Assembly (NCBI RefSeq): GCF_028290025.1
Contig: NZ_JAQGKQ010000088.1
Location: forward strand, 1 to 64,000
DNA length: 64,000 bases
Source of the DNA: Cypionkella sp.
GTDB taxonomy: Bacteria; Pseudomonadota; Alphaproteobacteria; Rhodobacterales; Rhodobacteraceae
Direction: 5' to 3'
The notes beneath the pieces were generated by a model. It was not told the DNA's origin, ran no database searches, and worked only from the letters and a program-made list of their open reading frames with translations. Shown here piece after piece: positions 1 to 64,000 of this stretch. Numbering within the stretch: the stretch's first letter is position 1; the number at the start of each line of letters is the position of its first letter. The translations under genes and the position numbers were made by a program.

Positions 1-160
1 GTCAGGAAGATCACGCCTGACGCGGTGCCAGGGCGCTGGCGGGTGATGATCAGGCCTGTGACGGTAACGCGCCCTTCTCACCTGCAGGCGATCATGCGGC
101 AGGCTCTCGGGCAGCTTCGGGCGCAGCAGTTCCAAAGGATGCGCAATACAGATCGATTTG
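1..160 (-). pseudogene. dnaE2: dnaE2 (error-prone DNA polymerase) remnant, runs off left edge
   Basis: Two short stretches in different minus-strand frames resemble consecutive parts of the C-terminal region of DnaE2/ImuC, the SOS-induced error-prone polymerase III alpha subunit. Bases about 160-82 read AHPLELLRPKLPESLPHDR, and bases about 73-1 read VTVTGLIITRQRPGTASGV, the OB-fold signature of this family. A frame change lies between them (about bases 74-82). No upstream polymerase sequence precedes base 160, so the 5' part is gone or lies elsewhere; the 3' end continues outside the window. What is seen is the two peptides in order; that it is a pseudogene is inferred from the frameshift and truncation. 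Confidence 0.6.
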
Positions 161-248
161 CTGCGCGACCGGAAAGTGTGGTTCCAGCAAACAACGCAAA
201 CAAATACAGGGCCAGCACACCACGGCTGGCCCATCCGAGCGCATCACG

Positions 249-1977
249 TTAGCTTTCGCGCTCGGGGTTAAAGCGCAGCACGCGCAGCGCGTTCAGCGTC
301 ACCAGCACGGTCGCCCCGGTATCGGCCAGAATGGCGATCCAGAGGCCGGTCATGCCGAGCACAGTTGTCACCAGAAACACCGCCTTCAGCCCAAGCGCGA
401 GGGTTACGTTTTGCCGGATGTTGCCCATCGCAGCGCGGGCAAGCCGGATCATCGCGGCGGCATCGGTCACCCGATTGCGCAGCAAGGCGGCGGCTGCCGT
501 TTCCAGCGCTACATCTGTGCCCGAACCCATCGCCACGCCAACTGTGGCGGCAGCCAGGGCGGGCGCGTCATTGATACCGTCACCAACCATGATGACGCCA
601 CCTTGGGCTGCCATCGCCTTGATCTCGGCGACTTTTATCTTCGGGCATCAACTCGGCCCGGTGCTCCATCCCCATCAGCGCAGCAATCGCGGCACCAGTC
701 CGCGCATTGTCGCCAGTCAGCATTACAGAGGTGACACCCATCGCCTTGAGTTGCCGCACGCCTTCAATAGCATCGGCACGTGGCTCGTCGCGCATCGCGA
801 TCAAGCCCAATGCCCGTTTCTCGCGGAACACCACGACCACGGTCTTGCCATCTTGCTCCATCGCAGCGGCCCGCTCGAGGTCAGCGGCAGCCAGCGCACC
901 CACCTCGGCCGCATAGCGTGGCGAGGCAACCCAAGCCGCAGCCCCACCGACCATCGCCTGCGCGCCTTTGCCGATCAGCGCTTTGGCATCGGTCGCGGGC
1001 AGCGCTGTAACGCCTGCTTCTTCGGCGCGGCGCAAGATTGCTTCGGCCAATGGGTGGCTCGACCCAGCCTCGACACCGGCCGCAACGGCCAGCATTTCGG
1101 CTTCGGTGACATCCAGAGCGATCACATCGGTGACAGCGGGTCTGCCCACAGTCAGCGTGCCGGTCTTGTCGAACGCCACCCGGGTGGTGCGGGCGGCGGC
1201 CTCAATCACAGCGCCGCCTTTCATCAAAATACCACGGCGCGCGCCAGACGACAGCGCCGAGGCTATAGAGGCCGGGACCGAGATCACCAACGCGCAAGGG
1301 CAGCCGATCAACAGCAACGCGAGCGCACGGTAAATCCAAGTGTCCCAATCTGCCGCCATTGCAAGCGGCGGGACAATGGCGACCAGCACGGCGAGCCCGA
1401 CAATCGCGGGCATGTAGATGCGCGAAAAGCGGTCAATGAAGCGCTCGGTTGGGGCACGGGCAGTTTCAGCCTCTTCAACCAATGCAATGATGCGCGAAAT
1501 CGTGTTGTCTTCTGCCGACTTCGACACAGTGATGCGCAACGCCGCTTCGGCATTGATCGAGCCAGCAAAAACCGTATCGCCGGGGCCTTTTGTCTTAGGC
1601 ATCGACTCGCCGGTCACCGGGCTTTCATCGACACCCGAAGTCCGCTCGGCAATCTCGCCATCGGCCGGAATACGGTCACCTGGGCGCATCAACACGCGCT
1701 GTCCAATTTGCAGACTGGCCGCATCAACTTCGCGACTGCTGCCGTTTTTCTCAAGGATTGCGGTTTTCGGCACCAACTCGGCCAAAGCCCGGATCGAGGC
1801 GCGGGCTTTGTCGGCAGCCACACCTTCCAGCACCTCACCGACGGCAAACAGAAACACCACGAGAGCGGCTCCTTCGGCTGCACCAATAAACAGCGCGCCG
1901 ATGGCGGCAATGGTCATCAGCGCTTCTATGGTAAACGGGATACCAGCGCGCAAGGCATTGAACAGCGTTCGCCGGTG
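249..1977 (-). pseudogene. zntA: Heavy-metal P-type ATPase (ZntA/CadA-like), truncated and frameshifted
   Basis: P1B-type ATPase that would export Zn/Cd/Pb across the inner membrane. The main frame (1953-580) carries the actuator motif (TGES), the transmembrane metal site CPC (in IGCPCALVIS), the phosphorylation motif DKTGT and TGDN. The P-domain continues in another frame (614-249) with [10 protein letters not shown] and the last membrane helices ending FNPERES. The frames meet at bases about 636-639, where a run of four T (AAAA on the coding strand) replaces the three needed to read PEDKVAEIKA, i.e. a one-base insertion. At the other end a TAA at 1978-1980 lies just before the RAGIPFTIEA segment, so the N-terminal metal-binding domain and first helices are missing. 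Two independent lesions argue for a real pseudogene rather than one sequencing error. The next remnants on both sides are also broken. Confidence 0.85.
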
Positions 1978-2110
1978 TTATTCGCGCTCATCGCAGCGCA
2001 ATGCGCGGGTGGAAGTGTCGCCGATTGCCGGGTGATTGAATGTTTGGGCAATTATGCACACTGCACCACTGACCATGGCCGGGACTTGGCAAAGCTGTCG
2101 GAGTGACTGC

Positions 2111-2275
2111 GCTGCCTACACTGGGCTTTACGCCTTTGCCGCACAGGCCGAGCTCGGCGACTGCTTTGCCTTTTGGGCGTGGCAATGCCCGGACCGCACG
2201 CCGTTTTGGCCGGTGCCGGGCATGACGCCATTCGCAGCTTTATTTTACTTCATGAAGCGAGTTGATGCCAGTTAA
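2111..2275 (+). pseudogene. ynfA: YnfA/UPF0060 membrane protein fragment
   Basis: The plus frame reads AAYTGLYAFAAQAELGDC, then FAFWAW, PGM and KRVDAS before a stop. This follows the N-terminal half of the UPF0060 (YnfA) small four-helix membrane family, whose members typically start with an AxYAxAALAEIxGCFAFWAW-type segment and continue past RVD with an AGRAYAAYGG-type segment; that second half is absent here. Several conserved positions are changed (for example GC to GDC) and no good start or ribosome site precedes it. I call it a decayed fragment. UPF0060 genes are often found near metal-resistance genes, which suits the broken ZntA next door; that link is inference. Confidence 0.6.
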
Positions 2276-2375
2276 GATGGCGCTCACACGATCAGCACCT
2301 AAAAATGATCGGGGAGTATTTCAACGCGATCTCAACTCTCAGCCCCTTTCTTGACGTCGGTGCAGGCGCTTTCGT

Positions 2376-3368
2376 CTAGGGAACCAACAGCACGCGTCCG
2401 GCCACGCCCCGGCCTTCCAGCATTGTGTGAACACGGACTGCTTCGGCAAGTGGCACTGTCATGTATTTTAGTGCTGGGATACTTCCGTTTTGGACCCATT
2501 CGCTGAGCGCCGCGACGGCATTTCGTAGGGCCGCGCCGTCAAGCTTTTCAGACGAATATCCCGTCAGAGTGATTGGTCGGATCAGATCCCAAAGATCGAA
2601 ACGCACCTCGCTGCCGCTGACGGCACCCACCAGCGACAGCACGCCGCCGGGTTTCAGCGCCTTGAGCGCATTCTCAAACAAGGCTGCGCCAACTGTATCC
2701 AAAGCGCCATCAGCACTTGCCAATTTCAACTCCAGCGGCGCGTCACGGGTGAACAGAACGACCTCGTCGGCCCCGAGGCTGCGCACATAGTCTGTCTGCC
2801 CGGCATGCGCGACTATGCCGGTCACGGTGGCACCTTGCGCCTTGGCGATTGCCACAGCTGCCGAGCCGACACCACCAGCTGCACCGGTGACAAGAATGTG
2901 CTTCCCTGCGAGGTTGCCAATCTTACGCAACCCCTCAAAAGCTGTGACGCCGCCCAGTCCGAGAGCGGCCATCACACACGGATCGACCTCCGAACCAGTG
3001 TGTGCCACGGCATCGGCGGCAACCGTGACAATCTCGGCATAACCGCCATGCCGCTCGCCGCGAACGCCGCCCATGCCCTGCATCATCGTAATCACCCGGT
3101 CGCCGGTATGCAGGCCGATTACCGAGCTTCCGACCTCTGCAATTTCACCCACAACCTCGACACCTGGAACGTAGGGGAATGGGTCTTGCTTGCGGATCGG
3201 CCAATGACCTGCGCGGATCTCCAGATCAGTGTGGTTTACCGCCGCAGCAATGGTCCTGATCCGCACCTCGTCGGGTTGCAAGGGGGCGAGTTTGATTGGT
3301 GCATAGATCAGCACGTCCGGCGCGCCGTAGCCGTGCATCTGGACTGCGTTTGTAAATTCGCCGTTCAT
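2376..3368 (-). CDS. Quinone oxidoreductase-like NADPH-dependent MDR enzyme
   Basis: A 330-aa zinc-independent medium-chain dehydrogenase/reductase of the quinone oxidoreductase (QOR) type. The N-terminal GroES-like half contains NHTDLEIRAGHWP and PYVPGVEVVGEI; the Rossmann half carries the NADPH motif GAAGGVGSAAVAIAKAQGA (about residues 155-175). The cysteine/histidine zinc ligands of alcohol dehydrogenases are absent, as expected for QOR. It probably reduces quinones or enones with NADPH; the substrate cannot be told. It lies downstream of the ABM-like gene (3516-3869) on the same strand, about 150 bases apart. The two genes share the start ATGAACGGCGAA, which may be coincidence. Confidence 0.85.
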   Translation of the reverse strand: MNGEFTNAVQMHGYGAPDVLIYAPIKLAPLQPDEVRIRTIAAAVNHTDLEIRAGHWPIRKQDPFPYVPGVEVVGEIAEVGSSVIGLHTGDRVITMMQGMGGVRGERHGGYAEIVTVAADAVAHTGSEVDPCVMAALGLGGVTAFEGLRKIGNLAGKHILVTGAAGGVGSAAVAIAKAQGATVTGIVAHAGQTDYVRSLGADEVVLFTRDAPLELKLASADGALDTVGAALFENALKALKPGGVLSLVGAVSGSEVRFDLWDLIRPITLTGYSSEKLDGAALRNAVAALSEWVQNGSIPALKYMTVPLAEAVRVHTMLEGRGVAGRVLLVP

Positions 3369-3515
3369 GGTTCTTAGCCTTTGCCGTTTGGGGCGTTTAT
3401 CCTGCGGCCCAAGTGGCGTGTTTTGCTATCTCGGGCCTCGTCAGATGTTCGTAAGCCTGCAGATTGCCATCGGGCAGATCATTTCGCCAGAGACTATTCC
3501 AATAGTGCGGCTAGC

Positions 3516-3869
3516 CTACTTCGTGAAGCCGTTGAACTGCGCAAAGTAGATCGCACCAAAACCGTCAAGCTTCGCACGGATTTCCGGGGTCGGATCGCCA
3601 TAGACGAACACCTTGTCGATCCGGGCAAGCGAGAGGAACTTCTCTGCGTAGGGCGCAAACGTTTCTTCAACATGGGGCAGCACACCTGCCATCCGATACC
3701 GCTCAAGAATATGAATGGCGGTGTGGTCCGCGTTCACAACGTATTCGTAAGTCAGCGTGTCCGGCTCATGGCTGGCAGCCTCGACGATTACTGCAACGAG
3801 GGCCTCAAATTCCGCGAAGTCCTGAGGTTTGATGGTCATGTGGTAGATGGAATACAGTTCGCCGTTCAT
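3516..3869 (-). CDS. ABM-like (antibiotic biosynthesis monooxygenase fold) small protein
   Basis: A 117-aa protein with the dimeric ferredoxin-like pattern of YgiN/ABM enzymes: a first strand (ELYSIYHMTIKP), helix with FAEFEALV, the segment HEPDTLTYEYVV typical of the family (usually EPGTLxYE), and AIHILERYRM. Such proteins act as cofactor-free quinol monooxygenases or degradative enzymes; the function here is not proven. I chose the start at 3869 because the coding strand has GAAAGGA about seven bases before this ATG; an in-frame upstream ATG at 3947 has no ribosome site and adds unrelated sequence. Its partner next door is an NADPH quinone reductase, which would fit a quinol/quinone redox pair (inference). 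Confidence 0.75.
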   Translation of the reverse strand: MNGELYSIYHMTIKPQDFAEFEALVAVIVEAASHEPDTLTYEYVVNADHTAIHILERYRMAGVLPHVEETFAPYAEKFLSLARIDKVFVYGDPTPEIRAKLDGFGAIYFAQFNGFTK

Positions 3870-3997
3870 GGCGTATCCTTTCAAGTTTGTATAATTATGT
3901 GTTGTTCGTCCTAATGCTACGCTGAGGCATGGCTTCATGATGATCACCTTGCACGAGGTGAAAGTTGCGATCGGCGATGGGTGGCGAGCGTGAAGTT

Positions 3998-4978
3998 TTA
4001 CTCCGCCACGAACGCACGCAGATCGGCAACAAAGCGCACCGGGTTCTTCAGCATCAGGAAATGGTCGCCATCGTCACCGCTGCCGTAGTTGAACAGGCGG
4101 CCATCGGGTGCGGTGTCCACGATCCACTGCTGGCTGGGCAGGTTATTGCTCTGCTCGCCGGAAAACACCGCGACGGGGATGTCCAGCTTGTGCTGGATAA
4201 CATCGCTCCAGTCGTTCGTTGCGTGATCGAACAGAACCAACATGCTGAAGGCGGGGTCTGCCGCTATCTGGTGCGCCAACCCCAACGCATTTTGCGCATA
4301 GGGCGAGTCCACCATCTGCGACCGCTGCACCACCTTCATGTCCACGACCTGCTGGTTGGTCGGTGCACCGGCGTATGCCTCGATCATCCGCTCCGGCGAG
4401 GTGGTCATGCCGCCCGCATTCAGGCGTTCCTGCTCTGACCAGTTCGCATGGGTGTAGATCGACACTGGCTCGTCAACGAAGACCGCTTTCGAGATACGGT
4501 CGGTGCCGAACAGGTCGATATAGCTCCAAATGACCGACACGCCCATTGACCACCCGGCAAGCACGGTTTTCTCGACACCGATGTGGTCAAGGAGTTCGTT
4601 GAGGTCCATCGCGTAGCGCGCAATGCGCTGGCCCTTGAGCGTCTTCTCGGACGTGCCCTGATTGCGCGGGTCCAGCACGTAAACGTGATTAGTCTTCGAC
4701 AGCAGCCAGAGTTCGTTGAAAAGTTCAGCCCCGCTCGCACCCCATGCTGGGACGAAGACAATCGGATCACCCGAGCCAGCCTCCCAGTAATTTAGCCGGA
4801 TGCCGTCATTGCTGGTGAAGCTATTGATTTGCAACCCTTTGAAGTCGGAAAGCTTCGCAGGCATGCCGTCAATCGTCTTCGGGAACGTGTAGTCGCCGAT
4901 GACAGCGACGGCCGTGTCCGCCATTGCAGAGGTGACGAGCGGCAGGGACAGCAGAACGGCGGCAAACAGGTGTTTCAT
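3998..4978 (-). CDS. Exported alpha/beta hydrolase
   Basis: A 326-aa alpha/beta-hydrolase with a cleavable signal peptide (MKHLFAAVLLSLPLVTSAMA, predicted cut after residue 20), so it acts in the periplasm or outside. The nucleophile elbow is GWSMG (Ser144); the oxyanion region is FVPAWGASG; the likely catalytic His is in GDDGDHFLML near residue 306. The nucleotide start chosen at 4978 places the signal peptide at the N-terminus; an in-frame start at 5062 would bury it behind 28 basic residues. No specific substrate can be assigned. The tautomerase gene upstream (5032-5211) is in the same direction and 53 bases away, so the two likely form one transcript facing the LysR gene. Confidence 0.85.
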   Translation of the reverse strand: MKHLFAAVLLSLPLVTSAMADTAVAVIGDYTFPKTIDGMPAKLSDFKGLQINSFTSNDGIRLNYWEAGSGDPIVFVPAWGASGAELFNELWLLSKTNHVYVLDPRNQGTSEKTLKGQRIARYAMDLNELLDHIGVEKTVLAGWSMGVSVIWSYIDLFGTDRISKAVFVDEPVSIYTHANWSEQERLNAGGMTTSPERMIEAYAGAPTNQQVVDMKVVQRSQMVDSPYAQNALGLAHQIAADPAFSMLVLFDHATNDWSDVIQHKLDIPVAVFSGEQSNNLPSQQWIVDTAPDGRLFNYGSGDDGDHFLMLKNPVRFVADLRAFVAE

Positions 4979-5031
4979 CGGAGGTCTCATTTCGAAAGGG
5001 AAACGCGACCGAGGCTTCGGGCGCACATTTG

Positions 5032-5211
5032 TCAGCCGAACAGCTTGCCTGCGCCAGCCCAATCCGACGCTTTCAGGTCTTCAAAAATCACATAGATATA
5101 GCTGGCATCGGTGCCGGTATTCTTGACGATGCTCTCGGTGATCTCTTTGGCCACCACGGCTTTTTCTTCAGCAGTCTTTCCGTCAAACCAGCTTACGCGC
5201 ACTACGGGCAT
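5032..5211 (-). CDS. 4-oxalocrotonate tautomerase family protein (59 aa)
   Basis: A short gene of 59 codons beginning MPVVRVSWFDGKTAEEKA. Pro2, exposed after removal of Met1, is the catalytic base of the 4-oxalocrotonate tautomerase superfamily; the beta-alpha-beta layout (VVRVSWF, helix KAVVAKEITESIV, strand SYIYVIFEDL) fits a single unit of that fold and the family's usual 58-75 residues. GAGG-like ribosome site (GAGGATAAG) lies seven bases before the ATG. It is the first gene of the tautomerase-hydrolase unit and is divergent from the LysR regulator at 5335. Confidence 0.85.
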   Translation of the reverse strand: MPVVRVSWFDGKTAEEKAVVAKEITESIVKNTGTDASYIYVIFEDLKASDWAGAGKLFG

Positions 5212-5274
5212 ATCTTATCCTCATTTATCTAAACGCCGGGCCTCTTGGCCGCAGCTTGTGTGAGGAAGATAACC

Positions 5275-5299
5275 GTGTCACCGATACAATATTAGACAC
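5275..5299. promoter_or_regulatory. Inverted repeat in the LysR/tautomerase intergenic region (candidate LysR site)
   Basis: The 123-base region between the divergent tautomerase and LysR genes contains GTGTC (5275-5279) and its complement GACAC (5295-5299), 15 bases apart, around a TACAAT hexamer. LysR-type regulators usually bind such dyads between themselves and a divergent target. Seen: the dyad. Inferred: the role. Confidence 0.4.
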
Positions 5300-5334
5300 T
5301 GGTTTCTCCTCTCAGAGTGTCGCCGGAGGATATA

Positions 5335-6240
5335 ATGGCACAGCCGGACCTTCAGGGTATTCAGGCGTTCGTCGAAACTGCCCGGCATCTGAGTTTTACT
5401 GAAGCTGCGCAGGTTCTGGGCTTGACCAAGTCGGCGGTGGGTAAAAGTGTCACCCGGCTGGAGGCACGGCTTGGAGTGACCCTGATCCATCGCAGCACAA
5501 GGCGGCTGATCCTGACACCGGACGGCGAGGCCTACCTTTCGGTGGCCCGCCACGCACTGGAGGACATTCAGGCAGCAGAAACCTCGCTGACAAGCCAAAA
5601 CCGCACCATCGCGGGCCGCCTACGTGTTGATGCACCTGCGGCTTGGGGTCGGCAGGTGCTGCTGCCCATCTTGGCCGGGATCGCGCAGGAACATCCCGAC
5701 CTGCGGTTGTCGCTGTCGTTCACCGACAGGATCATCGACCCGATCGAAGAACAGGTCGATCTGGTGATACGCTTTGGCGAGACGTCCGACACGACTGGCC
5801 TGATCAGCCGCAAGCTGGCAGAACAACGGGTGCCACTGGTGGCAGCCCCCTCCTACATCGCACGGCGGGGGATGCCACAGACGCCCGAGGATCTGGGCCG
5901 CCATGACTGCATCACAGGCGTGCGAACCGACGCACCGACCGGCTATCGGCTCACCGGGCCAGATGGCCGCCCCACGCGTCTCCGCGTCACGCCGACACAT
6001 GAAGTAGGCGATGGCACAGCGGTGGTGGATGCGGCAATCGCAGGGCTCGGTATCGCGCAAATGCCGTGGTCCCTGGTAGCCCCGGCGCTGTCCGACGGCC
6101 GACTGGTGGGGGTGTTGCCAGACCACGCCACAGCAACGGTCAGCATCTCCGCCCTCTGGCCCGAAACGCGCCATCTGCTGGCCCGTGTTCGCCATGTCGT
6201 CGACGTGCTAGCACTTAGGGGACGCGAGGGACAGTTGTGA
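5335..6240 (+). CDS. LysR-family transcriptional regulator
   Basis: A 301-aa LysR-type regulator. The N-terminal winged helix reads FVETARHLSFTEAAQVLGLT, followed by KSVTRLEARLGVTL and a type I/II periplasmic-binding-like effector domain (LRVDAPAAWGRQVLLPIL onward) of the CrgA/AaeR-like class. The ATG at 5335 is preceded by GGAGGA at the right distance; an earlier GTG at 5317 overlaps that ribosome site and is rejected. It is divergent from the tautomerase-hydrolase pair, which it probably controls with a small-molecule inducer. Effector unknown. Confidence 0.92.
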   Translation: MAQPDLQGIQAFVETARHLSFTEAAQVLGLTKSAVGKSVTRLEARLGVTLIHRSTRRLILTPDGEAYLSVARHALEDIQAAETSLTSQNRTIAGRLRVDAPAAWGRQVLLPILAGIAQEHPDLRLSLSFTDRIIDPIEEQVDLVIRFGETSDTTGLISRKLAEQRVPLVAAPSYIARRGMPQTPEDLGRHDCITGVRTDAPTGYRLTGPDGRPTRLRVTPTHEVGDGTAVVDAAIAGLGIAQMPWSLVAPALSDGRLVGVLPDHATATVSISALWPETRHLLARVRHVVDVLALRGREGQL

Positions 6241-6344
6241 ATGGGCACGACGGCGCAAGCTGAGATGCTTCGTGCAAACAAAATCGTCGTCTTGCGTCAA
6301 ACCAGCCCATGCCCCGCAACGGCGCGCGACGCTGTCCTGTGCCG

Positions 6345-7025
6345 TTATCGTCTCTTCAGCCGCGGTGGTTTCTTCGACGGATCTTCGACGTCCATTTCCC
6401 AGTCGCTGCTGAACTCGCGCGTGCGGATCAGCGCCATCACTTCTTCAATCGGCGCGCGCCATTCGCCGAGCCAGAGAGCAATGTCGTCATGACCTTCAAG
6501 CAGTAGCGGCATACGGTCGGTGATTGCCGAGATGAGCTGGTTGGCAGGGACGGTCACCTGGACAAACTCGCACTCTGGGCCGCGGCCAACGTCGAACTGA
6601 TCATAGATCACGCCGATGATGGCAGGGCGGCCTTCCTTATGCCGGATGGTCCATTGCTGCGTCCATAATTTGCCCGCGCGCTCGCCATCCTCATATGCCA
6701 GCGGCACCTCCCGGCCTTCGTTGAAGGTCTTGGCAAAAGTGATGCCGCGTTGGGCGTGAAACGCGTCCGTGAAGGTCCGCAACTGATGCACTGTCTCCCC
6801 GCGTGCATGCATGTGTTTTGGCGTTCGACGACCATCGCCGCGTCGGTCGGTGAAACCCCAGATCATCGGGGTGATAATGCGCTCACCGTTGCGGTCCAGA
6901 TGCACCACGGGCACCGCCCGCATTGGTGTGAAGGTGCGCACTTCATCGTCGACCCGCGCCGCGAAAAGGTTGGAGAACTCGTGCACCTCGCGCCACGACG
7001 CCATCTGGGTGAACTTGCCGCACAT
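6345..7025 (-). CDS. Variant SRAP (HMCES/YedK-like) protein
   Basis: A 226-aa member of the SOS-response-associated peptidase family (DUF159), which cross-links its Cys2 to abasic sites in single-stranded DNA. It starts MCGKFTQMASW, so Cys2 is kept. Two other positions that are catalytic in E. coli YedK differ: the usual NARAET motif is HARGET (Asn75 position becomes His) and the usual IHxRMP is ITDRMP (His160 position becomes Thr). A Glu remains in KTFNEGREV near the YedK Glu105 position. The C-terminal tail is basic (KKPPRLKRR). It sits alone, just downstream of the STAND gene on the same strand. SRAP genes are common on phages, plasmids and next to DNA-repair genes. The family call is firm; altered chemistry is inference. 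Confidence 0.85.
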   Translation of the reverse strand: MCGKFTQMASWREVHEFSNLFAARVDDEVRTFTPMRAVPVVHLDRNGERIITPMIWGFTDRRGDGRRTPKHMHARGETVHQLRTFTDAFHAQRGITFAKTFNEGREVPLAYEDGERAGKLWTQQWTIRHKEGRPAIIGVIYDQFDVGRGPECEFVQVTVPANQLISAITDRMPLLLEGHDDIALWLGEWRAPIEEVMALIRTREFSSDWEMDVEDPSKKPPRLKRR

Positions 7026-7433
7026 TGGAGACCTCGGAGAAGGACAGTAATTAACAAAGCATAGAACAAAACCGACGGCGCACCACTATCGGGATATTCG
7101 ATGCACCTGAGCACGGTTTCCTTGGGCGTAGGAATCGAGGCGAGGCCGCCTGGCACCTGCCTTGCCATTTGAGCACCCCCGGAGGGCGTAGTTGATGGGA
7201 TGGTCCCGGAGTGTGCTCAGGTGGAGTCTACGAGGTATAAGCCCCGAGGCGACATTTGGTGGTTCTTGACCTGAATACAATGCAGTGCGGTGCATTGGCA
7301 TTTGGATCAGCCAATCGATACTCACAGCCCAGATCTGCCGTTCGCTGACTCTTAACTGGAATGGCTGTTTATCGCCCCAAACCTCCCGCTACACGCGACC
7401 TTTCACGCAGCTCCAAACCGTCGCCAACCTGAT
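7026..7433. other. Intergenic stretch with an 11-bp inverted repeat
   Basis: No convincing gene in these 408 bases. CACCTGAGCAC at 7104-7114 recurs as its exact complement GTGCTCAGGTG at 7213-7223, and a third TGAGCAC lies at 7170-7176. They may be regulator sites for the SRAP promoter or a terminator-like structure after the STAND gene. No T-tract follows, so an intrinsic terminator is not supported. Confidence 0.45.
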
Positions 7434-10400
7434 TCAGCGCAACAATTCAGGAAGATCGTAGAGCAGTTTCAAAGCTTCAGGCCAGCCGACGTCGGAAAAT
7501 AGGCGAAGGATCGCTATCAGCCGATCGCGGCGGCAACTATCCTCGAAGATCGAGCGGTGGTCGGCGAGATAGAGGGTGATCATGGGCACGATGACCGAGC
7601 TTGCCATGCTCTCGTGATGGTAGCCCTCGCGCGCGCCTGCGCCGAGCAGAACCGCATGCAGCGCGTCAAACACGCCGGCCGGGTCGCCCATAATCAGATA
7701 CTCGTAGAGCTCGACCAGATGATGATGGGTCGATGGCTCATGCGAAATTGCGAGCAGCTCAAGCATCGGCCGGTAGTCGACGAGAAATCTGCGCCTGAAG
7801 TCGGGACTGACTAGCCCGACCTGGGCTTCCTTGTTGTCGGCGTATGCGCCCGAACCAAAATAGAGCTGGTTCATGAGATGGCCGATGACAATCTCGGCCG
7901 CCTTATAGGCGGTGACCACAGCATCGCGCTCGGCACCCTCGACGCTTTCGACCGTCAACGCGCGATGACTGCGTGCCGCGACCGCCGAGCAGCCCTCGAG
8001 AATTAGCATCGCAGCTTGCTGCGCTCGATCGGCAACCGGCGGATCATGGTCTTTCCCCGAAGCGTAGCGCGCGAAGAACGCGCCGCGCAGCTGTGAGAGG
8101 AACGAGGTCAGGAATTCGCGATGCTCTGCGGGCTGGCCGGCCCAGTCAACGAGCCAGTCCAGCGCCTTGTGCCGGCCCTGCCAAACCCAAAGCTGGGCAA
8201 TGAGGCCTCCGAGAGATGAGGCGATCTGATCGCGGCCGGAGTTGCCGTCGCGCTCGACCGCCTCGTGGCGCGCCCGCACGATTTCGATTATCGCCTCGCA
8301 GCGCTCGGCGTAGTCCCGAGTGAAGCGCGACAACGCATGTAGGAAAGAAGCCAGCACCTCGGCATGACGCTCCTCATGTGCGAGGCGTTCGGCCAACACC
8401 CACATGCGTTCTGGCGCAATGCGCGAGAGGACTTGTAGACTCCGCGCGGCTTGCAGGCGGACCTGCGCGACGGGGTCGGCGAGGATCTCATCAAACTTGT
8501 CGACGATCTCGCCATGCGCTTCGCCGAAGCGGTCCGCGAGCGAAACATAGGCGTCGGCGGCACAGACGCGAACGTCCCAGTTGCTCCAACTGAGCCCAGC
8601 ATCTTCGCTGGCGTCTTTCGCTTCCGGGTAGCGGCTGGTCCAGAGCCTTTCTAGTAGAGCAAAGAATGACACCATGTCTGGCAGCTCGCCAGCGTCGGGC
8701 ACGAACGAGTCGTTGCCGGAAATGCGCTCGACGGCGTTGCTGATATAGCCCCAAACAGGCTGCTCGACCTCCTCGTGCAGTTCGCCGACATGGGCATCGT
8801 AGAGCGCCACTGTGACCATGGTTTCGGACCACAGCGCCGCGAGCGCGTCGGCATCGCTCGTTGAGGACGTCGTCTGCACCAGCTCATAAAGCGTATCGGA
8901 TTGGGCGAGCATCCTCGCGTCGATGCCTTCCTCGACATCGACGCCGCGCCCCGCCATCAATGAGCGGGTGATCCCGCCAGGCGATCCCCGGAGCGTCTTC
9001 ACCGATCGAAGCGGTGGGTTACCGGCCAGCGCGCTCTGGGAAGCCAGCTCAGCGCGCAGCAAATGCATCGCATCTATCGCCAAGTGCGCTTCGTCAACCA
9101 GCGACAGCAAGCGCGCCAAGCTACTCTGCCACCAGCGCAGCTCCTGTTCTGAGGTGAACAAGTCAGGTCGTAGCGCCTCCGTCTCAAACGCGGCTCGCTC
9201 CTGTTTTGACCGCGTGGGATAGGCGGCCGCGAGAAAACGGACGGCGTCGCGAACGATACCGTGATGCGCGAACATCGTCACGTCGGAGGCAAAGGGCCAA
9301 AGAAGATCGCCGACCTCGGCAACACGCTCGGCGCCCACGCCGAGCAGACGCGCCCAAAGAGCAGGATGCACATAATTAGTGGCGGCAGTATCGATGCTCT
9401 CGGCATAGATTGCAGGATTTGCGGCACGCAAGAAGGTCACGTAATGCGTTAGGACATCGTCTTTCTGCGATGGGCGATCAGCATCTGGCTCACTCCAGCT
9501 GTTGAAGCCATGTTCGTGGCCGAGAAGATCAAAGGGTGCGCGGCCCGGCAAAATCACGCGCTTGCGCCCGTAGCCGAGCGGACCGTCGCGCACGATATTC
9601 CCTAGCGTCGCCTCGTTGACGACGCGCGTGCCGAGGTTTGCCGACAACTCGAGCAACTGGCCGGTTCGGCGACCGAGATTGTAACGGCAGTTGAGATAAT
9701 CCTGACTGCGGCGCGAGGATAGCGACAAGATGCGGCTTGGCTGCCCGCCAAAATAGGAGGTCGCGTCGTCAGTGATCTGGCGCGAATAGAGCACTCGATA
9801 TATCTCCACTGCGAACTCGGCGTTCGCCCGCGCAATAGGCATGATTTGCTTTGCCAGCCAGGTCGCCTCGCGGTCGGCATGTGCCGAGAAATGTGGTTCG
9901 CGGAGCACGCGATCAAGCAAGGTGCCCGAGGCGGACGGATCAGAACCAAAGCTCTTGCCGACGAAGAGGATACCATTCACCGCCGTATTCTGCATTACTG
10001 GGTCTTCCGCCCACGCGAGCGTTAGCAACGCGCGAGACGCACGCCCGAACAAGCTAAGCATGTCCGGGTCCGACATATCCGCCTTGTCGAACAGAGTGTG
10101 GAGCAGCAAGCGCGTTGGATCGGAAAGCTCGCAATTTCCAGTAACGATGCACGCATCGGCGACGCCCGCCCAAGCGAGCGCCTCGGACGCTGAGATTGTG
10201 CCCGATGAACCGACGGCGATGCCCACGAAGCGCGCAAGCCGCGAGAGCATGGTCGCGAGCGCTTCATCGTTGGCGCGGGCGGCGATGATCGCAGTCAGCC
10301 CCACTACATTAGCCGCGGTCTCGACGCAGTCGATTGCGGTTCGCAGGGCAACATTGGCAAGCACGGGGTCGACTGTCACATCAGTGTATATGTTGGCGAC

Positions 10401-12365
10401 AAGACGCCAGACTTCGACTTTATCTGCCGCGTCGCGCCGCCACAGCCGCTCCAGTGAAAAGCGTAGGCCCGGCGCTAGCATCAGTGCGATCGAACTGTCG
10501 CCGCCAAGCTGACCAATCAGTTGCTCAGGATCGTCCCACTCAAGGTAGAAGCACCCGGCGACATGGTCGAACAGGACATGATGTGAGAAACTGACGAGAT
10601 CGCCGGTTTCGGCGAGCACCCCCGATTGGATCACATCGTCAAGGCGATCATGCCCCACAACGATTTTTCGCACCGCCATGCGTCGTCGCTGCACCATCGC
10701 CCCGACTGCTGCGCCCGCTGCCTGCTGTATCGCGGTGCCGGTCAGGCGGCGATCCTCATAGGCATCGATCAGGTCGGACTGAGTGGCAACAAAGCGAATG
10801 CTCGCAGGACTCGCGCCATCAGCGAGTAGCTGAGCGGCAAGTGATAGGTTGAAGATGTTTCGTAGCAGATCGCGCAACTTGTCGGGCGCAGCCGCGAGCA
10901 AGACGCCAAGTTCGCCAACGCTCGAAGCGGCTCGATCAAGATCGGATTGGGTAAGGCGTGGAATCAGAAAATGCCGCACGCCGGAAAGAGATGGCTCAGC
11001 GAAGTTCGCGTTGGGCGGATTTCCCGGCATGGCATTGCGAAAACGCCGCCCGTTCTTTAGGTCAAAAGTTCGGATCGATACCATGATTGTCCAGCCCGTA
11101 TCCGGCTCTGTGCTCAACTTCTCAATCAATTGCGCGAAGACGCCTTCGGCGGGTCCGCCTCGCGCGGCGTCGAGCGCGTCGATTACGAGAAGTTTTCCGC
11201 CGGTGCCAGGAGCCGCAGTCAGCACTTCGGCAAGCGGGTGGGCAAGACCAAGCTCGGATTGCAGATCGGAGGCGATACTGACGCCTGGAAAACGATCAAC
11301 GGAGAGAAAGACAACTGTGTCGCCGCATGCGCGGCGGGCTTCGGTCAATGCGACCATTGAGCCGGTCTTACCCGCGCCAGGCTCACCAACCACGATTAGA
11401 GACCCAGTAGCAACTGCGGCGATAAGCGGTGCATCGCTGTCGCGCGCGACGGGCACACCGCCGCCGATGGGCAAGCGCGTATGCTCCGCCAGACGAGAGA
11501 GCTCGGCGTCGGTTATCGCGGCAAGCCTGACAAGATCAGGCTCATAGCCTGCTGAACCGACATCATTGTGCCCCAATTTTCTTAGCGTGCGCAGCAGCCC
11601 CTCACGATCGGCAGCCGCGCCGCTGCCGATCAAGCCGCGGATGATCGCCTTGAGGCTGAGCAGCGGTGCCTCGCCAGCGGCGTCCCCCCCGTATAGCCTG
11701 CGACCGAGCACCCGCGCGGCCTCCCGCCAATTGTCGTCGCCCTCGTCCATCGAGAAACGGACGATGCGAAACAGTCGCGCCATCGTGACGAGGTCGTGTT
11801 CGTCGATGAGGATGGTCGTATGCGCCGCCCAAGCGGTGCGGGCATGGCTCTCGAATAGTTCGAGTGCCTCTCGCTCGGCCTGACTGCGTTGCGCCTTTGT
11901 AGACAGCCAGGCGCCGCCCATATCGAACGCGCGGCAGCCTCGCTCGAGATTGTTGAGCGTTTGCGGCGCCGCCGCGGTGACCGCCAACACCGCTCGGCGC
12001 TTGGTTGTATCGATCACGATCCCTGAGACCTTTGCATCAGCGACAGTCCGCACCAACTGCGCGATCGTCTTGCCGAGAGGGTCAGTCGAATTGGTCGACA
12101 AACTCGCTTTTGTCTTAGCCTGAAAATCGATACGGCTGCCGTCGTTCTGGACGAGCAGCGCATCGTCCAAGCCCTCGCCGGTCTCGAACTGGATGTTTAC
12201 GGGGAGCGCAACGCTGGCTATGCCAAACCGCCCACCCACCGGCAGCCGAGCAAGCAGATGCGTGGCGAGCCAAGTGCCAACCTCGGCTTGGAAATTCATC
12301 CCCGCTTCGGTCGCTTTTCCGCCCGCGTGTTTTCGGGGCGCTGCTTTAGGCTTCAGTTCACTCAT
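7434..12365 (-). CDS. Avs-like STAND NTPase with N-terminal nuclease domain (candidate anti-phage protein)
   Basis: A 1643-aa multidomain protein. Residues about 17-125 resemble a PD-(D/E)XK nuclease of the Cap4/DUF4297/Mrr sort: GMNFQ (22-26), then GEGLDD (63-68) and, after 12 residues, FQAK (81-84), i.e. D...QxK. Residues about 310-540 form a STAND/AAA-type P-loop NTPase: Walker A GEPGAGKT (327-334), Walker B LLVIDALDA (392-400), and a sensor-like strand IMVSIRTFDL (427-436). The remaining roughly 1100 residues are helical, with HEAT-like segments such as DPVAQVRLQAARSLQVL near residue 1295. This nuclease-NTPase-sensor order matches Avs (AVAST) defence proteins and similar NLR-like systems, where the C-terminus recognises a phage protein and the nuclease degrades DNA. 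No partner gene is adjacent. The start at 12365 lacks a clear ribosome site; Met23 is an alternative. Domain calls are by eye; defence role is inferred. Confidence 0.7.
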   Translation of the reverse strand: MSELKPKAAPRKHAGGKATEAGMNFQAEVGTWLATHLLARLPVGGRFGIASVALPVNIQFETGEGLDDALLVQNDGSRIDFQAKTKASLSTNSTDPLGKTIAQLVRTVADAKVSGIVIDTTKRRAVLAVTAAAPQTLNNLERGCRAFDMGGAWLSTKAQRSQAEREALELFESHARTAWAAHTTILIDEHDLVTMARLFRIVRFSMDEGDDNWREAARVLGRRLYGGDAAGEAPLLSLKAIIRGLIGSGAAADREGLLRTLRKLGHNDVGSAGYEPDLVRLAAITDAELSRLAEHTRLPIGGGVPVARDSDAPLIAAVATGSLIVVGEPGAGKTGSMVALTEARRACGDTVVFLSVDRFPGVSIASDLQSELGLAHPLAEVLTAAPGTGGKLLVIDALDAARGGPAEGVFAQLIEKLSTEPDTGWTIMVSIRTFDLKNGRRFRNAMPGNPPNANFAEPSLSGVRHFLIPRLTQSDLDRAASSVGELGVLLAAAPDKLRDLLRNIFNLSLAAQLLADGASPASIRFVATQSDLIDAYEDRRLTGTAIQQAAGAAVGAMVQRRRMAVRKIVVGHDRLDDVIQSGVLAETGDLVSFSHHVLFDHVAGCFYLEWDDPEQLIGQLGGDSSIALMLAPGLRFSLERLWRRDAADKVEVWRLVANIYTDVTVDPVLANVALRTAIDCVETAANVVGLTAIIAARANDEALATMLSRLARFVGIAVGSSGTISASEALAWAGVADACIVTGNCELSDPTRLLLHTLFDKADMSDPDMLSLFGRASRALLTLAWAEDPVMQNTAVNGILFVGKSFGSDPSASGTLLDRVLREPHFSAHADREATWLAKQIMPIARANAEFAVEIYRVLYSRQITDDATSYFGGQPSRILSLSSRRSQDYLNCRYNLGRRTGQLLELSANLGTRVVNEATLGNIVRDGPLGYGRKRVILPGRAPFDLLGHEHGFNSWSEPDADRPSQKDDVLTHYVTFLRAANPAIYAESIDTAATNYVHPALWARLLGVGAERVAEVGDLLWPFASDVTMFAHHGIVRDAVRFLAAAYPTRSKQERAAFETEALRPDLFTSEQELRWWQSSLARLLSLVDEAHLAIDAMHLLRAELASQSALAGNPPLRSVKTLRGSPGGITRSLMAGRGVDVEEGIDARMLAQSDTLYELVQTTSSTSDADALAALWSETMVTVALYDAHVGELHEEVEQPVWGYISNAVERISGNDSFVPDAGELPDMVSFFALLERLWTSRYPEAKDASEDAGLSWSNWDVRVCAADAYVSLADRFGEAHGEIVDKFDEILADPVAQVRLQAARSLQVLSRIAPERMWVLAERLAHEERHAEVLASFLHALSRFTRDYAERCEAIIEIVRARHEAVERDGNSGRDQIASSLGGLIAQLWVWQGRHKALDWLVDWAGQPAEHREFLTSFLSQLRGAFFARYASGKDHDPPVADRAQQAAMLILEGCSAVAARSHRALTVESVEGAERDAVVTAYKAAEIVIGHLMNQLYFGSGAYADNKEAQVGLVSPDFRRRFLVDYRPMLELLAISHEPSTHHHLVELYEYLIMGDPAGVFDALHAVLLGAGAREGYHHESMASSVIVPMITLYLADHRSIFEDSCRRDRLIAILRLFSDVGWPEALKLLYDLPELLR

Positions 12366-13511
12366 GCTAAGGCCGTTCAGAAGGAGTTACGTCTTTTTAG
12401 CCACCACTCGTCCTTTTCCTATGGAGCTTGGGGGAGGACAAAAGCAGCTATGGGTTCGTGATGTAGATGGCAGTTTTGTGGGCTCTCAAATTCATATCGC
12501 AACTTCTTCTCCCAGCCCATAGCAGTCGTGCGTGACAGCTGCGGCTAATGCCCGCTCTCCGTCCTCGGGGGGCGACTTTGAGACCGAGGTCGCTGGATAA
12601 GGTGTTTGGGAGTTTCGTCCAATCATGGTCACCAAGCTCATTGCGCCATAAATCCAAGTGATGAACGAAAAGTTGCATTTTGGGGTTCGTCTGCTGGCCG
12701 GTATCGTGAGAGGAGCTTTGGTGCCCAGTCAGTCGCCGCAACAGAATACACCCCCCAGGCACATCGATGATTTTTCTACGACTTCGGTGGCTTACAAGGC
12801 GCGTGAGCTCTAGGTTGCGCAACCGTCGCACGTAAGGCTGTCACTATGACAGAGGGAGGCACCGGCTCGGTGCATGTGCAGCCATTCCTAGGGGCATTTG
12901 GGACGTAAGCGTAGCTTTGGCGTTCATGGAAGACTGCTGGTCATGTGCTCTTTGTCTGGGCTTTGGGCTACTCTGTCGACTTCTGGGTGGGTGGCGGCCT
13001 CTGATGCTTCGCATGGCAGGTTAATCTTTGGAGCGTTGTTCTTCCGGGACAATGCTCAGATCGGTGGTCGCAAGCATATGGATTGTTCCCTATATGTTCC
13101 AGTATGCCCAATTAAGCGATCATGTTCGGCTTGGAGCCCGCGATCGTGAGCTACACGGTGTCCTTTCTGCCATAGGAAGGCACGCGTGGACGATGCGCCA
13201 GCACGACTTGCAGCATCAGTCGCGGCGCTGTCACGCGCTCTGTCGGGGCTGCAGGCTCGGCTATTTTTTCTATCTATGCTGTTTTCGTCAATTTCGGGTA
13301 ACCTCCTGTCAACGAAAACGATCTTTTGGTTTGTCTTGCTCTGACAAATCGCCCTTCATCGACAAGCATTTCCTCAATTTTTGCTGAATTCCGGGCGCTC
13401 GTTGACACTGGCAGACGCTATTTGTTTACGGCGTCAACCAACTGGATCGTAAACGGAATGGTTCGTTGCGCTGGCGCGATCAAACAAGTGGCTATGGTGT
13501 CACTCGTCTTT
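12366..13511. other. 1.1-kb noncoding stretch upstream of the STAND gene
   Basis: Open frames here have no recognisable protein features, no ribosome sites and mutual overlaps, so I see no gene. It contains the stem-loop cluster at 12813-12873 and, at its right end, an inverted repeat GTTTACG (13424-13430) / CGTAAAC (13448-13454), which could terminate the leftward XRE transcript. The stretch may hold decayed element genes or an unrecognised RNA. Confidence 0.5.
12813..12873. other. Cluster of three perfect palindromes/stem-loops
   Basis: Within 61 bases there are GGTTGCGCAACC (12813-12824, a perfect 12-bp palindrome), CTGTCA-cta-TGACAG (12838-12852, 6-bp stem) and GCACCG-gct-CGGTGC (12859-12873, 6-bp stem), followed by TGCATGTGCA. 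None overlaps a gene. Possible roles are a structured small RNA, protein-binding dyads, or an origin or recombination region of the element. Seen: the dyads. The function is unknown. Confidence 0.5.
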
Positions 13512-13703
13512 TCACCGACCTGGCCTTTCGCGGAGCCTTCTCTGGTGATCCAACGCGTCCCGGAGTGCCTGAACCGGCTCCAGGCTCGGTGGTGGCACCC
13601 CATCGAAACAAATTACCCGGAGCAGCTCGATCCAGCCTTTTTCAGCTTCAGTAAGCGGACCGTCCTGCGGCACGGCAAATCCTTCAAACATCCTGTGCGT
13701 CAT
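13512..13703 (-). CDS. 63-aa protein coupled to the XRE regulator
   Basis: A small ORF starting at 13703 whose ATG overlaps the TGA of the XRE gene (ATGA), a sign of translational coupling. It begins MTHRMFEGFAVPQDGPLTEA and ends RLRERPGR. The first part looks like one or two helices (LTEAEKGWIELLRVI), with a basic tail. I recognise no family. It could be a cofactor of the regulator or one partner of a two-gene module such as toxin-antitoxin; there is no direct support for either. The case for a real gene is the overlap and the absence of rare stops. Confidence 0.55.
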   Translation of the reverse strand: MTHRMFEGFAVPQDGPLTEAEKGWIELLRVICFDGVPPPSLEPVQALRDALDHQRRLRERPGR

Positions 13704-14095
13704 TTGCCGAAGATCCCCCTCAGTGCCGTGCGTGACCTGGTGGTAATGCGGGGATCTGTGTCTTTCGAGGCGCTGCGGATTTCTTCGATCCAAGCGCGTT
13801 CGTTCGCACTGACCGGCGTGCCGAAGATTTCAACAATCGCGTTAGCGGCAGTGCTGCCGACGGCTTGGTCGAGGGCGAGGCGAAGCAAGAGCGCCGGATC
13901 ACAGTCCAATGCGTGTGCCAGTGTTGGCACACGGTCGAGCGGCATCTTGGCACTCCCGGATCTAATCATAGAAAGCACGTTCGCGTTATGAAAACCTGCC
14001 TCGTGGGCAATCTCGGCTTGCGTCTTGGGTTTCAGCTGGAGGATGCGCGTCTGAACAAACTTCGCGAGTGCTGTGTCTTGGTGAGGTTTGGTCAT
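13700..14095 (-). CDS. XRE-family helix-turn-helix regulator
   Basis: A 131-aa protein with an N-terminal lambda-repressor-like domain: KPKTQAEIAHEAGFHNANVL is the helix-turn-helix (about residues 27-46), followed by SMIRSGSAKMPLDRVPTLAHAL. The C-terminal 60 residues (VGSTAANAIVEIFG, SANERAWIEEIR) are of unknown function. It is divergent from the promoter of the 14340 gene across a 244-base region containing two dyads, so it is the natural candidate repressor of both directions. Regulators of this size are typical of phage and integrative-element control regions. Confidence 0.85.
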   Translation of the reverse strand: MTKPHQDTALAKFVQTRILQLKPKTQAEIAHEAGFHNANVLSMIRSGSAKMPLDRVPTLAHALDCDPALLLRLALDQAVGSTAANAIVEIFGTPVSANERAWIEEIRSASKDTDPRITTRSRTALRGIFGK

Positions 14096-14144
14096 GTTCT
14101 AGTCCTGTTGGTGTTTATCATGACCTATTTATAGCAGCGGATCA

Positions 14145-14159
14145 GGTGACAATGTCGCC
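14145..14159. promoter_or_regulatory. 15-bp palindrome upstream of the XRE gene (candidate autoregulatory operator)
   Basis: GGTGACAATGTCGCC is a near-perfect palindrome (core GACA-TGTC), about 50 bases upstream of the XRE start. A TATAAA hexamer on the minus strand (14133-14128) lies between it and the gene, so the dyad overlaps the expected -35 region. Binding by the XRE protein is inferred. Confidence 0.45.
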
Positions 14160-14284
14160 TTAAATGATTGTTTTTAATGGGATATTACGGGAGTTATCGA
14201 GAAGGGGACGCCATGATTTGTGTCCAAAAGCAACTCGTCGGGACCAGTCGATGACAGTGACTCAGCAAAGTCTGCAAAAGCCAC

Positions 14285-14323
14285 TTGACAAACAGTAACG
14301 GTAACTATATAAATAACGTTACC
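14285..14323 (+). promoter_or_regulatory. Near-consensus sigma70 promoter with flanking dyad operator
   Basis: TTGACA (14285-14290), a 17-base spacer and TATAAA (14308-14313) form an almost ideal promoter for the gene at 14340. GGTAAC (14300-14305) and GTTACC (14318-14323) bracket the -10 box, and a further GTAAC copy starts at 14295. Such spacing suggests a repressor covering the promoter, most simply the divergent XRE protein. Confidence 0.65.
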
Positions 14324-14339
14324 AAGAACGGAGTTAATC

Positions 14340-14870
14340 ATGGTTTTGTCACCGGCAGAAAAGCAGAGTCGCTATCGCGAACGCCAGAAGACGTTGAAAC
14401 AAGTTGCAAATCGCGTGGCGCAGAAACAGATCGACACGCTGTTCCCGGCAACCTTTCACGAGTTCTTCAACGACCACGGCGACAACACGACCTTTCACAT
14501 AGCTTTCGATGCTATGGGTATGGATGCGCCAGAGTTCACGGATAATGCCGGTCCAAAATCAGTGTCGGGTCAGATCGAGATCGACAATGAAGAGTTTAAC
14601 GTCAACCTAGGCTACACGGGTTCTCTAGGCCGCGCAGAGAACATGATTGAACAACTGATCGACGCGACTGTCAGCCTGTCTGGCATTGTGAACGACTTCA
14701 AGCGCGAGCAGATCACCGCGCGCCTGACCGAGATTGAGCTAGCAGACCTCACAGACCCAGCGAACCGCAAGGCAGCGATGGGGGAGGTTGTGCGGCTGAA
14801 CAAGCTACTGGAACGGCTGTCAAAGCCTGCACGGTGGAACTTCCCACAGTGGAAGTTGAAGGGCGAATAG
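14340..14870 (+). CDS. Orphan element protein (176 aa)
   Basis: Begins MVLSPAEKQSRYRERQKTLK, a basic, helical N-terminus seen in many small phage and island proteins. Charged throughout, no membrane segment. The middle (IEIDNEEFNVNLGYTG) may be a short beta region, followed by long helices (MIEQLIDATVSLSGIVNDFK; EVVRLNKLLERLSKPA). I do not recognise a family or function. It is the first gene behind the strong promoter at 14285 and is followed by another orphan gene about 100 bases downstream. Confidence 0.7.
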   Translation: MVLSPAEKQSRYRERQKTLKQVANRVAQKQIDTLFPATFHEFFNDHGDNTTFHIAFDAMGMDAPEFTDNAGPKSVSGQIEIDNEEFNVNLGYTGSLGRAENMIEQLIDATVSLSGIVNDFKREQITARLTEIELADLTDPANRKAAMGEVVRLNKLLERLSKPARWNFPQWKLKGE

Positions 14871-14973
14871 CCCTTAGATGAACCTGCCGGGTGGCTGAAA
14901 CACCCGGCAGGGAAAAGTGAACGCAGACTATCAAATCAACATTCAGGCCCGCGGGCCATACAAGGAGAATACC

Positions 14974-15309
14974 ATGACGAACGGCAAAACGGCAACTTCC
15001 AGCGTTGTTAATCTTGAAAGCGAGATGGCGCTCGCCCGCATTGCTGCGGGGTTGGATCGGCCCAATCTGCGTAAATATCATTTGCCCTTAGATGAAGAGG
15101 CATTTGTAGCTGATATGAAAGCTGCAGAGGCTGCAGGAAAACTTCATGAAATTCCTATTGGTGAGTTGGTATACTTGCCGAACGGCAAGAGTCTGAAGGA
15201 CTCAACAGATGCAGAAATTCATACCTTTTTCATGTTTGAGCTGTTTTTGGCACTTGGGAAAGATATTGAGGCAGACTGGGAGCGACAGGATGCTGAGGTG
15301 GCAGCATGA
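14974..15309 (+). CDS. Orphan element protein (111 aa)
   Basis: The start at 14974 is set by AAGGAG eight bases upstream; an earlier in-frame codon at 14917 lacks one. The protein reads MTNGKTATSSVVNLESEMAL at its N-terminus and is mostly acidic and helical (EEAFVADMKAAEAAGKLHEI; EIHTFFMFELFLALGKDIEA). No signal peptide, no known motif. It is probably cotranscribed with the 14340 gene. Function unknown. Confidence 0.7.
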   Translation: MTNGKTATSSVVNLESEMALARIAAGLDRPNLRKYHLPLDEEAFVADMKAAEAAGKLHEIPIGELVYLPNGKSLKDSTDAEIHTFFMFELFLALGKDIEADWERQDAEVAA

Positions 15310-15463
15310 TGAACTAAACCAAAGTTGCGGGTGTAGGATAGCAATACCAATTCATGCCAAATGCATCGATCAACAAGGCTTGACGTGCTTTAAGCACAAA
15401 GTTTGGCAAGGTCATTTGCTGAGTCCGCTCGGTTGCTATGGCGAAGCGTTCACTAATCGCAGA

Positions 15464-15504
15464 CGCCGAATGGCGGCATAGGCCGCCGTTGCCGCCGAAT
15501 GGCG
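15464..15504. repeat. Direct repeat of a 12-mer
   Basis: CGCCGAATGGCG occurs at 15464-15475 and again at 15493-15504. Each copy is itself partly dyadic (CGCC/GGCG). Their position between the orphan genes and the excisionase-like gene would suit binding sites for an element protein; this is inference. Confidence 0.5.
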
Positions 15505-15528
15505 TTGCTCTGGCAGCAAATTCTTAGA

Positions 15529-15565
15529 GCCCGCCCGGTTGCATACCCGGCGGGCTTTTATTTTT
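15529..15565 (+). terminator. Intrinsic terminator after the orphan genes
   Basis: GCCCGCC (15529-15535) pairs with GGCGGGC (15549-15555), followed by TTTTATTTTT. It would end the rightward transcript from 14285. Confidence 0.75.
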
Positions 15566-15732
15566 GGAGCAACCACGCCCATTGCGCGCGGGTAAAGCAA
15601 GGGCGTCGCGGTCTCGCGACCCAGCAACCCGTCATTGCGAGATCGCGCTTGCTAGGGTGGCTCAGTTCCGTTCTGCCAAATGATTGTCCCGGCGAAAAGA
15701 TCACGCGGTGCAAGTCTGTGTGGCGTCGTAGC

Positions 15733-16002
15733 CTAAAGGGATTCCTCAGTATCATCCTGATCCATAAATGCAGGGATCTCGAGCAGGAACGTTCCATCAA
15801 CCATCATGCAGGCCTGAAACTTACTTTCATACTTAATTAGGTCCTCCAAGCGCCATCGGGTGGCCCCACGCCCAATGCGAACCGCAGCGGGGAACTCTCC
15901 ATTGCGCTTCCATCGCCATATGCTGTCTACTGAGCAGTTGTAACGAGCAGCAACCTGTTCAACAGTGAGAAATGATGAGACGCCGGTGGAAGTAGTAATC
16001 AT
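15733..16002 (-). CDS. AlpA-family helix-turn-helix protein (excisionase-like)
   Basis: An 89-aa MerR/AlpA-type DNA-binding protein. LTVEQVAARYNCSVDSIWRW is the winged helix-turn-helix, followed by KRNGEFPAAVRIGRGATRWR, the usual AlpA wing with RLEDL. AlpA proteins regulate or directly assist excision of integrated elements (as in CP4-57). It is the gene nearest to the tRNA-Phe 3' end, about 180 bases away, which supports an integrated element here. The last 25 residues (MMVDGTFLLEIPAFMDQDD) are an acidic extension not typical of short AlpA proteins. Confidence 0.85.
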   Translation of the reverse strand: MITTSTGVSSFLTVEQVAARYNCSVDSIWRWKRNGEFPAAVRIGRGATRWRLEDLIKYESKFQACMMVDGTFLLEIPAFMDQDDTEESL

Positions 16003-16094
16003 ATTTAGTCCCAGCTAGGTGTGTGATCTTGAAGGCGTCCCACGCGCAGGAGGTCACTAGTGAGCGACAGAGCACAAAAGGTGTCGCGACAGTT

Positions 16095-16114
16095 TGTAGC
16101 CCATGTGTAGCCCA
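16095..16114. repeat. Tandem TGTAGCCCA pair near tRNA-Phe
   Basis: TGTAGCCCA occurs at 16095-16103 and 16106-16114, about 70 bases from the tRNA 3' end. Short direct repeats flanking an attachment core are typical arm-type integrase sites. No integrase is visible, so the role is only suggested. Confidence 0.4.
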
Positions 16115-16183
16115 GATGAAGCAATCTCGGCAAGCCGACAAACTGCTTGAAAATTTTCTGCTAAATATTTCAATGAGATAAAG

Positions 16184-16259
16184 TGGTGCCCGGAGACGGA
16201 ATTGAACCGCCGACACGCGGATTTTCAATCCGCTGCTCTACCAACTGAGCTATCCGGGC
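16184..16259 (-). tRNA. tRNA-Phe (GAA)
   Basis: The minus strand folds as a 76-nt cloverleaf: acceptor GCCCGGA/TCCGGGC, D-arm with AGCTCAGTTGGTAGAGC, anticodon loop TTGAAAA (anticodon GAA) on a GCGGA/TCCGC stem, T-arm with GGTTCAATTCC, and encoded CCA. Its 3' end faces the accessory region to the left, the usual orientation for an integration site. Confidence 0.97.
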
Positions 16260-16355
16260 GCACTGGAAGGCGTCGCCTTGCTTGGTTGCGGGGTGATACG
16301 TTACGGGCGCGAGGCTGTCCAGAGGGTTTTGGCAGAAAAATGCATCCTTTTTGGT

Positions 16356-16532
16356 TCATTGTGGGCGGTATTTTGGATCGGTCAAATCCTCGGGGTTTTC
16401 ATCGTCAATCGCTGCGGTCGGGATAGCGTAGCTGCCGGTAAGCCATTTTGCCAAATCAACATCTGCACAGCGTCGCGAGCAGAACGGCTTGTATTTCTCG
16501 TCGGATTTGCGGGCACAAATCGGGCATTTCAT
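16356..16532 (-). CDS. yacG: YacG zinc-ribbon protein (DNA gyrase inhibitor)
   Basis: A 58-aa protein [20 protein letters not shown]... with the four zinc ligands Cys3, Cys6, Cys18 and Cys22 and the family segment ADVDLAKWLTGSYAIP. In E. coli YacG binds GyrB and inhibits gyrase. Its ATG overlaps the TGA of the upstream RNase E/G gene (ATGA). It is the last gene of infA-maf-rng-yacG. Confidence 0.95.
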   Translation of the reverse strand: MKCPICARKSDEKYKPFCSRRCADVDLAKWLTGSYAIPTAAIDDENPEDLTDPKYRPQ

Positions 16533-17554
16533 GTGAGTATCTCCGCCAGTGGCAGACGGTCGCGTTTGCGCGTGATCTCGTAGAGGCCGAGCGTGGTCCA
16601 GCCAGCCAGATTTACTTCGGATTCCGACTTAAAGGCGGCGCGGATCACCTGATCCAGTATAGCGCGGTCTTTCTTCGGCATTGGTGCAAAGTCGATCACC
16701 ACCTGGCCGCCAAGTCCGCGCAGCCGCAACTGGCGTGGCAGTTCTCGGGCGGCGGCGATGTTGGCCTTCAAGGCGGAAGCCGGCGAGGTATCGTTGCCGG
16801 TATTCACATCCACCGCAATCAGGGCGCGGGTGGGTTCGATCATCATGTGGCCCTCATTCAAGGTCACGCGCGGGGTCAGCAGGGCGTCGATCATTTCCAG
16901 CACGTCGTGGTCGGCAAAACCGCCCTCGATCACCTCATCGGGTTCGGGGTCGGCCCAATCGCGCCAAGCGGTTTCATGCGCGCCTGCGCCCTCAACCAGC
17001 AATTCGGCATTGCCTATAGTATCGGCTAGAACGGCTTGCGCGAGTGCGCGCATTGCGGCGATGTCTTCGGCGATTTCGTCATCATTGGCATGCATGCAGG
17101 CCGAGCGCAGGATCAGGCCGAGGGCTTCATCAGCCCCTTTCATCGCGGCATTGGCCAAGGCGGTCAGATCGTCACGCAGCGGCTCATCTTTTATGCGGCG
17201 CGATACGTTCAGACCCGGCGCGCCCGGCGTCACGATGGCATAGCGCGATTTAAACAACAGGCGCGTGGTGACGGGATAGGCTTTGCCAGCCTCTGCTGGG
17301 CCAGTGATCTGCACCAGCAGTCGTTGGCCGGGGGCGATGCCTGCGGTTTGGCGCAGAAAGCCCGAACCTTCGGGGAGTTTCACGAACAGCCCGCCTTGGC
17401 CCTTCATCGGGCGATCCGCGATGGCGCGGTAGATTGCACCCGGCAGGGGGGCGTCGGTGATCGGGTCTATGGCCAGATCGTCCAACTGGCCGTCCACCAC
17501 CAAAGCGGCGGCGGGGCGGTCTTTCAGGGTGTCGAGCAGGACGGTGCGGGTCAT
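16529..17554 (-). CDS. rng: Ribonuclease E/G family protein (short form)
   Basis: A 341-aa RNase E/G-type protein, shorter than E. coli RNase G (489 aa). It keeps the catalytic core segments ([24 protein letters not shown]), with the metal-binding aspartates expected in these two motifs, and ends [14 protein letters not shown], so the zinc-link and later regions of long RNase E are absent. A full RNase E is present at 57343, so this one probably plays a rRNA or accessory decay role. It overlaps maf by four bases and yacG by four bases: one coupled operon. Confidence 0.88.
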
Positions 17555-18126
17555 TGGCTTTTCCAGACGGGGTAGCCTGCGGCGGCAAGCAGGGCTGCGG
17601 TTTCAGCCAAGGGAAGGCCAACGATGCCGGTGAAGCTACCGGAAATCCACGGAATGAACGCGCCAGCAGCGCCTTGGATGGCGTAGGCTCCGGCTTTGCC
17701 CTGCCATTCCATTGAGGCGAGGTAGCTATTCAACTCGATGTCCGACAGGCGCTTCATCTTCACGGCGGAGACGCTTTCGCGGGTCCATATCTTGTCGCCG
17801 CGTTTGACGGCGATGGCGGTGATGACTTGGTGACGCCGCCCGCCGAGGTCAGTAAGGAACTTTGCGGCCTCGCCAGCATCAGCGGGCTTGCCGAGGATAC
17901 GGCGGCCGAGGGCTACGGTGGTATCGGCGGTTAGGATGATGTCGTCAGGATCGGCGGCAATAGCTGCGGCTTTCTCGCGTGCGAGGCGGGCGCAATAGGG
18001 GCGGGGGAGTTCGCCGCGCTTTGGGTCTTCGTTGATGTCGGGGGGGAGGATGGCATCGGGGATGATGCCAAGCTGCGCCAGAAGTTCCTTCCGGCGCGGG
18101 CTGCCTGATCCGAGGATGAACCGCAA
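17551..18126 (-). CDS. maf: Maf-like nucleoside triphosphate pyrophosphatase
   Basis: A 191-aa Maf protein, which hydrolyses non-canonical or TTP/UTP nucleotides to the monophosphate. It starts with the typical [17 protein letters not shown] and has the DTTVALG segment (here [16 protein letters not shown]) and [20 protein letters not shown]. The start codon is TTG at 18126, one base after the infA stop; this fits the family N-terminus. Operon with infA upstream and rng downstream. Confidence 0.93.
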
Positions 18127-18127
18127 C

Positions 18128-18346
18128 TTACTTGAAGCGGTAGTTGATGCGGCCTTTCGACAGATCGTAAGGGGTCATTTCGACCTGCACCTTATCGCCT
18201 GCCAGAACTCGGATGCGGTTTTTGCGCATCTTGCCTGCCATCACCGCGATCAATTCATGGCCGTTGTCGAGTTCAACCTTGAAAGTCGCGTTGGGCAGGA
18301 GTTCCTTCACGACACCGGGGAATTCGAGGATATCTTCCTTGGCCAT
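18128..18346 (-). CDS. infA: Translation initiation factor IF-1
   Basis: A 72-aa S1-fold protein beginning [20 protein letters not shown] and ending INYRFK, full length for IF-1. It binds the A site of the 30S subunit during initiation. GGAGAG precedes the ATG. First gene of infA-maf-rng-yacG. Confidence 0.98.
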
Positions 18347-18458
18347 GGTCTCTCCAATAGGATTTTACCCGCGGAAGCCGCAGGCATTGGCCGGGGATAT
18401 GCGCTTGTTGGGCTGGATTTTCAAGGGCAAATCGGGGGGTATCTGTTGAGAAAAAAGA

Positions 18459-18492
18459 TGCCTCCGGCGGGGATATTTTAGCGCAGAGGATG
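18459..18492 (+). repeat. 34-bp intergenic repeat, copy 1
   Basis: Starts TGCCTCCGGCGGGGATATTT and continues to GCAGAGGATG. A second copy with about four differences lies on the opposite strand at 60419-60452. It sits in the 215-base gap upstream of infA, which otherwise holds nothing recognisable. Similar GGGGATATTT elements are a known feature of Rhodobacterales intergenic regions. Confidence 0.8.
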
Positions 18493-18562
18493 CGGCTGGG
18501 TCGGGGTGTCCACGTGTGGGCGGCTATTTTATCATTGTAATTCAATGGCTCGGTGACGTCGT

Positions 18563-19447
18563 TTAGACAATCTTAACTATTTGGATGGCTTGTGCGGCGC
18601 GGTCGGCTTGTTCCGGCCAATGATTGTGATTGAACACCGAGCCTTGTGCGCGCACGGTTTCAATCGCGGAAAGCTCGATTTCGGCAATGGCCCAGCCGGA
18701 TTCATTCAGTGCCGTTTCAGCCAAAATCCCGGTTTCGGGGAAGCCTTTGTCGGCGGGGCCGTAGATCGCGGCGGCACCTACATTCTCGTCCACGGCGGGA
18801 CAAAAATCGCACAGGCCGACGGTGGGGGCGTGCACGACGACGCATTGGCCTTCCAGCGCGCGGGCCATCGCGCCGACTTTGACACGGGTGTATCCGGCGA
18901 GGGTGTCGGTGCAGGACGGCACCAGTATGATCTGCGCGCCAGCCTCGATCAGCGCACGGGCGAGCAGGGGAAATTCGCTGTCATAGCAGATCAGCACGCC
19001 GATTTTGCCTATGGGCGTGTCGAAGATTTGCAGCGGGTTGCCTGCGACGACGTCCCAAGTTTCACGCTCAAACCTGGTCATCATTTGTTTATCTTGATGG
19101 CCGATGATGCCGCTTGGGCCGTAGAAAGTCGCGCGGTTGGTGGGGCGGGTATTGCCGAAATAGGGTGCCGACGCGCCGAGGATATAGAGGTTGTGCTTGG
19201 CTGCGAGTTCACAATGCAGGGCATCAACGGCAGGGCCACGACGGGCCACCTCGTGCAAGGCGGCCTCTAGGTTTTCCGAAATCGCGCGGCGGGCGGGCGA
19301 GGTCAGCTCCATGCTGCCATATTCCGGGAAAACCAATAGGTTGGCGCCCCCGGCCACGGCATCTTCGACCCATATGGTGAGCTTGGCGGTGTATTCTGCG
19401 AAATCGACAAGGGGGGAAAGCGGGTAGGCTGCTGCTGCGATTTTCAT
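18563..19447 (-). CDS. Carbon-nitrogen hydrolase (nitrilase superfamily)
   Basis: A 294-aa cytoplasmic nitrilase-fold amidase. The catalytic triad is visible: Glu42 (LLVFPEYGSM), Lys120 (IGHQDKQMMTRFE) and Cys154 (VLICYDSEFPL). The YxSEFPxxAR pattern is found in a branch of amidohydrolases often paired with acetyltransferases. The start at 19447 gives MKIAAAAYPLSPL, the usual first strand; an in-frame extension to 19480 looks random. A GNAT gene lies just upstream on the same strand, as commonly seen for this branch. Substrate not determined. Confidence 0.9.
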   Translation of the reverse strand: MKIAAAAYPLSPLVDFAEYTAKLTIWVEDAVAGGANLLVFPEYGSMELTSPARRAISENLEAALHEVARRGPAVDALHCELAAKHNLYILGASAPYFGNTRPTNRATFYGPSGIIGHQDKQMMTRFERETWDVVAGNPLQIFDTPIGKIGVLICYDSEFPLLARALIEAGAQIILVPSCTDTLAGYTRVKVGAMARALEGQCVVVHAPTVGLCDFCPAVDENVGAAAIYGPADKGFPETGILAETALNESGWAIAEIELSAIETVRAQGSVFNHNHWPEQADRAAQAIQIVKIV

Positions 19448-19530
19448 GGCGGGCCTTCGGTTTGGCGGGTTATCAACCAACCGTTGTGGGGTGCGATGCG
19501 GAGGCTAAGTGGGACGGGGTGAGCCTCAGC

Positions 19531-20127
19531 TTACAGTTTGCGCATCCAGAATTGTAGCGGTTTGGTAGACTCCTCACTGTCGCCGAGGTCTTTCCATGCG
19601 AATTCGGCGATGACGCCGGGAAGGGGCTCGTAACCTCGGCCTGCCCAAAACGCATCATTGCTACGGGCGTTTTCCGGCTTCAAAGCATGGTTTTCCGGGC
19701 GTTTGACCGAGCAGAAGGCGACGTGGCTGCGCTGCATCGCCCGGGCGTGATCTTCGCGCAGATCAATGAAGCGGTGGCCCAGACCGATGCCACGATATTC
19801 CGGCAGCAGCACCGATTCGGCACCGTAAAGGATGTTTTCCAGCGGGATGTTCAGGGCGCGGAATGGGGCGGAAAACGCCTCGGCATGATCTTCCATCAGG
19901 GTGGAAGTGGAAGCACCGACCAAGCGGCCTTGGTGAAACGCACCGACCAGAAGCGCGCCGGGATTGTCGCGGTAGGTTTTCAGGTAAGCCCGTTCGTAGT
20001 CGAGGTTTCCGTCGTAAAGGTATGGCCAGTCACGGAAAACTGCGATGCGCAGGGCGGCGACACCATCTAGGGCGGCCTCGAACGCGGGGCCAGTCAGGGC
20101 GCGGACGTCGATTTCGGCGGGGTTCAT
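19531..20127 (-). CDS. GNAT-family N-acetyltransferase
   Basis: A 198-aa acetyl-CoA-dependent acetyltransferase. The acetyl-CoA loop is RGIGLGHRFIDLREDHA (Q/RxxGxG/A), preceded by ILYGAESVLLPEY. Late in the protein NDAFWAGRGYEPLPG is the usual GNAT product-side segment. Its ATG overlaps the stop of the NTF2-like gene (20124-20127), so these are coupled, and it is followed by the nitrilase. Substrate unknown. Confidence 0.88.
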   Translation of the reverse strand: MNPAEIDVRALTGPAFEAALDGVAALRIAVFRDWPYLYDGNLDYERAYLKTYRDNPGALLVGAFHQGRLVGASTSTLMEDHAEAFSAPFRALNIPLENILYGAESVLLPEYRGIGLGHRFIDLREDHARAMQRSHVAFCSVKRPENHALKPENARSNDAFWAGRGYEPLPGVIAEFAWKDLGDSEESTKPLQFWMRKL

Positions 20128-20531
20128 TTCGAGACCTGAGCGATCCAGTCGTTGAGGTTGTAAAACGTAGTGATCCGGCTGATTTTGCCGTCTTGCAGAT
20201 CAAAGAACGATCCGGCGGGGAGGACATATTTCTGGCCTTTGGCCTCGGGCAAGCCGGGGTCGGTTTTCAGATATTCGCCGTGGACAACAAACTCCGCTGC
20301 GGCGCGGGTGCCTGCCTCGTTGACGAAAATCTCGATATCTTGCAGTTGCTCGCGGTAGGACACGCCCATATGCGCGCAGAACTCGGCGAACTTTTCAGCG
20401 CCCAAACGGATGCCAGCCTCGTTAACGCGATGTTCAATGCCATCGGTCACACAGGCGAGCATCGCGGCAGGATTTTCTGCGTTAAAGGCAGCATAATAGG
20501 CGGTGACGGTGTCGCGGGCGGTTTGGGTCAT
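20124..20531 (-). CDS. SnoaL/NTF2-like protein (ketosteroid isomerase-related)
   Basis: A 135-aa single-domain NTF2-like protein: TVTAYYAAFNAENPAAMLAC, then HRVNEAGIRLGAEKFAEF, and FFDLQDGKISRITTFYNLND, the pattern of ketosteroid isomerase-related proteins. The start MTQTARD at 20531 is preferred over an upstream ATG that adds nine unrelated residues. It forms an operon with the GNAT gene. Enzymatic role unknown. Confidence 0.85.
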   Translation of the reverse strand: MTQTARDTVTAYYAAFNAENPAAMLACVTDGIEHRVNEAGIRLGAEKFAEFCAHMGVSYREQLQDIEIFVNEAGTRAAAEFVVHGEYLKTDPGLPEAKGQKYVLPAGSFFDLQDGKISRITTFYNLNDWIAQVSK

Positions 20532-20654
20532 GGCGGCCTCATGCAAAATTTGGCGCATGGTGGCACGCTGGCGCGTGGCGGTCCAGACCGGGATCGGCAG
20601 GATTGGGTTGGTTTGCGACAGCAGTTGCCCGCTGTCGCAAAGGTTTCAGCGTGC

Positions 20655-21491
20655 TTACAGCGCGGCTTTGATGGTGGTGGCGATCGGCGTGGTGGGGCGG
20701 CCGATGAGCTTGGAAAGCGTGTGGCTTTCATCCAGCAGCGAACCGCGTGCGGCAGTGTCATCGCTGTCGGCGAGAATGTTGGCGAAGGCTTCGGGCAGGC
20801 CGAAACTTTGCAGGATACCAGCGTAGGTATCTTTCGGCAGGTTATTGAACGGGATGGTTTTGCCAGTTTGTTTTGAGACTTCGGCGGCGAAATCGGCCAT
20901 CGTGTGCGGTGTGTCGCCCGCGAGTTCGTAGGTTTGGCCTGCGTGGGCGTCGTCCAAAGCGGTGACGGCGATGGCTTCGGCATAATCGGCACGGGCGGCG
21001 GAGGCGATGCGACCGTCGGCGGAAGCACCGATCAGCGCACCGTGTTCGACGGACGCTTTCAGCGATCCGGTGTAGTTTTCGGTATACCAGCCGTTGCGCA
21101 GAATAGTGGCAGGGATGCCGGAGGCGTTCAGCGCGGCCTCGGTGGCGATGTGATCTTTCGCCATGAGCATCGGCGAGGCGTCACCCTTCAGGATCGACGT
21201 GTAGATGATCCGCTTGACGCCAGCGGCTTTGGCAGCGGTGATCACCGCGCGGTGCTGACCTGCGCGGTCGTTGAAATCGTTCGAGGAAATCAACACGAGG
21301 GTATCGACGCCCTGCAGCCCGGGCGCAAGAGTGTCGGGCTTGGTATAGTCGAAAGCGCGGGCCGGGGTGTCGGTGACTTTCGCCGGATCCCGGACGAGAG
21401 CGATAACGTTGGCCTGCGGTGCGCGGGCTTTCAGGGCGGCAAGGGCGAGTTGGCCAAGCGCGCCAGTGGCGCCGGTAATTGCGATGGTCAT
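20655..21491 (-). CDS. NmrA-like NAD(P)H quinone reductase (QorB-like)
   Basis: A 278-aa atypical short-chain dehydrogenase: MTIAITGATGALGQLALAAL is the dinucleotide-binding GxTGxLG motif. The sequence LRNGWYTENY and YELAGD are characteristic of the QorB (ytfG) branch of NmrA-like NADPH:quinone reductases. CAGGAG precedes the ATG. It is divergent from an HxlR regulator, the same arrangement as qorB/qorR-type pairs, in which a redox- or quinone-sensing HxlR controls the reductase. Confidence 0.9.
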   Translation of the reverse strand: MTIAITGATGALGQLALAALKARAPQANVIALVRDPAKVTDTPARAFDYTKPDTLAPGLQGVDTLVLISSNDFNDRAGQHRAVITAAKAAGVKRIIYTSILKGDASPMLMAKDHIATEAALNASGIPATILRNGWYTENYTGSLKASVEHGALIGASADGRIASAARADYAEAIAVTALDDAHAGQTYELAGDTPHTMADFAAEVSKQTGKTIPFNNLPKDTYAGILQSFGLPEAFANILADSDDTAARGSLLDESHTLSKLIGRPTTPIATTIKAAL

Positions 21492-21530
21492 GGTGTTCTC
21501 CTGTTGGTCGATGCGGCACAGATACACCTT

Positions 21531-21549
21531 TACTTACGAAAAGGAAGTA
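21531..21549. promoter_or_regulatory. Candidate HxlR operator
   Basis: TACTT (21531-21535) and AAGTA (21545-21549) form a dyad nine bases apart, midway in the 80-base region between the divergent qorB-like and HxlR genes. The HxlR protein is the likely binder (inferred). Confidence 0.45.
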
Positions 21550-21571
21550 CCTACATTTATGTTAGTGTGGA

Positions 21572-21955
21572 ATGGCGCAGGGGTTGACTGGAATGAAAGT
21601 AGAAGTCTGTTTTGCGCCGAATGTGCTGGCAGCGGAATGCCCGTCGCGGGCGGTGCTGAAGCATTTGACCAGCCAATGGGGCGTGCTGGTGATGCTGGCG
21701 TTGCAGGATGGCACCTTGCGGTTTTCGGCGCTGCGCAGGCGGGTGGGCGGCGTGTCGGAACGGATGCTTTCACAGACTTTGCAGGCGTTGGAGGGTGACG
21801 GCTTGGTGCTGCGGGTGGCGCATCCGGTGGTGCCGCCGCATGTGGAATACTCGCTGACGGCATTGGGGCGGGGGGCGGCGGAACGAGTGGGGGCGCTTAC
21901 GGGGTGGATTGAGGCGAATTTGGCGGAGATACAGGCGGCGCGGGTTGTGGCGTAG
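21572..21955 (+). CDS. HxlR-family transcriptional regulator
   Basis: A 127-aa winged-helix regulator with the family signature: Cys in AAECPSRAVLKHLTSQWGVL, then RFSALRRRVGGVSERMLSQT, LEGDGLVLR and VEYSLTALG. The N-terminal Cys is the redox/electrophile sensor in HxlR/QorR/HypR proteins. Met at 21593 (MKVEVCF) is an alternative start. It probably represses the divergent quinone reductase. Confidence 0.92.
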   Translation: MAQGLTGMKVEVCFAPNVLAAECPSRAVLKHLTSQWGVLVMLALQDGTLRFSALRRRVGGVSERMLSQTLQALEGDGLVLRVAHPVVPPHVEYSLTALGRGAAERVGALTGWIEANLAEIQAARVVA

Positions 21956-21956
21956 A

Positions 21957-21977
21957 TTGGGGGTTTCACACCCCCAA
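21957..21977. repeat. GGGGGT hairpin after the HxlR gene
   Basis: TTGGGGGT (21957-21964) pairs with ACCCCCAA (21970-21977) around a five-base loop. A closely similar hairpin occurs at 52527-52545. No T-tract, so it may be a dispersed element doubling as a weak terminator. Confidence 0.6.
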
Positions 21978-22050
21978 CTGACATTGGCTCTGAGCCAAAG
22001 TCACCTCCCCGGTGGGATACTTAAGTCAATGCGAAAGCTTTAGAAAAGTT

Positions 22051-22515
22051 TTAGGGGATCTGCGGTTCGGACGGCGGGCCGAAGCGGTCTAGGATGCGTG
22101 TTTTGATCTGGTCGCGGGCTTGGCGGTAGGCGGAAAGTTTGGCGTCGCGGCCTTCGCCCAAAGCGGTGGGGTCGATGATCGGCCAGTATTCGACCTCGAG
22201 ATGATAGGATTTGGTTAGATTGAGCGCGGAGTGCTGGCTGGCAGATGATAGCGCGATGATCAGATCGAACTGGCCGAGATCGTCGCCGAGATTCTGCATT
22301 TGCTCAAATGAGCGGGTGCGGTGGCGCGACAACTCGATGCCCAGTTCTGCGCAAACGGCGATGGAAAAGCCATCCACCTCCATATCATTCTTCACGCCCG
22401 CCGACTGCACATAGGCGCGTTGGCCGTAGAATTTCTTCATCATCGCTTCGGCCATTGGCGAGCGGACAGCGTTGTGGTCACAGCAAAACAGCACCGATTG
22501 CGGAAATGCCATCAT
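22051..22515 (-). CDS. Low-molecular-weight protein tyrosine phosphatase family protein
   Basis: A 154-aa protein with the P-loop Cys12-X5-Arg18-Ser (FCCDHNAVRSPMAEA) and a distal Asp-Pro (WPIIDPTA), the general acid. This is the LMW-PTP/arsenate-reductase fold. The HN in the loop is unusual; most family members have GN or TG there, so substrate may differ. It starts at the TGATG junction with the UPF0262 gene, so it is translated as part of the hisD-UPF0262-phosphatase unit. Confidence 0.88.
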   Translation of the reverse strand: MMAFPQSVLFCCDHNAVRSPMAEAMMKKFYGQRAYVQSAGVKNDMEVDGFSIAVCAELGIELSRHRTRSFEQMQNLGDDLGQFDLIIALSSASQHSALNLTKSYHLEVEYWPIIDPTALGEGRDAKLSAYRQARDQIKTRILDRFGPPSEPQIP

Positions 22516-22994
22516 CAGCCCCAGTGCAACACGCAAATCAGGGTGAACAGGCGGCGGGCGGTGTCGATATCGACCTCGGCTTTGCCCTCGAGCCGTTCCT
22601 GCAACACCCGCGCGCCTTCGTTGTGGATGCCGCGCCGCGCCATGTCGATGGCTTCGATCTGGGAGGGGGGCAGGCGTTTGACGGCCTCAAAGTAGCTTTC
22701 GCAGATTTGGAAGTAGTCTTTCACCACTTGCCGGAACGGGCCGAGTGAGAGATGGAATTCGCCAACCTTTTCGGTGGCTTCGGTGGCGATGTCAAATACC
22801 AGCCGGCCCTCGCGGATGGCTAGGCCCAGACGGTAGGGGCCGGGCAGCAAGGTGCGGTCGTCGCGGGCGGGCAGGGCAAACGTATTATCTTCCAAAAGAT
22901 CGAAGATCGCCACATTGCGCTCTTGCTCAATGGTCGGCGTGACGCGGGCGAGGCCCTTTTCGTCGATATCAATGGCGCAGATGCGGTTGGTCAT
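22515..22994 (-). CDS. UPF0262 family protein
   Basis: A 159-aa conserved alphaproteobacterial protein of unknown function: MTNRICAIDIDEKGLARVTP, later GPFRQVVKDYFQICESYFEA and IDTARRLFTLICVLHWG at the C-terminus. Its ATG overlaps the hisD stop (ATGA) and its stop overlaps the phosphatase start. The conserved hisD-UPF0262-phosphatase order suggests a linked role, but nothing in the sequence says what. The start at 22994 replaces a long in-frame extension that runs inside hisD. Confidence 0.9.
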   Translation of the reverse strand: MTNRICAIDIDEKGLARVTPTIEQERNVAIFDLLEDNTFALPARDDRTLLPGPYRLGLAIREGRLVFDIATEATEKVGEFHLSLGPFRQVVKDYFQICESYFEAVKRLPPSQIEAIDMARRGIHNEGARVLQERLEGKAEVDIDTARRLFTLICVLHWG

Positions 22995-24301
22995 GCCGCC
23001 CCCCGGTTCAACCGATCCAACCTCGCGCGCACCGAAAGCCCGTGCGCTTGTAGGCTTTCTGAGATTGCCAGTCGTTCGGCAGCAGGGCCGATTTGAGCCA
23101 GCGCCTCGGGGGTCATTTTCGCCAAAGTGGTCCGCTTCACAAAATCCATCACACTCAATCCCGAAGAAAACCGTGCCGAGCGGGCGGTGGGCAACACATG
23201 GTTCGGCCCGCCAACGTAATCGCCGATCGCTTCCGGTGTCCATGCCCCCAAGAAAATCGCGCCGGCATGGGTGATTTCGAGTGACATGGCGTCGGGATCG
23301 GCCGTGCACAGTTCCAAATGTTCAGGGGCTACGCGGTTCGACAGTTGGGCGGCCTCGTGCAGATCGCGGGTGATTATTATCGCGCCATTATCCAGCCACG
23401 ACGCGCCCGCGATCTCGCGACGTTCCAAGGTTTCAAGGCGCTTTTCCACCGCAGCGGCAACCGCTTGGCCAAAGCCTGCATCGTCGGTGATCAGGATGGA
23501 TTGCGCAGAAATGTCATGCTCGGCTTGGCTGAGCAGGTCGAGCGCGATCCAGTCGGGGTCATTGTCGCGATCTGCGATCACCAGAATCTCCGAGGGTCCG
23601 GCGATCATGTCGATGCCAACCCGGCCAAACACCCGGCGCTTGGCGGCCGCCACATAGGCGTTGCCCGGCCCGGTGATCTTATCGACCGCAGCAATGGTTT
23701 GGGTGCCATAGGCCAATGCTGCAACCGCCTGCGCGCCGCCGATGCGGTAGATGGTGTCAACGCCTGCAATGCGCGCCGCCAGCAACACCAGCGGGTTCAC
23801 AATGCCGCCGGGAGTGGGGCAGGTGATCACCAGCCGCTGCACGCCTGCGACTTTGGCGGGGATGGCGTTCATCAGCACCGAGGACGGATAAGACGCGGTG
23901 CCGCCGGGAACATAGAGGCCAGCCGCCGAAACTGGCGTCCAGCGCCAACCCAAAGTGGCGCCTGCGCTGTCGGTCCACATCTCATCCTGTGGCATTTGGC
24001 GGGAGTGGTAGGCACGGATGCGATCTGCGGCCAGTTCGAGTGCTTCGCGATCCTCGGGCGAGACCTTCGCACATTCGGCTTCGATCTCGGCCGGAGTGAA
24101 GGCGAGGGTTGCGGCGGTCAGCGTCAGGCGGTCGAATTTGGCCGTTAGCTCCAGCACGGCAGCATCGCCGCGCGCCCGCACATCGGCGATGATGCCCGCA
24201 ACTGCCTGATCAACGTCCTCGGCCTCTTCGCGCTTCATGCCGAGCAGAGCGGCGAAGCGGGCCTCAAAATCGGCGTCGGTGGTGGTGAGGAAGGTTGGCA
24301 T
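22991..24301 (-). CDS. hisD: Histidinol dehydrogenase
   Basis: A 436-aa HisD, which oxidises L-histidinol to L-histidine with two NAD+ (last step of histidine synthesis), cytoplasmic zinc enzyme. Seen: GLYVPGGTASYPSSVLMNAI, YRIGGAQAVAALAYGT, KITGPGNAYVAAAKR, AGPSEILVIAD, AEHDISAQSIL, and VAPEHLEL and GGPNHVLPT in the C-terminal half. GGAGG precedes the ATG at 24301; an upstream extension to 24391 has no family similarity. Full length. The other his genes are not in the window. Confidence 0.98.
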   Translation of the reverse strand: MPTFLTTTDADFEARFAALLGMKREEAEDVDQAVAGIIADVRARGDAAVLELTAKFDRLTLTAATLAFTPAEIEAECAKVSPEDREALELAADRIRAYHSRQMPQDEMWTDSAGATLGWRWTPVSAAGLYVPGGTASYPSSVLMNAIPAKVAGVQRLVITCPTPGGIVNPLVLLAARIAGVDTIYRIGGAQAVAALAYGTQTIAAVDKITGPGNAYVAAAKRRVFGRVGIDMIAGPSEILVIADRDNDPDWIALDLLSQAEHDISAQSILITDDAGFGQAVAAAVEKRLETLERREIAGASWLDNGAIIITRDLHEAAQLSNRVAPEHLELCTADPDAMSLEITHAGAIFLGAWTPEAIGDYVGGPNHVLPTARSARFSSGLSVMDFVKRTTLAKMTPEALAQIGPAAERLAISESLQAHGLSVRARLDRLNRGAA

Positions 24302-24455
24302 GTGGGCCTCCGGCAATTGCTGCGCTTGCATAGCGGTTGGGGCAGGGTGCTGCAACAAAAACGCGGAGTGACTTTTGTGTAGGGCACCCACCGCGCTTAA
24401 GCGCTAAAGAGGCTTGCGGCGTATGCCGCTCCACGAGATCAGACCAACAGTCGTT

Positions 24456-25463
24456 TTAGCCGCCGAAATGTGAGAACCGATAGGGCGAGGTGCCGTATTT
24501 CTTGCGGAAACTTTTGGAGAAATGCGAGGTGGAGGCATAGCCGCAGGCCACCGCCACTTCAGTCACCTTCATGTCGGTTTCGGCCAGCAAGGACCTCCCG
24601 CGCGCCAGCCGCAGATCGTTCATATAGCGGACCGGGGTGATGTTCAAGTAACGGTTGAACAGCCGCTCAATCTGGCGGCGTGACAGCGACAGGTGCGCGG
24701 CGCAGGCATCAAGGTCGAAATCCTCCTCGATATGCGCTTCGAGATAGGCCGCCGCTTGCAGCAATTTATCATGCCTCGTGCCAAGGCGGGCGGCGAGCGA
24801 GGTGGTTTGCAGATCTTCTTCCTGCCTGCGCTGGGTCAAGAGGCACATGTTCATCACCTCTTGCCCCAAGGCGGGGCCGAAGCGGTCGTTGATCAGTTTC
24901 AGCATCAGATCGGCGGCGGCAACACCGCCAGCGCAGGTCATAACCCGGTCATCAATGCAGAACACTTGGCGGGCGGGCAGCAGGTCGGGATGGTTTTCGG
25001 CAAAGGCGTCGATATTGTCCCAATGCATCGTAAAGCGATGGCCCTTCAGGATGCCCGCTTGCGCCAAAGCATAGGCGCCGGTGCACAGACCGCCGACCAC
25101 GCGGCCGCGCCGCCACAAGGACCGCAGCCAATCGCCCAAGGCTTGACTGGCTTTGCCTTCCGGTTCCACCCCCGAACAGACCAGCACGATGCCTTCCGGT
25201 TTCGCCATGCTCCACGCGCCATCGACCATGATCGGCACGCCGTTGGAGCAAGCCACGGGTGCGCCATCATCCGATAGCACCTGCCAGCGAAACAAAACCT
25301 GCTGCGCCAGTTGGTTCGCCATCCGCAAAGGTTCGATTGCCGAGGAAAACGCCAGCATGGTGAACTTTGGTAGCAGCACGAAGGCGACGTCCAGCGGCTC
25401 GGGCGGGCGGGCCAGCGTTACATGCGCCGAGCCTTTGGCAACATATTTCTGTGCATCAGACAT
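24456..25463 (-). CDS. GlxA-type AraC-family regulator
   Basis: A 335-aa regulator: an N-terminal DJ-1/PfpI-like domain (LDVAFVLLPKFTMLAFSSAI, then GLCTGAYALAQAGIL with the nucleophile-elbow Cys) and a C-terminal double helix-turn-helix (ACAAHLSLSRRQIERLFNRY and KVTEVAVACGYASTSHFSKS). Relatives such as GbdR and CdhR control glycine betaine or carnitine catabolism. With betaine-homocysteine methyltransferase elsewhere in this window, a quaternary-amine role is possible but unproven. Start at 25463 (MSDAQKY) chosen over an overlapping upstream codon. Confidence 0.9.
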   Translation of the reverse strand: MSDAQKYVAKGSAHVTLARPPEPLDVAFVLLPKFTMLAFSSAIEPLRMANQLAQQVLFRWQVLSDDGAPVACSNGVPIMVDGAWSMAKPEGIVLVCSGVEPEGKASQALGDWLRSLWRRGRVVGGLCTGAYALAQAGILKGHRFTMHWDNIDAFAENHPDLLPARQVFCIDDRVMTCAGGVAAADLMLKLINDRFGPALGQEVMNMCLLTQRRQEEDLQTTSLAARLGTRHDKLLQAAAYLEAHIEEDFDLDACAAHLSLSRRQIERLFNRYLNITPVRYMNDLRLARGRSLLAETDMKVTEVAVACGYASTSHFSKSFRKKYGTSPYRFSHFGG

Positions 25464-25510
25464 CGCGGCCCCCTCTGGGGCGAGTATAGCAGAGCGGGCC
25501 GCGGGCTGCA

Positions 25511-27229
25511 TCAGGTTCGGATGCCTGCGAAGCGTTGCTGCCAGTCGGCGCGTTCTTCGTCGGTGATCTTGCGGAACAGGTTATCCGGCACGGTAAAGGC
25601 GTGGCCAGCGGGCAGTTTGGACATGGCTGCCGCAATATCATCCGGCCATGTCCAATCGTCTGAGCCCATCGCGGCCATCATCGCGGCGGCGGCATCAGGG
25701 ATGAACGGTGCCGAAAGGATGGCGTAGACGCGGATCAGGTTGAGCGAAAGGCGGATCATTGCCTGCGCGCGTTCGGGGTCGGTTTTAACTACGGTCCAAG
25801 GGGCTGCGGCTTGCAGATATTCGTTGCCGATCACCCAGATCGCGCGGAGTTCGGCGGATGCCTTGCGCACCTCCATCGACTCCATGCAGGCGGAATAGTC
25901 TTTGATGCGTTGCCCGAGTTCTTCGATCAGGCGCGCCTCTTGTTCGCCGAATTCTCCTGCGGAGGGGACGTGCGCGCTGAATTTCGCGACGCAGAACTTG
26001 GTGACGCGGGAGACGAGGTTGCCCAGAACATCGGCGAGGTCTTTGTTCACCGAGACTTGGAAGTTTTCCCATGTGAATTCGGAATCCGCTGACTCCGGGG
26101 CGTGGGATAGCAGCCACCAGCGCCAGTAATCCGATGGCAGGATCGACAGAGCCTGATCCATGAACACGCCGCGCCCGCGTGAGGTGCTGAACTGGCCACC
26201 GTCGTAGTTCAGGTAATTGAACGATTTTAGGTAATCGACCAGCTTCCACGGCTCACCCGAACCGAGGATCGTCGCGGGGAAGCTAAGCGTATGGAACGGC
26301 ACGTTGTCTTTGCCCATGAACTGATAATAGGTGACGTCTGCCGCGCCCATATCGGTGCGCCACCAGCGTTGCCACGCGGCATCCGGCAAGCCTTGGGCAT
26401 CGGCCCATTCAGCGGTGCAGGCGATGTATTCGATCGGGGCGTCGAACCAGACGTAGAACACTTTGCCCTCCATCCCCGGCCAGATTTGATCGCCCTTTTT
26501 CACCGGGATACCCCAGTGCAAATCACGGGTGATGCCACGATCTTGCAAGCCGTCGCCGTCGTTCAGCCATTTCTTCGCAATCGAAGTGGTCAGGATCGGC
26601 CAGTCTTTTTTGCTGTCGATCCAAGCCTCTAGCTTATCGCGCAAGGACCGCTGCATCAGGTAAAGGTGCTTCGTGCTGCGGACCTCAAGGTTGGTGGAGC
26701 CGGAAATCGTTGAATGCGGGTTGATCAGATCGGTGGGGTCGAGTTGCTTGGTGCAGTTGTCGCACTGATCGCCACGGGCCGATCCGTAGCCGCAATTCGG
26801 GCAGGTGCCTTCGATATAACGGTCGGGCAGGAAGCGGCCGTCATCGATGGAATAGATCTGTGACTCCTCAACCTCGCGGATCAAGCCGGCCTCGGCGAGT
26901 TTTCCGGCGAAATGCTGGGTCAGATGATGGTTGCGCTGCGATGAAGACCGCCCGAAATGATCAAATGACAGCCGGAAGCCGCGTGCGATCTCGGCCTGAA
27001 CGTCGTGCATTTCGGCGCAATATTCGGCGACAGGCTTGCCTGCTTTGGCGGCTGCAAGCTCGGCTGGCGTGCCGTGCTCATCCGTGGCGCAGATGAACAT
27101 CACCTCATGGCCGCGCGCGCGGTTGTAGCGCGCGAACAGGTCGGCGGGCAGTTGGCTGCCCACCAGATTGCCCAAGTGCTTGATGCCGTTGATATAAGGA
27201 ATGGCGGAGGTGATCAGAATCCGTGCCAT
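25511..27229 (-). CDS. metG: Methionyl-tRNA synthetase
   Basis: A 572-aa class I synthetase charging tRNA-Met. The HIGH-like motif is HLGN (in [20 protein letters not shown]), the zinc knuckle is [17 protein letters not shown], and the KMSKS-like loop is FSTSRGRG. The C-terminal tRNA-binding domain seen in E. coli (677 aa) is absent, as in many alphaproteobacteria. Monocistronic: the next gene in the same direction (GlxA) starts 48 bases after its stop. Confidence 0.98.
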
Positions 27230-27310
27230 GCAATGCCCTTTCCCGTCAGTTGCGCCTCGTTTAACGCAAGCCGGGGGTAAGGGCTAGACAGGGTTAAGCC
27301 CAGAGGGGGA

Positions 27311-27850
27311 TTATAAGCCCTTTGTGATGCGCCGCAGTGTGCCATCGCCTTTCAAGCCGCGCAAAACCGCCCCCGCGATATGCAAAGCCAGCAGCGCCAT
27401 CAGCACTTTCGTCAATATGCCGTGGATCGCAAAGCCAGTATTCTCCCACGCCTCGGATACCGGGGCGATGGGCGGCAGAATGATTTGCCCGAAGATCACC
27501 ACATCGAGCCCGGTCGCGGAACTGGCGATCCAACCCGAAAGCGGGATCGCCAGCATCAGCGCGTAAAGCGCCAGATGCGTGGCGCGGGCGACGCGATTTT
27601 GCCAAGCAACTGGCGACCCGAGCGAGGCAGGGGCTGGGCTGATACGATGCCAAATCAACCGCACCAGCGCGAGGCTAAGGGTGATAATGCCAAGCGTTTT
27701 GTGCTGCCCATACAGCCAAAGCGTCGATAAACCCGGCTGGATTGAGGTCAACACCGTGCCCAAAACCAGCAGTGTCAGGATCAGCGCCGCCATGCTCCAA
27801 TGCAGCAGGCGAGAGGTCAGGCCGAACCGGGTTGCGGTGTTGCGCCACAT
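27311..27850 (-). CDS. Cytochrome b561
   Basis: A 179-aa four-helix di-heme membrane protein: RLLHWSMAALILTLLVLG (His in helix 1), YGQHKTLGIITLSLALVRL, ATHLALYALMLAIPLSGW and IHGILTKVLMALLALHIAG provide the heme-ligand histidines. Acts in quinol oxidation or superoxide scavenging in the inner membrane. It starts directly after the stop of the YceI gene, a common b561-YceI pair. Confidence 0.92.
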   Translation of the reverse strand: MWRNTATRFGLTSRLLHWSMAALILTLLVLGTVLTSIQPGLSTLWLYGQHKTLGIITLSLALVRLIWHRISPAPASLGSPVAWQNRVARATHLALYALMLAIPLSGWIASSATGLDVVIFGQIILPPIAPVSEAWENTGFAIHGILTKVLMALLALHIAGAVLRGLKGDGTLRRITKGL

Positions 27851-28441
27851 CTATTCACTGCGCGCGATGCGGGCCAAAATATCCAAGCGCACCTGATCGC
27901 CGACCATATCCGACCAGCCGACCGCGCCAAAATCCGACCGGTTCAGCGCCCCGGTCAGCCGGATCGTCAGATGGCTAAGATCGCCCGCTTCGTGTCCCTT
28001 CTGCCGCCAGATCATCGCCTGCATCACCATCGGCTTGGTGACGCCGCGAATGGTGACGCGGCCGCTGACTTCCGCCCCTTCACCCTTTGATTTCACGGAC
28101 GTGCTTTCAAAGCTGATCTGCGGAAAGTCTCTTGAATCCAGTACCTTCGGCCCCTTCATCGCTTGGGCTGCAAACGGAAAAGACGCATCGGCATGGGCTA
28201 CATCCAGCGTTACCGCAACTCGGCTGGCACTGACATTCTGAAAATCCAACGTCAGATCGGCGCGGCTGATCGGCATTTGCCCGGTGATCTTATCGCTGCC
28301 AAAATCAGTCTCAAACCCGACCACCGAACTGGCGGGTTGCAGGGTATAATTCGCCGGACTGGCCAGTGCACAATTTGCCAGTGCAAGGCTGGCAAGTGCA
28401 ACGCTGGCGTTTAACACCAAGACCAATAGCGGGATACGCAT
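27851..28441 (-). CDS. YceI-family periplasmic lipid-binding protein
   Basis: A 196-aa protein with a signal peptide (MRIPLLVLVLNASVALASLA..., cut near residue 27) followed by the lipocalin-like YceI domain: YTLQPASSVVGFETDFGSDK, SFPFAAQAMKGPKVLDSRDF and RVTIRGVTKPMVMQAMI. YceI proteins bind isoprenoid lipids such as quinones, which matches the abutting cytochrome b561. GGGAGG precedes the ATG. Confidence 0.92.
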   Translation of the reverse strand: MRIPLLVLVLNASVALASLALANCALASPANYTLQPASSVVGFETDFGSDKITGQMPISRADLTLDFQNVSASRVAVTLDVAHADASFPFAAQAMKGPKVLDSRDFPQISFESTSVKSKGEGAEVSGRVTIRGVTKPMVMQAMIWRQKGHEAGDLSHLTIRLTGALNRSDFGAVGWSDMVGDQVRLDILARIARSE

Positions 28442-28610
28442 GAGAACCTCCCAGTTTCTGCCAGATTAGCACCGAAGCAGGTGCCTTTGCAGCAAATTGC
28501 GCGCGATAGGACTTCAGTCTGATCGCGTTCACAGCGTCGTAGGGGGCTATCGCAGGGGCTTTCCTTGTGCGTGGCCTCCGCTTAGGTTGATGGCAAAACA
28601 GGAGCGCATA

Positions 28611-29654
28611 ATGCAGCAGGTGAAGTTGGGCCAGACCGGGCTTTCGGTCTCAGAGATTTGCTTGGGCTCGATGACCTGGGGCAGCCAGAATTCCGAAGCC
28701 GACGGCCATGCGCAGATGGACATGGCGCTTGGGCGCGGCGTGAACTTCTGGGATACCGCCGAGATGTATCCGGTCAATCCGGTGCGTGCCGAAACTGTCG
28801 GGCGCACCGAAGAAATCATCGGCACATGGCTTGCGGCGCGGGGCGGGCGTGACGGTTTAGTGCTGGCAACCAAGGTCACGGGTGAGGGTCAGGACGCCGT
28901 GCGTGGCGGTGCGCCGCTGACAGGCGCTGTAATGCGCACAGCGGTCGAGGATTCACTTCGGCGGCTGCAAACCGACTACATTGACCTCTATCAACTGCAC
29001 TGGCCCAATCGCGCCTCCTATCACTTCCGCGATATATGGCACTTCGATCCGCGCGGCGGTAGCAAGGCGAGCATCGAAGCGCATATGATTGATATCCTTG
29101 AAGTATCGGATAAACTGATCGCCGAAGGCAAGATTTGTAATATTGCACTTTCCATTGAATCGGTTTGGGGGGCGGGGCGTTGGTTGGCGCTGGCGGAGAA
29201 GCATGGACTGCCGAGGATGGCAACGGTACAGAACGAATATTCCCTGCTGTGCCGCCAGTTTGACAGCGATTGGGCAGAGCTTTCGGCGCTGGAAGATATG
29301 CCGCTGCTGGCGTTTTCTCCGCTGGCGACTGGATTGCTCACGGGCAAGTATGCGGGAGATGTGATCCCCGATGGATCGCGACGGGTGTTCAATCCGACGC
29401 TGTCGGGGCGCGTGACGCCGCAAGTTTTCCCAGCGGTTGCGGCTTATCTGGGCATTGCTGCACGGCACGGGCTTAACCCGGCGCAGATGGCGATTGCGTT
29501 CTGCAGGGCGCGGCCGTTCCCTTGCATACCGATCATTGGTGCCACCGATCTAACCCAACTTGAGATCGCGCTCGGAGCTGTCGATGTGGCGCTGGAGCCC
29601 GAGGTTTTGGCCGAAATCGATGCCGCTCATCGCGCGCATCCGATGCCGTATTAG
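28611..29654 (+). CDS. Aldo/keto reductase (Tas-like)
   Basis: A 347-aa NADPH-dependent reductase of the TIM-barrel AKR family. The catalytic tetrad is visible: Asp in NFWDTAE, Tyr in AEMYP, Lys in LATKVTGEG and His in YQLHWPNR. The longer loop after QLHWPN (RASYHFRDIWHF) is typical of Tas/YajO-like enzymes. AGGAG precedes the ATG at 28611. The 3' end overlaps the next gene's start by 35 bases. Substrate unknown. Confidence 0.92.
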   Translation: MQQVKLGQTGLSVSEICLGSMTWGSQNSEADGHAQMDMALGRGVNFWDTAEMYPVNPVRAETVGRTEEIIGTWLAARGGRDGLVLATKVTGEGQDAVRGGAPLTGAVMRTAVEDSLRRLQTDYIDLYQLHWPNRASYHFRDIWHFDPRGGSKASIEAHMIDILEVSDKLIAEGKICNIALSIESVWGAGRWLALAEKHGLPRMATVQNEYSLLCRQFDSDWAELSALEDMPLLAFSPLATGLLTGKYAGDVIPDGSRRVFNPTLSGRVTPQVFPAVAAYLGIAARHGLNPAQMAIAFCRARPFPCIPIIGATDLTQLEIALGAVDVALEPEVLAEIDAAHRAHPMPY

Positions 29655-30186
29655 TTCCGTGCGGTCATGGATTTTGGCGCTGCTTTTGGCGGGCTGCACG
29701 TTGGGCGCTGGCAAGCTCGCAAGCCCTGCCGATAGTGCAAATCCGATCACTGGTGATGCGATTGCGGTGACATCGCTGGACGCGCCAGCGGGTAAGCTTG
29801 CCGGCGGTGGTCTGAAGCCCGCTGTTGTTGTGGGAGACCCGGCGAAAGCTGATGCGGTGAAGGCTGATGTGGTTACGGCTGGTCCGAGCAAAGCAGAACC
29901 CGCGATAGCCGTTGAGGCGCCGATGACGGAAGCGCCCTTGGCGGTGCTTTCGCCCGAGGAATTGGCCTGCGCCAAGAAGGGTGGGCAATGGACGGTCGCC
30001 GGCAAGGCCAGAGGCATGTCTTGCGTTAGCATGATGCGTGATGCCGGGAAATCCTGCCGCAGGCAAAGCGATTGCGAGGGAAGTTGTCTCGCGAGGTCAA
30101 ACACTTGCGCGCCGATAGCGCCGCTGTTTGGGTGTAATGAAATTTTGCAGGATAATGGCGCGATGGTGACCTTATGTATCGACTGA
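29620..30186 (+). CDS. Cysteine-rich lipoprotein
   Basis: About 188 aa. A basic N-terminus, hydrophobic stretch and lipobox LLLAGC at about residue 26 make it a lipoprotein. After a long Ala/Pro/Lys low-complexity linker comes a Cys-rich domain (CAKKGGQWTV, GKSCRRQSDCEGSC, NTCAPIAPLFGC, MVTLCID) with about eight cysteines, probably disulfide-bonded. It begins inside the aldo/keto reductase gene and ends 13 bases inside the lipocalin gene, so the three are coupled. The 29620 start has no clear ribosome site. Function unknown. Confidence 0.75.
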   Translation: MPLIARIRCRISSVRSWILALLLAGCTLGAGKLASPADSANPITGDAIAVTSLDAPAGKLAGGGLKPAVVVGDPAKADAVKADVVTAGPSKAEPAIAVEAPMTEAPLAVLSPEELACAKKGGQWTVAGKARGMSCVSMMRDAGKSCRRQSDCEGSCLARSNTCAPIAPLFGCNEILQDNGAMVTLCID

Positions 30187-30665
30187 TTTTAGTGCTGCTG
30201 CTGAGCGCCTGCGCCGCTGCTCCGACCCAAGTGGCCGTTGGGCGGTATCGCGCGCCGGATGCGCCGATGTATTCCAACGCCGTAATGGATCACAACCGTC
30301 TGGTCGGGCAATGGAGCCAAGTGGCGGCGTTTGGCGGCGAGGCGTGCAAGCCGGGGTCTGCCGAGATTTCGAAGTCGGGGGCGGGATTGCAGATCCTCTA
30401 CCGCTTATGCGAATCCGGCGTGGAGATGGCCGGGGCCGGGCCAATGCCCGCCGAGAATGTCGGGCGTTTTAACGTGCCGGGGCAGCCCGGGCCGTGGTGG
30501 GTGTTGTGGGCAGATGCCGATTATCGCACGCTGGTGATTGGCAGTCCGAATGGGCGACTGGGGTTTATCCTGAACCGGGGGCCGTTTCCGCCGGATCGGC
30601 TGAAGGCGGCACGGGATATTCTCGAATGGAACGGCTACGATACGCGGCGGTTGGTGGTTTATTAG
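30174..30665 (+). CDS. Lipocalin-like outer-membrane lipoprotein
   Basis: A 163-aa protein with signal and lipobox LLLSAC (Cys13), then a lipocalin core starting NRLVGQWSQVAAFGGEACKP (the GxWxxVA motif), LQILYRLCESG, and PWWVLWADADYRTLVIGSPN. The length and motif order match Blc-type bacterial lipocalins, which bind fatty acids or lysophospholipids at the envelope. It overlaps the preceding Cys-rich lipoprotein gene by 13 bases. Confidence 0.85.
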   Translation: MYRLILVLLLSACAAAPTQVAVGRYRAPDAPMYSNAVMDHNRLVGQWSQVAAFGGEACKPGSAEISKSGAGLQILYRLCESGVEMAGAGPMPAENVGRFNVPGQPGPWWVLWADADYRTLVIGSPNGRLGFILNRGPFPPDRLKAARDILEWNGYDTRRLVVY

Positions 30666-30674
30666 CGCCCCTGT

Positions 30675-31571
30675 CTAGACCATCGCGCGCTGCAAACGGG
30701 CCAGATGATCGCGCACTCCACGCGCACCAAATGGGGCGGCGCGCACCAAACCGTCGAAGTGCTGCAAAATCGCCTGCACACGCGCGGGGTCGCGGAAAAC
30801 GATGTATTGTTGGCCGAGATAAACTGCCGCCAGATGCGGGCCGAACACCGTGACCGGGCTGGAATACACCTGATGCGCGTCGAACAAGTACAGCCGCAAC
30901 GACGGGTAAAGCGTGTCACACACCGTGATCATATGATCCATCTGATCTTGACGCGCAGACAATGTAAGGCCGGACCAATAGCCCAACCCACTGGCAAAGT
31001 TAGATATTTCATGCAGAGGCATGGCAATCTCATAATCTGACTGCGTGGTTTTCATCCAGTCCAGCTGATCTTGGAATGCCGATATCGCTTGGTCTGAAGA
31101 CCGCCCGAGATAATCGGCATACTCCCAAGCCACCACTTCGGGCGTCTTCAGCATATCGGGCAAGCTCGCGGGAACATGGCGGATCTTGTAGCCCGCCGCC
31201 GCGTGGTGCCAGCCGATCAGCTGTTGGTCAAACAACGCGCGCGGCGCTTCGATCAGCGTGACCGAGGCTGCAAGCAACTCGGCCACCGGCTCGGGGCGCT
31301 CTGCGAGGCCCAGCAACCAATCGCATGAGACGCCTAAAGCCGTGGCGCAATCGGCGGCAAGTTGCGCGTTCGGCAGTCTTGTGCCGGGCGAAAGCAATGC
31401 GGAGACGGTGGAGCGATCAACCCCGGTTGCGCGAGCAAGCGCGGCTTGGCTGGTGGCCCGCAACGTCATCGCTTGAGCCAATCTCTCACGGAACAGCGGT
31501 GCACGGTCACGCTTGTCGATAAAACCCTGCATTTGTTTTTTAATGTCCCCAATGGTGACGTTATGGTGCAT
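30675..31571 (-). CDS. XRE-type regulator with large C-terminal domain
   Basis: A protein of up to 298 aa with a helix-turn-helix (TSQAALARATGVDRSTVSAL, about residues 40-59) and a 200-aa C-terminal domain (LFDQQLIGWHHAAAGYKIRH; TLSARQDQMDHMITVCDTLY) that probably binds a ligand. Rhodobacterales commonly place this type next to fatty-acid genes; here it is divergent from a desaturase, which it may regulate (inference). Met14 at 31532 is an alternative start; neither has a well-spaced ribosome site. Confidence 0.82.
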   Translation of the reverse strand: MHHNVTIGDIKKQMQGFIDKRDRAPLFRERLAQAMTLRATSQAALARATGVDRSTVSALLSPGTRLPNAQLAADCATALGVSCDWLLGLAERPEPVAELLAASVTLIEAPRALFDQQLIGWHHAAAGYKIRHVPASLPDMLKTPEVVAWEYADYLGRSSDQAISAFQDQLDWMKTTQSDYEIAMPLHEISNFASGLGYWSGLTLSARQDQMDHMITVCDTLYPSLRLYLFDAHQVYSSPVTVFGPHLAAVYLGQQYIVFRDPARVQAILQHFDGLVRAAPFGARGVRDHLARLQRAMV

Positions 31572-31609
31572 ATCCTCGGAGTTCCGCGATGGTTTGGCAA
31601 GTGCTACGC

Positions 31610-31615
31610 TATAAT
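31610..31615 (+). promoter_or_regulatory. TATAAT -10 box before the desaturase gene
   Basis: A perfect TATAAT lies 24 bases before the desaturase ATG in the 67-base region between the divergent genes. No matching -35 at 16-18 bases is seen, so activation by a bound regulator is likely. Confidence 0.4.
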
Positions 31616-31638
31616 CATCGGTTTTTAAGAGGAAAATT

Positions 31639-32568
31639 ATGCGGCACGCCCGTGGTTTCGAATGGCCGACGCTTCTGATCTTGCTGGCAACCTATGCTGC
31701 GTGGGGTTTTGGCAGTTGGCTTTGGGGCAGCACGGCTATTTTATCAATATTGCTGACAGGGATCGCCATCGCGCAATTTTCGTCATTGCAGCATGAGGTG
31801 CTGCACGGCCATCCTTTCCGGGCACAATGGTTGAATGAGGCGCTGGTGTTTCCCGCCCTCTCGCCGTTCGTGCCGTATTTGCGCTTCAAAGATTTGCATT
31901 TGCAGCATCACTTTGATCCGTCTCTGACCGATCCTTACGATGATCCTGAATCAAACTTCATGGAACCTGCGGCTTGGGTGAAAACGCCCTGGATAATGCA
32001 GCGATTGTTGCGTTGGAATAACACGCTGGCGGGGCGGGTTTTGCTTGGGCCGGCGCTAGGTACCTGGATTTTCCTGCGCGATGAATTGGTGCAGTTGCGG
32101 GCCGGCAATGGTCGGGTGATTGTGGCGTGGGGCCTGCATTTTCTGGGGCTGGTGCCGCTGCTGCTGTGGCTGCAATGGGTGGGGATGCCGATCTGGGTCT
32201 ATTTGCTCGCAGTGTATCTTGGCACCGGATTGTTGAAAATTCGCACCTATCTAGAGCATCGCGCCCATCACGCTTTTCGCGCTCGCACGGTGGTGATCGA
32301 AGATCGTGGACCTCTCAGCTATCTGTTTTTGAATAACAATTTTCACGTTGTGCATCACATGCACCCTGCCGTGCCGTGGTATGAGCTGCCTGCACTTTAT
32401 GCCAGCCGGCGGGCGCATTATCTACGTCGCAACGAGTCATACGTCTATCGCAACTACGCCGAAGTGTTCCGGCGCTATTTGCTGACCGCCAAAGACCCGG
32501 TGCCGCATCCGGTTTGGCCGGTGCAGAGCGTTGACACAGGTCACAGCGACAAAGGTTTTCAGCCCTAG
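31639..32568 (+). CDS. Membrane fatty acid desaturase/hydroxylase
   Basis: A 309-aa integral membrane di-iron enzyme. The three histidine boxes are HEVLHGH, HLQHH and HVVHHMH, and the membrane helices lie before the first box and around residues 160-200 (LHFLGLVPLLLWLQWVG). Such enzymes desaturate or hydroxylate acyl chains, carotenoids or related lipids; the substrate is not given by the sequence. AAGAGGA precedes the ATG. Divergent from an XRE regulator. Confidence 0.9.
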   Translation: MRHARGFEWPTLLILLATYAAWGFGSWLWGSTAILSILLTGIAIAQFSSLQHEVLHGHPFRAQWLNEALVFPALSPFVPYLRFKDLHLQHHFDPSLTDPYDDPESNFMEPAAWVKTPWIMQRLLRWNNTLAGRVLLGPALGTWIFLRDELVQLRAGNGRVIVAWGLHFLGLVPLLLWLQWVGMPIWVYLLAVYLGTGLLKIRTYLEHRAHHAFRARTVVIEDRGPLSYLFLNNNFHVVHHMHPAVPWYELPALYASRRAHYLRRNESYVYRNYAEVFRRYLLTAKDPVPHPVWPVQSVDTGHSDKGFQP

Positions 32569-32765
32569 CGTCGAACAGGCGTCAATCTGAGCCGTGCTGC
32601 AGCACCTCCGCGGCCAGAATCGCCCAAGAAGGGATTCGCAATCGGGCATTTCTGCTGGCCTTTGTGATTCGTTTTGGCTAGGCTGACATTCAGATCGGGA
32701 TAACCCGGCAATATCGGGGAAACCCGTTATCGGCAGAGCAGACGGCAAACACAGGCGGATTTTCC

Positions 32766-33929
32766 ATGACTGAGATGGTCTATGGCTCGATGCCCAGCAG
32801 GGTATCGGAACCGGTGATTCCCCGCTGGTGGCGGACGATTGATAAGTGGACGCTGACGGCGGTGTTGGTGCTGTTCGCAATTGGCTTGCTGCTGGGGCTT
32901 GCGGCCTCGGTGCCGCTGGCCGAGCGGAACGGGTTGGACCCTTACTATTATGTCACGCGCCAGGCGTTTTTCGGCGGCATGGCCTTGGCTGCGATTTTCG
33001 GCGTGTCGATGTTGTCACCCGCGATGGTGCGGCGTCTGGGCGTGCTCGGCTTTGCGATTTCGTTTTTTGCGCTGATGATGCTGCCGATGTTTGGCACTGA
33101 CTTTGGCAAGGGGGCGGTGCGCTGGTTCAGCTTTGGTTTTGCCTCGGTGCAGCCGTCGGAGTTTCTGAAGCCCGGTTTTATGATCGTGATCGCCTGGCTG
33201 ACGGCCTCTGGCCAAGACATCAACGGCCCACCGGGTAAGTTTCTATCCTTCGCGCTGACCGTCACGGTGGTGCTGTTTCTGGCGTTCCAGCCGGATTTTG
33301 GCCAAGCCATGTTGGTGCTGTTTGGCTGGGGCGTGATCTATTTCGTCTCGGGCGCGCCGATGATCTTGATCGTGACCATGATGGCGCTGACTGGTGCCGG
33401 CGGCTTTGCGGCTTACCACGGCTCGGAGCACTTTGCGCGGCGGATTGATGGCTTTTTGACCTCTGACGTCGATCCGCGCAGCCAGATGGGCTATGCGACC
33501 AGCGCCATTCAAGAGGGCGGTTTCTTTGGCGTCGGCGTGGGTGAGGGTCAGGTCAAATGGACATTGCCCGACGCGCATACCGACTTCATTATCGCGGTGG
33601 CTGCCGAGGAATACGGTCTGGTTCTGGTGCTGATTATCATCGCGCTTTACGCGGTGGTGGTGGTGCGCAGTCTGGTGCGGCTGACGCGAGAGCGTGATCC
33701 GTTCACCCGTTTGGCGGGCACCGGTTTGGCGTGTATCTTTGGCGTGCAAGCGATGATCAATATGGGGGTGGCGGTGCGCTTGCTGCCCGCCAAGGGGATG
33801 ACTTTGCCGTTCGTGTCTTATGGCGGCTCGTCAGTGATTGCGGCGGGGATTACCGTGGGGATGCTGCTTGCGATGACGCGCACGCGTCCGCAGGGGCAAA
33901 TGTCTGATATCTTCAAGCGGGGGCGCTGA
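32766..33929 (+). CDS. ftsW: Septal peptidoglycan polymerase FtsW
   Basis: A 387-aa SEDS glycosyltransferase with about ten membrane helices, which polymerises lipid II at the septum with FtsI. Seen: [52 protein letters not shown] and the C-terminal [17 protein letters not shown]. It starts the dcw part in this window; the 197 bases upstream hold no gene. TGATG joins it to murG. Confidence 0.97.
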
Positions 33930-35008
33930 TGCCGCTGCTTTTGATCGCAGCGGGCGGCACGGGCGGGCATATGTTTCCCGCTCAAGCCTTGGCCGAGGCG
34001 ATGATTGCAAAGGGCTGGCGGGTTAAATTATCCACCGATGCGCGTGGGGCGCGTTACGCCGGGGGCTTTCCGCAAGCTGTTGAAGTTGTGCAGCTTTCGT
34101 CGGCGACCTTCGCGCGTGGCGGGCTGGGGGCGAAGCTGGCGGTGCCGTTTCGAATTGCGGGCGGAGTATTGTCGGCGGTGATGTCGTCCTTGCGCGACAA
34201 GCCCGATGTTGTGGTGGGCTTTGGCGGTTATCCCTCCATTCCTGCGCTGGTGGCGGCTTGGGTTTTGCGCCGTCCTCGGATGATCCACGAACAAAACGGC
34301 GTGTTGGGGCGGGTAAATACGGTGTTCGCGCGCCGGGTTGATAAGGTGGCTTGCGGCACTTGGCCGACGGCTTTGCCCAGCGGCGTTGAGGGTATCCATA
34401 CCGGAAACCCGGTGCGGGCGTCGGTGTTGGAGCGGGCAAGTTCGGGCTATATCGCGCCGGGCGATTATCCGATGGAGCTGTTGGTGATCGGTGGAAGCCA
34501 AGGCGCACGGATCTTGTCGCAAGTGGTGCCAGCGGCGCTCGCGGCTTTGCCGGAAGCTTTGCGGGGCCATCTGCGGGTCGCACATCAGGCGCGGGCCGAA
34601 GATTTGGCGGCGGTGGTGCAAGCTTACGCCGACGCGGGCGTGCAAGCCGAGGTGGAGCCGTTCTTCACCGACATTCCGCGCAGGCTGTCAGAGGCTCAAC
34701 TGGTGATCTCGCGCGCCGGGGCGTCGTCGGTTGCGGATATCTCGGTGATCGGGCGGCCTTCGATCCTGATCCCGTTTGCGGCTGCCACGGGTGATCATCA
34801 AACCGCCAACGCGCGCGGGCTTGTTGATGCGGGGGCTGCGGTGCTGATTGCCGAGGATCGGCTTGACGCCGCCTTCCTTTGCACGCAGATCGTGGCAATT
34901 CTGGGCAATCCGCCAGCGGCGGCAGATATGGCGCGCAAAGCGCAAAAGCAGGGCAGGCCGGACGCTACCGAGCGGCTGGTGGCTTTGGTTGAGGGGCTGG
35001 CAGGTTAA
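33929..35008 (+). CDS. murG: UDP-GlcNAc:lipid I GlcNAc transferase MurG
   Basis: A 359-aa GT28 glycosyltransferase making lipid II on the inner face of the cytoplasmic membrane. Seen: [20 protein letters not shown] (G-loop 1), [27 protein letters not shown] and [11 protein letters not shown] (G-loop), with [20 protein letters not shown] near the C-terminus. Its ATG overlaps the ftsW stop. Full length. Confidence 0.98.
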
Positions 35009-35063
35009 GCCCGCTCGGGTTAAGGCCGGGGTAAATTAAACGCCGGGCAGGCAGGAGATTGCG

Positions 35064-36488
35064 ATGAACGCGACAAAACTTCCGTTGGAACTGGGGCCGA
35101 TCCATTTTGTGGGTATCGGCGGCATTGGCATGTCTGGCATCGCGGAAGTGCTGATGACGCAAGGCTTTAGGGTGCAGGGCTCGGATGCGAAGGCATCGAA
35201 AATCACCGATCGGCTGGTAAGTTTGGGCGCTACGTTCTTTGAGGGCCAAGCGGCGAGCAATATCGGCGAAGCGGCGGTCGTGGTGATTTCTTCCGCGATC
35301 AAAAAGGGCAATCCTGAGTTAGAGGAAGCCCGTCTGCGTGGCCTTCCGGTGGTGCGGCGGGCGGAAATGCTCGCGGAACTGATGCGGTTGCGTTCTAACA
35401 TCGCCATCGCTGGCACGCATGGCAAAACCACCACCACGACGATGGTCGCGACTTTGCTGGATAAGGGCGGCTTTGATCCGACCGTGATTAACGGCGGCGT
35501 GATCCATGCTTATGGCTCTAACGCGCGGGCGGGTGAGGGTGAGTGGATGGTGGTTGAGGCGGACGAATCCGATGGCTCGTTCAACCGTTTGCCTGCGACA
35601 ATCGCTATCGTCACCAACATCGACCCTGAGCATATGGAGCATTGGGGCACCTTCGACGCGCTGCGCAAAGGTTTCTACGATTTCGTCAGCAATATCCCAT
35701 TCTACGGGCTGGCGGTGTGCTGCACCGATCACCCCGAAGTGCAGGCACTGGTGGGCCGCATCACCGACCGTCGTGTGGTGACGTTTGGCTTTAACGCTCA
35801 AGCCGATGTGCGGGCGATCAACCTGACTTACGAGGCGGGCGTGGCGCATTTTGACGTGGCGTTGCAGGGCGAAGGCCCGGACGAAAACGGTCAGGCCGTG
35901 GTGATTGAAGGCTGCGTGCTGCCAATGCCGGGAGATCACAACGTATCGAACGCTCTGTCAGCCATCGCCGTGGCGCGGCATCTCGGCATGAAGAAAGACG
36001 AAATCCGTGAGGCTTTGGCGGGTTTTGCAGGCGTCAATCGCCGCTTCACCAAGGTTGCCGAAGTTGGCGGCGTTACCATCATCGACGATTACGGCCACCA
36101 CCCGGTTGAAATCGCCGCTGTGCTGAAAGCTGCGCGTCAGGCCACCAAAGGCCGGGTTATCGCCGTGCATCAGCCGCACCGCTATTCGCGTCTGCACAAT
36201 CTGTTTGAGGACTTCTGCACCTGTTTCAACGAGGCCGATGTGGTCGGCATCGCTGACGTTTACGCCGCTGGCGAAGACCCTATCCCCGGCGCATCCCGCG
36301 ATGATCTGGTCGCTGGTTTGATCGCGCACGGCCACCGCCATGCCCGCGCTGTGATGGATGAGGCTGATCTGACACGGCTTTTCCGCGAGCAAGCCCGCCC
36401 CGGTGATCTGTTTGTCTGCCTTGGCGCAGGCTCTATCTCGGCTTGGGCCAACGGCTTGCCCGCGCGCCTGTTGGAGAAAGCCGCATGA
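35064..36488 (+). CDS. murC: UDP-N-acetylmuramate-L-alanine ligase MurC
   Basis: A 474-aa Mur ligase adding L-Ala to UDP-MurNAc with ATP. Seen: [17 protein letters not shown] (UDP-binding), [12 protein letters not shown] (ATP loop), [20 protein letters not shown] and [15 protein letters not shown] precedes the ATG. Its stop overlaps the start of the first DUF2484 gene (ATGA). Confidence 0.98.
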
Positions 36489-36751
36489 GCCTGCCGCTGA
36501 TCCTGGGCTGTCTTTGGGTGATTGCCGCCACCATTACCGCGATGCTGCCGATGCGGCATCAGATGGTGCCGGGAATGACTCTGCTGGTGCTCGCCCCGGT
36601 GCTTTTGCTGTGGATCGGCATGACGCATGGCTGGCTGTGGGTCGCGATTGGATTGTTTGCTTTCGTGTCGATGTTCCGCCGTCCGCTGATGTATTTCGCC
36701 CGTCGTGGGCTTGGATTGCCAGTCGAATTGCCGCCGGACCTGCGCAAATGA
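36485..36751 (+). CDS. DUF2484-like membrane protein, copy 1
   Basis: An 88-aa protein with about three membrane helices ([50 protein letters not shown]) and the basic tail [11 protein letters not shown] shared with the next gene ([14 protein letters not shown]). The start at 36485 overlaps the murC stop, and its stop overlaps the next start. DUF2484 proteins are found between murC and murB in Rhodobacterales; their role is unknown, but position suggests a wall or division membrane function. Confidence 0.8.
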
Positions 36752-36993
36752 TCTCGCTGGTCGCAGGGCTGATCTGGCTTGTCGCGGCCAATCTGATCGG
36801 CATGTTGCCCAGCAAAGATTACCACTGGCGCAACGCCTACCGCCTGATCGTCGTCGGCGTGCCGCTGCTGATCTGGCTGATGTATGAGAACGGCCCGTGG
36901 TGGGGTCTGGCGTTTATAATCGCGGCCGGATCAGTGCTGCGCTGGCCGCTGCTTTATCTTTGGCGGTGGGTGAGAGCGCGGGTTGGGGCTTGA
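36748..36993 (+). CDS. DUF2484 membrane protein, copy 2
   Basis: An 81-aa inner-membrane protein: [40 protein letters not shown], then [20 protein letters not shown]. The PSKDxHWRxAYRL motif is the conserved core of the family. It overlaps copy 1 by four bases. The two copies share layout (helix, short polar loop, helix, helix, Arg-rich tail) and may be diverged duplicates. Confidence 0.85.
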
Positions 36994-37024
36994 GGCTTGC
37001 CGCAAAACATCTGAAAAGATCGCC

Positions 37025-37948
37025 ATGACACAAAATCTTCCCGCCGTGCGCGGCACTCTGACAGCACATCGCCCCCTCGCAGATCTGACTTGGCTCCGCG
37101 TCGGCGGCCCCGCCGATTGGCTGTTTCAGCCTGCGGATGAGGCGGATCTGTGTGATTTCCTCGCCGCGCTCGACCCCGCCATCCCGGTGTTTCCGATGGG
37201 CGTTGGCAGCAATTTGATCGTGCGCGATGGTGGTCTACGTGGGGTCGTGATCCGATTGGGGCGGGGGTTCAATACGATCACTTGCGACGGCACAGTGACG
37301 GCGGGCGCTGCGTCTTTGGATGCGCATGTGGCGCGCAAGGCTGCCGAGGCGGGGCTCGATCTGACTTTCCTGCGCACCATTCCGGGCAGCATTGGCGGTG
37401 CTGTCCGCATGAACGCGGGCTGCTATGGGTCTTATGTCGCCGATCATTTGATCTCGGCGCGCTGTGTTGCCCGTAGCGGCGAAATTGTAGAACTCCCCGC
37501 CGCTGATCTGCATCTCGCCTATCGTCAAAGCCAGTTGCCCGAGGGCTGCGTTATCGTCTCCGCCACCTTCCGCGCCGATCCCGGTGATCCTGCTACACTC
37601 GAAGCCCGGATGACCGACCAAATCGCCAAACGCGATGCCAGCCAGCCGACGAAAGACCGCTCGGCGGGCTCTACCTTCCGCAATCCGATTGGCCATTCGA
37701 GCACTGGCCGCGCCGACGACAGCCAAGAGCTGAAGGCGTGGAAAGTCATCGACGATGCGGGGATGCGCGGCTTTACGCTTGGCGGTGCCCAAATGTCGCC
37801 GATGCATTCGAATTTCCTGATCAATACAGGGGGTGCGAGCGCCGCCGACCTAGAAGATTTAGGTGAGGAAGTGCGAAAAAGAGTTTTCCAACAGAGCGGT
37901 ATCACGCTAGAGTGGGAAATTATGCGGGTCGGTCAACGAAACGCTTAA
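37025..37948 (+). CDS. murB: UDP-N-acetylenolpyruvoylglucosamine reductase MurB
   Basis: A 307-aa flavoenzyme reducing enolpyruvyl-UDP-GlcNAc to UDP-MurNAc with NADPH. Seen: [40 protein letters not shown] (FAD site), [18 protein letters not shown] and the catalytic Ser in [10 protein letters not shown]; type II MurB architecture. The start at 37025 is chosen because the earlier in-frame extension overlaps the DUF2484 stop and has no similarity. Confidence 0.97.
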
Positions 37949-37991
37949 ATAACAATATCATGGACCAACAAAGGTCTGGATGAGGCAGTAG

Positions 37992-38912
37992 ATGGCGGGC
38001 GGCTTAACAAAAGCGGCTTCCAAAGTGGCGGTATTGATGGGTGGGCCTTCCGCAGAACGGGAAGTCTCATTGGTCTCGGGTCGTGAATGCGCGGCCGCGT
38101 TGCGGGAAGCAGGATATCAGGTGGTCGAGGTCGATTGTGGCCGCGATCTGCCAGCACGTTTGGCCGAAAGTAAGCCCGATGTTTGCTTCAACGCCCTGCA
38201 TGGTCGCTGGGGTGAGGATGGCTGCGTTCAGGGCCTGCTGGAATGGCTGAAAATCCCCTATACCCACTCCGGCGTGCTGGCCTCGGCTTTGGCGATGGAC
38301 AAGGCCCGCGCGAAAGAGGTTTTTGTGGCTGCTGGTCTGCCGATTGTGCAATCGGTTTTGGCGGCGCGCGATGATGTCAGCAAAGGCCATATTCTGCCGC
38401 CTCCCTATGTGGTGAAGCCGAATAATGAAGGCTCGTCAGTCGGGGTTTATATCGTCCGCGAAGGCAGCAACGCACCGCGTTTGGCCGAGAGCATGCCCGA
38501 AGTCGTGATGGTGGAAAGCTATGCGCCGGGGCGCGAATTGACCACTGCCGTGATGGGCGACCGGGCATTGTGCGTCACCGATATTCTCACCGATGGCTGG
38601 TATGACTTTGATGCGAAGTACAAAACTGGCGGCTCGCGGCATGTGATCCCGGCTGAATTGCCCGAGGAAATCACCGCCGCTTGCATGGATTACGCCTTGC
38701 GCGCGCATCAGGCTTTGGGGTGTCGCGGTGTCAGTCGCACGGATTTCCGCTGGGATGAAGCGCGCGGGCTTGATGGTCTGATCCTGCTGGAAACCAACAC
38801 TCAGCCGGGAATGACGCCAACCTCTTTGGCCCCCGAGCAAGCTGGACAACTCGGCATCTCGTTTCCCGCGTTCTGCGCTTGGATGGTGGAGGACGCTTCA
38901 TGCAATCGCTAG
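37992..38912 (+). CDS. ddl: D-alanine-D-alanine ligase
   Basis: A 306-aa ATP-grasp ligase making D-Ala-D-Ala. Seen: [74 protein letters not shown], and [18 protein letters not shown] near the end. Its 3' end overlaps the ftsQ start by 13 bases. Confidence 0.98.
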
Positions 38913-39805
38913 GCCGCAACCGTCCGCTTCCCGCCAATGGCGTGCGCCGTGATCCGGCACCAACGCGCTGGCAATATCGGATGCAGCGGCTGTGGCTGAC
39001 GCCGGTTTTCCGGGTGGTTTTCCGGCTGGGTCTGCCGCTGACCGTGGTGGCGCTGATCGCGACGGGGGTGCTTTATAACGACGCCCGCCGCGCTGCGATT
39101 GTGCAAAGCTTTGCCGATCTGCGCACCAAGTTTGAACAACGGCCAGAGTTTCGGGTCTCGCTTTTGTCGGTGGAGGGTGCCTCGCGTGATTTGACCGACG
39201 CGGTGCGTGCCAAGCTCGCGTTAAAACTGCCGCAGTCGTCGTTTGATCTGGATATGGACGCACTTCGCGCCCGCGCCGAAGCTTTAGATGCGGTGGCGAA
39301 AGCCGAGTTGCGCGTGCGTTCGGGCGGCGTCTTGCAAGTGGTGCTGACCGAGCGCGTGCCGGTTGCGGTGTGGCGTGGTGCTGCGGGTTTGCAACTGCTT
39401 GACGCCACCGGACACCGGGTTGCGGGGCTTTCCGCCCGTGCTGACCGTGCCGATCTGCCGCTGGTGGCCGGCGACGGGGTAGAGGCTGCGATGCCGGAAG
39501 CCTTGGCGATATTTGATGCGGTGCAACCGATCAGCCCCCGGGTGCGCGGGTTGATCCGGGTTGGTGAACGCCGCTGGGATCTGATTTTAGATCGCGATCA
39601 GCGCGTGCTGTTGCCTTCGGTTAATCCGGTGGCTGCGGTGCAACGGATGCTGGCGCTGAACGCTGCCGACAAATTGCTGGAACGTGACATTCTTTCTATA
39701 GACCTAAGAAATCAAGACCGCCCGGCGATCCGGCTGGCTCCGTTCGCGATGAACGAAGTCCGCCGCGCGCAAGGGCTGGCACCGACGACGGAGAGCGGAT
39801 TATGA
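38900..39805 (+). CDS. ftsQ: Cell division protein FtsQ
   Basis: A 301-aa bitopic protein: cytoplasmic Arg-rich tail, one membrane helix ([19 protein letters not shown]), then a periplasmic POTRA domain ([20 protein letters not shown]) and beta domain. It links FtsB/FtsL to early division proteins. Start at 38900 lies within ddl; its stop overlaps the ftsA start. Confidence 0.95.
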
Positions 39806-41136
39806 CAGACCTTTACCAATCCCAACGGGCAATGCGCAACATGCGGCGGGCAGCAATGCAGCGCGGTGTGGTGGCGATTTTGGATGTGGGGACTTCAAAA
39901 ATTGCCTGCCTCGTGCTGCGGTTTGATGGGTTTGAACCGGACCGCGACGCCGATGGGGTAGGGCCGATGGCTGGGCAATCCAGCTTCCGCGTAATCGGGG
40001 CTGCGACGACACGTTCGCGCGGTGTGCGGTTTGGCGAAATCGCGGTGATGAATGAAACCGAGCGCGCTATTCGCACAGCGGTGCAAGCGGCGCAGAAAAT
40101 GGCGAATGTGCGGGTCGATCACGTCATCGCCTGCTTCTCGGGCGCAGAGCCGCGCAGCTATGGCCTTGCTGGCGAATGGGAATTGCAGGACTCGGTCGTG
40201 ACCGAGCAAGACGTTGCCCGCGTGTTGGCGGCTTGTGATGTGCCAGATTTCGGTGACGGACGTGAGGTGTTGCACGCCCAGCCGGTTAACTTCGCTTTGG
40301 ACCATCGCAGCGGTCTTGGCGATCCGCGCGGCCAGATCGGCAACCGTTTGGCCTGCGATCTGCACATGCTGTCGGTCGATGCGTCGGTGGTGCAAAACCT
40401 GCTTTACTGCATCAAACGCTGCGATCTTGAACTCGCTGGCATCGCCTCGTCGGCCTATGTCTCGGGTATTTCCTCGCTGGTCGAAGATGAGCAGGAACTT
40501 GGTGCGGCCTGCATTGATATGGGCGGCGGTGCGACGGGCATCTCAATCTTTATGAAGAAACACATGATCTACGCGGATTCCGTGCGGATGGGTGGCGATC
40601 ATGTGACCTCGGATATCTCAAAGGGCTTGCAAGTGCCGCTGGTGGTTGCCGAGCGCATCAAGACCAAACACGGCGGCGTTCATGCGACGGGCATGGACGA
40701 CCGTGAGATGATCGAAATGGGCGGCGACTCGGGCGACTGGGAGAAAGACCGTCGCCAAATCAGCCGCACCGAGTTGATCGGCATCATGCGACCACGGGTT
40801 GAGGAAATCCTCGAAGAAGTCCGCTCGCGTCTGGATGTGGCGGGTTTTGACAGCCTGCCAAGCCAGCAGATCGTGCTGACCGGCGGCGCGAGCCAAATCC
40901 CCGGTCTGGATGGGTTGGCCAGTCGCATTCTTGGCCAGCGTGTCCGCATGGGTCGGCCTTTGCGGGTGCAGGGCTTGCCGCAAGCTGCCACGGGTGCCGC
41001 ATTTTCCAGCGCCGTCGGGCTTTGCCTGTTCGCCGCCCACCCACAAGATGAGTGGTGGGATTTCGACATTCCGACCGAACGTTACCCTGCAAGATCGCTG
41101 AAACGGGCCTTCAGGTGGTTCAAGGACAACTGGTGA
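39802..41136 (+). CDS. ftsA: Cell division protein FtsA
   Basis: A 444-aa actin-fold protein that anchors FtsZ to the membrane. Seen: VVAILDVGTSKIACLVLR (phosphate 1), LGAACIDMGGGATGISIF (phosphate 2), IVLTGGASQIPGLDGL and the C-terminal amphipathic helix ARSLKRAFRWFKDNW that binds the membrane. It overlaps ftsQ by four bases. A strong terminator follows. Confidence 0.97.
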   Translation: MTDLYQSQRAMRNMRRAAMQRGVVAILDVGTSKIACLVLRFDGFEPDRDADGVGPMAGQSSFRVIGAATTRSRGVRFGEIAVMNETERAIRTAVQAAQKMANVRVDHVIACFSGAEPRSYGLAGEWELQDSVVTEQDVARVLAACDVPDFGDGREVLHAQPVNFALDHRSGLGDPRGQIGNRLACDLHMLSVDASVVQNLLYCIKRCDLELAGIASSAYVSGISSLVEDEQELGAACIDMGGGATGISIFMKKHMIYADSVRMGGDHVTSDISKGLQVPLVVAERIKTKHGGVHATGMDDREMIEMGGDSGDWEKDRRQISRTELIGIMRPRVEEILEEVRSRLDVAGFDSLPSQQIVLTGGASQIPGLDGLASRILGQRVRMGRPLRVQGLPQAATGAAFSSAVGLCLFAAHPQDEWWDFDIPTERYPARSLKRAFRWFKDNW

Positions 41137-41183
41137 TCCGCTAAATCGGGTGCTTCAGGCGAAATACCGCTAATATAGACCTA

Positions 41184-41219
41184 ACTGGCCCCATATTTTG
41201 TGGGGCCAGTGTGTTTTTT
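41184..41219 (+). terminator. Intrinsic terminator between ftsA and ftsZ
   Basis: ACTGGCCCCA (41184-41193) pairs perfectly with TGGGGCCAGT (41201-41210) across a seven-base loop, followed by GTGTTTTTT. It should end or attenuate the long ftsW-ftsA transcript before ftsZ, implying a separate ftsZ promoter in 41220-41349. Confidence 0.88.
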
Positions 41220-41349
41220 ACGTGACCTTCTGGCGATCTGTGGATAGAATCGGGACTAATTCGGCGAACTCTGCTTTGGGACAGGCAGCGAACAGACCGA
41301 CACGACAAACCGGCGGCGGCAGCCCGCGTATAAGAACAGGCGGATAAAA

Positions 41350-42981
41350 ATGGCATTGAATCTGATCATGGCCTCGGCACGCGATGAGTTGAAGCCGCGT
41401 ATCACAGTGTTTGGCGTCGGTGGCGCGGGCGGCAATGCCGTCAACAACATGATTGAGAAAAACCTTGAAGGGGTCGAGTTTGTTGTCGCCAACACCGACG
41501 CTCAGGCGCTTCAACAATCAAACGCTCCGGTAAAGATTCAGATGGGTCTGAAGGTCACCGAAGGTCTGGGTGCTGGTGCGCGTCCGACGGTTGGCGCTGC
41601 GGCTGCCGAAGAAACCATCGAGGAAATCGTCGATCACCTTGCAGGCGCGCATATGTGCTTCATCACGGCGGGCATGGGCGGCGGCACGGGCACTGGGGCG
41701 GCCCCGATCATCGCGCAAGCCGCGCGTGAACTGGGTGTTCTGACCGTCGGCGTTGTGACTAAGCCCTTTCAGTTTGAGGGCAACAAGCGGATGAAGCAGG
41801 CCGAAGACGGCATTGCGGCGCTGCAAAAAGTTGTCGATACGCTGATCATCATTCCAAACCAGAACCTGTTCCGCTTGGCGAATGAACGCACCACTTTCAC
41901 CGACGCTTTCGCGATGGCGGATGATGTGCTGTATCAGGGCGTTAAGGGCGTTACCGACCTAATGGTGCGTCCTGGCCTGATCAACCTCGACTTCGCCGAT
42001 GTCCGCGCGGTGATGGATGAGATGGGCAAGGCGATGATGGGTACCGGCGAAGCTACCGGCGATAACCGCGCCGTGGAAGCTGCCGAGAAAGCCATTGCCA
42101 ACCCATTGCTGGATGAGATTTCTTTGCACGGCGCTAAAGGCGTGCTGATCAACATCACTGGCGGCTATGATTTGACGCTGTTTGAACTCGATGAAGCTGC
42201 CAATATCATCCGCGAAAAAGTTGATCCCGACGCGAATATCATCGTCGGTTCCACCTTGGATACTTCGATGGAGGGCACTCTGCGGGTTTCTGTGGTGGCA
42301 ACCGGTATCGACGTTGGCCAAAATCGCGCTGAAATGCCTGCGACTCGCCGCTCGATGGCTGAACCTTTGAAACCTGCAGCTCCGGCACCTGAGCCGCGCG
42401 TGATGGTGCAAGCTCCGGTTCAGCAACCGGCTCCAGCGCCAGTGCAGCAGTATCAGGCGCCTGCACAAGATCTGTTTGAGTCGCAACAGCCTAGCTTTCA
42501 TGATCGTGCCGATGACATGATCGAAGACGGATTGCCTGCTCCGGTTTACCGCCCGGCACATCAGCCAGTGCAGCAGCCACGCGCGCAAGCCCCGGCTCCG
42601 CTGTCGCTTGACGCTGATGCGGGCAGCTTTGTAGCGCCACGTCCGCGCGCCGCTGGCACTCCATCGCCCGAAGCGTTGGCACGTCTTCAAGCCGCTGTGT
42701 CGAAAGCCCCATCGCAAGGCGGTGCTCCACGTCAGCCAGTGCAGCAGCCGCAGCAGCGTATGGCAGCCCCTGCTCCGGCACCAAAACCAGCCGAGCGCCC
42801 ACGTTTCGGCATCGGCAGCCTGATCAACCGCATGGCGGGTGGCGGTGCTGAGCAAGCACCGGAGCGCGCCCAAGCTGTCCGGCAGCAGCCGCCCGTCACC
42901 GCTTACGATGACGAGCAGGAATTGTCAGCTGACCAAGAGCGGATTGAAATTCCAGCCTTTTTGCGTCGCCAAGCCAACTGA
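41350..42981 (+). CDS. ftsZ: Cell division GTPase FtsZ
   Basis: A 543-aa tubulin-like GTPase. Seen: [20 protein letters not shown], the tubulin signature [10 protein letters not shown] and [11 protein letters not shown] (T7 loop). The GTPase core ends near residue 320, followed by an about 200-aa Pro/Gln/Ala-rich linker (longer than in E. coli, usual for Rhodobacterales) and the conserved C-terminal peptide [12 protein letters not shown] that binds FtsA. It is isolated by terminators on both sides. Confidence 0.98.
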
Positions 42982-43015
42982 GTCGGCAAGCAATGCGATC
43001 GACGTGAACGTAACA

Positions 43016-43040
43016 GGCCCGGAAATATCCGGGCCTTTTT
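43016..43040 (+). terminator. Intrinsic terminator after ftsZ
   Basis: GGCCCGGA (43016-43023) pairs with TCCGGGCC (43028-43035) around AATA, followed by TTTTT. Confidence 0.92.
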
Positions 43041-43179
43041 CGTTTTATATCAATGGTTTACATTGTTAATTTTCTGTCACACTCCGTTACAATCTGTGAG
43101 TTGAGATAACGCCCCAGCGGACTTAGGTAATGTTGCGGCCCTAGAGGGGGCCAAAAAATTAACGTCCCGGAGAATTCCG

Positions 43180-44097
43180 TTGCAAAATACGCTGAAAACC
43201 ACGGCTATCTTTACCGGCTACGGCTTGCACTCGGGTGCTGCCGTCACGATGAAGGTACATCCGGCGGCGGCGGACCACGGTATCTGGTTCCTGCGCTCGG
43301 ACGTTGAGGGCGACGGCAGGATCCCTGCACGCTGGGATGCGGTTGTGTCGTCGAAGCTGTGTACGCTGGTGGCAAACGCCGCTGGTGCTACCGTCTCGAC
43401 GATCGAGCATGTGATGGCGGCGCTTGCAGGTTCGGCAATCAGTAACGCGGTGATCGAAATTGACGGACCCGAAGTGCCAATCCTTGATGGCTCGGCGGCG
43501 TTGTTTGTCGAAGGTTTCCTGAACGCAGGCATCGTTGCCCAGTTCGCGCCAGTGGTGGCTATCCGTATCTTGCGCGCGGTCGAGGTGCGCGACGGTGCTG
43601 CCTTTGCGCGGCTAGAACCATCCGATATGCTGGAAATCGACTTCAAGATTGATTTCGAGGATGCCGCGATCGGCAAGCAATCCAAGCATTTGAATATGTC
43701 GAATGGCGCTTTCGTGCGTGAATTATCCGACAGCCGCACATTCTGCCGTAACTCCGACGTTATTGATATGCAGGCGCGGGGCTTGGCTTTGGGCGGTACG
43801 CTGGAAAATGCCGTGGTGTTTGACGGCGCGAAAGTGCTGTCTCCGGGCGGCCTGCGCCATTCGGATGAGCCTGTGCGTCACAAAATGCTCGACGCTTTGG
43901 GTGATCTTGCTTTGGCAGGCGCGCCGATCCTTGGCCGCTACACCGCCGAGCGTGCGGGACATGCGATGACCAACCGTTTGTTGCGCGCGCTTTTCGCTAC
44001 GCCGGGTGCTTGGATAGAGCAAGATTGTGAAGGTCTTGCGGGCGGAAAGCTGCCCGGCGTTGGCGTGCATCGCGGCGATCTGCCCTTGCGGGGCTAA
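43180..44097 (+). CDS. lpxC: UDP-3-O-acyl-GlcNAc deacetylase LpxC
   Basis: A 305-aa zinc deacetylase, first committed step of lipid A. Seen: TTAIFTGYGLHSGAAVTMKV, STIEHVMAALAGSAISNAVI (HxxxALxG zinc motif), IEIDGPEVPILDGSA, and LSPGGLRHSDEPVRHKMLDA. The start is TTG at 43180, preceded by CGGAGA at the right distance; no ATG is available nearby. TTG may limit its translation, which is sensible for a tightly dosed enzyme. Confidence 0.97.
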   Translation: MQNTLKTTAIFTGYGLHSGAAVTMKVHPAAADHGIWFLRSDVEGDGRIPARWDAVVSSKLCTLVANAAGATVSTIEHVMAALAGSAISNAVIEIDGPEVPILDGSAALFVEGFLNAGIVAQFAPVVAIRILRAVEVRDGAAFARLEPSDMLEIDFKIDFEDAAIGKQSKHLNMSNGAFVRELSDSRTFCRNSDVIDMQARGLALGGTLENAVVFDGAKVLSPGGLRHSDEPVRHKMLDALGDLALAGAPILGRYTAERAGHAMTNRLLRALFATPGAWIEQDCEGLAGGKLPGVGVHRGDLPLRG

Positions 44098-44175
44098 AAC
44101 CATTCTCGAAAGCGCGAAAGCCGTTTTGCGCCTGCGATTTTTCTGTGCTACGAGGGGCGAAAGCGCGGTGAACGC

Positions 44176-44193
44176 GGCCCTATACTTAGGGCC
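44176..44193. other. Perfect hairpin between lpxC and bamD
   Basis: GGCCCTA-TACT-TAGGGCC, a 7-bp perfect stem 30 bases before bamD, with no T-tract. It may be an mRNA stability or regulatory element. Confidence 0.45.
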
Positions 44194-44222
44194 CTCGGCG
44201 CGGCAAATGGGGTAGGCGGAAG

Positions 44223-45077
44223 ATGGCAGGCGGACAGTTGGGCAAAGCTCTGCGGATGCTGGGTATTGTGGTGCTTGTGGCCAGCTTGGCCGCGTGTTCA
44301 CAGAAAAAGCAAAGCGATACCGAGGCGTTAGACGGTTTGACCGCCGAACAGCTTTACAAACGCGGTGAGCTCGCGCTGGAAAATCGCAGGGGCAAAAACG
44401 AAGATGCCCTGACCGATTTCCAAGAGGTAGAGCGGCTTTACCCCTATTCGGAATGGGCCAAGCGCGCGCTGATCATGCAGGCGTTTACCCAGCACAAAAA
44501 CAAAAAATATGAAGAAGCCCGCATTGCGGCGCAACGGTATCTCGATTTTTACCCGGGTGATGAGGATGCGGCCTATGCCTCGTTCCTGCTGGCGCTGTCG
44601 TATTACGATCAGATCGACGAGGTTGGGCGCGATCAGGGCCTGACCTACCAGGCGCTGCAAGCTCTGCGCGTGGTGATTGAAGAATATCCTGACAGCGAAT
44701 ACGCCAAATCGGCGACGCTGAAGTTCGATCTTGCCTTCGATCACTTGGCCGCCAAGGACATGGAGATCGGACGTTACTATCTGAAGCGCGGCAACTTTAC
44801 GGCAGCGATCAACCGCTTCCGCTCGGTTGTGCAGGATTTCCAGACAACCACCCATACCGCTGAAGCGTTGGAGCGGTTGGTAGAATCCTATCTCGCGTTG
44901 GGTCTTACCGATGAGGCGCAAACGGCCGGGGCGATCTTGGGCTATAACTATCAGTCCTCACCGTTCTACCAAGACGCCTTTAACTTGCTGAAAAAACAGG
45001 GTCTGGCTCCGGAAGCTAAAGGCACAAGCTGGCTTTCACAAATCTATCGCCAGACGATCAAGGGCGAATGGTTGTGA
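44223..45077 (+). CDS. bamD: Outer membrane assembly lipoprotein BamD
   Basis: A 284-aa lipoprotein of the BAM complex with a signal ending in the lipobox SLAAC (Cys25), followed by five TPR repeats (AEQLYKRGELALENRRGKNE, ALTDFQEVERLYPYSEWAKR, KKYEEARIAAQRYLDFYPGD and others). It sits at the periplasmic face of the outer membrane with BamA. Located after lpxC, as usual in alphaproteobacteria. Confidence 0.95.
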   Translation: MAGGQLGKALRMLGIVVLVASLAACSQKKQSDTEALDGLTAEQLYKRGELALENRRGKNEDALTDFQEVERLYPYSEWAKRALIMQAFTQHKNKKYEEARIAAQRYLDFYPGDEDAAYASFLLALSYYDQIDEVGRDQGLTYQALQALRVVIEEYPDSEYAKSATLKFDLAFDHLAAKDMEIGRYYLKRGNFTAAINRFRSVVQDFQTTTHTAEALERLVESYLALGLTDEAQTAGAILGYNYQSSPFYQDAFNLLKKQGLAPEAKGTSWLSQIYRQTIKGEWL

Positions 45078-45143
45078 CGGCCCTGCGCTGCGGCGCAGAC
45101 GCCCGATTGCTCTGCGAAGGGTCAGATTTCAAAGGATGCGGCG

Positions 45144-46781
45144 ATGCTGCGCACCCTTGATATCCGCGATGTGCTGATCATTGATCGGCTCACCTTGGAG
45201 TTTGCTCCGGGACTGAATGTGCTGACGGGTGAAACCGGGGCGGGTAAATCAATTTTGCTCGACGCTTTGGGCTTCGTTTTGGGCTGGCGTGGTCGTGCCG
45301 AACTGGTCCGTTCTGGTGCCGCCCAAGGCGAAGTGGTGGCCGAGTTTGACCTGCCCCCTGGCCACGCCGCGCGCGCCGTGCTGCTGGAGGCTGGCTTTGC
45401 CGACCCGGACGAACTGATCTTGCGCCGCATCAACACCGCTGATGGCCGCAAAACCGCCTTCGTCAACGATCGCCGTGTCTCGACCGAGGTTCTGCGCGAT
45501 CTGTCCGATACTCTGGTCGAGTTGCACGGCCAAAACGATGATCGTGGCCTGCTAAACCCGCGCGGCCATCGCAATCTGCTCGACAGCTTCGCCGGAATTG
45601 ATCTGAGCGTCATTCGCGCGGCATGGCGTGCGCAGGCGCAGGCGCAATCGGTGCTGACAACGGCGCAAGACGCGCTGATGCGTGCGCAGGTTGAAGAAGA
45701 TTTCCTGCGCCATGCCGTCGCCGAACTGGATAAGCTGAACCCCGAACCCGGCGAGGAAGCGAGCCTGGACACCCGCCGCCGCGCCATGCAAGGGGCCGAG
45801 CGTATCCGCGCCGACGTGCAGCGCGCCCATTCGGCGCTGAACGAGGGTGCCGAAAGTGCGATCAGCGACGCTTTGCGCTGGCTGGAGACGGCGTCGGACA
45901 AAGCCGAGGGTCGGCTTGATACGTCGCTGGCGGCTTTAGGTCGGGCTTTGGTCGAACTCGGTGAGGCGCAAGATGGCATCGAAGCCTGCCTGCGCGGCCT
46001 CGATTTCCGCCCCGGTGATCTGGAAAGCTTGGAGGAGCGCCTGTTTGCCATCCGCGCCCTAGCCCGCAAGCATAGCGTGCTGGCCGATGATCTGGGGAGC
46101 TTTGCCGACGATCTGCGCGCCCGGTTAGCCGCTATTGACGGCGGCACTGCAGGGTTGGCCAAGCTGGAAAAAGCCCTAGCCGAGGCGCAACTTGCCTATC
46201 AGCGCGAGGCGATGGTGCTGACAAAGGCCCGCAAATCCGCAGCCAGCCGTCTCGACAAAGCGATGGCCGCCGAACTTGCACCGCTGAAGATGGAACGCGC
46301 GGTTTTCACCACTGAAGTCAGCGCAGGAGACCCCGGGCCGGATGGCGTCGATGCGGTGCAATTTACCGTCGCGACCAACCCCGGCGCACCTTCCGGCGCG
46401 CTGAACAAGATCGCCTCGGGTGGTGAACTCTCGCGCTTTCTGCTGGCTCTGAAGGTTTGCCTGACAGCCAACACGCCCGGCCTGACGATGATTTTCGATG
46501 AAATTGATCGCGGGGTGGGCGGGGCTACTGCCGATGCGGTGGGGCGTCGTTTGAAAGCCTTGGCGACGACTGCGCAGGTCTTGGTCGTCACCCACAGCCC
46601 GCAGGTGGCCGCTTTGGGTGGGCATCACTGGCGCGTCGAAAAGCGCGTGAGCAAAGGCCAGACCCTGTCGACCGTGGTGCCGCTGGAAACCGAGTCGCGG
46701 ATTGAGGAAATCGCGCGAATGCTGGCGGGAGATCGTGTGACTGAAGCCGCCCGGGACGCGGCCCGCGCGCTGCTGGCATAG
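45144..46781 (+). CDS. recN: DNA repair protein RecN
   Basis: A 545-aa SMC-like ATPase. Seen: Walker A TGETGAGKSILLDALGFVLG, long coiled coil in the middle (about residues 150-380), ABC signature ASGGELSRFLLALKVCL and Walker B LTMIFDEIDRGVGGATADAV, then VTHSPQVAALG. It acts in double-strand-break repair. It is convergent with DUF1638, with a single base between the stops. Confidence 0.97.
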   Translation: MLRTLDIRDVLIIDRLTLEFAPGLNVLTGETGAGKSILLDALGFVLGWRGRAELVRSGAAQGEVVAEFDLPPGHAARAVLLEAGFADPDELILRRINTADGRKTAFVNDRRVSTEVLRDLSDTLVELHGQNDDRGLLNPRGHRNLLDSFAGIDLSVIRAAWRAQAQAQSVLTTAQDALMRAQVEEDFLRHAVAELDKLNPEPGEEASLDTRRRAMQGAERIRADVQRAHSALNEGAESAISDALRWLETASDKAEGRLDTSLAALGRALVELGEAQDGIEACLRGLDFRPGDLESLEERLFAIRALARKHSVLADDLGSFADDLRARLAAIDGGTAGLAKLEKALAEAQLAYQREAMVLTKARKSAASRLDKAMAAELAPLKMERAVFTTEVSAGDPGPDGVDAVQFTVATNPGAPSGALNKIASGGELSRFLLALKVCLTANTPGLTMIFDEIDRGVGGATADAVGRRLKALATTAQVLVVTHSPQVAALGGHHWRVEKRVSKGQTLSTVVPLETESRIEEIARMLAGDRVTEAARDAARALLA

Positions 46782-46782
46782 C

Positions 46783-47421
46783 TTAACCCGCCGCCTGCGC
46801 CATCACTGTCGCCAGATCACCGTAGCCAGTAAAGCGTCTCTCATAGGCAAGGCCCAGACGCCGTGCGCATTCTTCCGCCTTTACGTCCAAAGCCGGATCG
46901 TTGGTTTGCGCCTGATACACAAGCTTGGTGTAATTGCCGAAATACATATCGCGCAGTTGTGGGTGACGGTCCAACCCCATTGGACGCCAGACAAAAGCAT
47001 CGAACTGACGCACCAGAAAATCTGTCAAATAGAACGCGGTGAACTCGTCAGGGTGTGAAGCAAACTCAGCATTGCCTTCAAAAAACGAATAGCAATGCGG
47101 GCCTTCGATCATCTCAACGCCGAGCTCTTGGCACTTAGCCAGAAGCTGCCCGCCAGTGCCGCAATCCGCATATAGCACAAAGAAACGCTCGTACTCGCCG
47201 CGATGCGCCAACACGGCTTTCTCAACGGCGTCGGTGATGCGGTCGGGATATAGGTGCAGATTGGCGGGCAGGCATTGCAAATCCAAATGCTGCCAGCCGT
47301 TCAACCGCTTCACCGCCAGCACCTCATGCGCCAGCGCACCACAGGCAATCAACAGAACCCGCCCCTGATGGGCAGGCTCCAAGCCTTGTTCGGTCAGAGT
47401 GACGTCACTGATCAGTGCCAT
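46783..47421 (-). CDS. DUF1638 protein
   Basis: A 212-aa protein of the DUF1638 family, which is repeatedly found beside corrinoid methyltransferase genes. Seen: GRVLLIACGALAHEVLAVKR, YADCGTGGQLLAKCQELGVE, EGPHCYSFFEG with conserved cysteines and FYLTDFLVRQFDAFVWRPMG. The Cys/His pattern suggests metal or cofactor handling. Its ATG lies inside the end of the 51-aa membrane-protein gene upstream, so the two are coupled. Biochemical role unknown. Confidence 0.85.
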   Translation of the reverse strand: MALISDVTLTEQGLEPAHQGRVLLIACGALAHEVLAVKRLNGWQHLDLQCLPANLHLYPDRITDAVEKAVLAHRGEYERFFVLYADCGTGGQLLAKCQELGVEMIEGPHCYSFFEGNAEFASHPDEFTAFYLTDFLVRQFDAFVWRPMGLDRHPQLRDMYFGNYTKLVYQAQTNDPALDVKAEECARRLGLAYERRFTGYGDLATVMAQAAG

Positions 47422-47567
47422 TTCAATGTGCGGACGAACAGGGCGAGACACAGGGCAAACAGGCCGAGCCAGACAAAAGACAGGCCCGCAACTTGCAACA
47501 CAGCGATGGACGCACCAGCCGCAAGGATTACCCCGAAGATCAGGGCTAAAAAGGTCGGGAGCGGCAT
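47412..47567 (-). CDS. Small membrane protein (51 aa) coupled to DUF1638
   Basis: A 51-codon gene with a strong ribosome site (AAGGAGG, five bases before ATG 47567). Translation: MPLPTFLALIFGVILAAGAS, then IAVLQVAGLSFVWLGLFALC and LALFVRTLKWH. It is almost entirely two membrane helices. Its stop lies ten bases inside the DUF1638 gene. Short genes like this are usually missed. A role with DUF1638 and the corrinoid protein is inferred from position. Confidence 0.8.
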   Translation of the reverse strand: MPLPTFLALIFGVILAAGASIAVLQVAGLSFVWLGLFALCLALFVRTLKWH

Positions 47568-47667
47568 GGCATCCTCCTTATGACGCGGTTAGCAACCTAC
47601 TGCGCCCGTATCATTGCGCTGGTATCAAAGTGCAAACCGCTGATCTTATTAAGGTGGCAATTAAACA

Positions 47668-47690
47668 GCCCCGGGGCAAGACCCCGAGGC
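47668..47690 (-). terminator. Possible terminator after the corrinoid gene
   Basis: On the minus strand GCCTCGGGG (47690-47682) pairs with CCCCGGGGC (47676-47668) around CTTGC-like loop, followed by a short T-rich run. Moderately convincing. Confidence 0.5.
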
Positions 47691-47755
47691 TTATGAAGTT
47701 CCCTAAAAACCGGATTAGGCAGTCATTCGCCGCAATAAGCGTTCAACTGCCAGCC

Positions 47756-48451
47756 TTAAGCGTTCATTTGATTGTGTTTGCGCAAGACCAGAGCCTTTGC
47801 GGTTTCAACCGCAACCGCAGCATCCCGGCAATAAGCATCCGCACCAATCGCCTTGCTGAATTCTTCGTTCAACGGCGCACCGCCGACCAGAACGATATAA
47901 TCCTCGCGCATACCCTTTTCTTTCATCGTGTCGATCACGACTTTCATATAGGGCATCGTGGTGGTCAGTAGCGCCGACATGCCAAGGATATCAGGCTTTT
48001 CTTCTTCCAAAGCCGCGAGATATTTCTCAACCGAGTTGTTGATGCCAAGGTCTCGCACTTCAAAGCCAGCGCCTTCCATCATCATGCCGACAAGGTTTTT
48101 GCCAATGTCGTGGATGTCGCCTTTAACAGTGCCGATGACCATTTTGCCCATACGCGGAGCACCGGTCGCGATCAACAGCGGCTTCAGGATGAACATGCCA
48201 CCCTTCATCGCATTGGCGGCCAGCAGCACTTCTGGAACGAACAAGATGCCGTCACGGAAGTCAGCGCCGACGATGGTCATGCCAGCGACCAAAGCCTTGG
48301 TGAGCGTGTCATACGGAGTCCAGCCGCGGCTGATGAGCAAATTGACGCCTTCTTCGATCTCTTCCTTCAGACCGTCGTAAAGGTCGTCATGCATTTGCAT
48401 AACCAGTTCGTCATCGGAAAGATCAGCAAGGATGATTTCGTCGTCGGCCAT
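47756..48451 (-). CDS. Corrinoid (methylcobalamin) protein, MtbC-like
   Basis: A 231-aa methyltransferase corrinoid protein. The N-terminal helical cap is MADDEIILADLSDDELVMQM...; the C-terminal B12-binding Rossmann domain has GTVKGDIHDIGKNLVGMMME (DxHxxG, His is the cobalt ligand) and YIVLVGGAPLNEEFSKAIGA. It carries methyl groups between a methylated amine or similar donor and tetrahydrofolate or homocysteine. AAGGAG precedes the ATG at 48451. Together with DUF1638 and Bmt nearby, a quaternary-amine demethylation role is likely (inference). No MttB/MtgB methyltransferase gene is in the window. Confidence 0.93.
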   Translation of the reverse strand: MADDEIILADLSDDELVMQMHDDLYDGLKEEIEEGVNLLISRGWTPYDTLTKALVAGMTIVGADFRDGILFVPEVLLAANAMKGGMFILKPLLIATGAPRMGKMVIGTVKGDIHDIGKNLVGMMMEGAGFEVRDLGINNSVEKYLAALEEEKPDILGMSALLTTTMPYMKVVIDTMKEKGMREDYIVLVGGAPLNEEFSKAIGADAYCRDAAVAVETAKALVLRKHNQMNA

Positions 48452-48603
48452 CTGGGAACTCCTTGGGCGGTTGTCAATGTGATGGGGCCAAAGCCCGCGC
48501 GACACTATGCGAATAGCGACATGCGCCAACAGAAAGCCGACTTCAATAGCACGCGGACCAGTTTTCGCTTTTGATCGTTCCGCATTTGTTCTAGTTTGCC
48601 AGC

Positions 48604-49689
48604 ATGAATAAACCTGACACCACAATCATGCCGGGCGTCAAGCCGCGTGGACGCGGCGCGTTGGGCAATGCTGTGGGGCGGTTTGAAGGTGCCACACGAG
48701 AGGCGTTCGAGGACGGGTGGGAGCCGCCGGAGGAGCGCGTTTTGCGCACTGAAGTCCGGCTGGAAACCCCGCGCTCGGCGATCAGCTACAACCGCTCGCC
48801 CGACCTGCCATTTGACCGTTCGATCAACCCCTATCGCGGTTGTGAGCATGGCTGCATCTACTGCTTCGCTCGCCCCAGCCATGCGTTCTTGAATATGTCT
48901 CCGGGTTTGGATTTTGAGACCAAACTGGTCGCGCGCCCCGGCATTGGTGCGGTGTTGGAGCAGGAGCTCCGCGCGAAATCCTACAAGGTCGCGGTGATGG
49001 CGCTTGGCACTAACACCGACCCCTATCAGCCGATTGAGGCCGAGTATGGCGTGATGCGAGAGGTGCTGGAAGTGTTGCGCGCCTTCAAACATCCCGTAGC
49101 GATCACCACCAAAGGCAGCTTGATTGAGCGTGATATTGATCTGCTGGCCGAGATGGCAGCGCAGGGCCTGTGCCGCGTTGGTATTTCTGTAACCACGCTC
49201 GACGCCGATCTGTCCCGCCGTATGGAACCCCGCGCCCCCGCCCCGAAGCGGCGTTTGGCGGTGATCACCCGCCTGGCGCAAGCGGGCATTCCCGTGCGCG
49301 CAATGATCGCCCCGATGGTCCCCGGCCTCACCGATCACGAGTTGGAACCGATCATGCAAGCCACCCGCGACGCAGGTGCCAGCGCCGCCAGCTATATCGC
49401 CCTGCGCCTGCCGCGTGAAGTCTCCGGCCTATTCCAAGATTGGCTGGCCGAGCATGTTCCCGACCGCGCCGCTAAGGTGATGGGCCGGGTGCGCGAGCTG
49501 CATGGCGGCCTCGACTATGATCCGGCGTTTGGCAAACGTATGCGGGGAGAGGGGCTTTGGGCCGATCTGATGGCACGCCGCTTCAAGGTCGCAGTTGATC
49601 GGCTGGGCATGTCGGTGAAACTGCCGCCCCTGCGCTGCGATCTGTTCACCGTCCCGGCGAGGGCAGGCGATCAACTCAAGCTGTTTTAA
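48604..49689 (+). CDS. Radical SAM protein (SplB/PA0069-like)
   Basis: A 361-aa radical SAM enzyme with the cluster motif Cys80-X3-Cys84-X2-Cys87 (YRGCEHGCIYCFARPSHAFL). Relatives are the PA0069 group related to spore photoproduct lyase. Other segments: VMALGTNTDPYQPIEAEYGV, VGISVTTLDADLSRRMEPRA and RAMIAPMVPGLTDHELE. The substrate is not known. It lies on the opposite strand between the corrinoid and Bmt genes. Confidence 0.92.
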   Translation: MNKPDTTIMPGVKPRGRGALGNAVGRFEGATREAFEDGWEPPEERVLRTEVRLETPRSAISYNRSPDLPFDRSINPYRGCEHGCIYCFARPSHAFLNMSPGLDFETKLVARPGIGAVLEQELRAKSYKVAVMALGTNTDPYQPIEAEYGVMREVLEVLRAFKHPVAITTKGSLIERDIDLLAEMAAQGLCRVGISVTTLDADLSRRMEPRAPAPKRRLAVITRLAQAGIPVRAMIAPMVPGLTDHELEPIMQATRDAGASAASYIALRLPREVSGLFQDWLAEHVPDRAAKVMGRVRELHGGLDYDPAFGKRMRGEGLWADLMARRFKVAVDRLGMSVKLPPLRCDLFTVPARAGDQLKLF

Positions 49690-49836
49690 TTCCCTAGACT
49701 TTTGGTGGAAATGCGCCGCTCTGAAGTCTCACTTCAATACAAAGGGGCGCTTGCAACAAGCGCCCCATCAACCTTTTCCCGCCAGAAATCTCATCCCAGC
49801 CAGAGCTTATCCAACCCAAACCGATAGCAACAAACC

Positions 49837-50853
49837 TCAACCCCGCCGATTGCGACGCTCACGCTTCGGATCGTTCGAGGTATCCCCGGTGCCATCCGAA
49901 TTAGACGAAAACGCCCCCAGTTTCGCGGTGATATCCTCAGGCGAAGGCATCGGCCCTTTCGGTGTATTCTCCAACGCCTTGCGCATCGCTGCCAGATGCT
50001 CCGGCATCGTGCCACAGCACCCACCGATGATCCGCACGCCCGCGTCACGCGCGAGCACCGCATATTCGCCCATCAACTCCGGCGTGCCATCGTAATGGAT
50101 ATGGCCGTCGTGATACTTCGGTATCCCGGCATTGCCCTTGGCGATCAAAGGCCGCGCCGAGCCAATCGCCGCAAACCCGAGCACGGTCCGCATCAAATCC
50201 GACGCCCCCACACCACAATTCGCCCCAAACGCGATCGGCGGATTGGCCAGCTTTTCCACCATCTCAGCCATCGCAGCCGAGGTTGTGCCCATCATCGTCC
50301 GCCCGGCAGTGTCGAAACTCATCGTGCCGCACCACGGCATCCCCGCCAAAGCCGCAGCCTCTGCCGCCGCCGCATATTCTTCCGGCGCTGACATGGTTTC
50401 GACCCACAGCACATCCGCGCCGCCCTCTTTCAAGCCCTCAGCCTGCTCGTGGAACATTTCAACCGCTGCACGGTGGGTCAACGTGCCCATCGGCTCAAAA
50501 ATCTCACCCGTAGGGCCAACCGAGCCCGCAACCACCACGACACGCCCCGAAGCATCTGCAATCTCACGTCCCAAAGCAGCGCCGACCCGGTTCAACTCGC
50601 GCACCCAGCCTTGGGCTTGGTGCAATTTCAATCGGCTGGCATTGCCGCCAAAGGTGTTGGTCAGGAAAATATCCGAGCCCGCATTGACCGCATTGCGATA
50701 CAAGGTGCGGATATTGTCTGGCTTATCGACGTTCCAAAACTCTGGCGGCTCACCGGATTCCAGCCCCATGTTGAACAGGTTGGTGCCAGTTGCACCGTCG
50801 GCCATCAGCCAATCGTTGCTGGCGAGCAATTTGGTAAGCGCGTCTTGGGACAT
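49837..50853 (-). CDS. bmt: Betaine-homocysteine S-methyltransferase
   Basis: A 338-aa zinc-dependent homocysteine methyltransferase. Seen: DGATGTNLFNMGLESGEPPE, DIFLTNTFGGNASRLKLHQA, VAGSVGPTGEIFEPMGTL, the first zinc Cys in FGANCGVGASDL and the last two in IIGGCCGTMPEHL. It methylates homocysteine to methionine with glycine betaine or similar donors. GAGG precedes the ATG at 50853. The C-terminal 25 residues are a hydrophilic tail. Confidence 0.95.
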   Translation of the reverse strand: MSQDALTKLLASNDWLMADGATGTNLFNMGLESGEPPEFWNVDKPDNIRTLYRNAVNAGSDIFLTNTFGGNASRLKLHQAQGWVRELNRVGAALGREIADASGRVVVVAGSVGPTGEIFEPMGTLTHRAAVEMFHEQAEGLKEGGADVLWVETMSAPEEYAAAAEAAALAGMPWCGTMSFDTAGRTMMGTTSAAMAEMVEKLANPPIAFGANCGVGASDLMRTVLGFAAIGSARPLIAKGNAGIPKYHDGHIHYDGTPELMGEYAVLARDAGVRIIGGCCGTMPEHLAAMRKALENTPKGPMPSPEDITAKLGAFSSNSDGTGDTSNDPKRERRNRRG

Positions 50854-51011
50854 AAGCGGACCTCGTCTGATACTGTTTATAAATTGTTCCGTTGCCGGAA
50901 CGTGTTGCAGCCGTGTTTGCCACGCGGGGCAGGGCGAGGCAAATCTATATTCCGCATAACATAATGCACGCGCCGCATATTCAGCCAGCAAAACTGGGGC
51001 GAATGTGCGTT

Positions 51012-51064
51012 TTGCAGAAACTCGGCGCTTTGCAGAACCCGGCGTCTTGCAGAAACTCGGAGCG
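51012..51064. repeat. Three tandem 17-18-bp repeats upstream of bmt
   Basis: TTGCAGAAACTCGGCGC starts at 51012, with copies starting at 51030 (TTGCAGAACCCGGCGTC) and 51047 (TTGCAGAAACTCGGAGC). They lie in the 281-base gap between bmt and the ATPase inhibitor gene and may be regulator sites for bmt. Confidence 0.7.
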
Positions 51065-51071
51065 ACCGAGT

Positions 51072-51111
51072 AAAAAACAAAGAGCCGCCCACCGGTATCG
51101 GCAGCGGCTCT
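51072..51111 (-). terminator. Intrinsic terminator after the ATPase inhibitor gene
   Basis: On the minus strand AGAGCCGC (51111-51104) pairs with GCGGCTCT (51088-51081), followed by TTGTTTTTTA. It ends the DUF1476 transcript before bmt. Confidence 0.88.
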
Positions 51112-51134
51112 CTGGTAAATATGAGCGGTTAAGC

Positions 51135-51449
51135 TTAAAACTCGGTCATCAGTTGGGCTTTAGCCACTGGCAGCAGTTCGGCCATTTTCGCCCGCACCAC
51201 TTCCGGGGTAGCCAAGCTGCCGAGGTCGCTCGCAACCTTGCGCACCACGTCTTCGATGCCGGCTTCTTCAAAATCGGCGCTGACCACGGCCATCGCATAT
51301 TCCGCAGCGTCGTCGCCGGTTTTGCCCAACAGCCCCGCCGCCCAAAGCCCGGTCAGCTTGTTGCGCCGTGCCTCGGCGCGAAACTGCATATCGGCATCAT
51401 GGGCATATTTCGATTCAAAAGCGTTTTCGCGGTCGTCAAAAGTGGTCAT
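51135..51449 (-). CDS. F1-ATPase inhibitor zeta subunit (DUF1476)
   Basis: A 104-aa helical protein: [40 protein letters not shown] and [18 protein letters not shown]. This is the alphaproteobacterial DUF1476/zeta family; in Paracoccus denitrificans it binds F1 and blocks ATP hydrolysis. The N-terminal about 20 residues form the inhibitory helix. Monocistronic, closed by its own terminator. Confidence 0.95.
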
Positions 51450-51698
51450 GGCTGGCCCTCTGGGTCATGGAAACTTCCACTCCATATGCCTACGCTACGG
51501 GCTTCGTTCAAGACAAAAAGCCAAGTGCTGCGTGCGACCGATCAGCAGCCGCACAGCTTTCGGTCAGTCGGTGGCGTGGATTGCCGCCCGAGTTGCCCCC
51601 CACAAGCCTTGCCCCCAAGCACCGCTTGGCATATAGGCTCGAAAAAAGGGCAGGGGTGGCGTTTGCCGCCCCCGTGTCCCTATGGCATCGGAGCATCC

Positions 51699-52463
51699 AT
51701 GGCGCGCAGGAAGAAGGTTTACGAGGGCAAGGCGAAGATCCTTTATGAAGGACCGGAACCGGGCACTCTGATCCAGTATTTCAAAGACGATTCTGCGCCG
51801 ACCGCCACCGAAGCAACTCCGGCTGCGGTCGAAGGCAAAGGCGTTTTGAACAACCGTCTGTCGGAGTTTTTCATGTCGGGGCTGAATGCCATCGGCGTGC
51901 CGACGCATTTCATCCGCCGCGTTAACATGCGCGAGCAGCTGGTGCGGATGGCCGAAATCATCCCGCTTGAAGTCGTGGTGCGCAACTTCGCCGCTGGCGA
52001 GATTTCAGAGCGTTTGGGCATCCCAGAAGGCACCGCTTTGCCACGCCCGATTGTCGAGTATTACCTGAAGGATGATCGGCTATCGCTGCCGATGGTCGCT
52101 GAGGAACATATCGTCGCCTTTGGCTGGGCCACGCAGCAAGACCTCGATGACGTGATCGCTCTGGCTTTGCGGGTGAATGATTTCATGTCCGGCGTGATGC
52201 TCGGCGTTGGCATCCGTCTGGTAGATTTTCGCATTGAGGTCGGTCGGATTTGGGAAGGCGACTACATGCGCCTGATCGTGGCAGATGAGATCAGCCCCGA
52301 CAGCTGCCGTTTGTGGGATCTGCGCGGCTTGGTAGATCGCGGTGACGGCCAACCTATCCCCGAGCCGGGACCGTTGCCCGACGTCTACACCGAACTCGCG
52401 CGGCGTCTGGGAGTATTGCCCTCGAACGTCACCCATACGGTAAAGCCGACGCTGATCAACTGA
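51699..52463 (+). CDS. purC: SAICAR synthetase PurC
   Basis: A 254-aa ATP-dependent enzyme joining CAIR and aspartate in purine synthesis. Seen: [57 protein letters not shown] and [14 protein letters not shown]. The ATG at 51699 gives the normal length; the longer open frame upstream is not conserved. Heads purC-purS-purQ. Confidence 0.98.
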
Positions 52464-52526
52464 GCAGACGCGCCTCCTCTCATTCGTCCGCTTAGTTGAT
52501 CCTTTGTGCTCAAATATCCTAGGGGT

Positions 52527-52545
52527 CTGGGGGTCAAACCCCCAG
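52527..52545. repeat. GGGGGT hairpin between purC and purS
   Basis: CTGGGGGT (52527-52534) pairs with ACCCCCAG (52538-52545) around three bases, preceded by AAATATCC (52512-52519). It resembles the hairpin at 21957-21977 and is part of a dispersed Rhodobacterales intergenic element; it may attenuate the pur transcript. Confidence 0.6.
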
Positions 52546-52634
52546 TGCTCGGCCACAAGCCGCGCCGCATCCACCCTTGTCGAACCAGCCGTAGCAGGCT
52601 AATGGGGCGCAACCTTGCAACTCTGGAGATTGCT

Positions 52635-52874
52635 ATGAAAGCGCGCGTAACGGTCATGCTGAAATCTGGCGTTCTGGATGTGCAGGGCGAGGCAGTGCGC
52701 CACGCGCTTGGCACGCTCGGGTTTGCCGGGGTGAACGGCGTGCGGCAGGGCAAAGTGATCGAGCTTGATCTGGCCGAGACCGATAAAACCGCAGCCGAGG
52801 CAGCGGTGAAGACGATGTGCGACAAGCTGCTGGCAAACACCGTGATCGAAAGCTACCGCGTCGAGTTGATCTGA
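52635..52874 (+). CDS. purS: Phosphoribosylformylglycinamidine synthase subunit PurS
   Basis: A 79-aa small subunit: MKARVTVMLKSGVLDVQGEA, HALGTLGFAGVNGVRQGKVI and VIESYRVELI. PurS bridges PurQ and small PurL. GGAG precedes the ATG. PurL is outside the window. Confidence 0.96.
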   Translation: MKARVTVMLKSGVLDVQGEAVRHALGTLGFAGVNGVRQGKVIELDLAETDKTAAEAAVKTMCDKLLANTVIESYRVELI

Positions 52875-53071
52875 CGCCGCTTGGCTCGGCGAGTGTTTAG
52901 AATGGGTAATCGGATCGCGTCACGATGCCGCCACGTCTGGCGATGACTGCGGATTTGAGCGCTTAGCCGAGTTTTCGCGCAAACTCCGCCCCGTCGCGCC
53001 GATGTTTTGGACTGGAAGCGGCGGGCGGATTGCGCTATCCGCAACCCATCCCAACCTTTCGGAGCGCTGCC

Positions 53072-53740
53072 ATGAAAGCCGCCGTCGTCACCTTTCCCGG
53101 ATCAAACTGTGACCGTGATCTTGCCGTCGCATTTGAGCGCGCCGGGTTTGAGGTGTCGCGGGTTTGGCACAAGGATACGGCGCTTCCTGCGGGCACCGAC
53201 GTGGTCGGAGTTCCGGGGGGGTTTTCGTTTGGCGATTACCTGCGTTGCGGCGCGATTGCGGCGCAGTCTCCGATTGCGGCGGCCATTCGCAGCCATGCGG
53301 GGCGAGGTGGGTACGTATTGGGCATCTGCAATGGCTTTCAGGTGCTGACAGAAATGCAGTTGCTACCGGGCGCCTTGATGCGCAACGCCGGGCTTAAGTT
53401 CATCTGCAAGACGATCGGCCTGCAAGTGGCAACCACCGACAGCGCGTTTACCAATGATTATGCCAAGGGTCAGCAGATTGCTGTGCCTGTGGCGCATCAC
53501 GATGGCAACTATACCATCGACGCCGAAGGTCTGGCAGCTTTGCACGCTGAAGATCGCATCGCTTTTACCTACACCAACAATCCGAATGGCGCTGCGGCAG
53601 ACATCGCGGGCGTGCTTTCAGCCAACCGCCGTGTGCTTGGCATGATGCCGCACCCCGAGCGCGTGGTTGATCCCAACACTGGCGGCACTGATGGCGCAGC
53701 GCTGTTTGCCAGCCTGATGGGCGGGATGGCGCTGGCCTAA
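53072..53740 (+). CDS. purQ: FGAM synthase glutaminase subunit PurQ
   Basis: A 222-aa class I glutamine amidotransferase. Seen: AAVVTFPGSNCDRDLAVAFE, the nucleophile Cys in VLGICNGFQVLTEMQLLPGA, and the His-Glu pair in GMMPHPERVVDP. Supplies ammonia to PurL. CGGAG precedes the ATG at 53072. Confidence 0.97.
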   Translation: MKAAVVTFPGSNCDRDLAVAFERAGFEVSRVWHKDTALPAGTDVVGVPGGFSFGDYLRCGAIAAQSPIAAAIRSHAGRGGYVLGICNGFQVLTEMQLLPGALMRNAGLKFICKTIGLQVATTDSAFTNDYAKGQQIAVPVAHHDGNYTIDAEGLAALHAEDRIAFTYTNNPNGAAADIAGVLSANRRVLGMMPHPERVVDPNTGGTDGAALFASLMGGMALA

Positions 53741-53786
53741 GGCTGATTGGCTTGAGGCCCATGTTGGGCGGGCCTAAAGTCGCTTT

Positions 53787-55550
53787 ATGCAGAGCCGCAG
53801 TCGCCTCAAACGTTTGAATGACGCCGCGCCGGGTAAATCCTGGCGGATCAGACTGGCGGCTACGCTATTGATTTTATTGGCATTGGGCGTTGTTCTGGTG
53901 ACAAATCGCTGGCTGTCAGAGCGGTTTACCGAAACCACCCGCAATCGGGCTGAACTGCGGCTTGCACTTTATTCGGGCAATATGCTCTCGGAAGTGCAGC
54001 GGACGGCAGTGGTGCCGCTGTTGCTGGCCGACGATCCGGCAATTCGTGACTCGTTGAAGAAAAACACATTCGCCAACACCACTTTGCGCCTGATCGAGGT
54101 ACAAAAGGAAATTGGCGTAGCTTCGATATTGCTGCTGGACAAGGACGGTTGGACGGTTGGCTCAACCAATCGCAACCTGATCGGCACTTCACATCGAAGC
54201 GACAGCTATTTTATCGAGGCCAAACGCACTCGCGACACGGTCTTTTCGATCACGCCGCAAGAGGGTGGGGCGTTCGATTTCACCTATGCGCGGGTGATCG
54301 AGTCGGACGGGCAAGTATTGGGTGTTATCGTCGTGGCCGTTGACATGATGAAGCACGAACGGGCTTGGGCGGGCTTGCAGGATGCGGTGCTTGTGACCAA
54401 CTCCGAAGGCACAGTCATTTTGGCGACCGAGCCTTCGTGGCGCAGCAAGCCCGTGGGTGAGGCTCTGACACCCACGGATGCTTCCTCAGCCTTGGATCGC
54501 GCGTTGAAAGGTGCGGCTGACTGGGCGCAGAACCCGCCCGATGCCTATGTCTCAGGCGAGGCGGTGTTGCGGACCGAGGCGCGGGTACCGTTTCAGGGCT
54601 GGAAGATGGTGACTTTCACCGCTTACGACTCGGTGCGTGAGCGGGTTAACGGCGTGATTGCCTTGGAAATCATGGGCTTCGCTATTCTGACGGCGTTGAC
54701 GTTTTATGTGCTTTCGAGGCGGGCTTGGTCGCAATCTGTCTCGTTCCAACGCGAATCTGCGGAATTGCGGCTGTTGAATGCGCGCCTGAGCCGCGAGATT
54801 GCGGAACGCGAAAAGGTGCAAAAAACGCTGGAAGTGGCGGAGTTGACCTTGGCGCAATCCTCAAAGTTGGCGGCGTTGGGCGAAATGTCAGCGGCGGTCA
54901 GCCATGAGTTGAACCAGCCTTTGGCAGCAATGAAAACTTACCTCGCGGGGGCGCGGCTGTTATTGCAGCGTAAACGCCCGGATGAGGCTTTGTCTTCTTT
55001 CCAGCGCATTGACGATCTGATTGACCGAATGGGCGCTATTACCCGACAGCTCAAATCTTATGCGCGTAAGGGCGGCGAGGCTTTCGAGCCTGTCGATCTG
55101 CGCGCCTGCGTATCCTCGGCTTTGGCGATGATGGAACCGCAGCTGAAACAACGGGTGGTGAAAATAACCCGCACTGTTCCGCGTCAACCCGTTATGGTCA
55201 TGGCGGATCGGCTTCGGTTGGAGCAGGTTATCATCAATTTATTGCGCAATGCGCTTGATGCGACGAAAGAGATGCTTGATCCGCAGATCGACATCTTGTT
55301 GACGATGGGTGAGAGCGCCACTTTGGCCGTGCGAGACAACGGCACGGGCATTGGCGACATCGGCTCGATCTTCGAGCCATTCTATACGACGAAAAAGCCG
55401 GGCGAGGGCGTGGGCCTAGGTCTGGCGATATCTTCGGGCATTGTGACCGATCTGGGCGGGCGCTTGACGGCGCATAACTCTGAGAGCGGTGGCGCGGTGT
55501 TTGAAGTGCAACTGCCCTTGTTGGGCAAAGAAGCAAAAGCAGCGGAATGA
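53787..55550 (+). CDS. dctB: DctB-type sensor histidine kinase
   Basis: A 587-aa membrane kinase: first helix (LAATLLILLALGVVLVTNRW), periplasmic double PDC/Cache domain (DSYFIEAKRTRDTVFSITPQ; VIVVAVDMMKHERAW) for C4-dicarboxylates, second helix (IALEIMGFAILTALTFYVLS), coiled coil (about 315-360), HisKA with His373 (AVSHELNQPLAAMKTYLAGA) and ATPase domain (NLLRNALDA, DNGTGI, GLGLAI). The gene overlaps nothing and its stop is eight bases before dctD. Ligand inferred from family. Confidence 0.88.
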   Translation: MQSRSRLKRLNDAAPGKSWRIRLAATLLILLALGVVLVTNRWLSERFTETTRNRAELRLALYSGNMLSEVQRTAVVPLLLADDPAIRDSLKKNTFANTTLRLIEVQKEIGVASILLLDKDGWTVGSTNRNLIGTSHRSDSYFIEAKRTRDTVFSITPQEGGAFDFTYARVIESDGQVLGVIVVAVDMMKHERAWAGLQDAVLVTNSEGTVILATEPSWRSKPVGEALTPTDASSALDRALKGAADWAQNPPDAYVSGEAVLRTEARVPFQGWKMVTFTAYDSVRERVNGVIALEIMGFAILTALTFYVLSRRAWSQSVSFQRESAELRLLNARLSREIAEREKVQKTLEVAELTLAQSSKLAALGEMSAAVSHELNQPLAAMKTYLAGARLLLQRKRPDEALSSFQRIDDLIDRMGAITRQLKSYARKGGEAFEPVDLRACVSSALAMMEPQLKQRVVKITRTVPRQPVMVMADRLRLEQVIINLLRNALDATKEMLDPQIDILLTMGESATLAVRDNGTGIGDIGSIFEPFYTTKKPGEGVGLGLAISSGIVTDLGGRLTAHNSESGGAVFEVQLPLLGKEAKAAE

Positions 55551-55557
55551 GGACGGC

Positions 55558-56886
55558 ATGGCACGGGCAATGAAAGTGGCGATTGTGGACGACGAGGCGG
55601 ATATGCGCGCGTCAATCAGCCAGTGGCTGGCCCTGTCGGGGTTTGACACCGAGACATATGCGAGCGCGGAAGAAGCGTTGAAGGCGCTGGGGCCGGAATG
55701 GCCAGGGGTTGTGGTCTCGGATATCAAGATGCCTGGCATGGACGGCATGGCGTTTCTGAAACGGTTGATGGGGATGGATTCGGGCCTGCCTGTGATTTTA
55801 ATCACGGGTCATGGCGATGTGCCGATGGCGGTTGAGGCGATGCGAGTCGGAGCATATGATTTCCTCGAAAAGCCGTTTAATCCTGACCGGATGACCGAAC
55901 TTGCCAAGCGCGCGACCATGGCGCGGCGCTTGACCTTGGACAATCGGGCGCTCAGGCGCGAATTGTCGGATGGTTCGATCCTGATGAAGAAATTGGTCGG
56001 CGCTAGCCCTGCGATGGAGCGGCTGCGCGAGGATATTCTGGATCTTGGTCAAGCCGATAGCCATGTGTTGATTGACGGTGAGACGGGGACGGGTAAAACT
56101 TTGGTGGCACATGCTTTGCACGCCGTTGGCCCGCGTGGATCGAAGAAATTCGTCACAGTGTCTTGTGCGGCGTGGAGCGAAGATCAGTTGGCGGCGAAAC
56201 TGTTCGGTCCTTCGGAAGATGGCAACCTGCCGTTGGTCGAAGAAGCCCGTGGCGGCACGTTGTGCCTTGAGGATATTGAGGCGTTGAGCCATCCGCTGCA
56301 ATCGCGGCTGCTGACGCTGATCAACGAACAGGGGATGCCGCCCGAAACTCGCATCATCGCGATCTGCAACGAACATGCGCCCGACAAGACGCTGGAAGAT
56401 GTGTTGCGATCCGATTTGTTCTACCGTTTGGGTGCGATGACGATCATCTGCCCACCCCTGCGGGCGCGCGGAGAAGATATTCTGACGTTGTTCACCCGGT
56501 CTTCGGAACAATTCGCCGAAGAGTATGGCTGCGACGCGCCGCAGGTGACGGCGCAGGAAGCGGCGCAACTTTTGCAAGCGCCGTGGCCGGGCAATGTGCG
56601 GCAGTTGGTGAATATCGCAGAACGTGCGGTGTTGCAGAACCGCCGAGGCTCGGGCTCGATTGCCTCGCTGTTGATGGCGGATAATGAAGCTTCCGGGCCT
56701 GCGCTGACCACCGAGGGCAAGCCGCTGAAGGATTATGTCGAGGCGTTTGAACGGATGTTGATCGACAACACCATGCGCCGCCACAAAGGGTCGATCACTG
56801 GCGTGATGGATGAGCTGTGCCTGCCGCGCCGGACGTTGAACGAGAAAATGGCGAAGTATGGTCTGCAACGGCAGGACTATGTGTAG
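55558..56886 (+). CDS. dctD: DctD-type response regulator lacking GAFTGA
   Basis: A 442-aa regulator: receiver domain with acidic pair Asp11-Asp12 and phosphoacceptor Asp55 (VVVSDIKMPGMDG), an AAA+ domain with Walker A GETGTGKTLVAHALH (about residue 173) and a C-terminal Fis-type helix-turn-helix (VMDELCLPRRTLNEKMAKYG). The sigma54-contact loop GAFTGA, expected after LFG near residue 215, is replaced by PSEDGNLPLVEEA, and the Walker B reads LCLEDI instead of LFLDE. It probably cannot open sigma54 promoters and may work through sigma70, as shown for Rhodobacter NtrC-type regulators. Confidence 0.9.
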   Translation: MARAMKVAIVDDEADMRASISQWLALSGFDTETYASAEEALKALGPEWPGVVVSDIKMPGMDGMAFLKRLMGMDSGLPVILITGHGDVPMAVEAMRVGAYDFLEKPFNPDRMTELAKRATMARRLTLDNRALRRELSDGSILMKKLVGASPAMERLREDILDLGQADSHVLIDGETGTGKTLVAHALHAVGPRGSKKFVTVSCAAWSEDQLAAKLFGPSEDGNLPLVEEARGGTLCLEDIEALSHPLQSRLLTLINEQGMPPETRIIAICNEHAPDKTLEDVLRSDLFYRLGAMTIICPPLRARGEDILTLFTRSSEQFAEEYGCDAPQVTAQEAAQLLQAPWPGNVRQLVNIAERAVLQNRRGSGSIASLLMADNEASGPALTTEGKPLKDYVEAFERMLIDNTMRRHKGSITGVMDELCLPRRTLNEKMAKYGLQRQDYV

Positions 56887-57342
56887 ACCGTAGGTATGGC
56901 TTAGATTGTCGTCGGGCAGTGGGGCATACCCCGCCCGACGCATCGCTCGTGACTGAAATCAGCCATTGTCATCGCATCTGGTTTCCCGCTAGGGTTAGCC
57001 ACGGCGGCTTTGCGCTGCCACGGAATTCTCTGCCCTGACGATCTGGCGCGCAACTCGCACCAAAAACCGGGGTAGTCGGATCGGTCGCAAGGCCGGATTA
57101 TTGCTCGTAAGTGACTGATAATACAGGATCGAACCGGGCTTTTTAAGGTGGGCCGCGCAAGCAGCCCAAACGTGAACCGCGATGATGTGCGCGACATTGG
57201 CAATTCAAGGCGAGGGGTGCCCACCGGGCACAGCCCGCCTATTTGCGTTGCGCGCAGCCGCCCGAACAAGCCGCCTCTTTGTGTCAAACTCCCCTTCCGC
57301 ACCGCCGGGAGGGCTTTGTCATGACAGGCGCAATGGATTGAT
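56887..57342. other. 456-base gap and probable long rne leader
   Basis: No gene. CGTCGGGC (56910-56917) pairs with GCCCGACG (56933-56940), with an inner GGGG/CCCC step, just after dctD and may end its transcript. GTGCCC-acc-GGGCAC (57217-57231) lies 110 bases before the rne ATG. A long structured leader is expected for rne, which autoregulates in E. coli through its 5' region. Confidence 0.5.
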
Positions 57343-60129
57343 ATGTCAAAGAAAATGCTTATCGACGCCACCCATGCCGAGGAGACTCGGGTTGTTGTGG
57401 TCGACGGAAACAAGGTCGAAGAGTTCGATTTTGAAACTGTAAACAAGCGCCAGCTTGCCGGAAATATCTACCTCGCCAAAATCACCCGGGTAGAGCCTTC
57501 GCTGCAAGCAGCCTTTGTTGATTACGGTGGAAATCGCCACGGCTTTTTGGCTTTTGCAGAGATTCACCCGGATTATTACCAGATCCCGGTCGCCGATCGC
57601 CAAGCTTTGCTGGAAGAAGAACGCGCCTTTAACCGTGCGCAAGATGAAGAAGACAATCGCCGCTCGCGTCCGCGGCCCAAGCCGCAGCAGCAACAACAGC
57701 GCCCGCACGCTGAGGCCGTCGAAGGCGACGCCGTGCAGTCGTCCGAAATCAGCAGCATGGATGTGGTTGATCTAGGAGACGAAACCGGCGCTGATGCGTT
57801 GATGCAGTCTGCGCCCGCAGACGTGGTTGAACAGCCGCACCACGACCACAGCCACACGCACAACGTGGCGTCGGTTGATGGCGATGAAGCAGAGCCGGTT
57901 TACCGCTCCATCGACCACGCCTCGGATACCGATGATGAGATCGAGTCGATCGCTGATGAAGATGTGTCGGAAGAAATCGCGGCACCGCGTAAGCCTCGGG
58001 CACGGCGTTATAAAATCCAAGAAGTGATCAAAGTCCGCCAGATTATGCTGGTGCAGGTTGTCAAAGAAGAACGCGGCAACAAGGGTGCGGCGCTGACGAC
58101 TTACCTATCGCTCGCTGGTCGCTATTGCGTGCTGATGCCCAACACCGCGCGCGGCGGCGGGATTTCTCGCAAAATCACACAAGCAGCTGATCGCAAAAAG
58201 CTGAAAGAGATCGCGACTGAGATTGAAGTGCCAGAAGGCGCTGGCCTGATCATTCGGACCGCTGGCGCCAAACGCACCAAGCCCGAGATCAAGCGTGACT
58301 ACGAATATCTGATGCGGCTGTGGGAGCAGATCCGCGAGCTGACCCTCAAATCCATCGCGCCTGCCGCGATTTATGAGGAAGGCAACCTGATCAAACGCAC
58401 GATCCGCGACCTTTACAGCCGCGAGATTGATGAGATTTTGGTTGAAGGCGAGGCGGGCTATCGCATCGCGAAAGACTTCATGCGGATGATAATGCCGAGC
58501 CACGCCAAATCGGTGGTGCGCTATGATGAGCCGACGCCACTGTTCGCGAAATATCAGGTCGAGAGCTATCTTGGCGGCATGTTCAACCCGACCGTGCAGC
58601 TGAAATCCGGCGGTTATATTGTGATCGGTATCACCGAGGCGCTGGTCGCTGTTGACGTGAACTCCGGTCGTGCCACCAAAGAGGGGTCCATTGAGGACAC
58701 CGCTTTAAAGACCAACCTTGAGGCAGCCGAGGAGGTTGCGCGTCAGTTGCGTCTGCGCGATTTGGCTGGCCTGATCGTGATCGACTTCATCGACATGGAA
58801 GAGCGTCGCAACAACGCCGCCGTCGAGAAAAAGCTGAAAGACAAGCTGAAGACCGACCGCGCACGGATTCAAGTTGGCCGGATCTCTGGCTTCGGCCTGA
58901 TGGAAATGTCGCGTCAACGTTTGCGTCCGGGGATGTTGGAATCGACCACTCAACCGTGCTCACATTGCCATGGCACTGGTTTGATCCGCTCGGACGACAG
59001 CCTTGGCTTGCAGGTTTTGCGCGCTTTGGAAGAAGAGGGCACGCGTAAACGCTCGAAAGAAGTGCTTTTGCGCGCTCCGATTGGCATCGTGAACTTCCTG
59101 ATCAATGGCAAGCGCGAACATATTGCTTTGATCGAGGCGCGTTACGGCATGGCCGTGCGCATCGAATGTGATCCATTAATGATCAGCCCCGATTTCTCGA
59201 TTGAGAAGTTCAAAACTGCGACCCGCGTGGTGCCGGATGTTTCTTCGGTAATTTCGGGCAACGCCTCGCTGATGGGCGCTCCGGTGGCTGAAGAAGAAGA
59301 TGACGATATCATTGACGATGTGGATGACGTCGAAGATGCCGAAGTCGTTGAGGCCGCTCCGGCGGCCGCTGCCGCTGCGGCGACGCCTACTGCGGCCAAT
59401 GGCGAAGGTACGGGCAAAAAGCGTCGGCGTCGGCGTCGGCGCAAAAAGCCGGGTCAGCCGGGTGAGGCTATTGCCGGTGCGGAAGCCGAAGGCGATGATG
59501 GTGAAGAAGGTGATGACGACGGCGACGACGCGGTAAGCGCGGATGACGACGCAGGCCATGACGCGCCGACAGCGTTGACCGAAGCTGCCGCCGAGGCACC
59601 TGTCGTAGTGGCAGAACCGGAGGTCAAAAAACCGACCCGCACCCGTGCGCCGCGTGGCAGCAAGTCAACTGCGGCTGCTGCAGAGGTTCCGAAAGCGGAG
59701 GTGGCAAAACCCGCTAGCAGCCGTTCACGCAGCAGAACAGCTAAGCCTGAGGCTGATGTTGAGGCTGCCGTGGCGGATGCCGCGATCGCCGATGCGCCTG
59801 TGGCCGAAGCTCCGGCAGTGGTGGAAGCGCCAAAACCGAGGCGCAGCCGCGCAAAGCCAAAAGCTGACGCCCCGGTCGATGCTGTGGTTGTCGAAGCCGA
59901 AGCGAAAGCGCCCGAGCTTGAAGCTGTCGAAACCCCTGCGCCGCAACCAGATGCGCGGAAACCCGAACCAGCGCAGCCCGATCTCCCCCAGCCCGAACCA
60001 GCTCAAGTAGAATTGGCTCAAGCTGAAACGGCCGCTGAGGCTGACGTTCAATCCGATGCGAGTGAACCTGTTGAAGAAGATGGAACGCCGAAGCCGAAGA
60101 AGCGCGGCTGGTGGTCGTTGGGTCGCTAA
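57343..60129 (+). CDS. rne: Ribonuclease E
   Basis: A 928-aa endoribonuclease, scaffold of the RNA degradosome. The S1 domain (about 35-290) is split by a long acidic/His-rich insertion (about 90-225), typical of alphaproteobacteria. The catalytic part shows ALVAVDVNSGRATKEGSIED and LIVIDFIDMEERRN, and the zinc link CSHCHGTG. The C-terminal about 300 residues are disordered, with an Arg-rich RNA-binding patch (KKRRRRRRRKKPGQ), Ala/Pro/Glu repeats and the ending KPKKRGWWSLGR, possibly a membrane or partner motif. GC-rich low-complexity coding. Confidence 0.97.
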   Translation: MSKKMLIDATHAEETRVVVVDGNKVEEFDFETVNKRQLAGNIYLAKITRVEPSLQAAFVDYGGNRHGFLAFAEIHPDYYQIPVADRQALLEEERAFNRAQDEEDNRRSRPRPKPQQQQQRPHAEAVEGDAVQSSEISSMDVVDLGDETGADALMQSAPADVVEQPHHDHSHTHNVASVDGDEAEPVYRSIDHASDTDDEIESIADEDVSEEIAAPRKPRARRYKIQEVIKVRQIMLVQVVKEERGNKGAALTTYLSLAGRYCVLMPNTARGGGISRKITQAADRKKLKEIATEIEVPEGAGLIIRTAGAKRTKPEIKRDYEYLMRLWEQIRELTLKSIAPAAIYEEGNLIKRTIRDLYSREIDEILVEGEAGYRIAKDFMRMIMPSHAKSVVRYDEPTPLFAKYQVESYLGGMFNPTVQLKSGGYIVIGITEALVAVDVNSGRATKEGSIEDTALKTNLEAAEEVARQLRLRDLAGLIVIDFIDMEERRNNAAVEKKLKDKLKTDRARIQVGRISGFGLMEMSRQRLRPGMLESTTQPCSHCHGTGLIRSDDSLGLQVLRALEEEGTRKRSKEVLLRAPIGIVNFLINGKREHIALIEARYGMAVRIECDPLMISPDFSIEKFKTATRVVPDVSSVISGNASLMGAPVAEEEDDDIIDDVDDVEDAEVVEAAPAAAAAAATPTAANGEGTGKKRRRRRRRKKPGQPGEAIAGAEAEGDDGEEGDDDGDDAVSADDDAGHDAPTALTEAAAEAPVVVAEPEVKKPTRTRAPRGSKSTAAAAEVPKAEVAKPASSRSRSRTAKPEADVEAAVADAAIADAPVAEAPAVVEAPKPRRSRAKPKADAPVDAVVVEAEAKAPELEAVETPAPQPDARKPEPAQPDLPQPEPAQVELAQAETAAEADVQSDASEPVEEDGTPKPKKRGWWSLGR

Positions 60130-60151
60130 GGCACTGAAAAGACAACAGAAT

Positions 60152-60175
60152 GGGCGGTGGGGGAACCTGCCGCCC
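60152..60175 (+). terminator. Hairpin after rne (bidirectional with tusA)
   Basis: GGGCGG (60152-60157) pairs with CCGCCC (60170-60175) followed by TTCTC, between the convergent rne and tusA genes. Weak T-tract. Confidence 0.6.
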
Positions 60176-60178
60176 TTC

Positions 60179-60409
60179 TCACATCCCGCGCTGGATCAGA
60201 TAAGCGCTGCCACCTTTCACGTCGCTGGTTCCTAGAAACTTATGGCCAGCCTCGACGCAGAAATGCGGCAAATCAATCGCCGCCATCTTGTCGCTGGCCA
60301 GCACCCGCAACACATCGCCCGCAGCCATGCCGATCAGCCGCTTGCGCGCCCGCAAAACCGGCAAAGGGCACAACATGCCCAAGCAATCAATTTCCACATC
60401 CCATTTCAT
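60179..60409 (-). CDS. tusA: TusA-like sulfur carrier protein
   Basis: A 76-aa SirA/TusA protein: MKWDVEIDCLGMLCPLPVLR with the CxGxxCPxP motif (persulfide Cys9 and Cys14), then AAGDVLRVLASDKMAAIDLP. It relays sulfur for tRNA thiolation or related pathways. Met at 60421 is an alternative start; the 34-bp repeat copy 2 overlaps its upstream region and includes the GAGG that could serve as ribosome site. It is divergent from ccdA. Confidence 0.93.
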   Translation of the reverse strand: MKWDVEIDCLGMLCPLPVLRARKRLIGMAAGDVLRVLASDKMAAIDLPHFCVEAGHKFLGTSDVKGGSAYLIQRGM

Positions 60410-60418
60410 TACAGAATC

Positions 60419-60452
60419 CATCCTCTGCGCGCAAATATCCCCGCCGAAGGCA
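60419..60452 (-). repeat. 34-bp intergenic repeat, copy 2
   Basis: Opposite-strand copy of the element at 18459-18492, about four differences. Reads TGCCTTCGGCGGGGATATTT then to GCAGAGGATG on the minus strand, immediately upstream of tusA. Confidence 0.8.
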
Positions 60453-60546
60453 ACGAACACCAGTCTAAAATGCCGCACGCAGACGTGAGGCAACCCCGCG
60501 TGACCTTTGCCGCCAACTGCGTTAGATCGGTCAAAACGGAGTTTTC

Positions 60547-61287
60547 ATGTTCGGCATCGACATCTTTGACGCAAGTCTGATCCCGGCGATGCTGGTAGCG
60601 TTAATCGCGGGTATCCTGTCGTTCTTAAGCCCTTGCGTCCTGCCGATTGTACCGCCTTATCTGGCTTATATGTCTGGGATTTCGGTTTCGGAGATGAAAA
60701 CAGGCCGCTCGCCGCTGTTGGCCGCGCTGTTTTTCGTCTTAGGTTTGTCAACGGTTTTCTTACTGCTCGGCCTCGCAGCCTCGGCGTTCGGCGCGTTTTT
60801 TCTGGGCAATGCGACCATATTCGCGACGTTTGCCGGGATCGTGGTGATGATCTTTGGCGCGCATTTCATCGGCATCTTCCGCATCGGCTTCCTCGACCGC
60901 GAGATGCGGCTTGATGCGGGAGACCAAGGCGGATCGGCATTTGGTGCCTATGTCCTTGGGCTGGCTTTCGCCTTTGGCTGGACGCCCTGCATCGGTCCGC
61001 AACTTGGCGCGATCCTGTCGCTGGCCGCACAAGAGGGCAATGTTGCGCGCGGCATGACGTTGTTGGCGGTTTATGCGGCAGGCTTGGGCATCCCTTTCCT
61101 GCTGGTAGCTGCGTTTTTCGCTCGGCTTGCGCCCTTCGTCGCCTTCATGAAACGTCATGCCGAGCGGATCGAAAAAATTATGGGGCTTCTGCTATGGACG
61201 ATTGGTCTGCTGATGCTGACCGGAGGCTTCTCGTCATTCTCGTATTGGCTGCTTGAAAACATGCCATTTCTGTCGACTTTGGGCTGA
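60547..61287 (+). CDS. ccdA: Cytochrome c biogenesis protein CcdA
   Basis: A 246-aa membrane thiol-disulfide transporter with six helices. The two redox cysteines are in FLSPCVLPIVPPYLAYMSG and FGWTPCIGPQLGAILSLAA. It passes electrons from thioredoxin to periplasmic CcmG/ResA for cytochrome c assembly. CGGAG precedes the ATG. Confidence 0.96.
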   Translation: MFGIDIFDASLIPAMLVALIAGILSFLSPCVLPIVPPYLAYMSGISVSEMKTGRSPLLAALFFVLGLSTVFLLLGLAASAFGAFFLGNATIFATFAGIVVMIFGAHFIGIFRIGFLDREMRLDAGDQGGSAFGAYVLGLAFAFGWTPCIGPQLGAILSLAAQEGNVARGMTLLAVYAAGLGIPFLLVAAFFARLAPFVAFMKRHAERIEKIMGLLLWTIGLLMLTGGFSSFSYWLLENMPFLSTLG

Positions 61288-61363
61288 CATCCCCGACTGA
61301 CATTCTTACCCTTAAAATCCCCGCGTTCCTCTGCCATGATAGCGGCAACCAGACAGGGGCGCA

Positions 61364-62584
61364 ATGGAACCGACAATTCAGCAAGACACACCCGATCCAC
61401 GCGTGCATCGTAGGCGAGTTTTCTACATCCCGGGTTATGATCCTATTCATCCACGGCGTTACCGCGAGCTATATCGCAAAGAGGGTGCCGCGCAGGCGAA
61501 GATTTCAGGCTATCAGCTTGCATTGAAACCCAAAAAAACTGGAGGGCCGTATGGCTGGCACGTCAAAAGCACCATTGACGGCGCGGTGACCGAAGCCGAA
61601 ATTGAGGTGTTGGTTTGGTCGGATATCGTCAAAACCTCAATGTCGCGCGGGATTCTGGCGACCTATATGCAGTTGGCACACACGGTTTACGCTTATGTCG
61701 GGTCGGGTGCGCTGTTCAGATTGGCGGGCTTGCGTAAGGGCCCAATGATCGCGGCGTTGTATCCGATCGTGTTTTTGCTGGTGCAACTGCTGTTCGCCTG
61801 TTTGGCAGGTTGGGGCATCGGCGAACTGGTAGCTTGGGTGCATCCGCTGCTCGGCTGGGCTGCGGGACTGGGCGTGATCTGGGCTTTGCTGCGGGCGTTT
61901 AAACGCTGGGATAACAAGGTATTCGCCTACTATCTGATGCATGATTATGCATATTCGGCGCAAGCGGGTGGTGCAAATCCGCCCGAGTTAGAGGCGCGGA
62001 TGACTGCGTTTCGGTTGTCGATCGCCGAGGCGCTAACCCAAGGATTTGATGAAGTTTTGGTGGTTGGCCATTCCTCGGGCGCGCATTTGGCGGTGTCTGT
62101 ACTGGCCGATTTGCTGCGCGAAGGGCTGCCTGCTGGTTCAGCGCAGCTTGGTTTTGTGTCGCTGGGCCAAGTTGTTCCGATGGTGTCATTCCTGCCGAAA
62201 GCCAAGCGCTTGCGCGGTGATTTGCATTATCTTTCTGCACGAAATGAATTGTTTTGGGTCGATGTGACCGCCCCCGGTGACGGCTGCGCGTTTGCTTTGT
62301 GTGATCCGGTCGCGGTAACTGGCGTGGCCCCGCCGGACAAATTATGGCCTTTGGTGATTTCGGCTGCCTTCACACAAACCCTGTCACCAGAACGTTGGAA
62401 AGAATTGCGCTGGAAATTTTTTAGGCTGCATTTTCAGTATCTTTGCGCTTTTGACCGCCCCGGAGAATACGACTATTTCCAGATTACTGCCGGGCCAGTC
62501 AGCTTGGCTGACCGTTACCGAGATCGGCCGCCATCGAAAAGCAGGGTCGAACGGGCGGCTTCGGGCTACCGGGATATGGCATGA
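61364..62584 (+). CDS. Membrane alpha/beta-hydrolase-like protein of unknown function
   Basis: A 406-aa protein. N-terminal strand RRRVFYIPGYDPIHPRRYRE resembles the first strand and oxyanion loop of alpha/beta hydrolases; two membrane helices follow (PMIAALYPIVFLLVQLLFAC; WVHPLLGWAAGLGVIWALLR, about 125-175); then the nucleophile elbow VVGHSSGAHLAVSVLADLL (Ser about 236). So the hydrolase fold is interrupted by a membrane hairpin. The C-terminus is rich in aromatic residues (LRWKFFRLHFQYLCAFDRPG). Its stop overlaps the P450 start (ATGA), implying a linked substrate. Conserved in Rhodobacterales in my recollection but uncharacterised. Confidence 0.8.
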   Translation: MEPTIQQDTPDPRVHRRRVFYIPGYDPIHPRRYRELYRKEGAAQAKISGYQLALKPKKTGGPYGWHVKSTIDGAVTEAEIEVLVWSDIVKTSMSRGILATYMQLAHTVYAYVGSGALFRLAGLRKGPMIAALYPIVFLLVQLLFACLAGWGIGELVAWVHPLLGWAAGLGVIWALLRAFKRWDNKVFAYYLMHDYAYSAQAGGANPPELEARMTAFRLSIAEALTQGFDEVLVVGHSSGAHLAVSVLADLLREGLPAGSAQLGFVSLGQVVPMVSFLPKAKRLRGDLHYLSARNELFWVDVTAPGDGCAFALCDPVAVTGVAPPDKLWPLVISAAFTQTLSPERWKELRWKFFRLHFQYLCAFDRPGEYDYFQITAGPVSLADRYRDRPPSKSRVERAASGYRDMA

Positions 62585-63921
62585 TCCCGCCAAGACCGAC
62601 GCCACGGGCTGATAAAGTCTCTTTGTTTCAGTACCTTCGTCTGTTCCGCGCTGATATCCTGTCCGCCCAACCTGCGCGGTTGTATCGGGCTTGGATGGCG
62701 GAGTTTCGCACGGCGTTTTTTCGCAGTTATATGTGCAACGATCCGGCCTTGGTGAACCGGGTGCTGGTTGAGCGCCCCGATGATTTTCCGAAGTCCAACC
62801 GCATCGGCGAAGGGCTGAAGCCGCTGCTGGGCAACTCGGTTTTCGTGACCAATGGCGAGGTTTGGAAGCGGCAGCGGCGGATTATTGACCCGGCATTCGA
62901 GGGCGGCCGTTTGCGCGATACCTATCCTGCGATGTGGGCGGCGGGGCAGGCGGCGGTGGCTCGGATGCCGTTGGGCGAGGTTGAGGTCGAGGAGGAGATG
63001 AGCCACGCGGCGGCGGACGTGATCTTTCGCACGCTGTTCTCAATTCCGATTGAACACGAGGTGGCCTCGGCAGTTTTTGCCGAATTCCGCACTTATCAAC
63101 GCACGCAACCCATTCTAAACCTTGCGGCTTTCTTGCCGTTGCCAAAATGGGTGCCTCGGTTTCATCGCCGAGCAACTAAGCGTTCCGCGGCGGTAATTCG
63201 GGCGTTGATAACGCGGTTGACGGAGGGCCGAGCGGCTCAGATTGCGGCTGAAACTGCGCCGGATGATCTGGCGACGAAGATCATGACGACGGCTGATCCG
63301 CTGACTGGCGAACGGTTTGAGACGGGCGAGATGGTCGATCAGGTGGCGATCTTTTTCCTCGCGGGGCATGAGACGAGTGCTTCGGCTTTGTCTTGGGCGT
63401 TATTGATGTTGGCGATGGATCCGGAGGTGCAGGAGAAGGTGGCTGCCGAGGCGCAGGGTTTGGGAAATACGCCTGAATTCAGTGCGTTATCAAAGCTGCG
63501 CTTTACGCGTGATGTGTTTCGTGAGGTTTTGCGGCTGTATCCGCCGGTGCCGATGATGGTGCGCGAGAACGCCAAGCCTGAGGATATGCGGGGGCGCAAG
63601 GTGGCTCCGGGGGCGCAGATTGTGCTTAGCGCGTGGCATCTGCATCGTCACGAGCGCATCTGGGATAGGCCCGACGAATTTGACCCAAGTCGTTGGCAAA
63701 CCGAGGAAAATCGCGCCTGTGTCAGGGACGCTTACATGCCGTTTTCGGCGGGACCACGGGTTTGTACCGGGGCGGGATTTGCGATGGTGGAGGGCACTTT
63801 GCTGCTGGCGATGCTGGCGCGGGCGTTTCGCTTTGAGCTGACGCGAGAACTGCCGGTGCCGGTGGCGCATTTGACGGTGCGGGCTAAGGATGGGATTTGG
63901 TTGCGGGTCAGCCGACGTTAG
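62581..63921 (+). CDS. Cytochrome P450
   Basis: A 446-aa heme monooxygenase. Seen: oxygen-binding I-helix LAGHETSASALSWALLML, K-helix ExxR in FREVLRLYPPVPMM, and heme loop FSAGPRVCTGAGFAM (Cys about 394). It is soluble-type, without an N-terminal anchor. CYP family cannot be given by eye; the length and PxPMM pattern suggest a CYP102/CYP4-like class. It needs ferredoxin or reductase partners, none visible here. Translationally coupled to the hydrolase-like gene. Confidence 0.95.
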   Translation: MIPPRPTPRADKVSLFQYLRLFRADILSAQPARLYRAWMAEFRTAFFRSYMCNDPALVNRVLVERPDDFPKSNRIGEGLKPLLGNSVFVTNGEVWKRQRRIIDPAFEGGRLRDTYPAMWAAGQAAVARMPLGEVEVEEEMSHAAADVIFRTLFSIPIEHEVASAVFAEFRTYQRTQPILNLAAFLPLPKWVPRFHRRATKRSAAVIRALITRLTEGRAAQIAAETAPDDLATKIMTTADPLTGERFETGEMVDQVAIFFLAGHETSASALSWALLMLAMDPEVQEKVAAEAQGLGNTPEFSALSKLRFTRDVFREVLRLYPPVPMMVRENAKPEDMRGRKVAPGAQIVLSAWHLHRHERIWDRPDEFDPSRWQTEENRACVRDAYMPFSAGPRVCTGAGFAMVEGTLLLAMLARAFRFELTRELPVPVAHLTVRAKDGIWLRVSRR

Positions 63922-64000
63922 GATCGTCCGGTAAGTGGATGAAATCGCGTTGTTAATCAGCCTCTTTAACGAAAGGTTAATGACCCAGAAAGCGGCCATT
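63922..64000. other. Right edge, no feature
   Basis: The 79 bases after the P450 stop contain no recognisable feature before the window ends. Confidence 0.6.

What the first reader, a model, noticed from the sequence alone, without database searches (positions are those of the whole stretch)
7434..12365. Solo 1643-aa nuclease-STAND NTPase-helical repeat protein: candidate Avs-like anti-phage system
The protein combines a putative PD-(D/E)XK nuclease start (D67/D68...QAK at 82-84, preceded by GMNFQ), a clear P-loop NTPase (GEPGAGKT 327-334, LLVIDALDA 392-400) and about 1100 residues of helical repeats. Known Avs proteins use this order to sense phage terminase or portal. Here it lies in accessory DNA near a tRNA end. 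I could not match the C-terminal sensor to a described Avs type, so target and clade may be new.
Basis: partly seen in the sequence, partly recalled or inferred. Interest (0 to 1): 0.8.

Follow-up and report, generated by a model that had tools for sequence, protein, structure and literature searches.

The report
Solo nuclease-STAND defence protein, PDC-M54A family
This large bacterial gene looks like an intracellular alarm that senses an invader with a long helical arm and then cuts DNA; its family is already listed as a candidate anti-virus system, but here it occurs without its usual partner gene.

Summary
Observation confirmed: an intact 1643-aa ORF lies at 7434-12365 on the MINUS strand, with every motif at the stated residue. 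The Avs-like reading is largely right, but the family is not new: PADLOC's candidate model PDC-M54A covers the protein (1172.8 bits). D67, D68, Q82, K84, the Walker residues and a winged-helix His are invariant in 21 of 21 homologues compared. The residue 1-640 model finds Avs4, Avs3 and animal NLRs first; the C-terminal model finds HEAT-type solenoids. Against an Avs2 profile only the NTPase/winged-helix part matches: it works like an Avs but is not one by sequence.

New here: (i) PADLOC also has PDC-M54B; B, probably a second nuclease, overlaps A in 6 loci, but in 0 of 6 members of the window's clade and not in the host assembly. (ii) The gene lies in a tRNA-Phe island whose probable other end, on another contig, carries an integrase, CRISPR-Cas9, Fic, Zorya-like and GmrSD-type genes. 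Trigger and activity are untested.

The parts
7434..12365 (-). PDC-M54A gene, 1643 aa, start ATG at 12365
11961..12323 (-). residues 15-135: predicted PD-(D/E/Q)XK nuclease effector (helix, strands 55-60, 69-73, 78-84, helix 96-114, strand 123-129)
12162..12167 (-). D67-D68, invariant in 21 of 21 rows
12114..12122 (-). Q82-A-K84; Q and K invariant in 21 of 21 rows
10956..11435 (-). residues 311-470: STAND NTPase core
11364..11387 (-). Walker A GEPGAGKT (327-334)
11166..11192 (-). Walker B region LLVIDALDA (392-400)
10446..10955 (-). residues 471-640: helical/winged-helix part of the STAND module, with the FxHHVLFD motif (H595, D600 invariant in 21 of 21 rows)
7437..10445 (-). residues 641-1643: HEAT-type alpha-solenoid, presumed sensor
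8616..9665 (-). residues 901-1250: lowest-identity stretch against L027 and L042, candidate specificity region (inference)
16181..16233 (.). att repeat: 3' end of tRNA-Phe, second copy on contig C33 of the same assembly
16184..16259 (-). tRNA-Phe (GAA), island boundary
15733..16002 (-). AlpA/HTH_17-type small regulator of the island (also a weak PADLOC mad1 match)
13700..14095 (-). Cro/C1-like HTH protein (match below cut-off)
6345..7025 (-). SRAP-family gene downstream of the ORF, where B lies in other loci

Best explanation
A stand-alone, Avs/NLR-like immune receptor of the PADLOC candidate family PDC-M54A, carried by a tRNA-Phe defence island. Proposed mechanism: the C-terminal HEAT solenoid binds an invader-derived ligand; this releases the autoinhibited ATP-binding STAND module (P-loop, Walker B, winged-helix His); the protein oligomerises; the clustered N-terminal PD-(D/E/Q)XK domains become an active DNase that cuts invader and probably host DNA, stopping the infection, perhaps at the cost of the cell. 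Shown here: order of parts, invariant catalytic residues, fold relationship to Avs3/4 and NLRs, HEAT-type C-terminus, tRNA-Phe location with a duplicated att, absence of the partner B. Inferred: activation by ligand, oligomerisation, DNA as substrate, phage as the invader, and that this clade acts without B.
For: PADLOC PDC-M54A full length, 1172.8 bits. Nuclease, Walker and winged-helix residues invariant in 21 of 21 rows. Residue 1-640 model, pLDDT 86.1: Foldseek ranks 1-3 are Avs4 8dgf (two chains) and Avs3 8dgc, followed by NLRP3, NLRP9, NOD2, NLRC4, with EfAvs5 at rank 17 of the 50 shown. Weak Pfam matches in members: nSTAND3 8 of 14, NACHT 6 of 14, HEAT 6 of 14. Profile match to Avs2 over the NTPase/winged helix, prob 94.8, against 0.15 for the unrelated B family. 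A solved 1523-aa 'AAA family ATPase' (9n00) matches the profile at E 4.3e-12 with pieces in the order nuclease-STAND-HEAT; two of the four pieces reach 0.01 by themselves. Patchy, mobile distribution: 14 plasmid records; 4 of 394 genomes drawn from the family, two of them C-terminal remnants. Defence-type neighbours in relatives: Shedu (L028, L029), NACHT and HEPN (L027), DUF262, HEPN-like, DNA methyltransferase and abortive-infection genes (L030). The probable other end of the island carries Cas9, Cas1, Fic, ZorA/B-like and GmrSD-type (HEC-05) genes.
Against: No activity data. No Pfam nuclease model is among the matches of the window protein at E<=10 or among the 25 of 32 families shown for the 14 members, so the nuclease rests on invariant residues and the predicted fold; LmuA matches in 2 of 14 members help only if they lie in the N-terminus, which the output does not show. 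In Pfam, generic AAA models hit more members (14, 12, 10 of 14) than STAND models (8, 6). 5 of 14 members weakly match mad8, another defence protein (best E 6.3e-4). Low TM-scores (0.31 to Avs4). The C-terminal Foldseek hits are generic solenoids with low TM. PADLOC has a B model for this system and the window lacks B, so this copy could be an orphan that no longer works.
Confidence: 0.72

Rival explanations
1. Orphan half of a two-gene system: PDC-M54A needs the partner B (second nuclease) and the window copy, having lost B, is inactive or a decaying remnant.
For: PADLOC holds separate models for A and B; B overlaps the end of A in L032, L033, L034, L022, L041 and L045. C-terminal remnants of A occur in two genomes of the family (G005, G846), so decay happens.
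Against: The 6-row clade of the window (100/100; one member, L030, is a long branch) lacks B in 6 of 6 while keeping full-length A with all the catalytic residues; 60-65% identity over 99-100% of the length to three plasmid copies argues for selection on the solo form.
Confidence: 0.15
2. Anti-plasmid or inter-element exclusion receptor rather than an anti-phage one: it senses conjugation or replication proteins of competing elements.
For: 8 of 14 plasmid records with the family are typed conjugative; the window copy sits beside a tRNA with duplicated att sites.
Against: The nearest folds with known triggers sense phage proteins: the Avs4 and Avs3 structures hit are bound to phage portal and terminase (entry titles). 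Defence genes in general ride on plasmids and islands (recalled).
Confidence: 0.2
3. Co-opted host regulator, for example controlling gene transfer agent release, as the CARD-NLR-like LypABC does in Caulobacter.
For: A NLR-like system was shown to control gene transfer agent lysis in an alphaproteobacterium (PMC13236601, abstract and section list only); the host here is of the family of Gemmobacter (inferred).
Against: The gene is patchy (4 of 394 genomes drawn from the family) and lies on plasmids and at a tRNA att site, unlike a fixed host function; LypABC is tripartite with peptidase domains, not seen here.
Confidence: 0.03

Closest known systems
PDC-M54 (PADLOC phage-defence candidate, A plus B)
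   Same: Full-length match to PDC-M54A.
   Different: No PDC-M54B next to it or in the host assembly; it belongs to a clade without B.
Avs3 / Avs4 (AVAST types 3 and 4; 8dgc, 8dgf)
   Same: N-terminal nuclease, central STAND NTPase, long C-terminal helical repeat (Avs anatomy from the introduction of PMC12931631, and recalled); best fold matches of residues 1-640.
   Different: No match to any Avs model at E<=10; the C-terminal model is HEAT-type and finds no Avs in the 50 of 827 rows shown.
Avs2 (three sequences from genomes, A5)
   Same: Homologous NTPase/winged-helix stretch, prob 94.8.
   Different: No profile match in the N-terminal effector; in the C-terminal part only alternative alignments at prob 0.1.
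PDB 9n00/9n01/9yix 'AAA family ATPase' (1523 aa)
   Same: Profile E 4.3e-12; aligned pieces in the order VDD...QCK, STAND, HEAT.
   Different: Very distant (the VDD...QCK piece scores 0.5 bits by itself); its function and publication could not be identified here (no paper found).
Lamassu LmuA (Cap4-type nuclease; the type is recalled)
   Same: 2 of 14 members match LmuA, best E 4.7e-5; matched region not shown.
   Different: The window protein itself shows no LmuA match at E<=10.

Membership tests
STAND NTPase | P-loop, Walker B, arginine after strand 4 and winged-helix histidine in one module | tested here: met
   K333, D396, D399, R432, H595 invariant in 21 of 21 rows; fold matches Avs4, Avs3, NLRP3, NOD2, NLRC4
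STAND NTPase | Match to a curated STAND/NACHT model | tested here: inconclusive
   Window protein: only AAA hits, below cut-off; nSTAND3 in 8 of 14 and NACHT in 6 of 14 members, best E 2.7e-5 and 0.0011, but generic AAA_22 in 14 and AAA_16 in 10 of 14
PDC-M54 | PDC-M54A protein | tested here: met
   1172.8 bits over 8-1643
PDC-M54 | Adjacent PDC-M54B protein | tested here: not met
   No B match in 10 neighbouring ORFs at E<=1; 0 of 1 own genome at E<=0.1; B HMM finds none in the window's ORFs of 60 aa or more
Avs (AVAST 1-5) | Sequence match to an Avs model | tested here: not met
   No Avs model at E<=10 for the window protein; 1 of 14 members weakly Avs2, E 0.0015
Avs (AVAST 1-5) | Effector - STAND - C-terminal repeat order | tested here: met
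Avs (AVAST 1-5) | Homology of effector and sensor to an Avs type | tested here: not met
   By profile compared with Avs2 only: convincing match limited to NTPase/winged helix; by fold no Avs among the 50 of 827 C-terminal rows shown. The Foldseek alignments to Avs3/4 have 643-720 columns for the 640-residue model, so a distant effector relation is not excluded
Avs (AVAST 1-5) | Activation by phage terminase, portal or another phage protein | not testable with these tools
   needs co-expression or plaque assays
PD-(D/E)XK nuclease | D...(D/E/Q)xK on adjacent strands in an alpha-beta-beta-beta-alpha-beta core | tested here: met
   D67, D68, Q82, K84 in 21 of 21 rows; predicted helix 20-39, strands 55-60, 69-73, 78-84, helix 96-114, strand 123-129; geometry not measured
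PD-(D/E)XK nuclease | Match to a Pfam nuclease family (for example DUF4297/Cap4) | tested here: not met
   none for the window protein at E<=10; none among the 25 of 32 families shown for the 14 members
PD-(D/E)XK nuclease | Metal-dependent DNA cleavage | not testable with these tools
   -
CBASS (Cap4) | Adjacent CD-NTase | tested here: not met
   no such match among 10 neighbouring ORFs with PADLOC and 10 with Pfam; 9 ORFs are in both sets

The most novel reading that the evidence does not exclude
PDC-M54A is a receptor chassis with two modes: in one clade it often has a dedicated second nuclease (B, predicted PD-(D/E)XK plus a Cys/His finger) in the same operon, and in the window's clade it has become self-sufficient, a single-protein HEAT-sensor counterpart of Avs with an unknown trigger, sometimes paired instead with another defence nuclease such as Shedu.
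Probability: 0.35. Interest if true: 0.6.

Novelty: new variant of a known kind. Interest (0 to 1): 0.45.

Why it matters
It gives an intact, solo representative of a candidate defence family for which one term search of the paper library found no mention, with the residues to mutate and a region that may set specificity. If the solo clade works, one protein suffices to study sensing by a HEAT-type bacterial NLR relative, and comparison with the A+B clade would show how a second nuclease is added to such a receptor.

Tried and rejected
Avs membership by sequence: rejected. Att repeat inside window 1-17000: none involving the tRNA among repeats of 16 nt or more; it was found on contig C33 instead. 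Identity of PDB 9n00: no paper found. PDC-M54 by name: no paper found in the held library (one term); some searches were wider searches of which I saw the listings (only part of the papers found in 62, 72, 88 and 90); no row shown names this family in its title or the printed start of its abstract. B against PDB sequences: nothing at E<=1. Reovirus_M2 and BchD-ChlD hits were taken as chance. Accessions PDLC02165 and PDLC02166 were tried in the hope of Avs3/4 models; both are Avs2 models, so Avs3/4 were compared by fold only. The partial PDC-M54A matches in G045 and G040 were not followed up.

Full report
WHAT IS THERE. The ORF at 7434-12365 is real, on the minus strand, 1643 aa from ATG. By single sequence, Pfam and NCBIfam give only hits below cut-off (AAA_22 at 2e-4, HEAT at 0.011) and the PDB gives nothing convincing. 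PADLOC gives a full-length match to the candidate family PDC-M54A: 1172.8 bits over residues 8-1643, with two further PDC-M54A models at 647.8 and 258.2 bits. So the family was already in a defence library in 2023, as a candidate (that PDC stands for phage-defence candidate is recalled).

RELATIVES. tblastn against plasmids found 14 records: 3 at 60-65% identity (Gemmobacter fulvus p3, Rhizobium leguminosarum CB782, Agrobacterium sp. T29) and 11 below 60%, from Rhizobiaceae (6), Streptomyces (2), Sphingobium, Hymenobacter and Nonomuraea. I fetched 12 of the 14; H5, which has the same coordinates and scores as H4, and H14, a 121-residue partial match, were left out. Genome searches at E<=1e-20 found a match in 4 of 394 genomes drawn from the family (window, one full-length copy starting at the same record coordinate as the Gemmobacter p3 copy and with the same HMM score, and two C-terminal remnants), 2 of 385 of the class (window and a fragment with stops) and 5 of 398 of the phylum (window, two full-length, one broken by a stop, one partial). 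At the looser E<=0.001, 27 of 61 relatives match: the window's genome in full, one same-genus genome with a 306-aa C-terminal remnant, two (G045, G040) with partial matches inside other ORFs of 1577 and 1773 aa, and 23 with only short matches around the P-loop.

CONSERVATION. I aligned the window protein with 13 homologues and then with 20 (left out: the split copy L031, the fragments L003, L024-L026, L046, L048, and L047 as a duplicate of L027). D67, D68, Q82, K84, Q103, K333, D396, D399, R432, H595 and D600 are identical in 21 of 21 rows; E61, S430 and H596 in 20 of 21. These are the residues expected of a PD-(D/E/Q)XK nuclease and of a STAND NTPase with winged helix (family knowledge, recalled).

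FOLD. AlphaFold2 on residues 1-640 with 8 sequences gave mean pLDDT 86.1 and pTM 0.61. Strands 55-60, 69-73, 78-84, helix 96-114 and strand 123-129 put D67/D68 just before one strand and Q82xK84 at the end of the next. Foldseek against the PDB (50 of 1158 hits shown): ranks 1-3 are Avs4 bound to phage portal (8dgf, two chains, best E 6.5e-12 over 644 columns) and Avs3 bound to phage terminase (8dgc, 1.3e-10); ranks 4-19 are mostly NLRs (NLRP3, NLRP9, NOD2, NLRC4) with EfAvs5 at rank 17; AAA+ proteins such as p97, NSF and ORC appear from rank 20 on, mixed with further NLRs. TM-scores are low (0.31 for Avs4). The C-terminal model (590-1643, 7 sequences, pLDDT 80.5, pTM 0.63) is almost all helix; its 50 listed hits of 827 are solenoid-rich proteins such as SF3b, CAND1 and karyopherins, with no Avs among them and with low TM. 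HEAT is also seen by sequence: the profile of 14 members matches the PP2A scaffold and Integrator subunit 4, and 6 of 14 members match Pfam HEAT. Against the closest relative L027, identity is 51-52% in residues 901-1250 and 62-75% in the other blocks; against L042 the same two blocks are lowest (26-27%); against L028 the low stretch runs on to residue 1530 (48-53%) and against L030 to 1450 (20-22%). I read 901-1250 as a candidate specificity region; this is inference.

IS IT AN AVS? It works like one by anatomy, but membership fails by sequence. No Avs model matches at E<=10; 1 of 14 family members matches Avs2 at 0.0015, while 5 match mad8 (best 6.3e-4) and 2 match LmuA (best 4.7e-5). A profile of 18 members against a profile of 3 Avs2 proteins aligns only over the NTPase/winged-helix stretch (profile positions 292-617, probability 94.8, E 4.9e-8); alternative alignments elsewhere have probability 0.1, and the unrelated B family gives 0.15. 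In contrast, the divergent NACHT neighbour in the Gemmobacter plasmid aligns over the nuclease plus NTPase (positions 8-617, probability 96.6). Avs1, Avs3 and Avs4 profiles were not available to me; Avs3 and Avs4 were tested by fold only. In Pfam, generic AAA models hit more members (AAA_22 14 of 14, AAA_30 12, AAA_16 10) than nSTAND3 (8) or NACHT (6), all weakly, so the STAND assignment rests on fold, profile and motifs. A solved protein, 9n00 (1523 aa, 'AAA family ATPase'), is the nearest structure by profile (E 4.3e-12) with aligned pieces in the order nuclease-STAND-HEAT; two of its four pieces reach 0.01 by themselves and the nuclease piece scores only 0.5 bits. I could not find its paper.

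PARTNER GENE. PADLOC also has PDC-M54B models. In L032, L033 and L034 a 463-481-aa gene overlapping the end of A matches PDC-M54B at 465-626 bits. An HMM of six B proteins finds B only in L022 (also seen as L071), L032, L033, L034, L041 and L045 among all loci held at that call except L049-L064, which the script skipped (short stretches fetched with the tRNA region and pattern). Many loci held have short flanks; for the tree rows the flank was long enough except for L044, and for L039 only 2.6 kb downstream is held. B has invariant E43-H44, D83-Y84 and E99-A-K101, the look of a PD-(D/E)XK nuclease, and a C-terminal Cys/His cluster (nature inferred; no Pfam hit for three of them, no PDB hit). 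In a 21-row tree the window lies in a 6-row clade (100/100: window, L027, L028, L029, L042, L030) with B in 0 of 6; the six B-bearing rows all lie in a 9-row group (98/97) together with L023 and L039 (no B found) and L044 (contig ends, cannot tell). L030 is a long branch whose place the tree program calls unsure, and the root is only a midpoint. With L044 counted as lacking B, the label needs at least 4 changes, so B was probably gained or lost more than once; shuffled labels do as well in 44 of 500 cases, so clustering of B on the tree is suggestive only. B is also absent from the host assembly (about 90% complete). In place of B, two members of the clade have a Shedu gene about 60 bp upstream of the annotated start (L028, L029) and one has a HEPN gene downstream and a NACHT gene upstream (L027); L042 has an integrase gene just upstream. 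The window has none of these next to it: downstream lies an SRAP gene, and among 10 neighbouring ORFs PADLOC finds only mad1 for the AlpA-like regulator (E 4.7e-6) and a weak mad2 (0.019).

ISLAND. The ORF lies 3.8 kb from tRNA-Phe (16184-16259). A 53-bp copy of the tRNA 3' end, 96% identical, lies at contig C33 15276-15328 of the same assembly (the 22-base pattern has exactly these two places). C33 positions 7926-13073, ending 2.2 kb short of that copy, are 81-82% identical to two sister genomes (L066, L068) whose same contigs go on to the same tRNA-Phe and right flank as the window. So C33 15276 onwards and C52 1-16233 are most likely the two ends of one island; the window starts at base 1 of C52, and the join itself is not seen. 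Right of the att copy on C33 come a tyrosine integrase with arm domain (Pfam), a SoFic-type Fic protein, a CRISPR array (18 copies in register in the main repeat family, spacing about 66), Cas1, Cas9, ZorB-like and (weakly) ZorA-like genes and a GmrSD-type protein, HEC-05. Two sister genomes have 9.5-9.7 kb between duplicated att copies at the same tRNA, so the site is used repeatedly.

MECHANISM. For Avs1-4 the literature describes nuclease effectors that cut phage and host DNA after recognising terminase, portal or another phage protein (PMC12931631: abstract and introduction read). By anatomy I infer the same logic here: HEAT solenoid binds a ligand, STAND module switches and assembles, nuclease cuts. 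None of these steps is shown. The main alternative is that this copy needs B and is an orphan; full-length copies throughout a B-less clade speak against it. Exclusion of plasmids rather than phages is also possible (8 of 14 plasmid records are typed conjugative).

VERDICT. Observation confirmed; interpretation partly right; family already listed as a candidate; the solo clade, the HEAT-type sensor and the island context are what this adds.

Noticed in passing
L065 15276-18981 and L070 1112-5276 (contig C33 of the window's assembly): Probable other end of the same tRNA-Phe island: att copy, tyrosine integrase, SoFic-type Fic protein, CRISPR array with 18 in-register copies in the main repeat family, type II Cas1 and a 1065-aa Cas9.
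   Followed up: partly
L070 6028-10929: Four-gene cluster with a ZorB-like protein (residues 188-355) that carries a staphylococcal-nuclease domain at 386-487 and a weakly ZorA-like protein; two further genes without family: possibly an unusual Zorya relative.
   Followed up: partly
L070 11655-13424: HEC-05 candidate defence protein, 622.6 bits, with GmrSD N- and C-terminal domains.
   Followed up: partly
L028 6517-7971 and L029 6517-7974: Shedu (SduA) gene about 60 bp upstream of the annotated PDC-M54A start on the same strand in two plasmids of different genera.
   Followed up: partly
L027 3945-7460: Divergent NACHT protein (1171 aa) beside the closest homologue that shares nuclease plus NTPase with PDC-M54A (prob 96.6): a second, shorter receptor of the same make.
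   Followed up: partly
L004 and L005 (genomes G045, G040): Partial PDC-M54A matches (E 5.7e-13 and 7.4e-9) inside ORFs of 1577 and 1773 aa: perhaps other nuclease-STAND receptors.
   Followed up: no
L066 8330-17899 and L067 7522-17240: Sister genomes carry 9.5-9.7 kb between duplicated att copies at the same tRNA-Phe; contents not annotated.
   Followed up: no
window 14340-15309: Two plus-strand ORFs (176 and 130 aa) between the HTH gene and the AlpA-like gene, without clear family.
   Followed up: no
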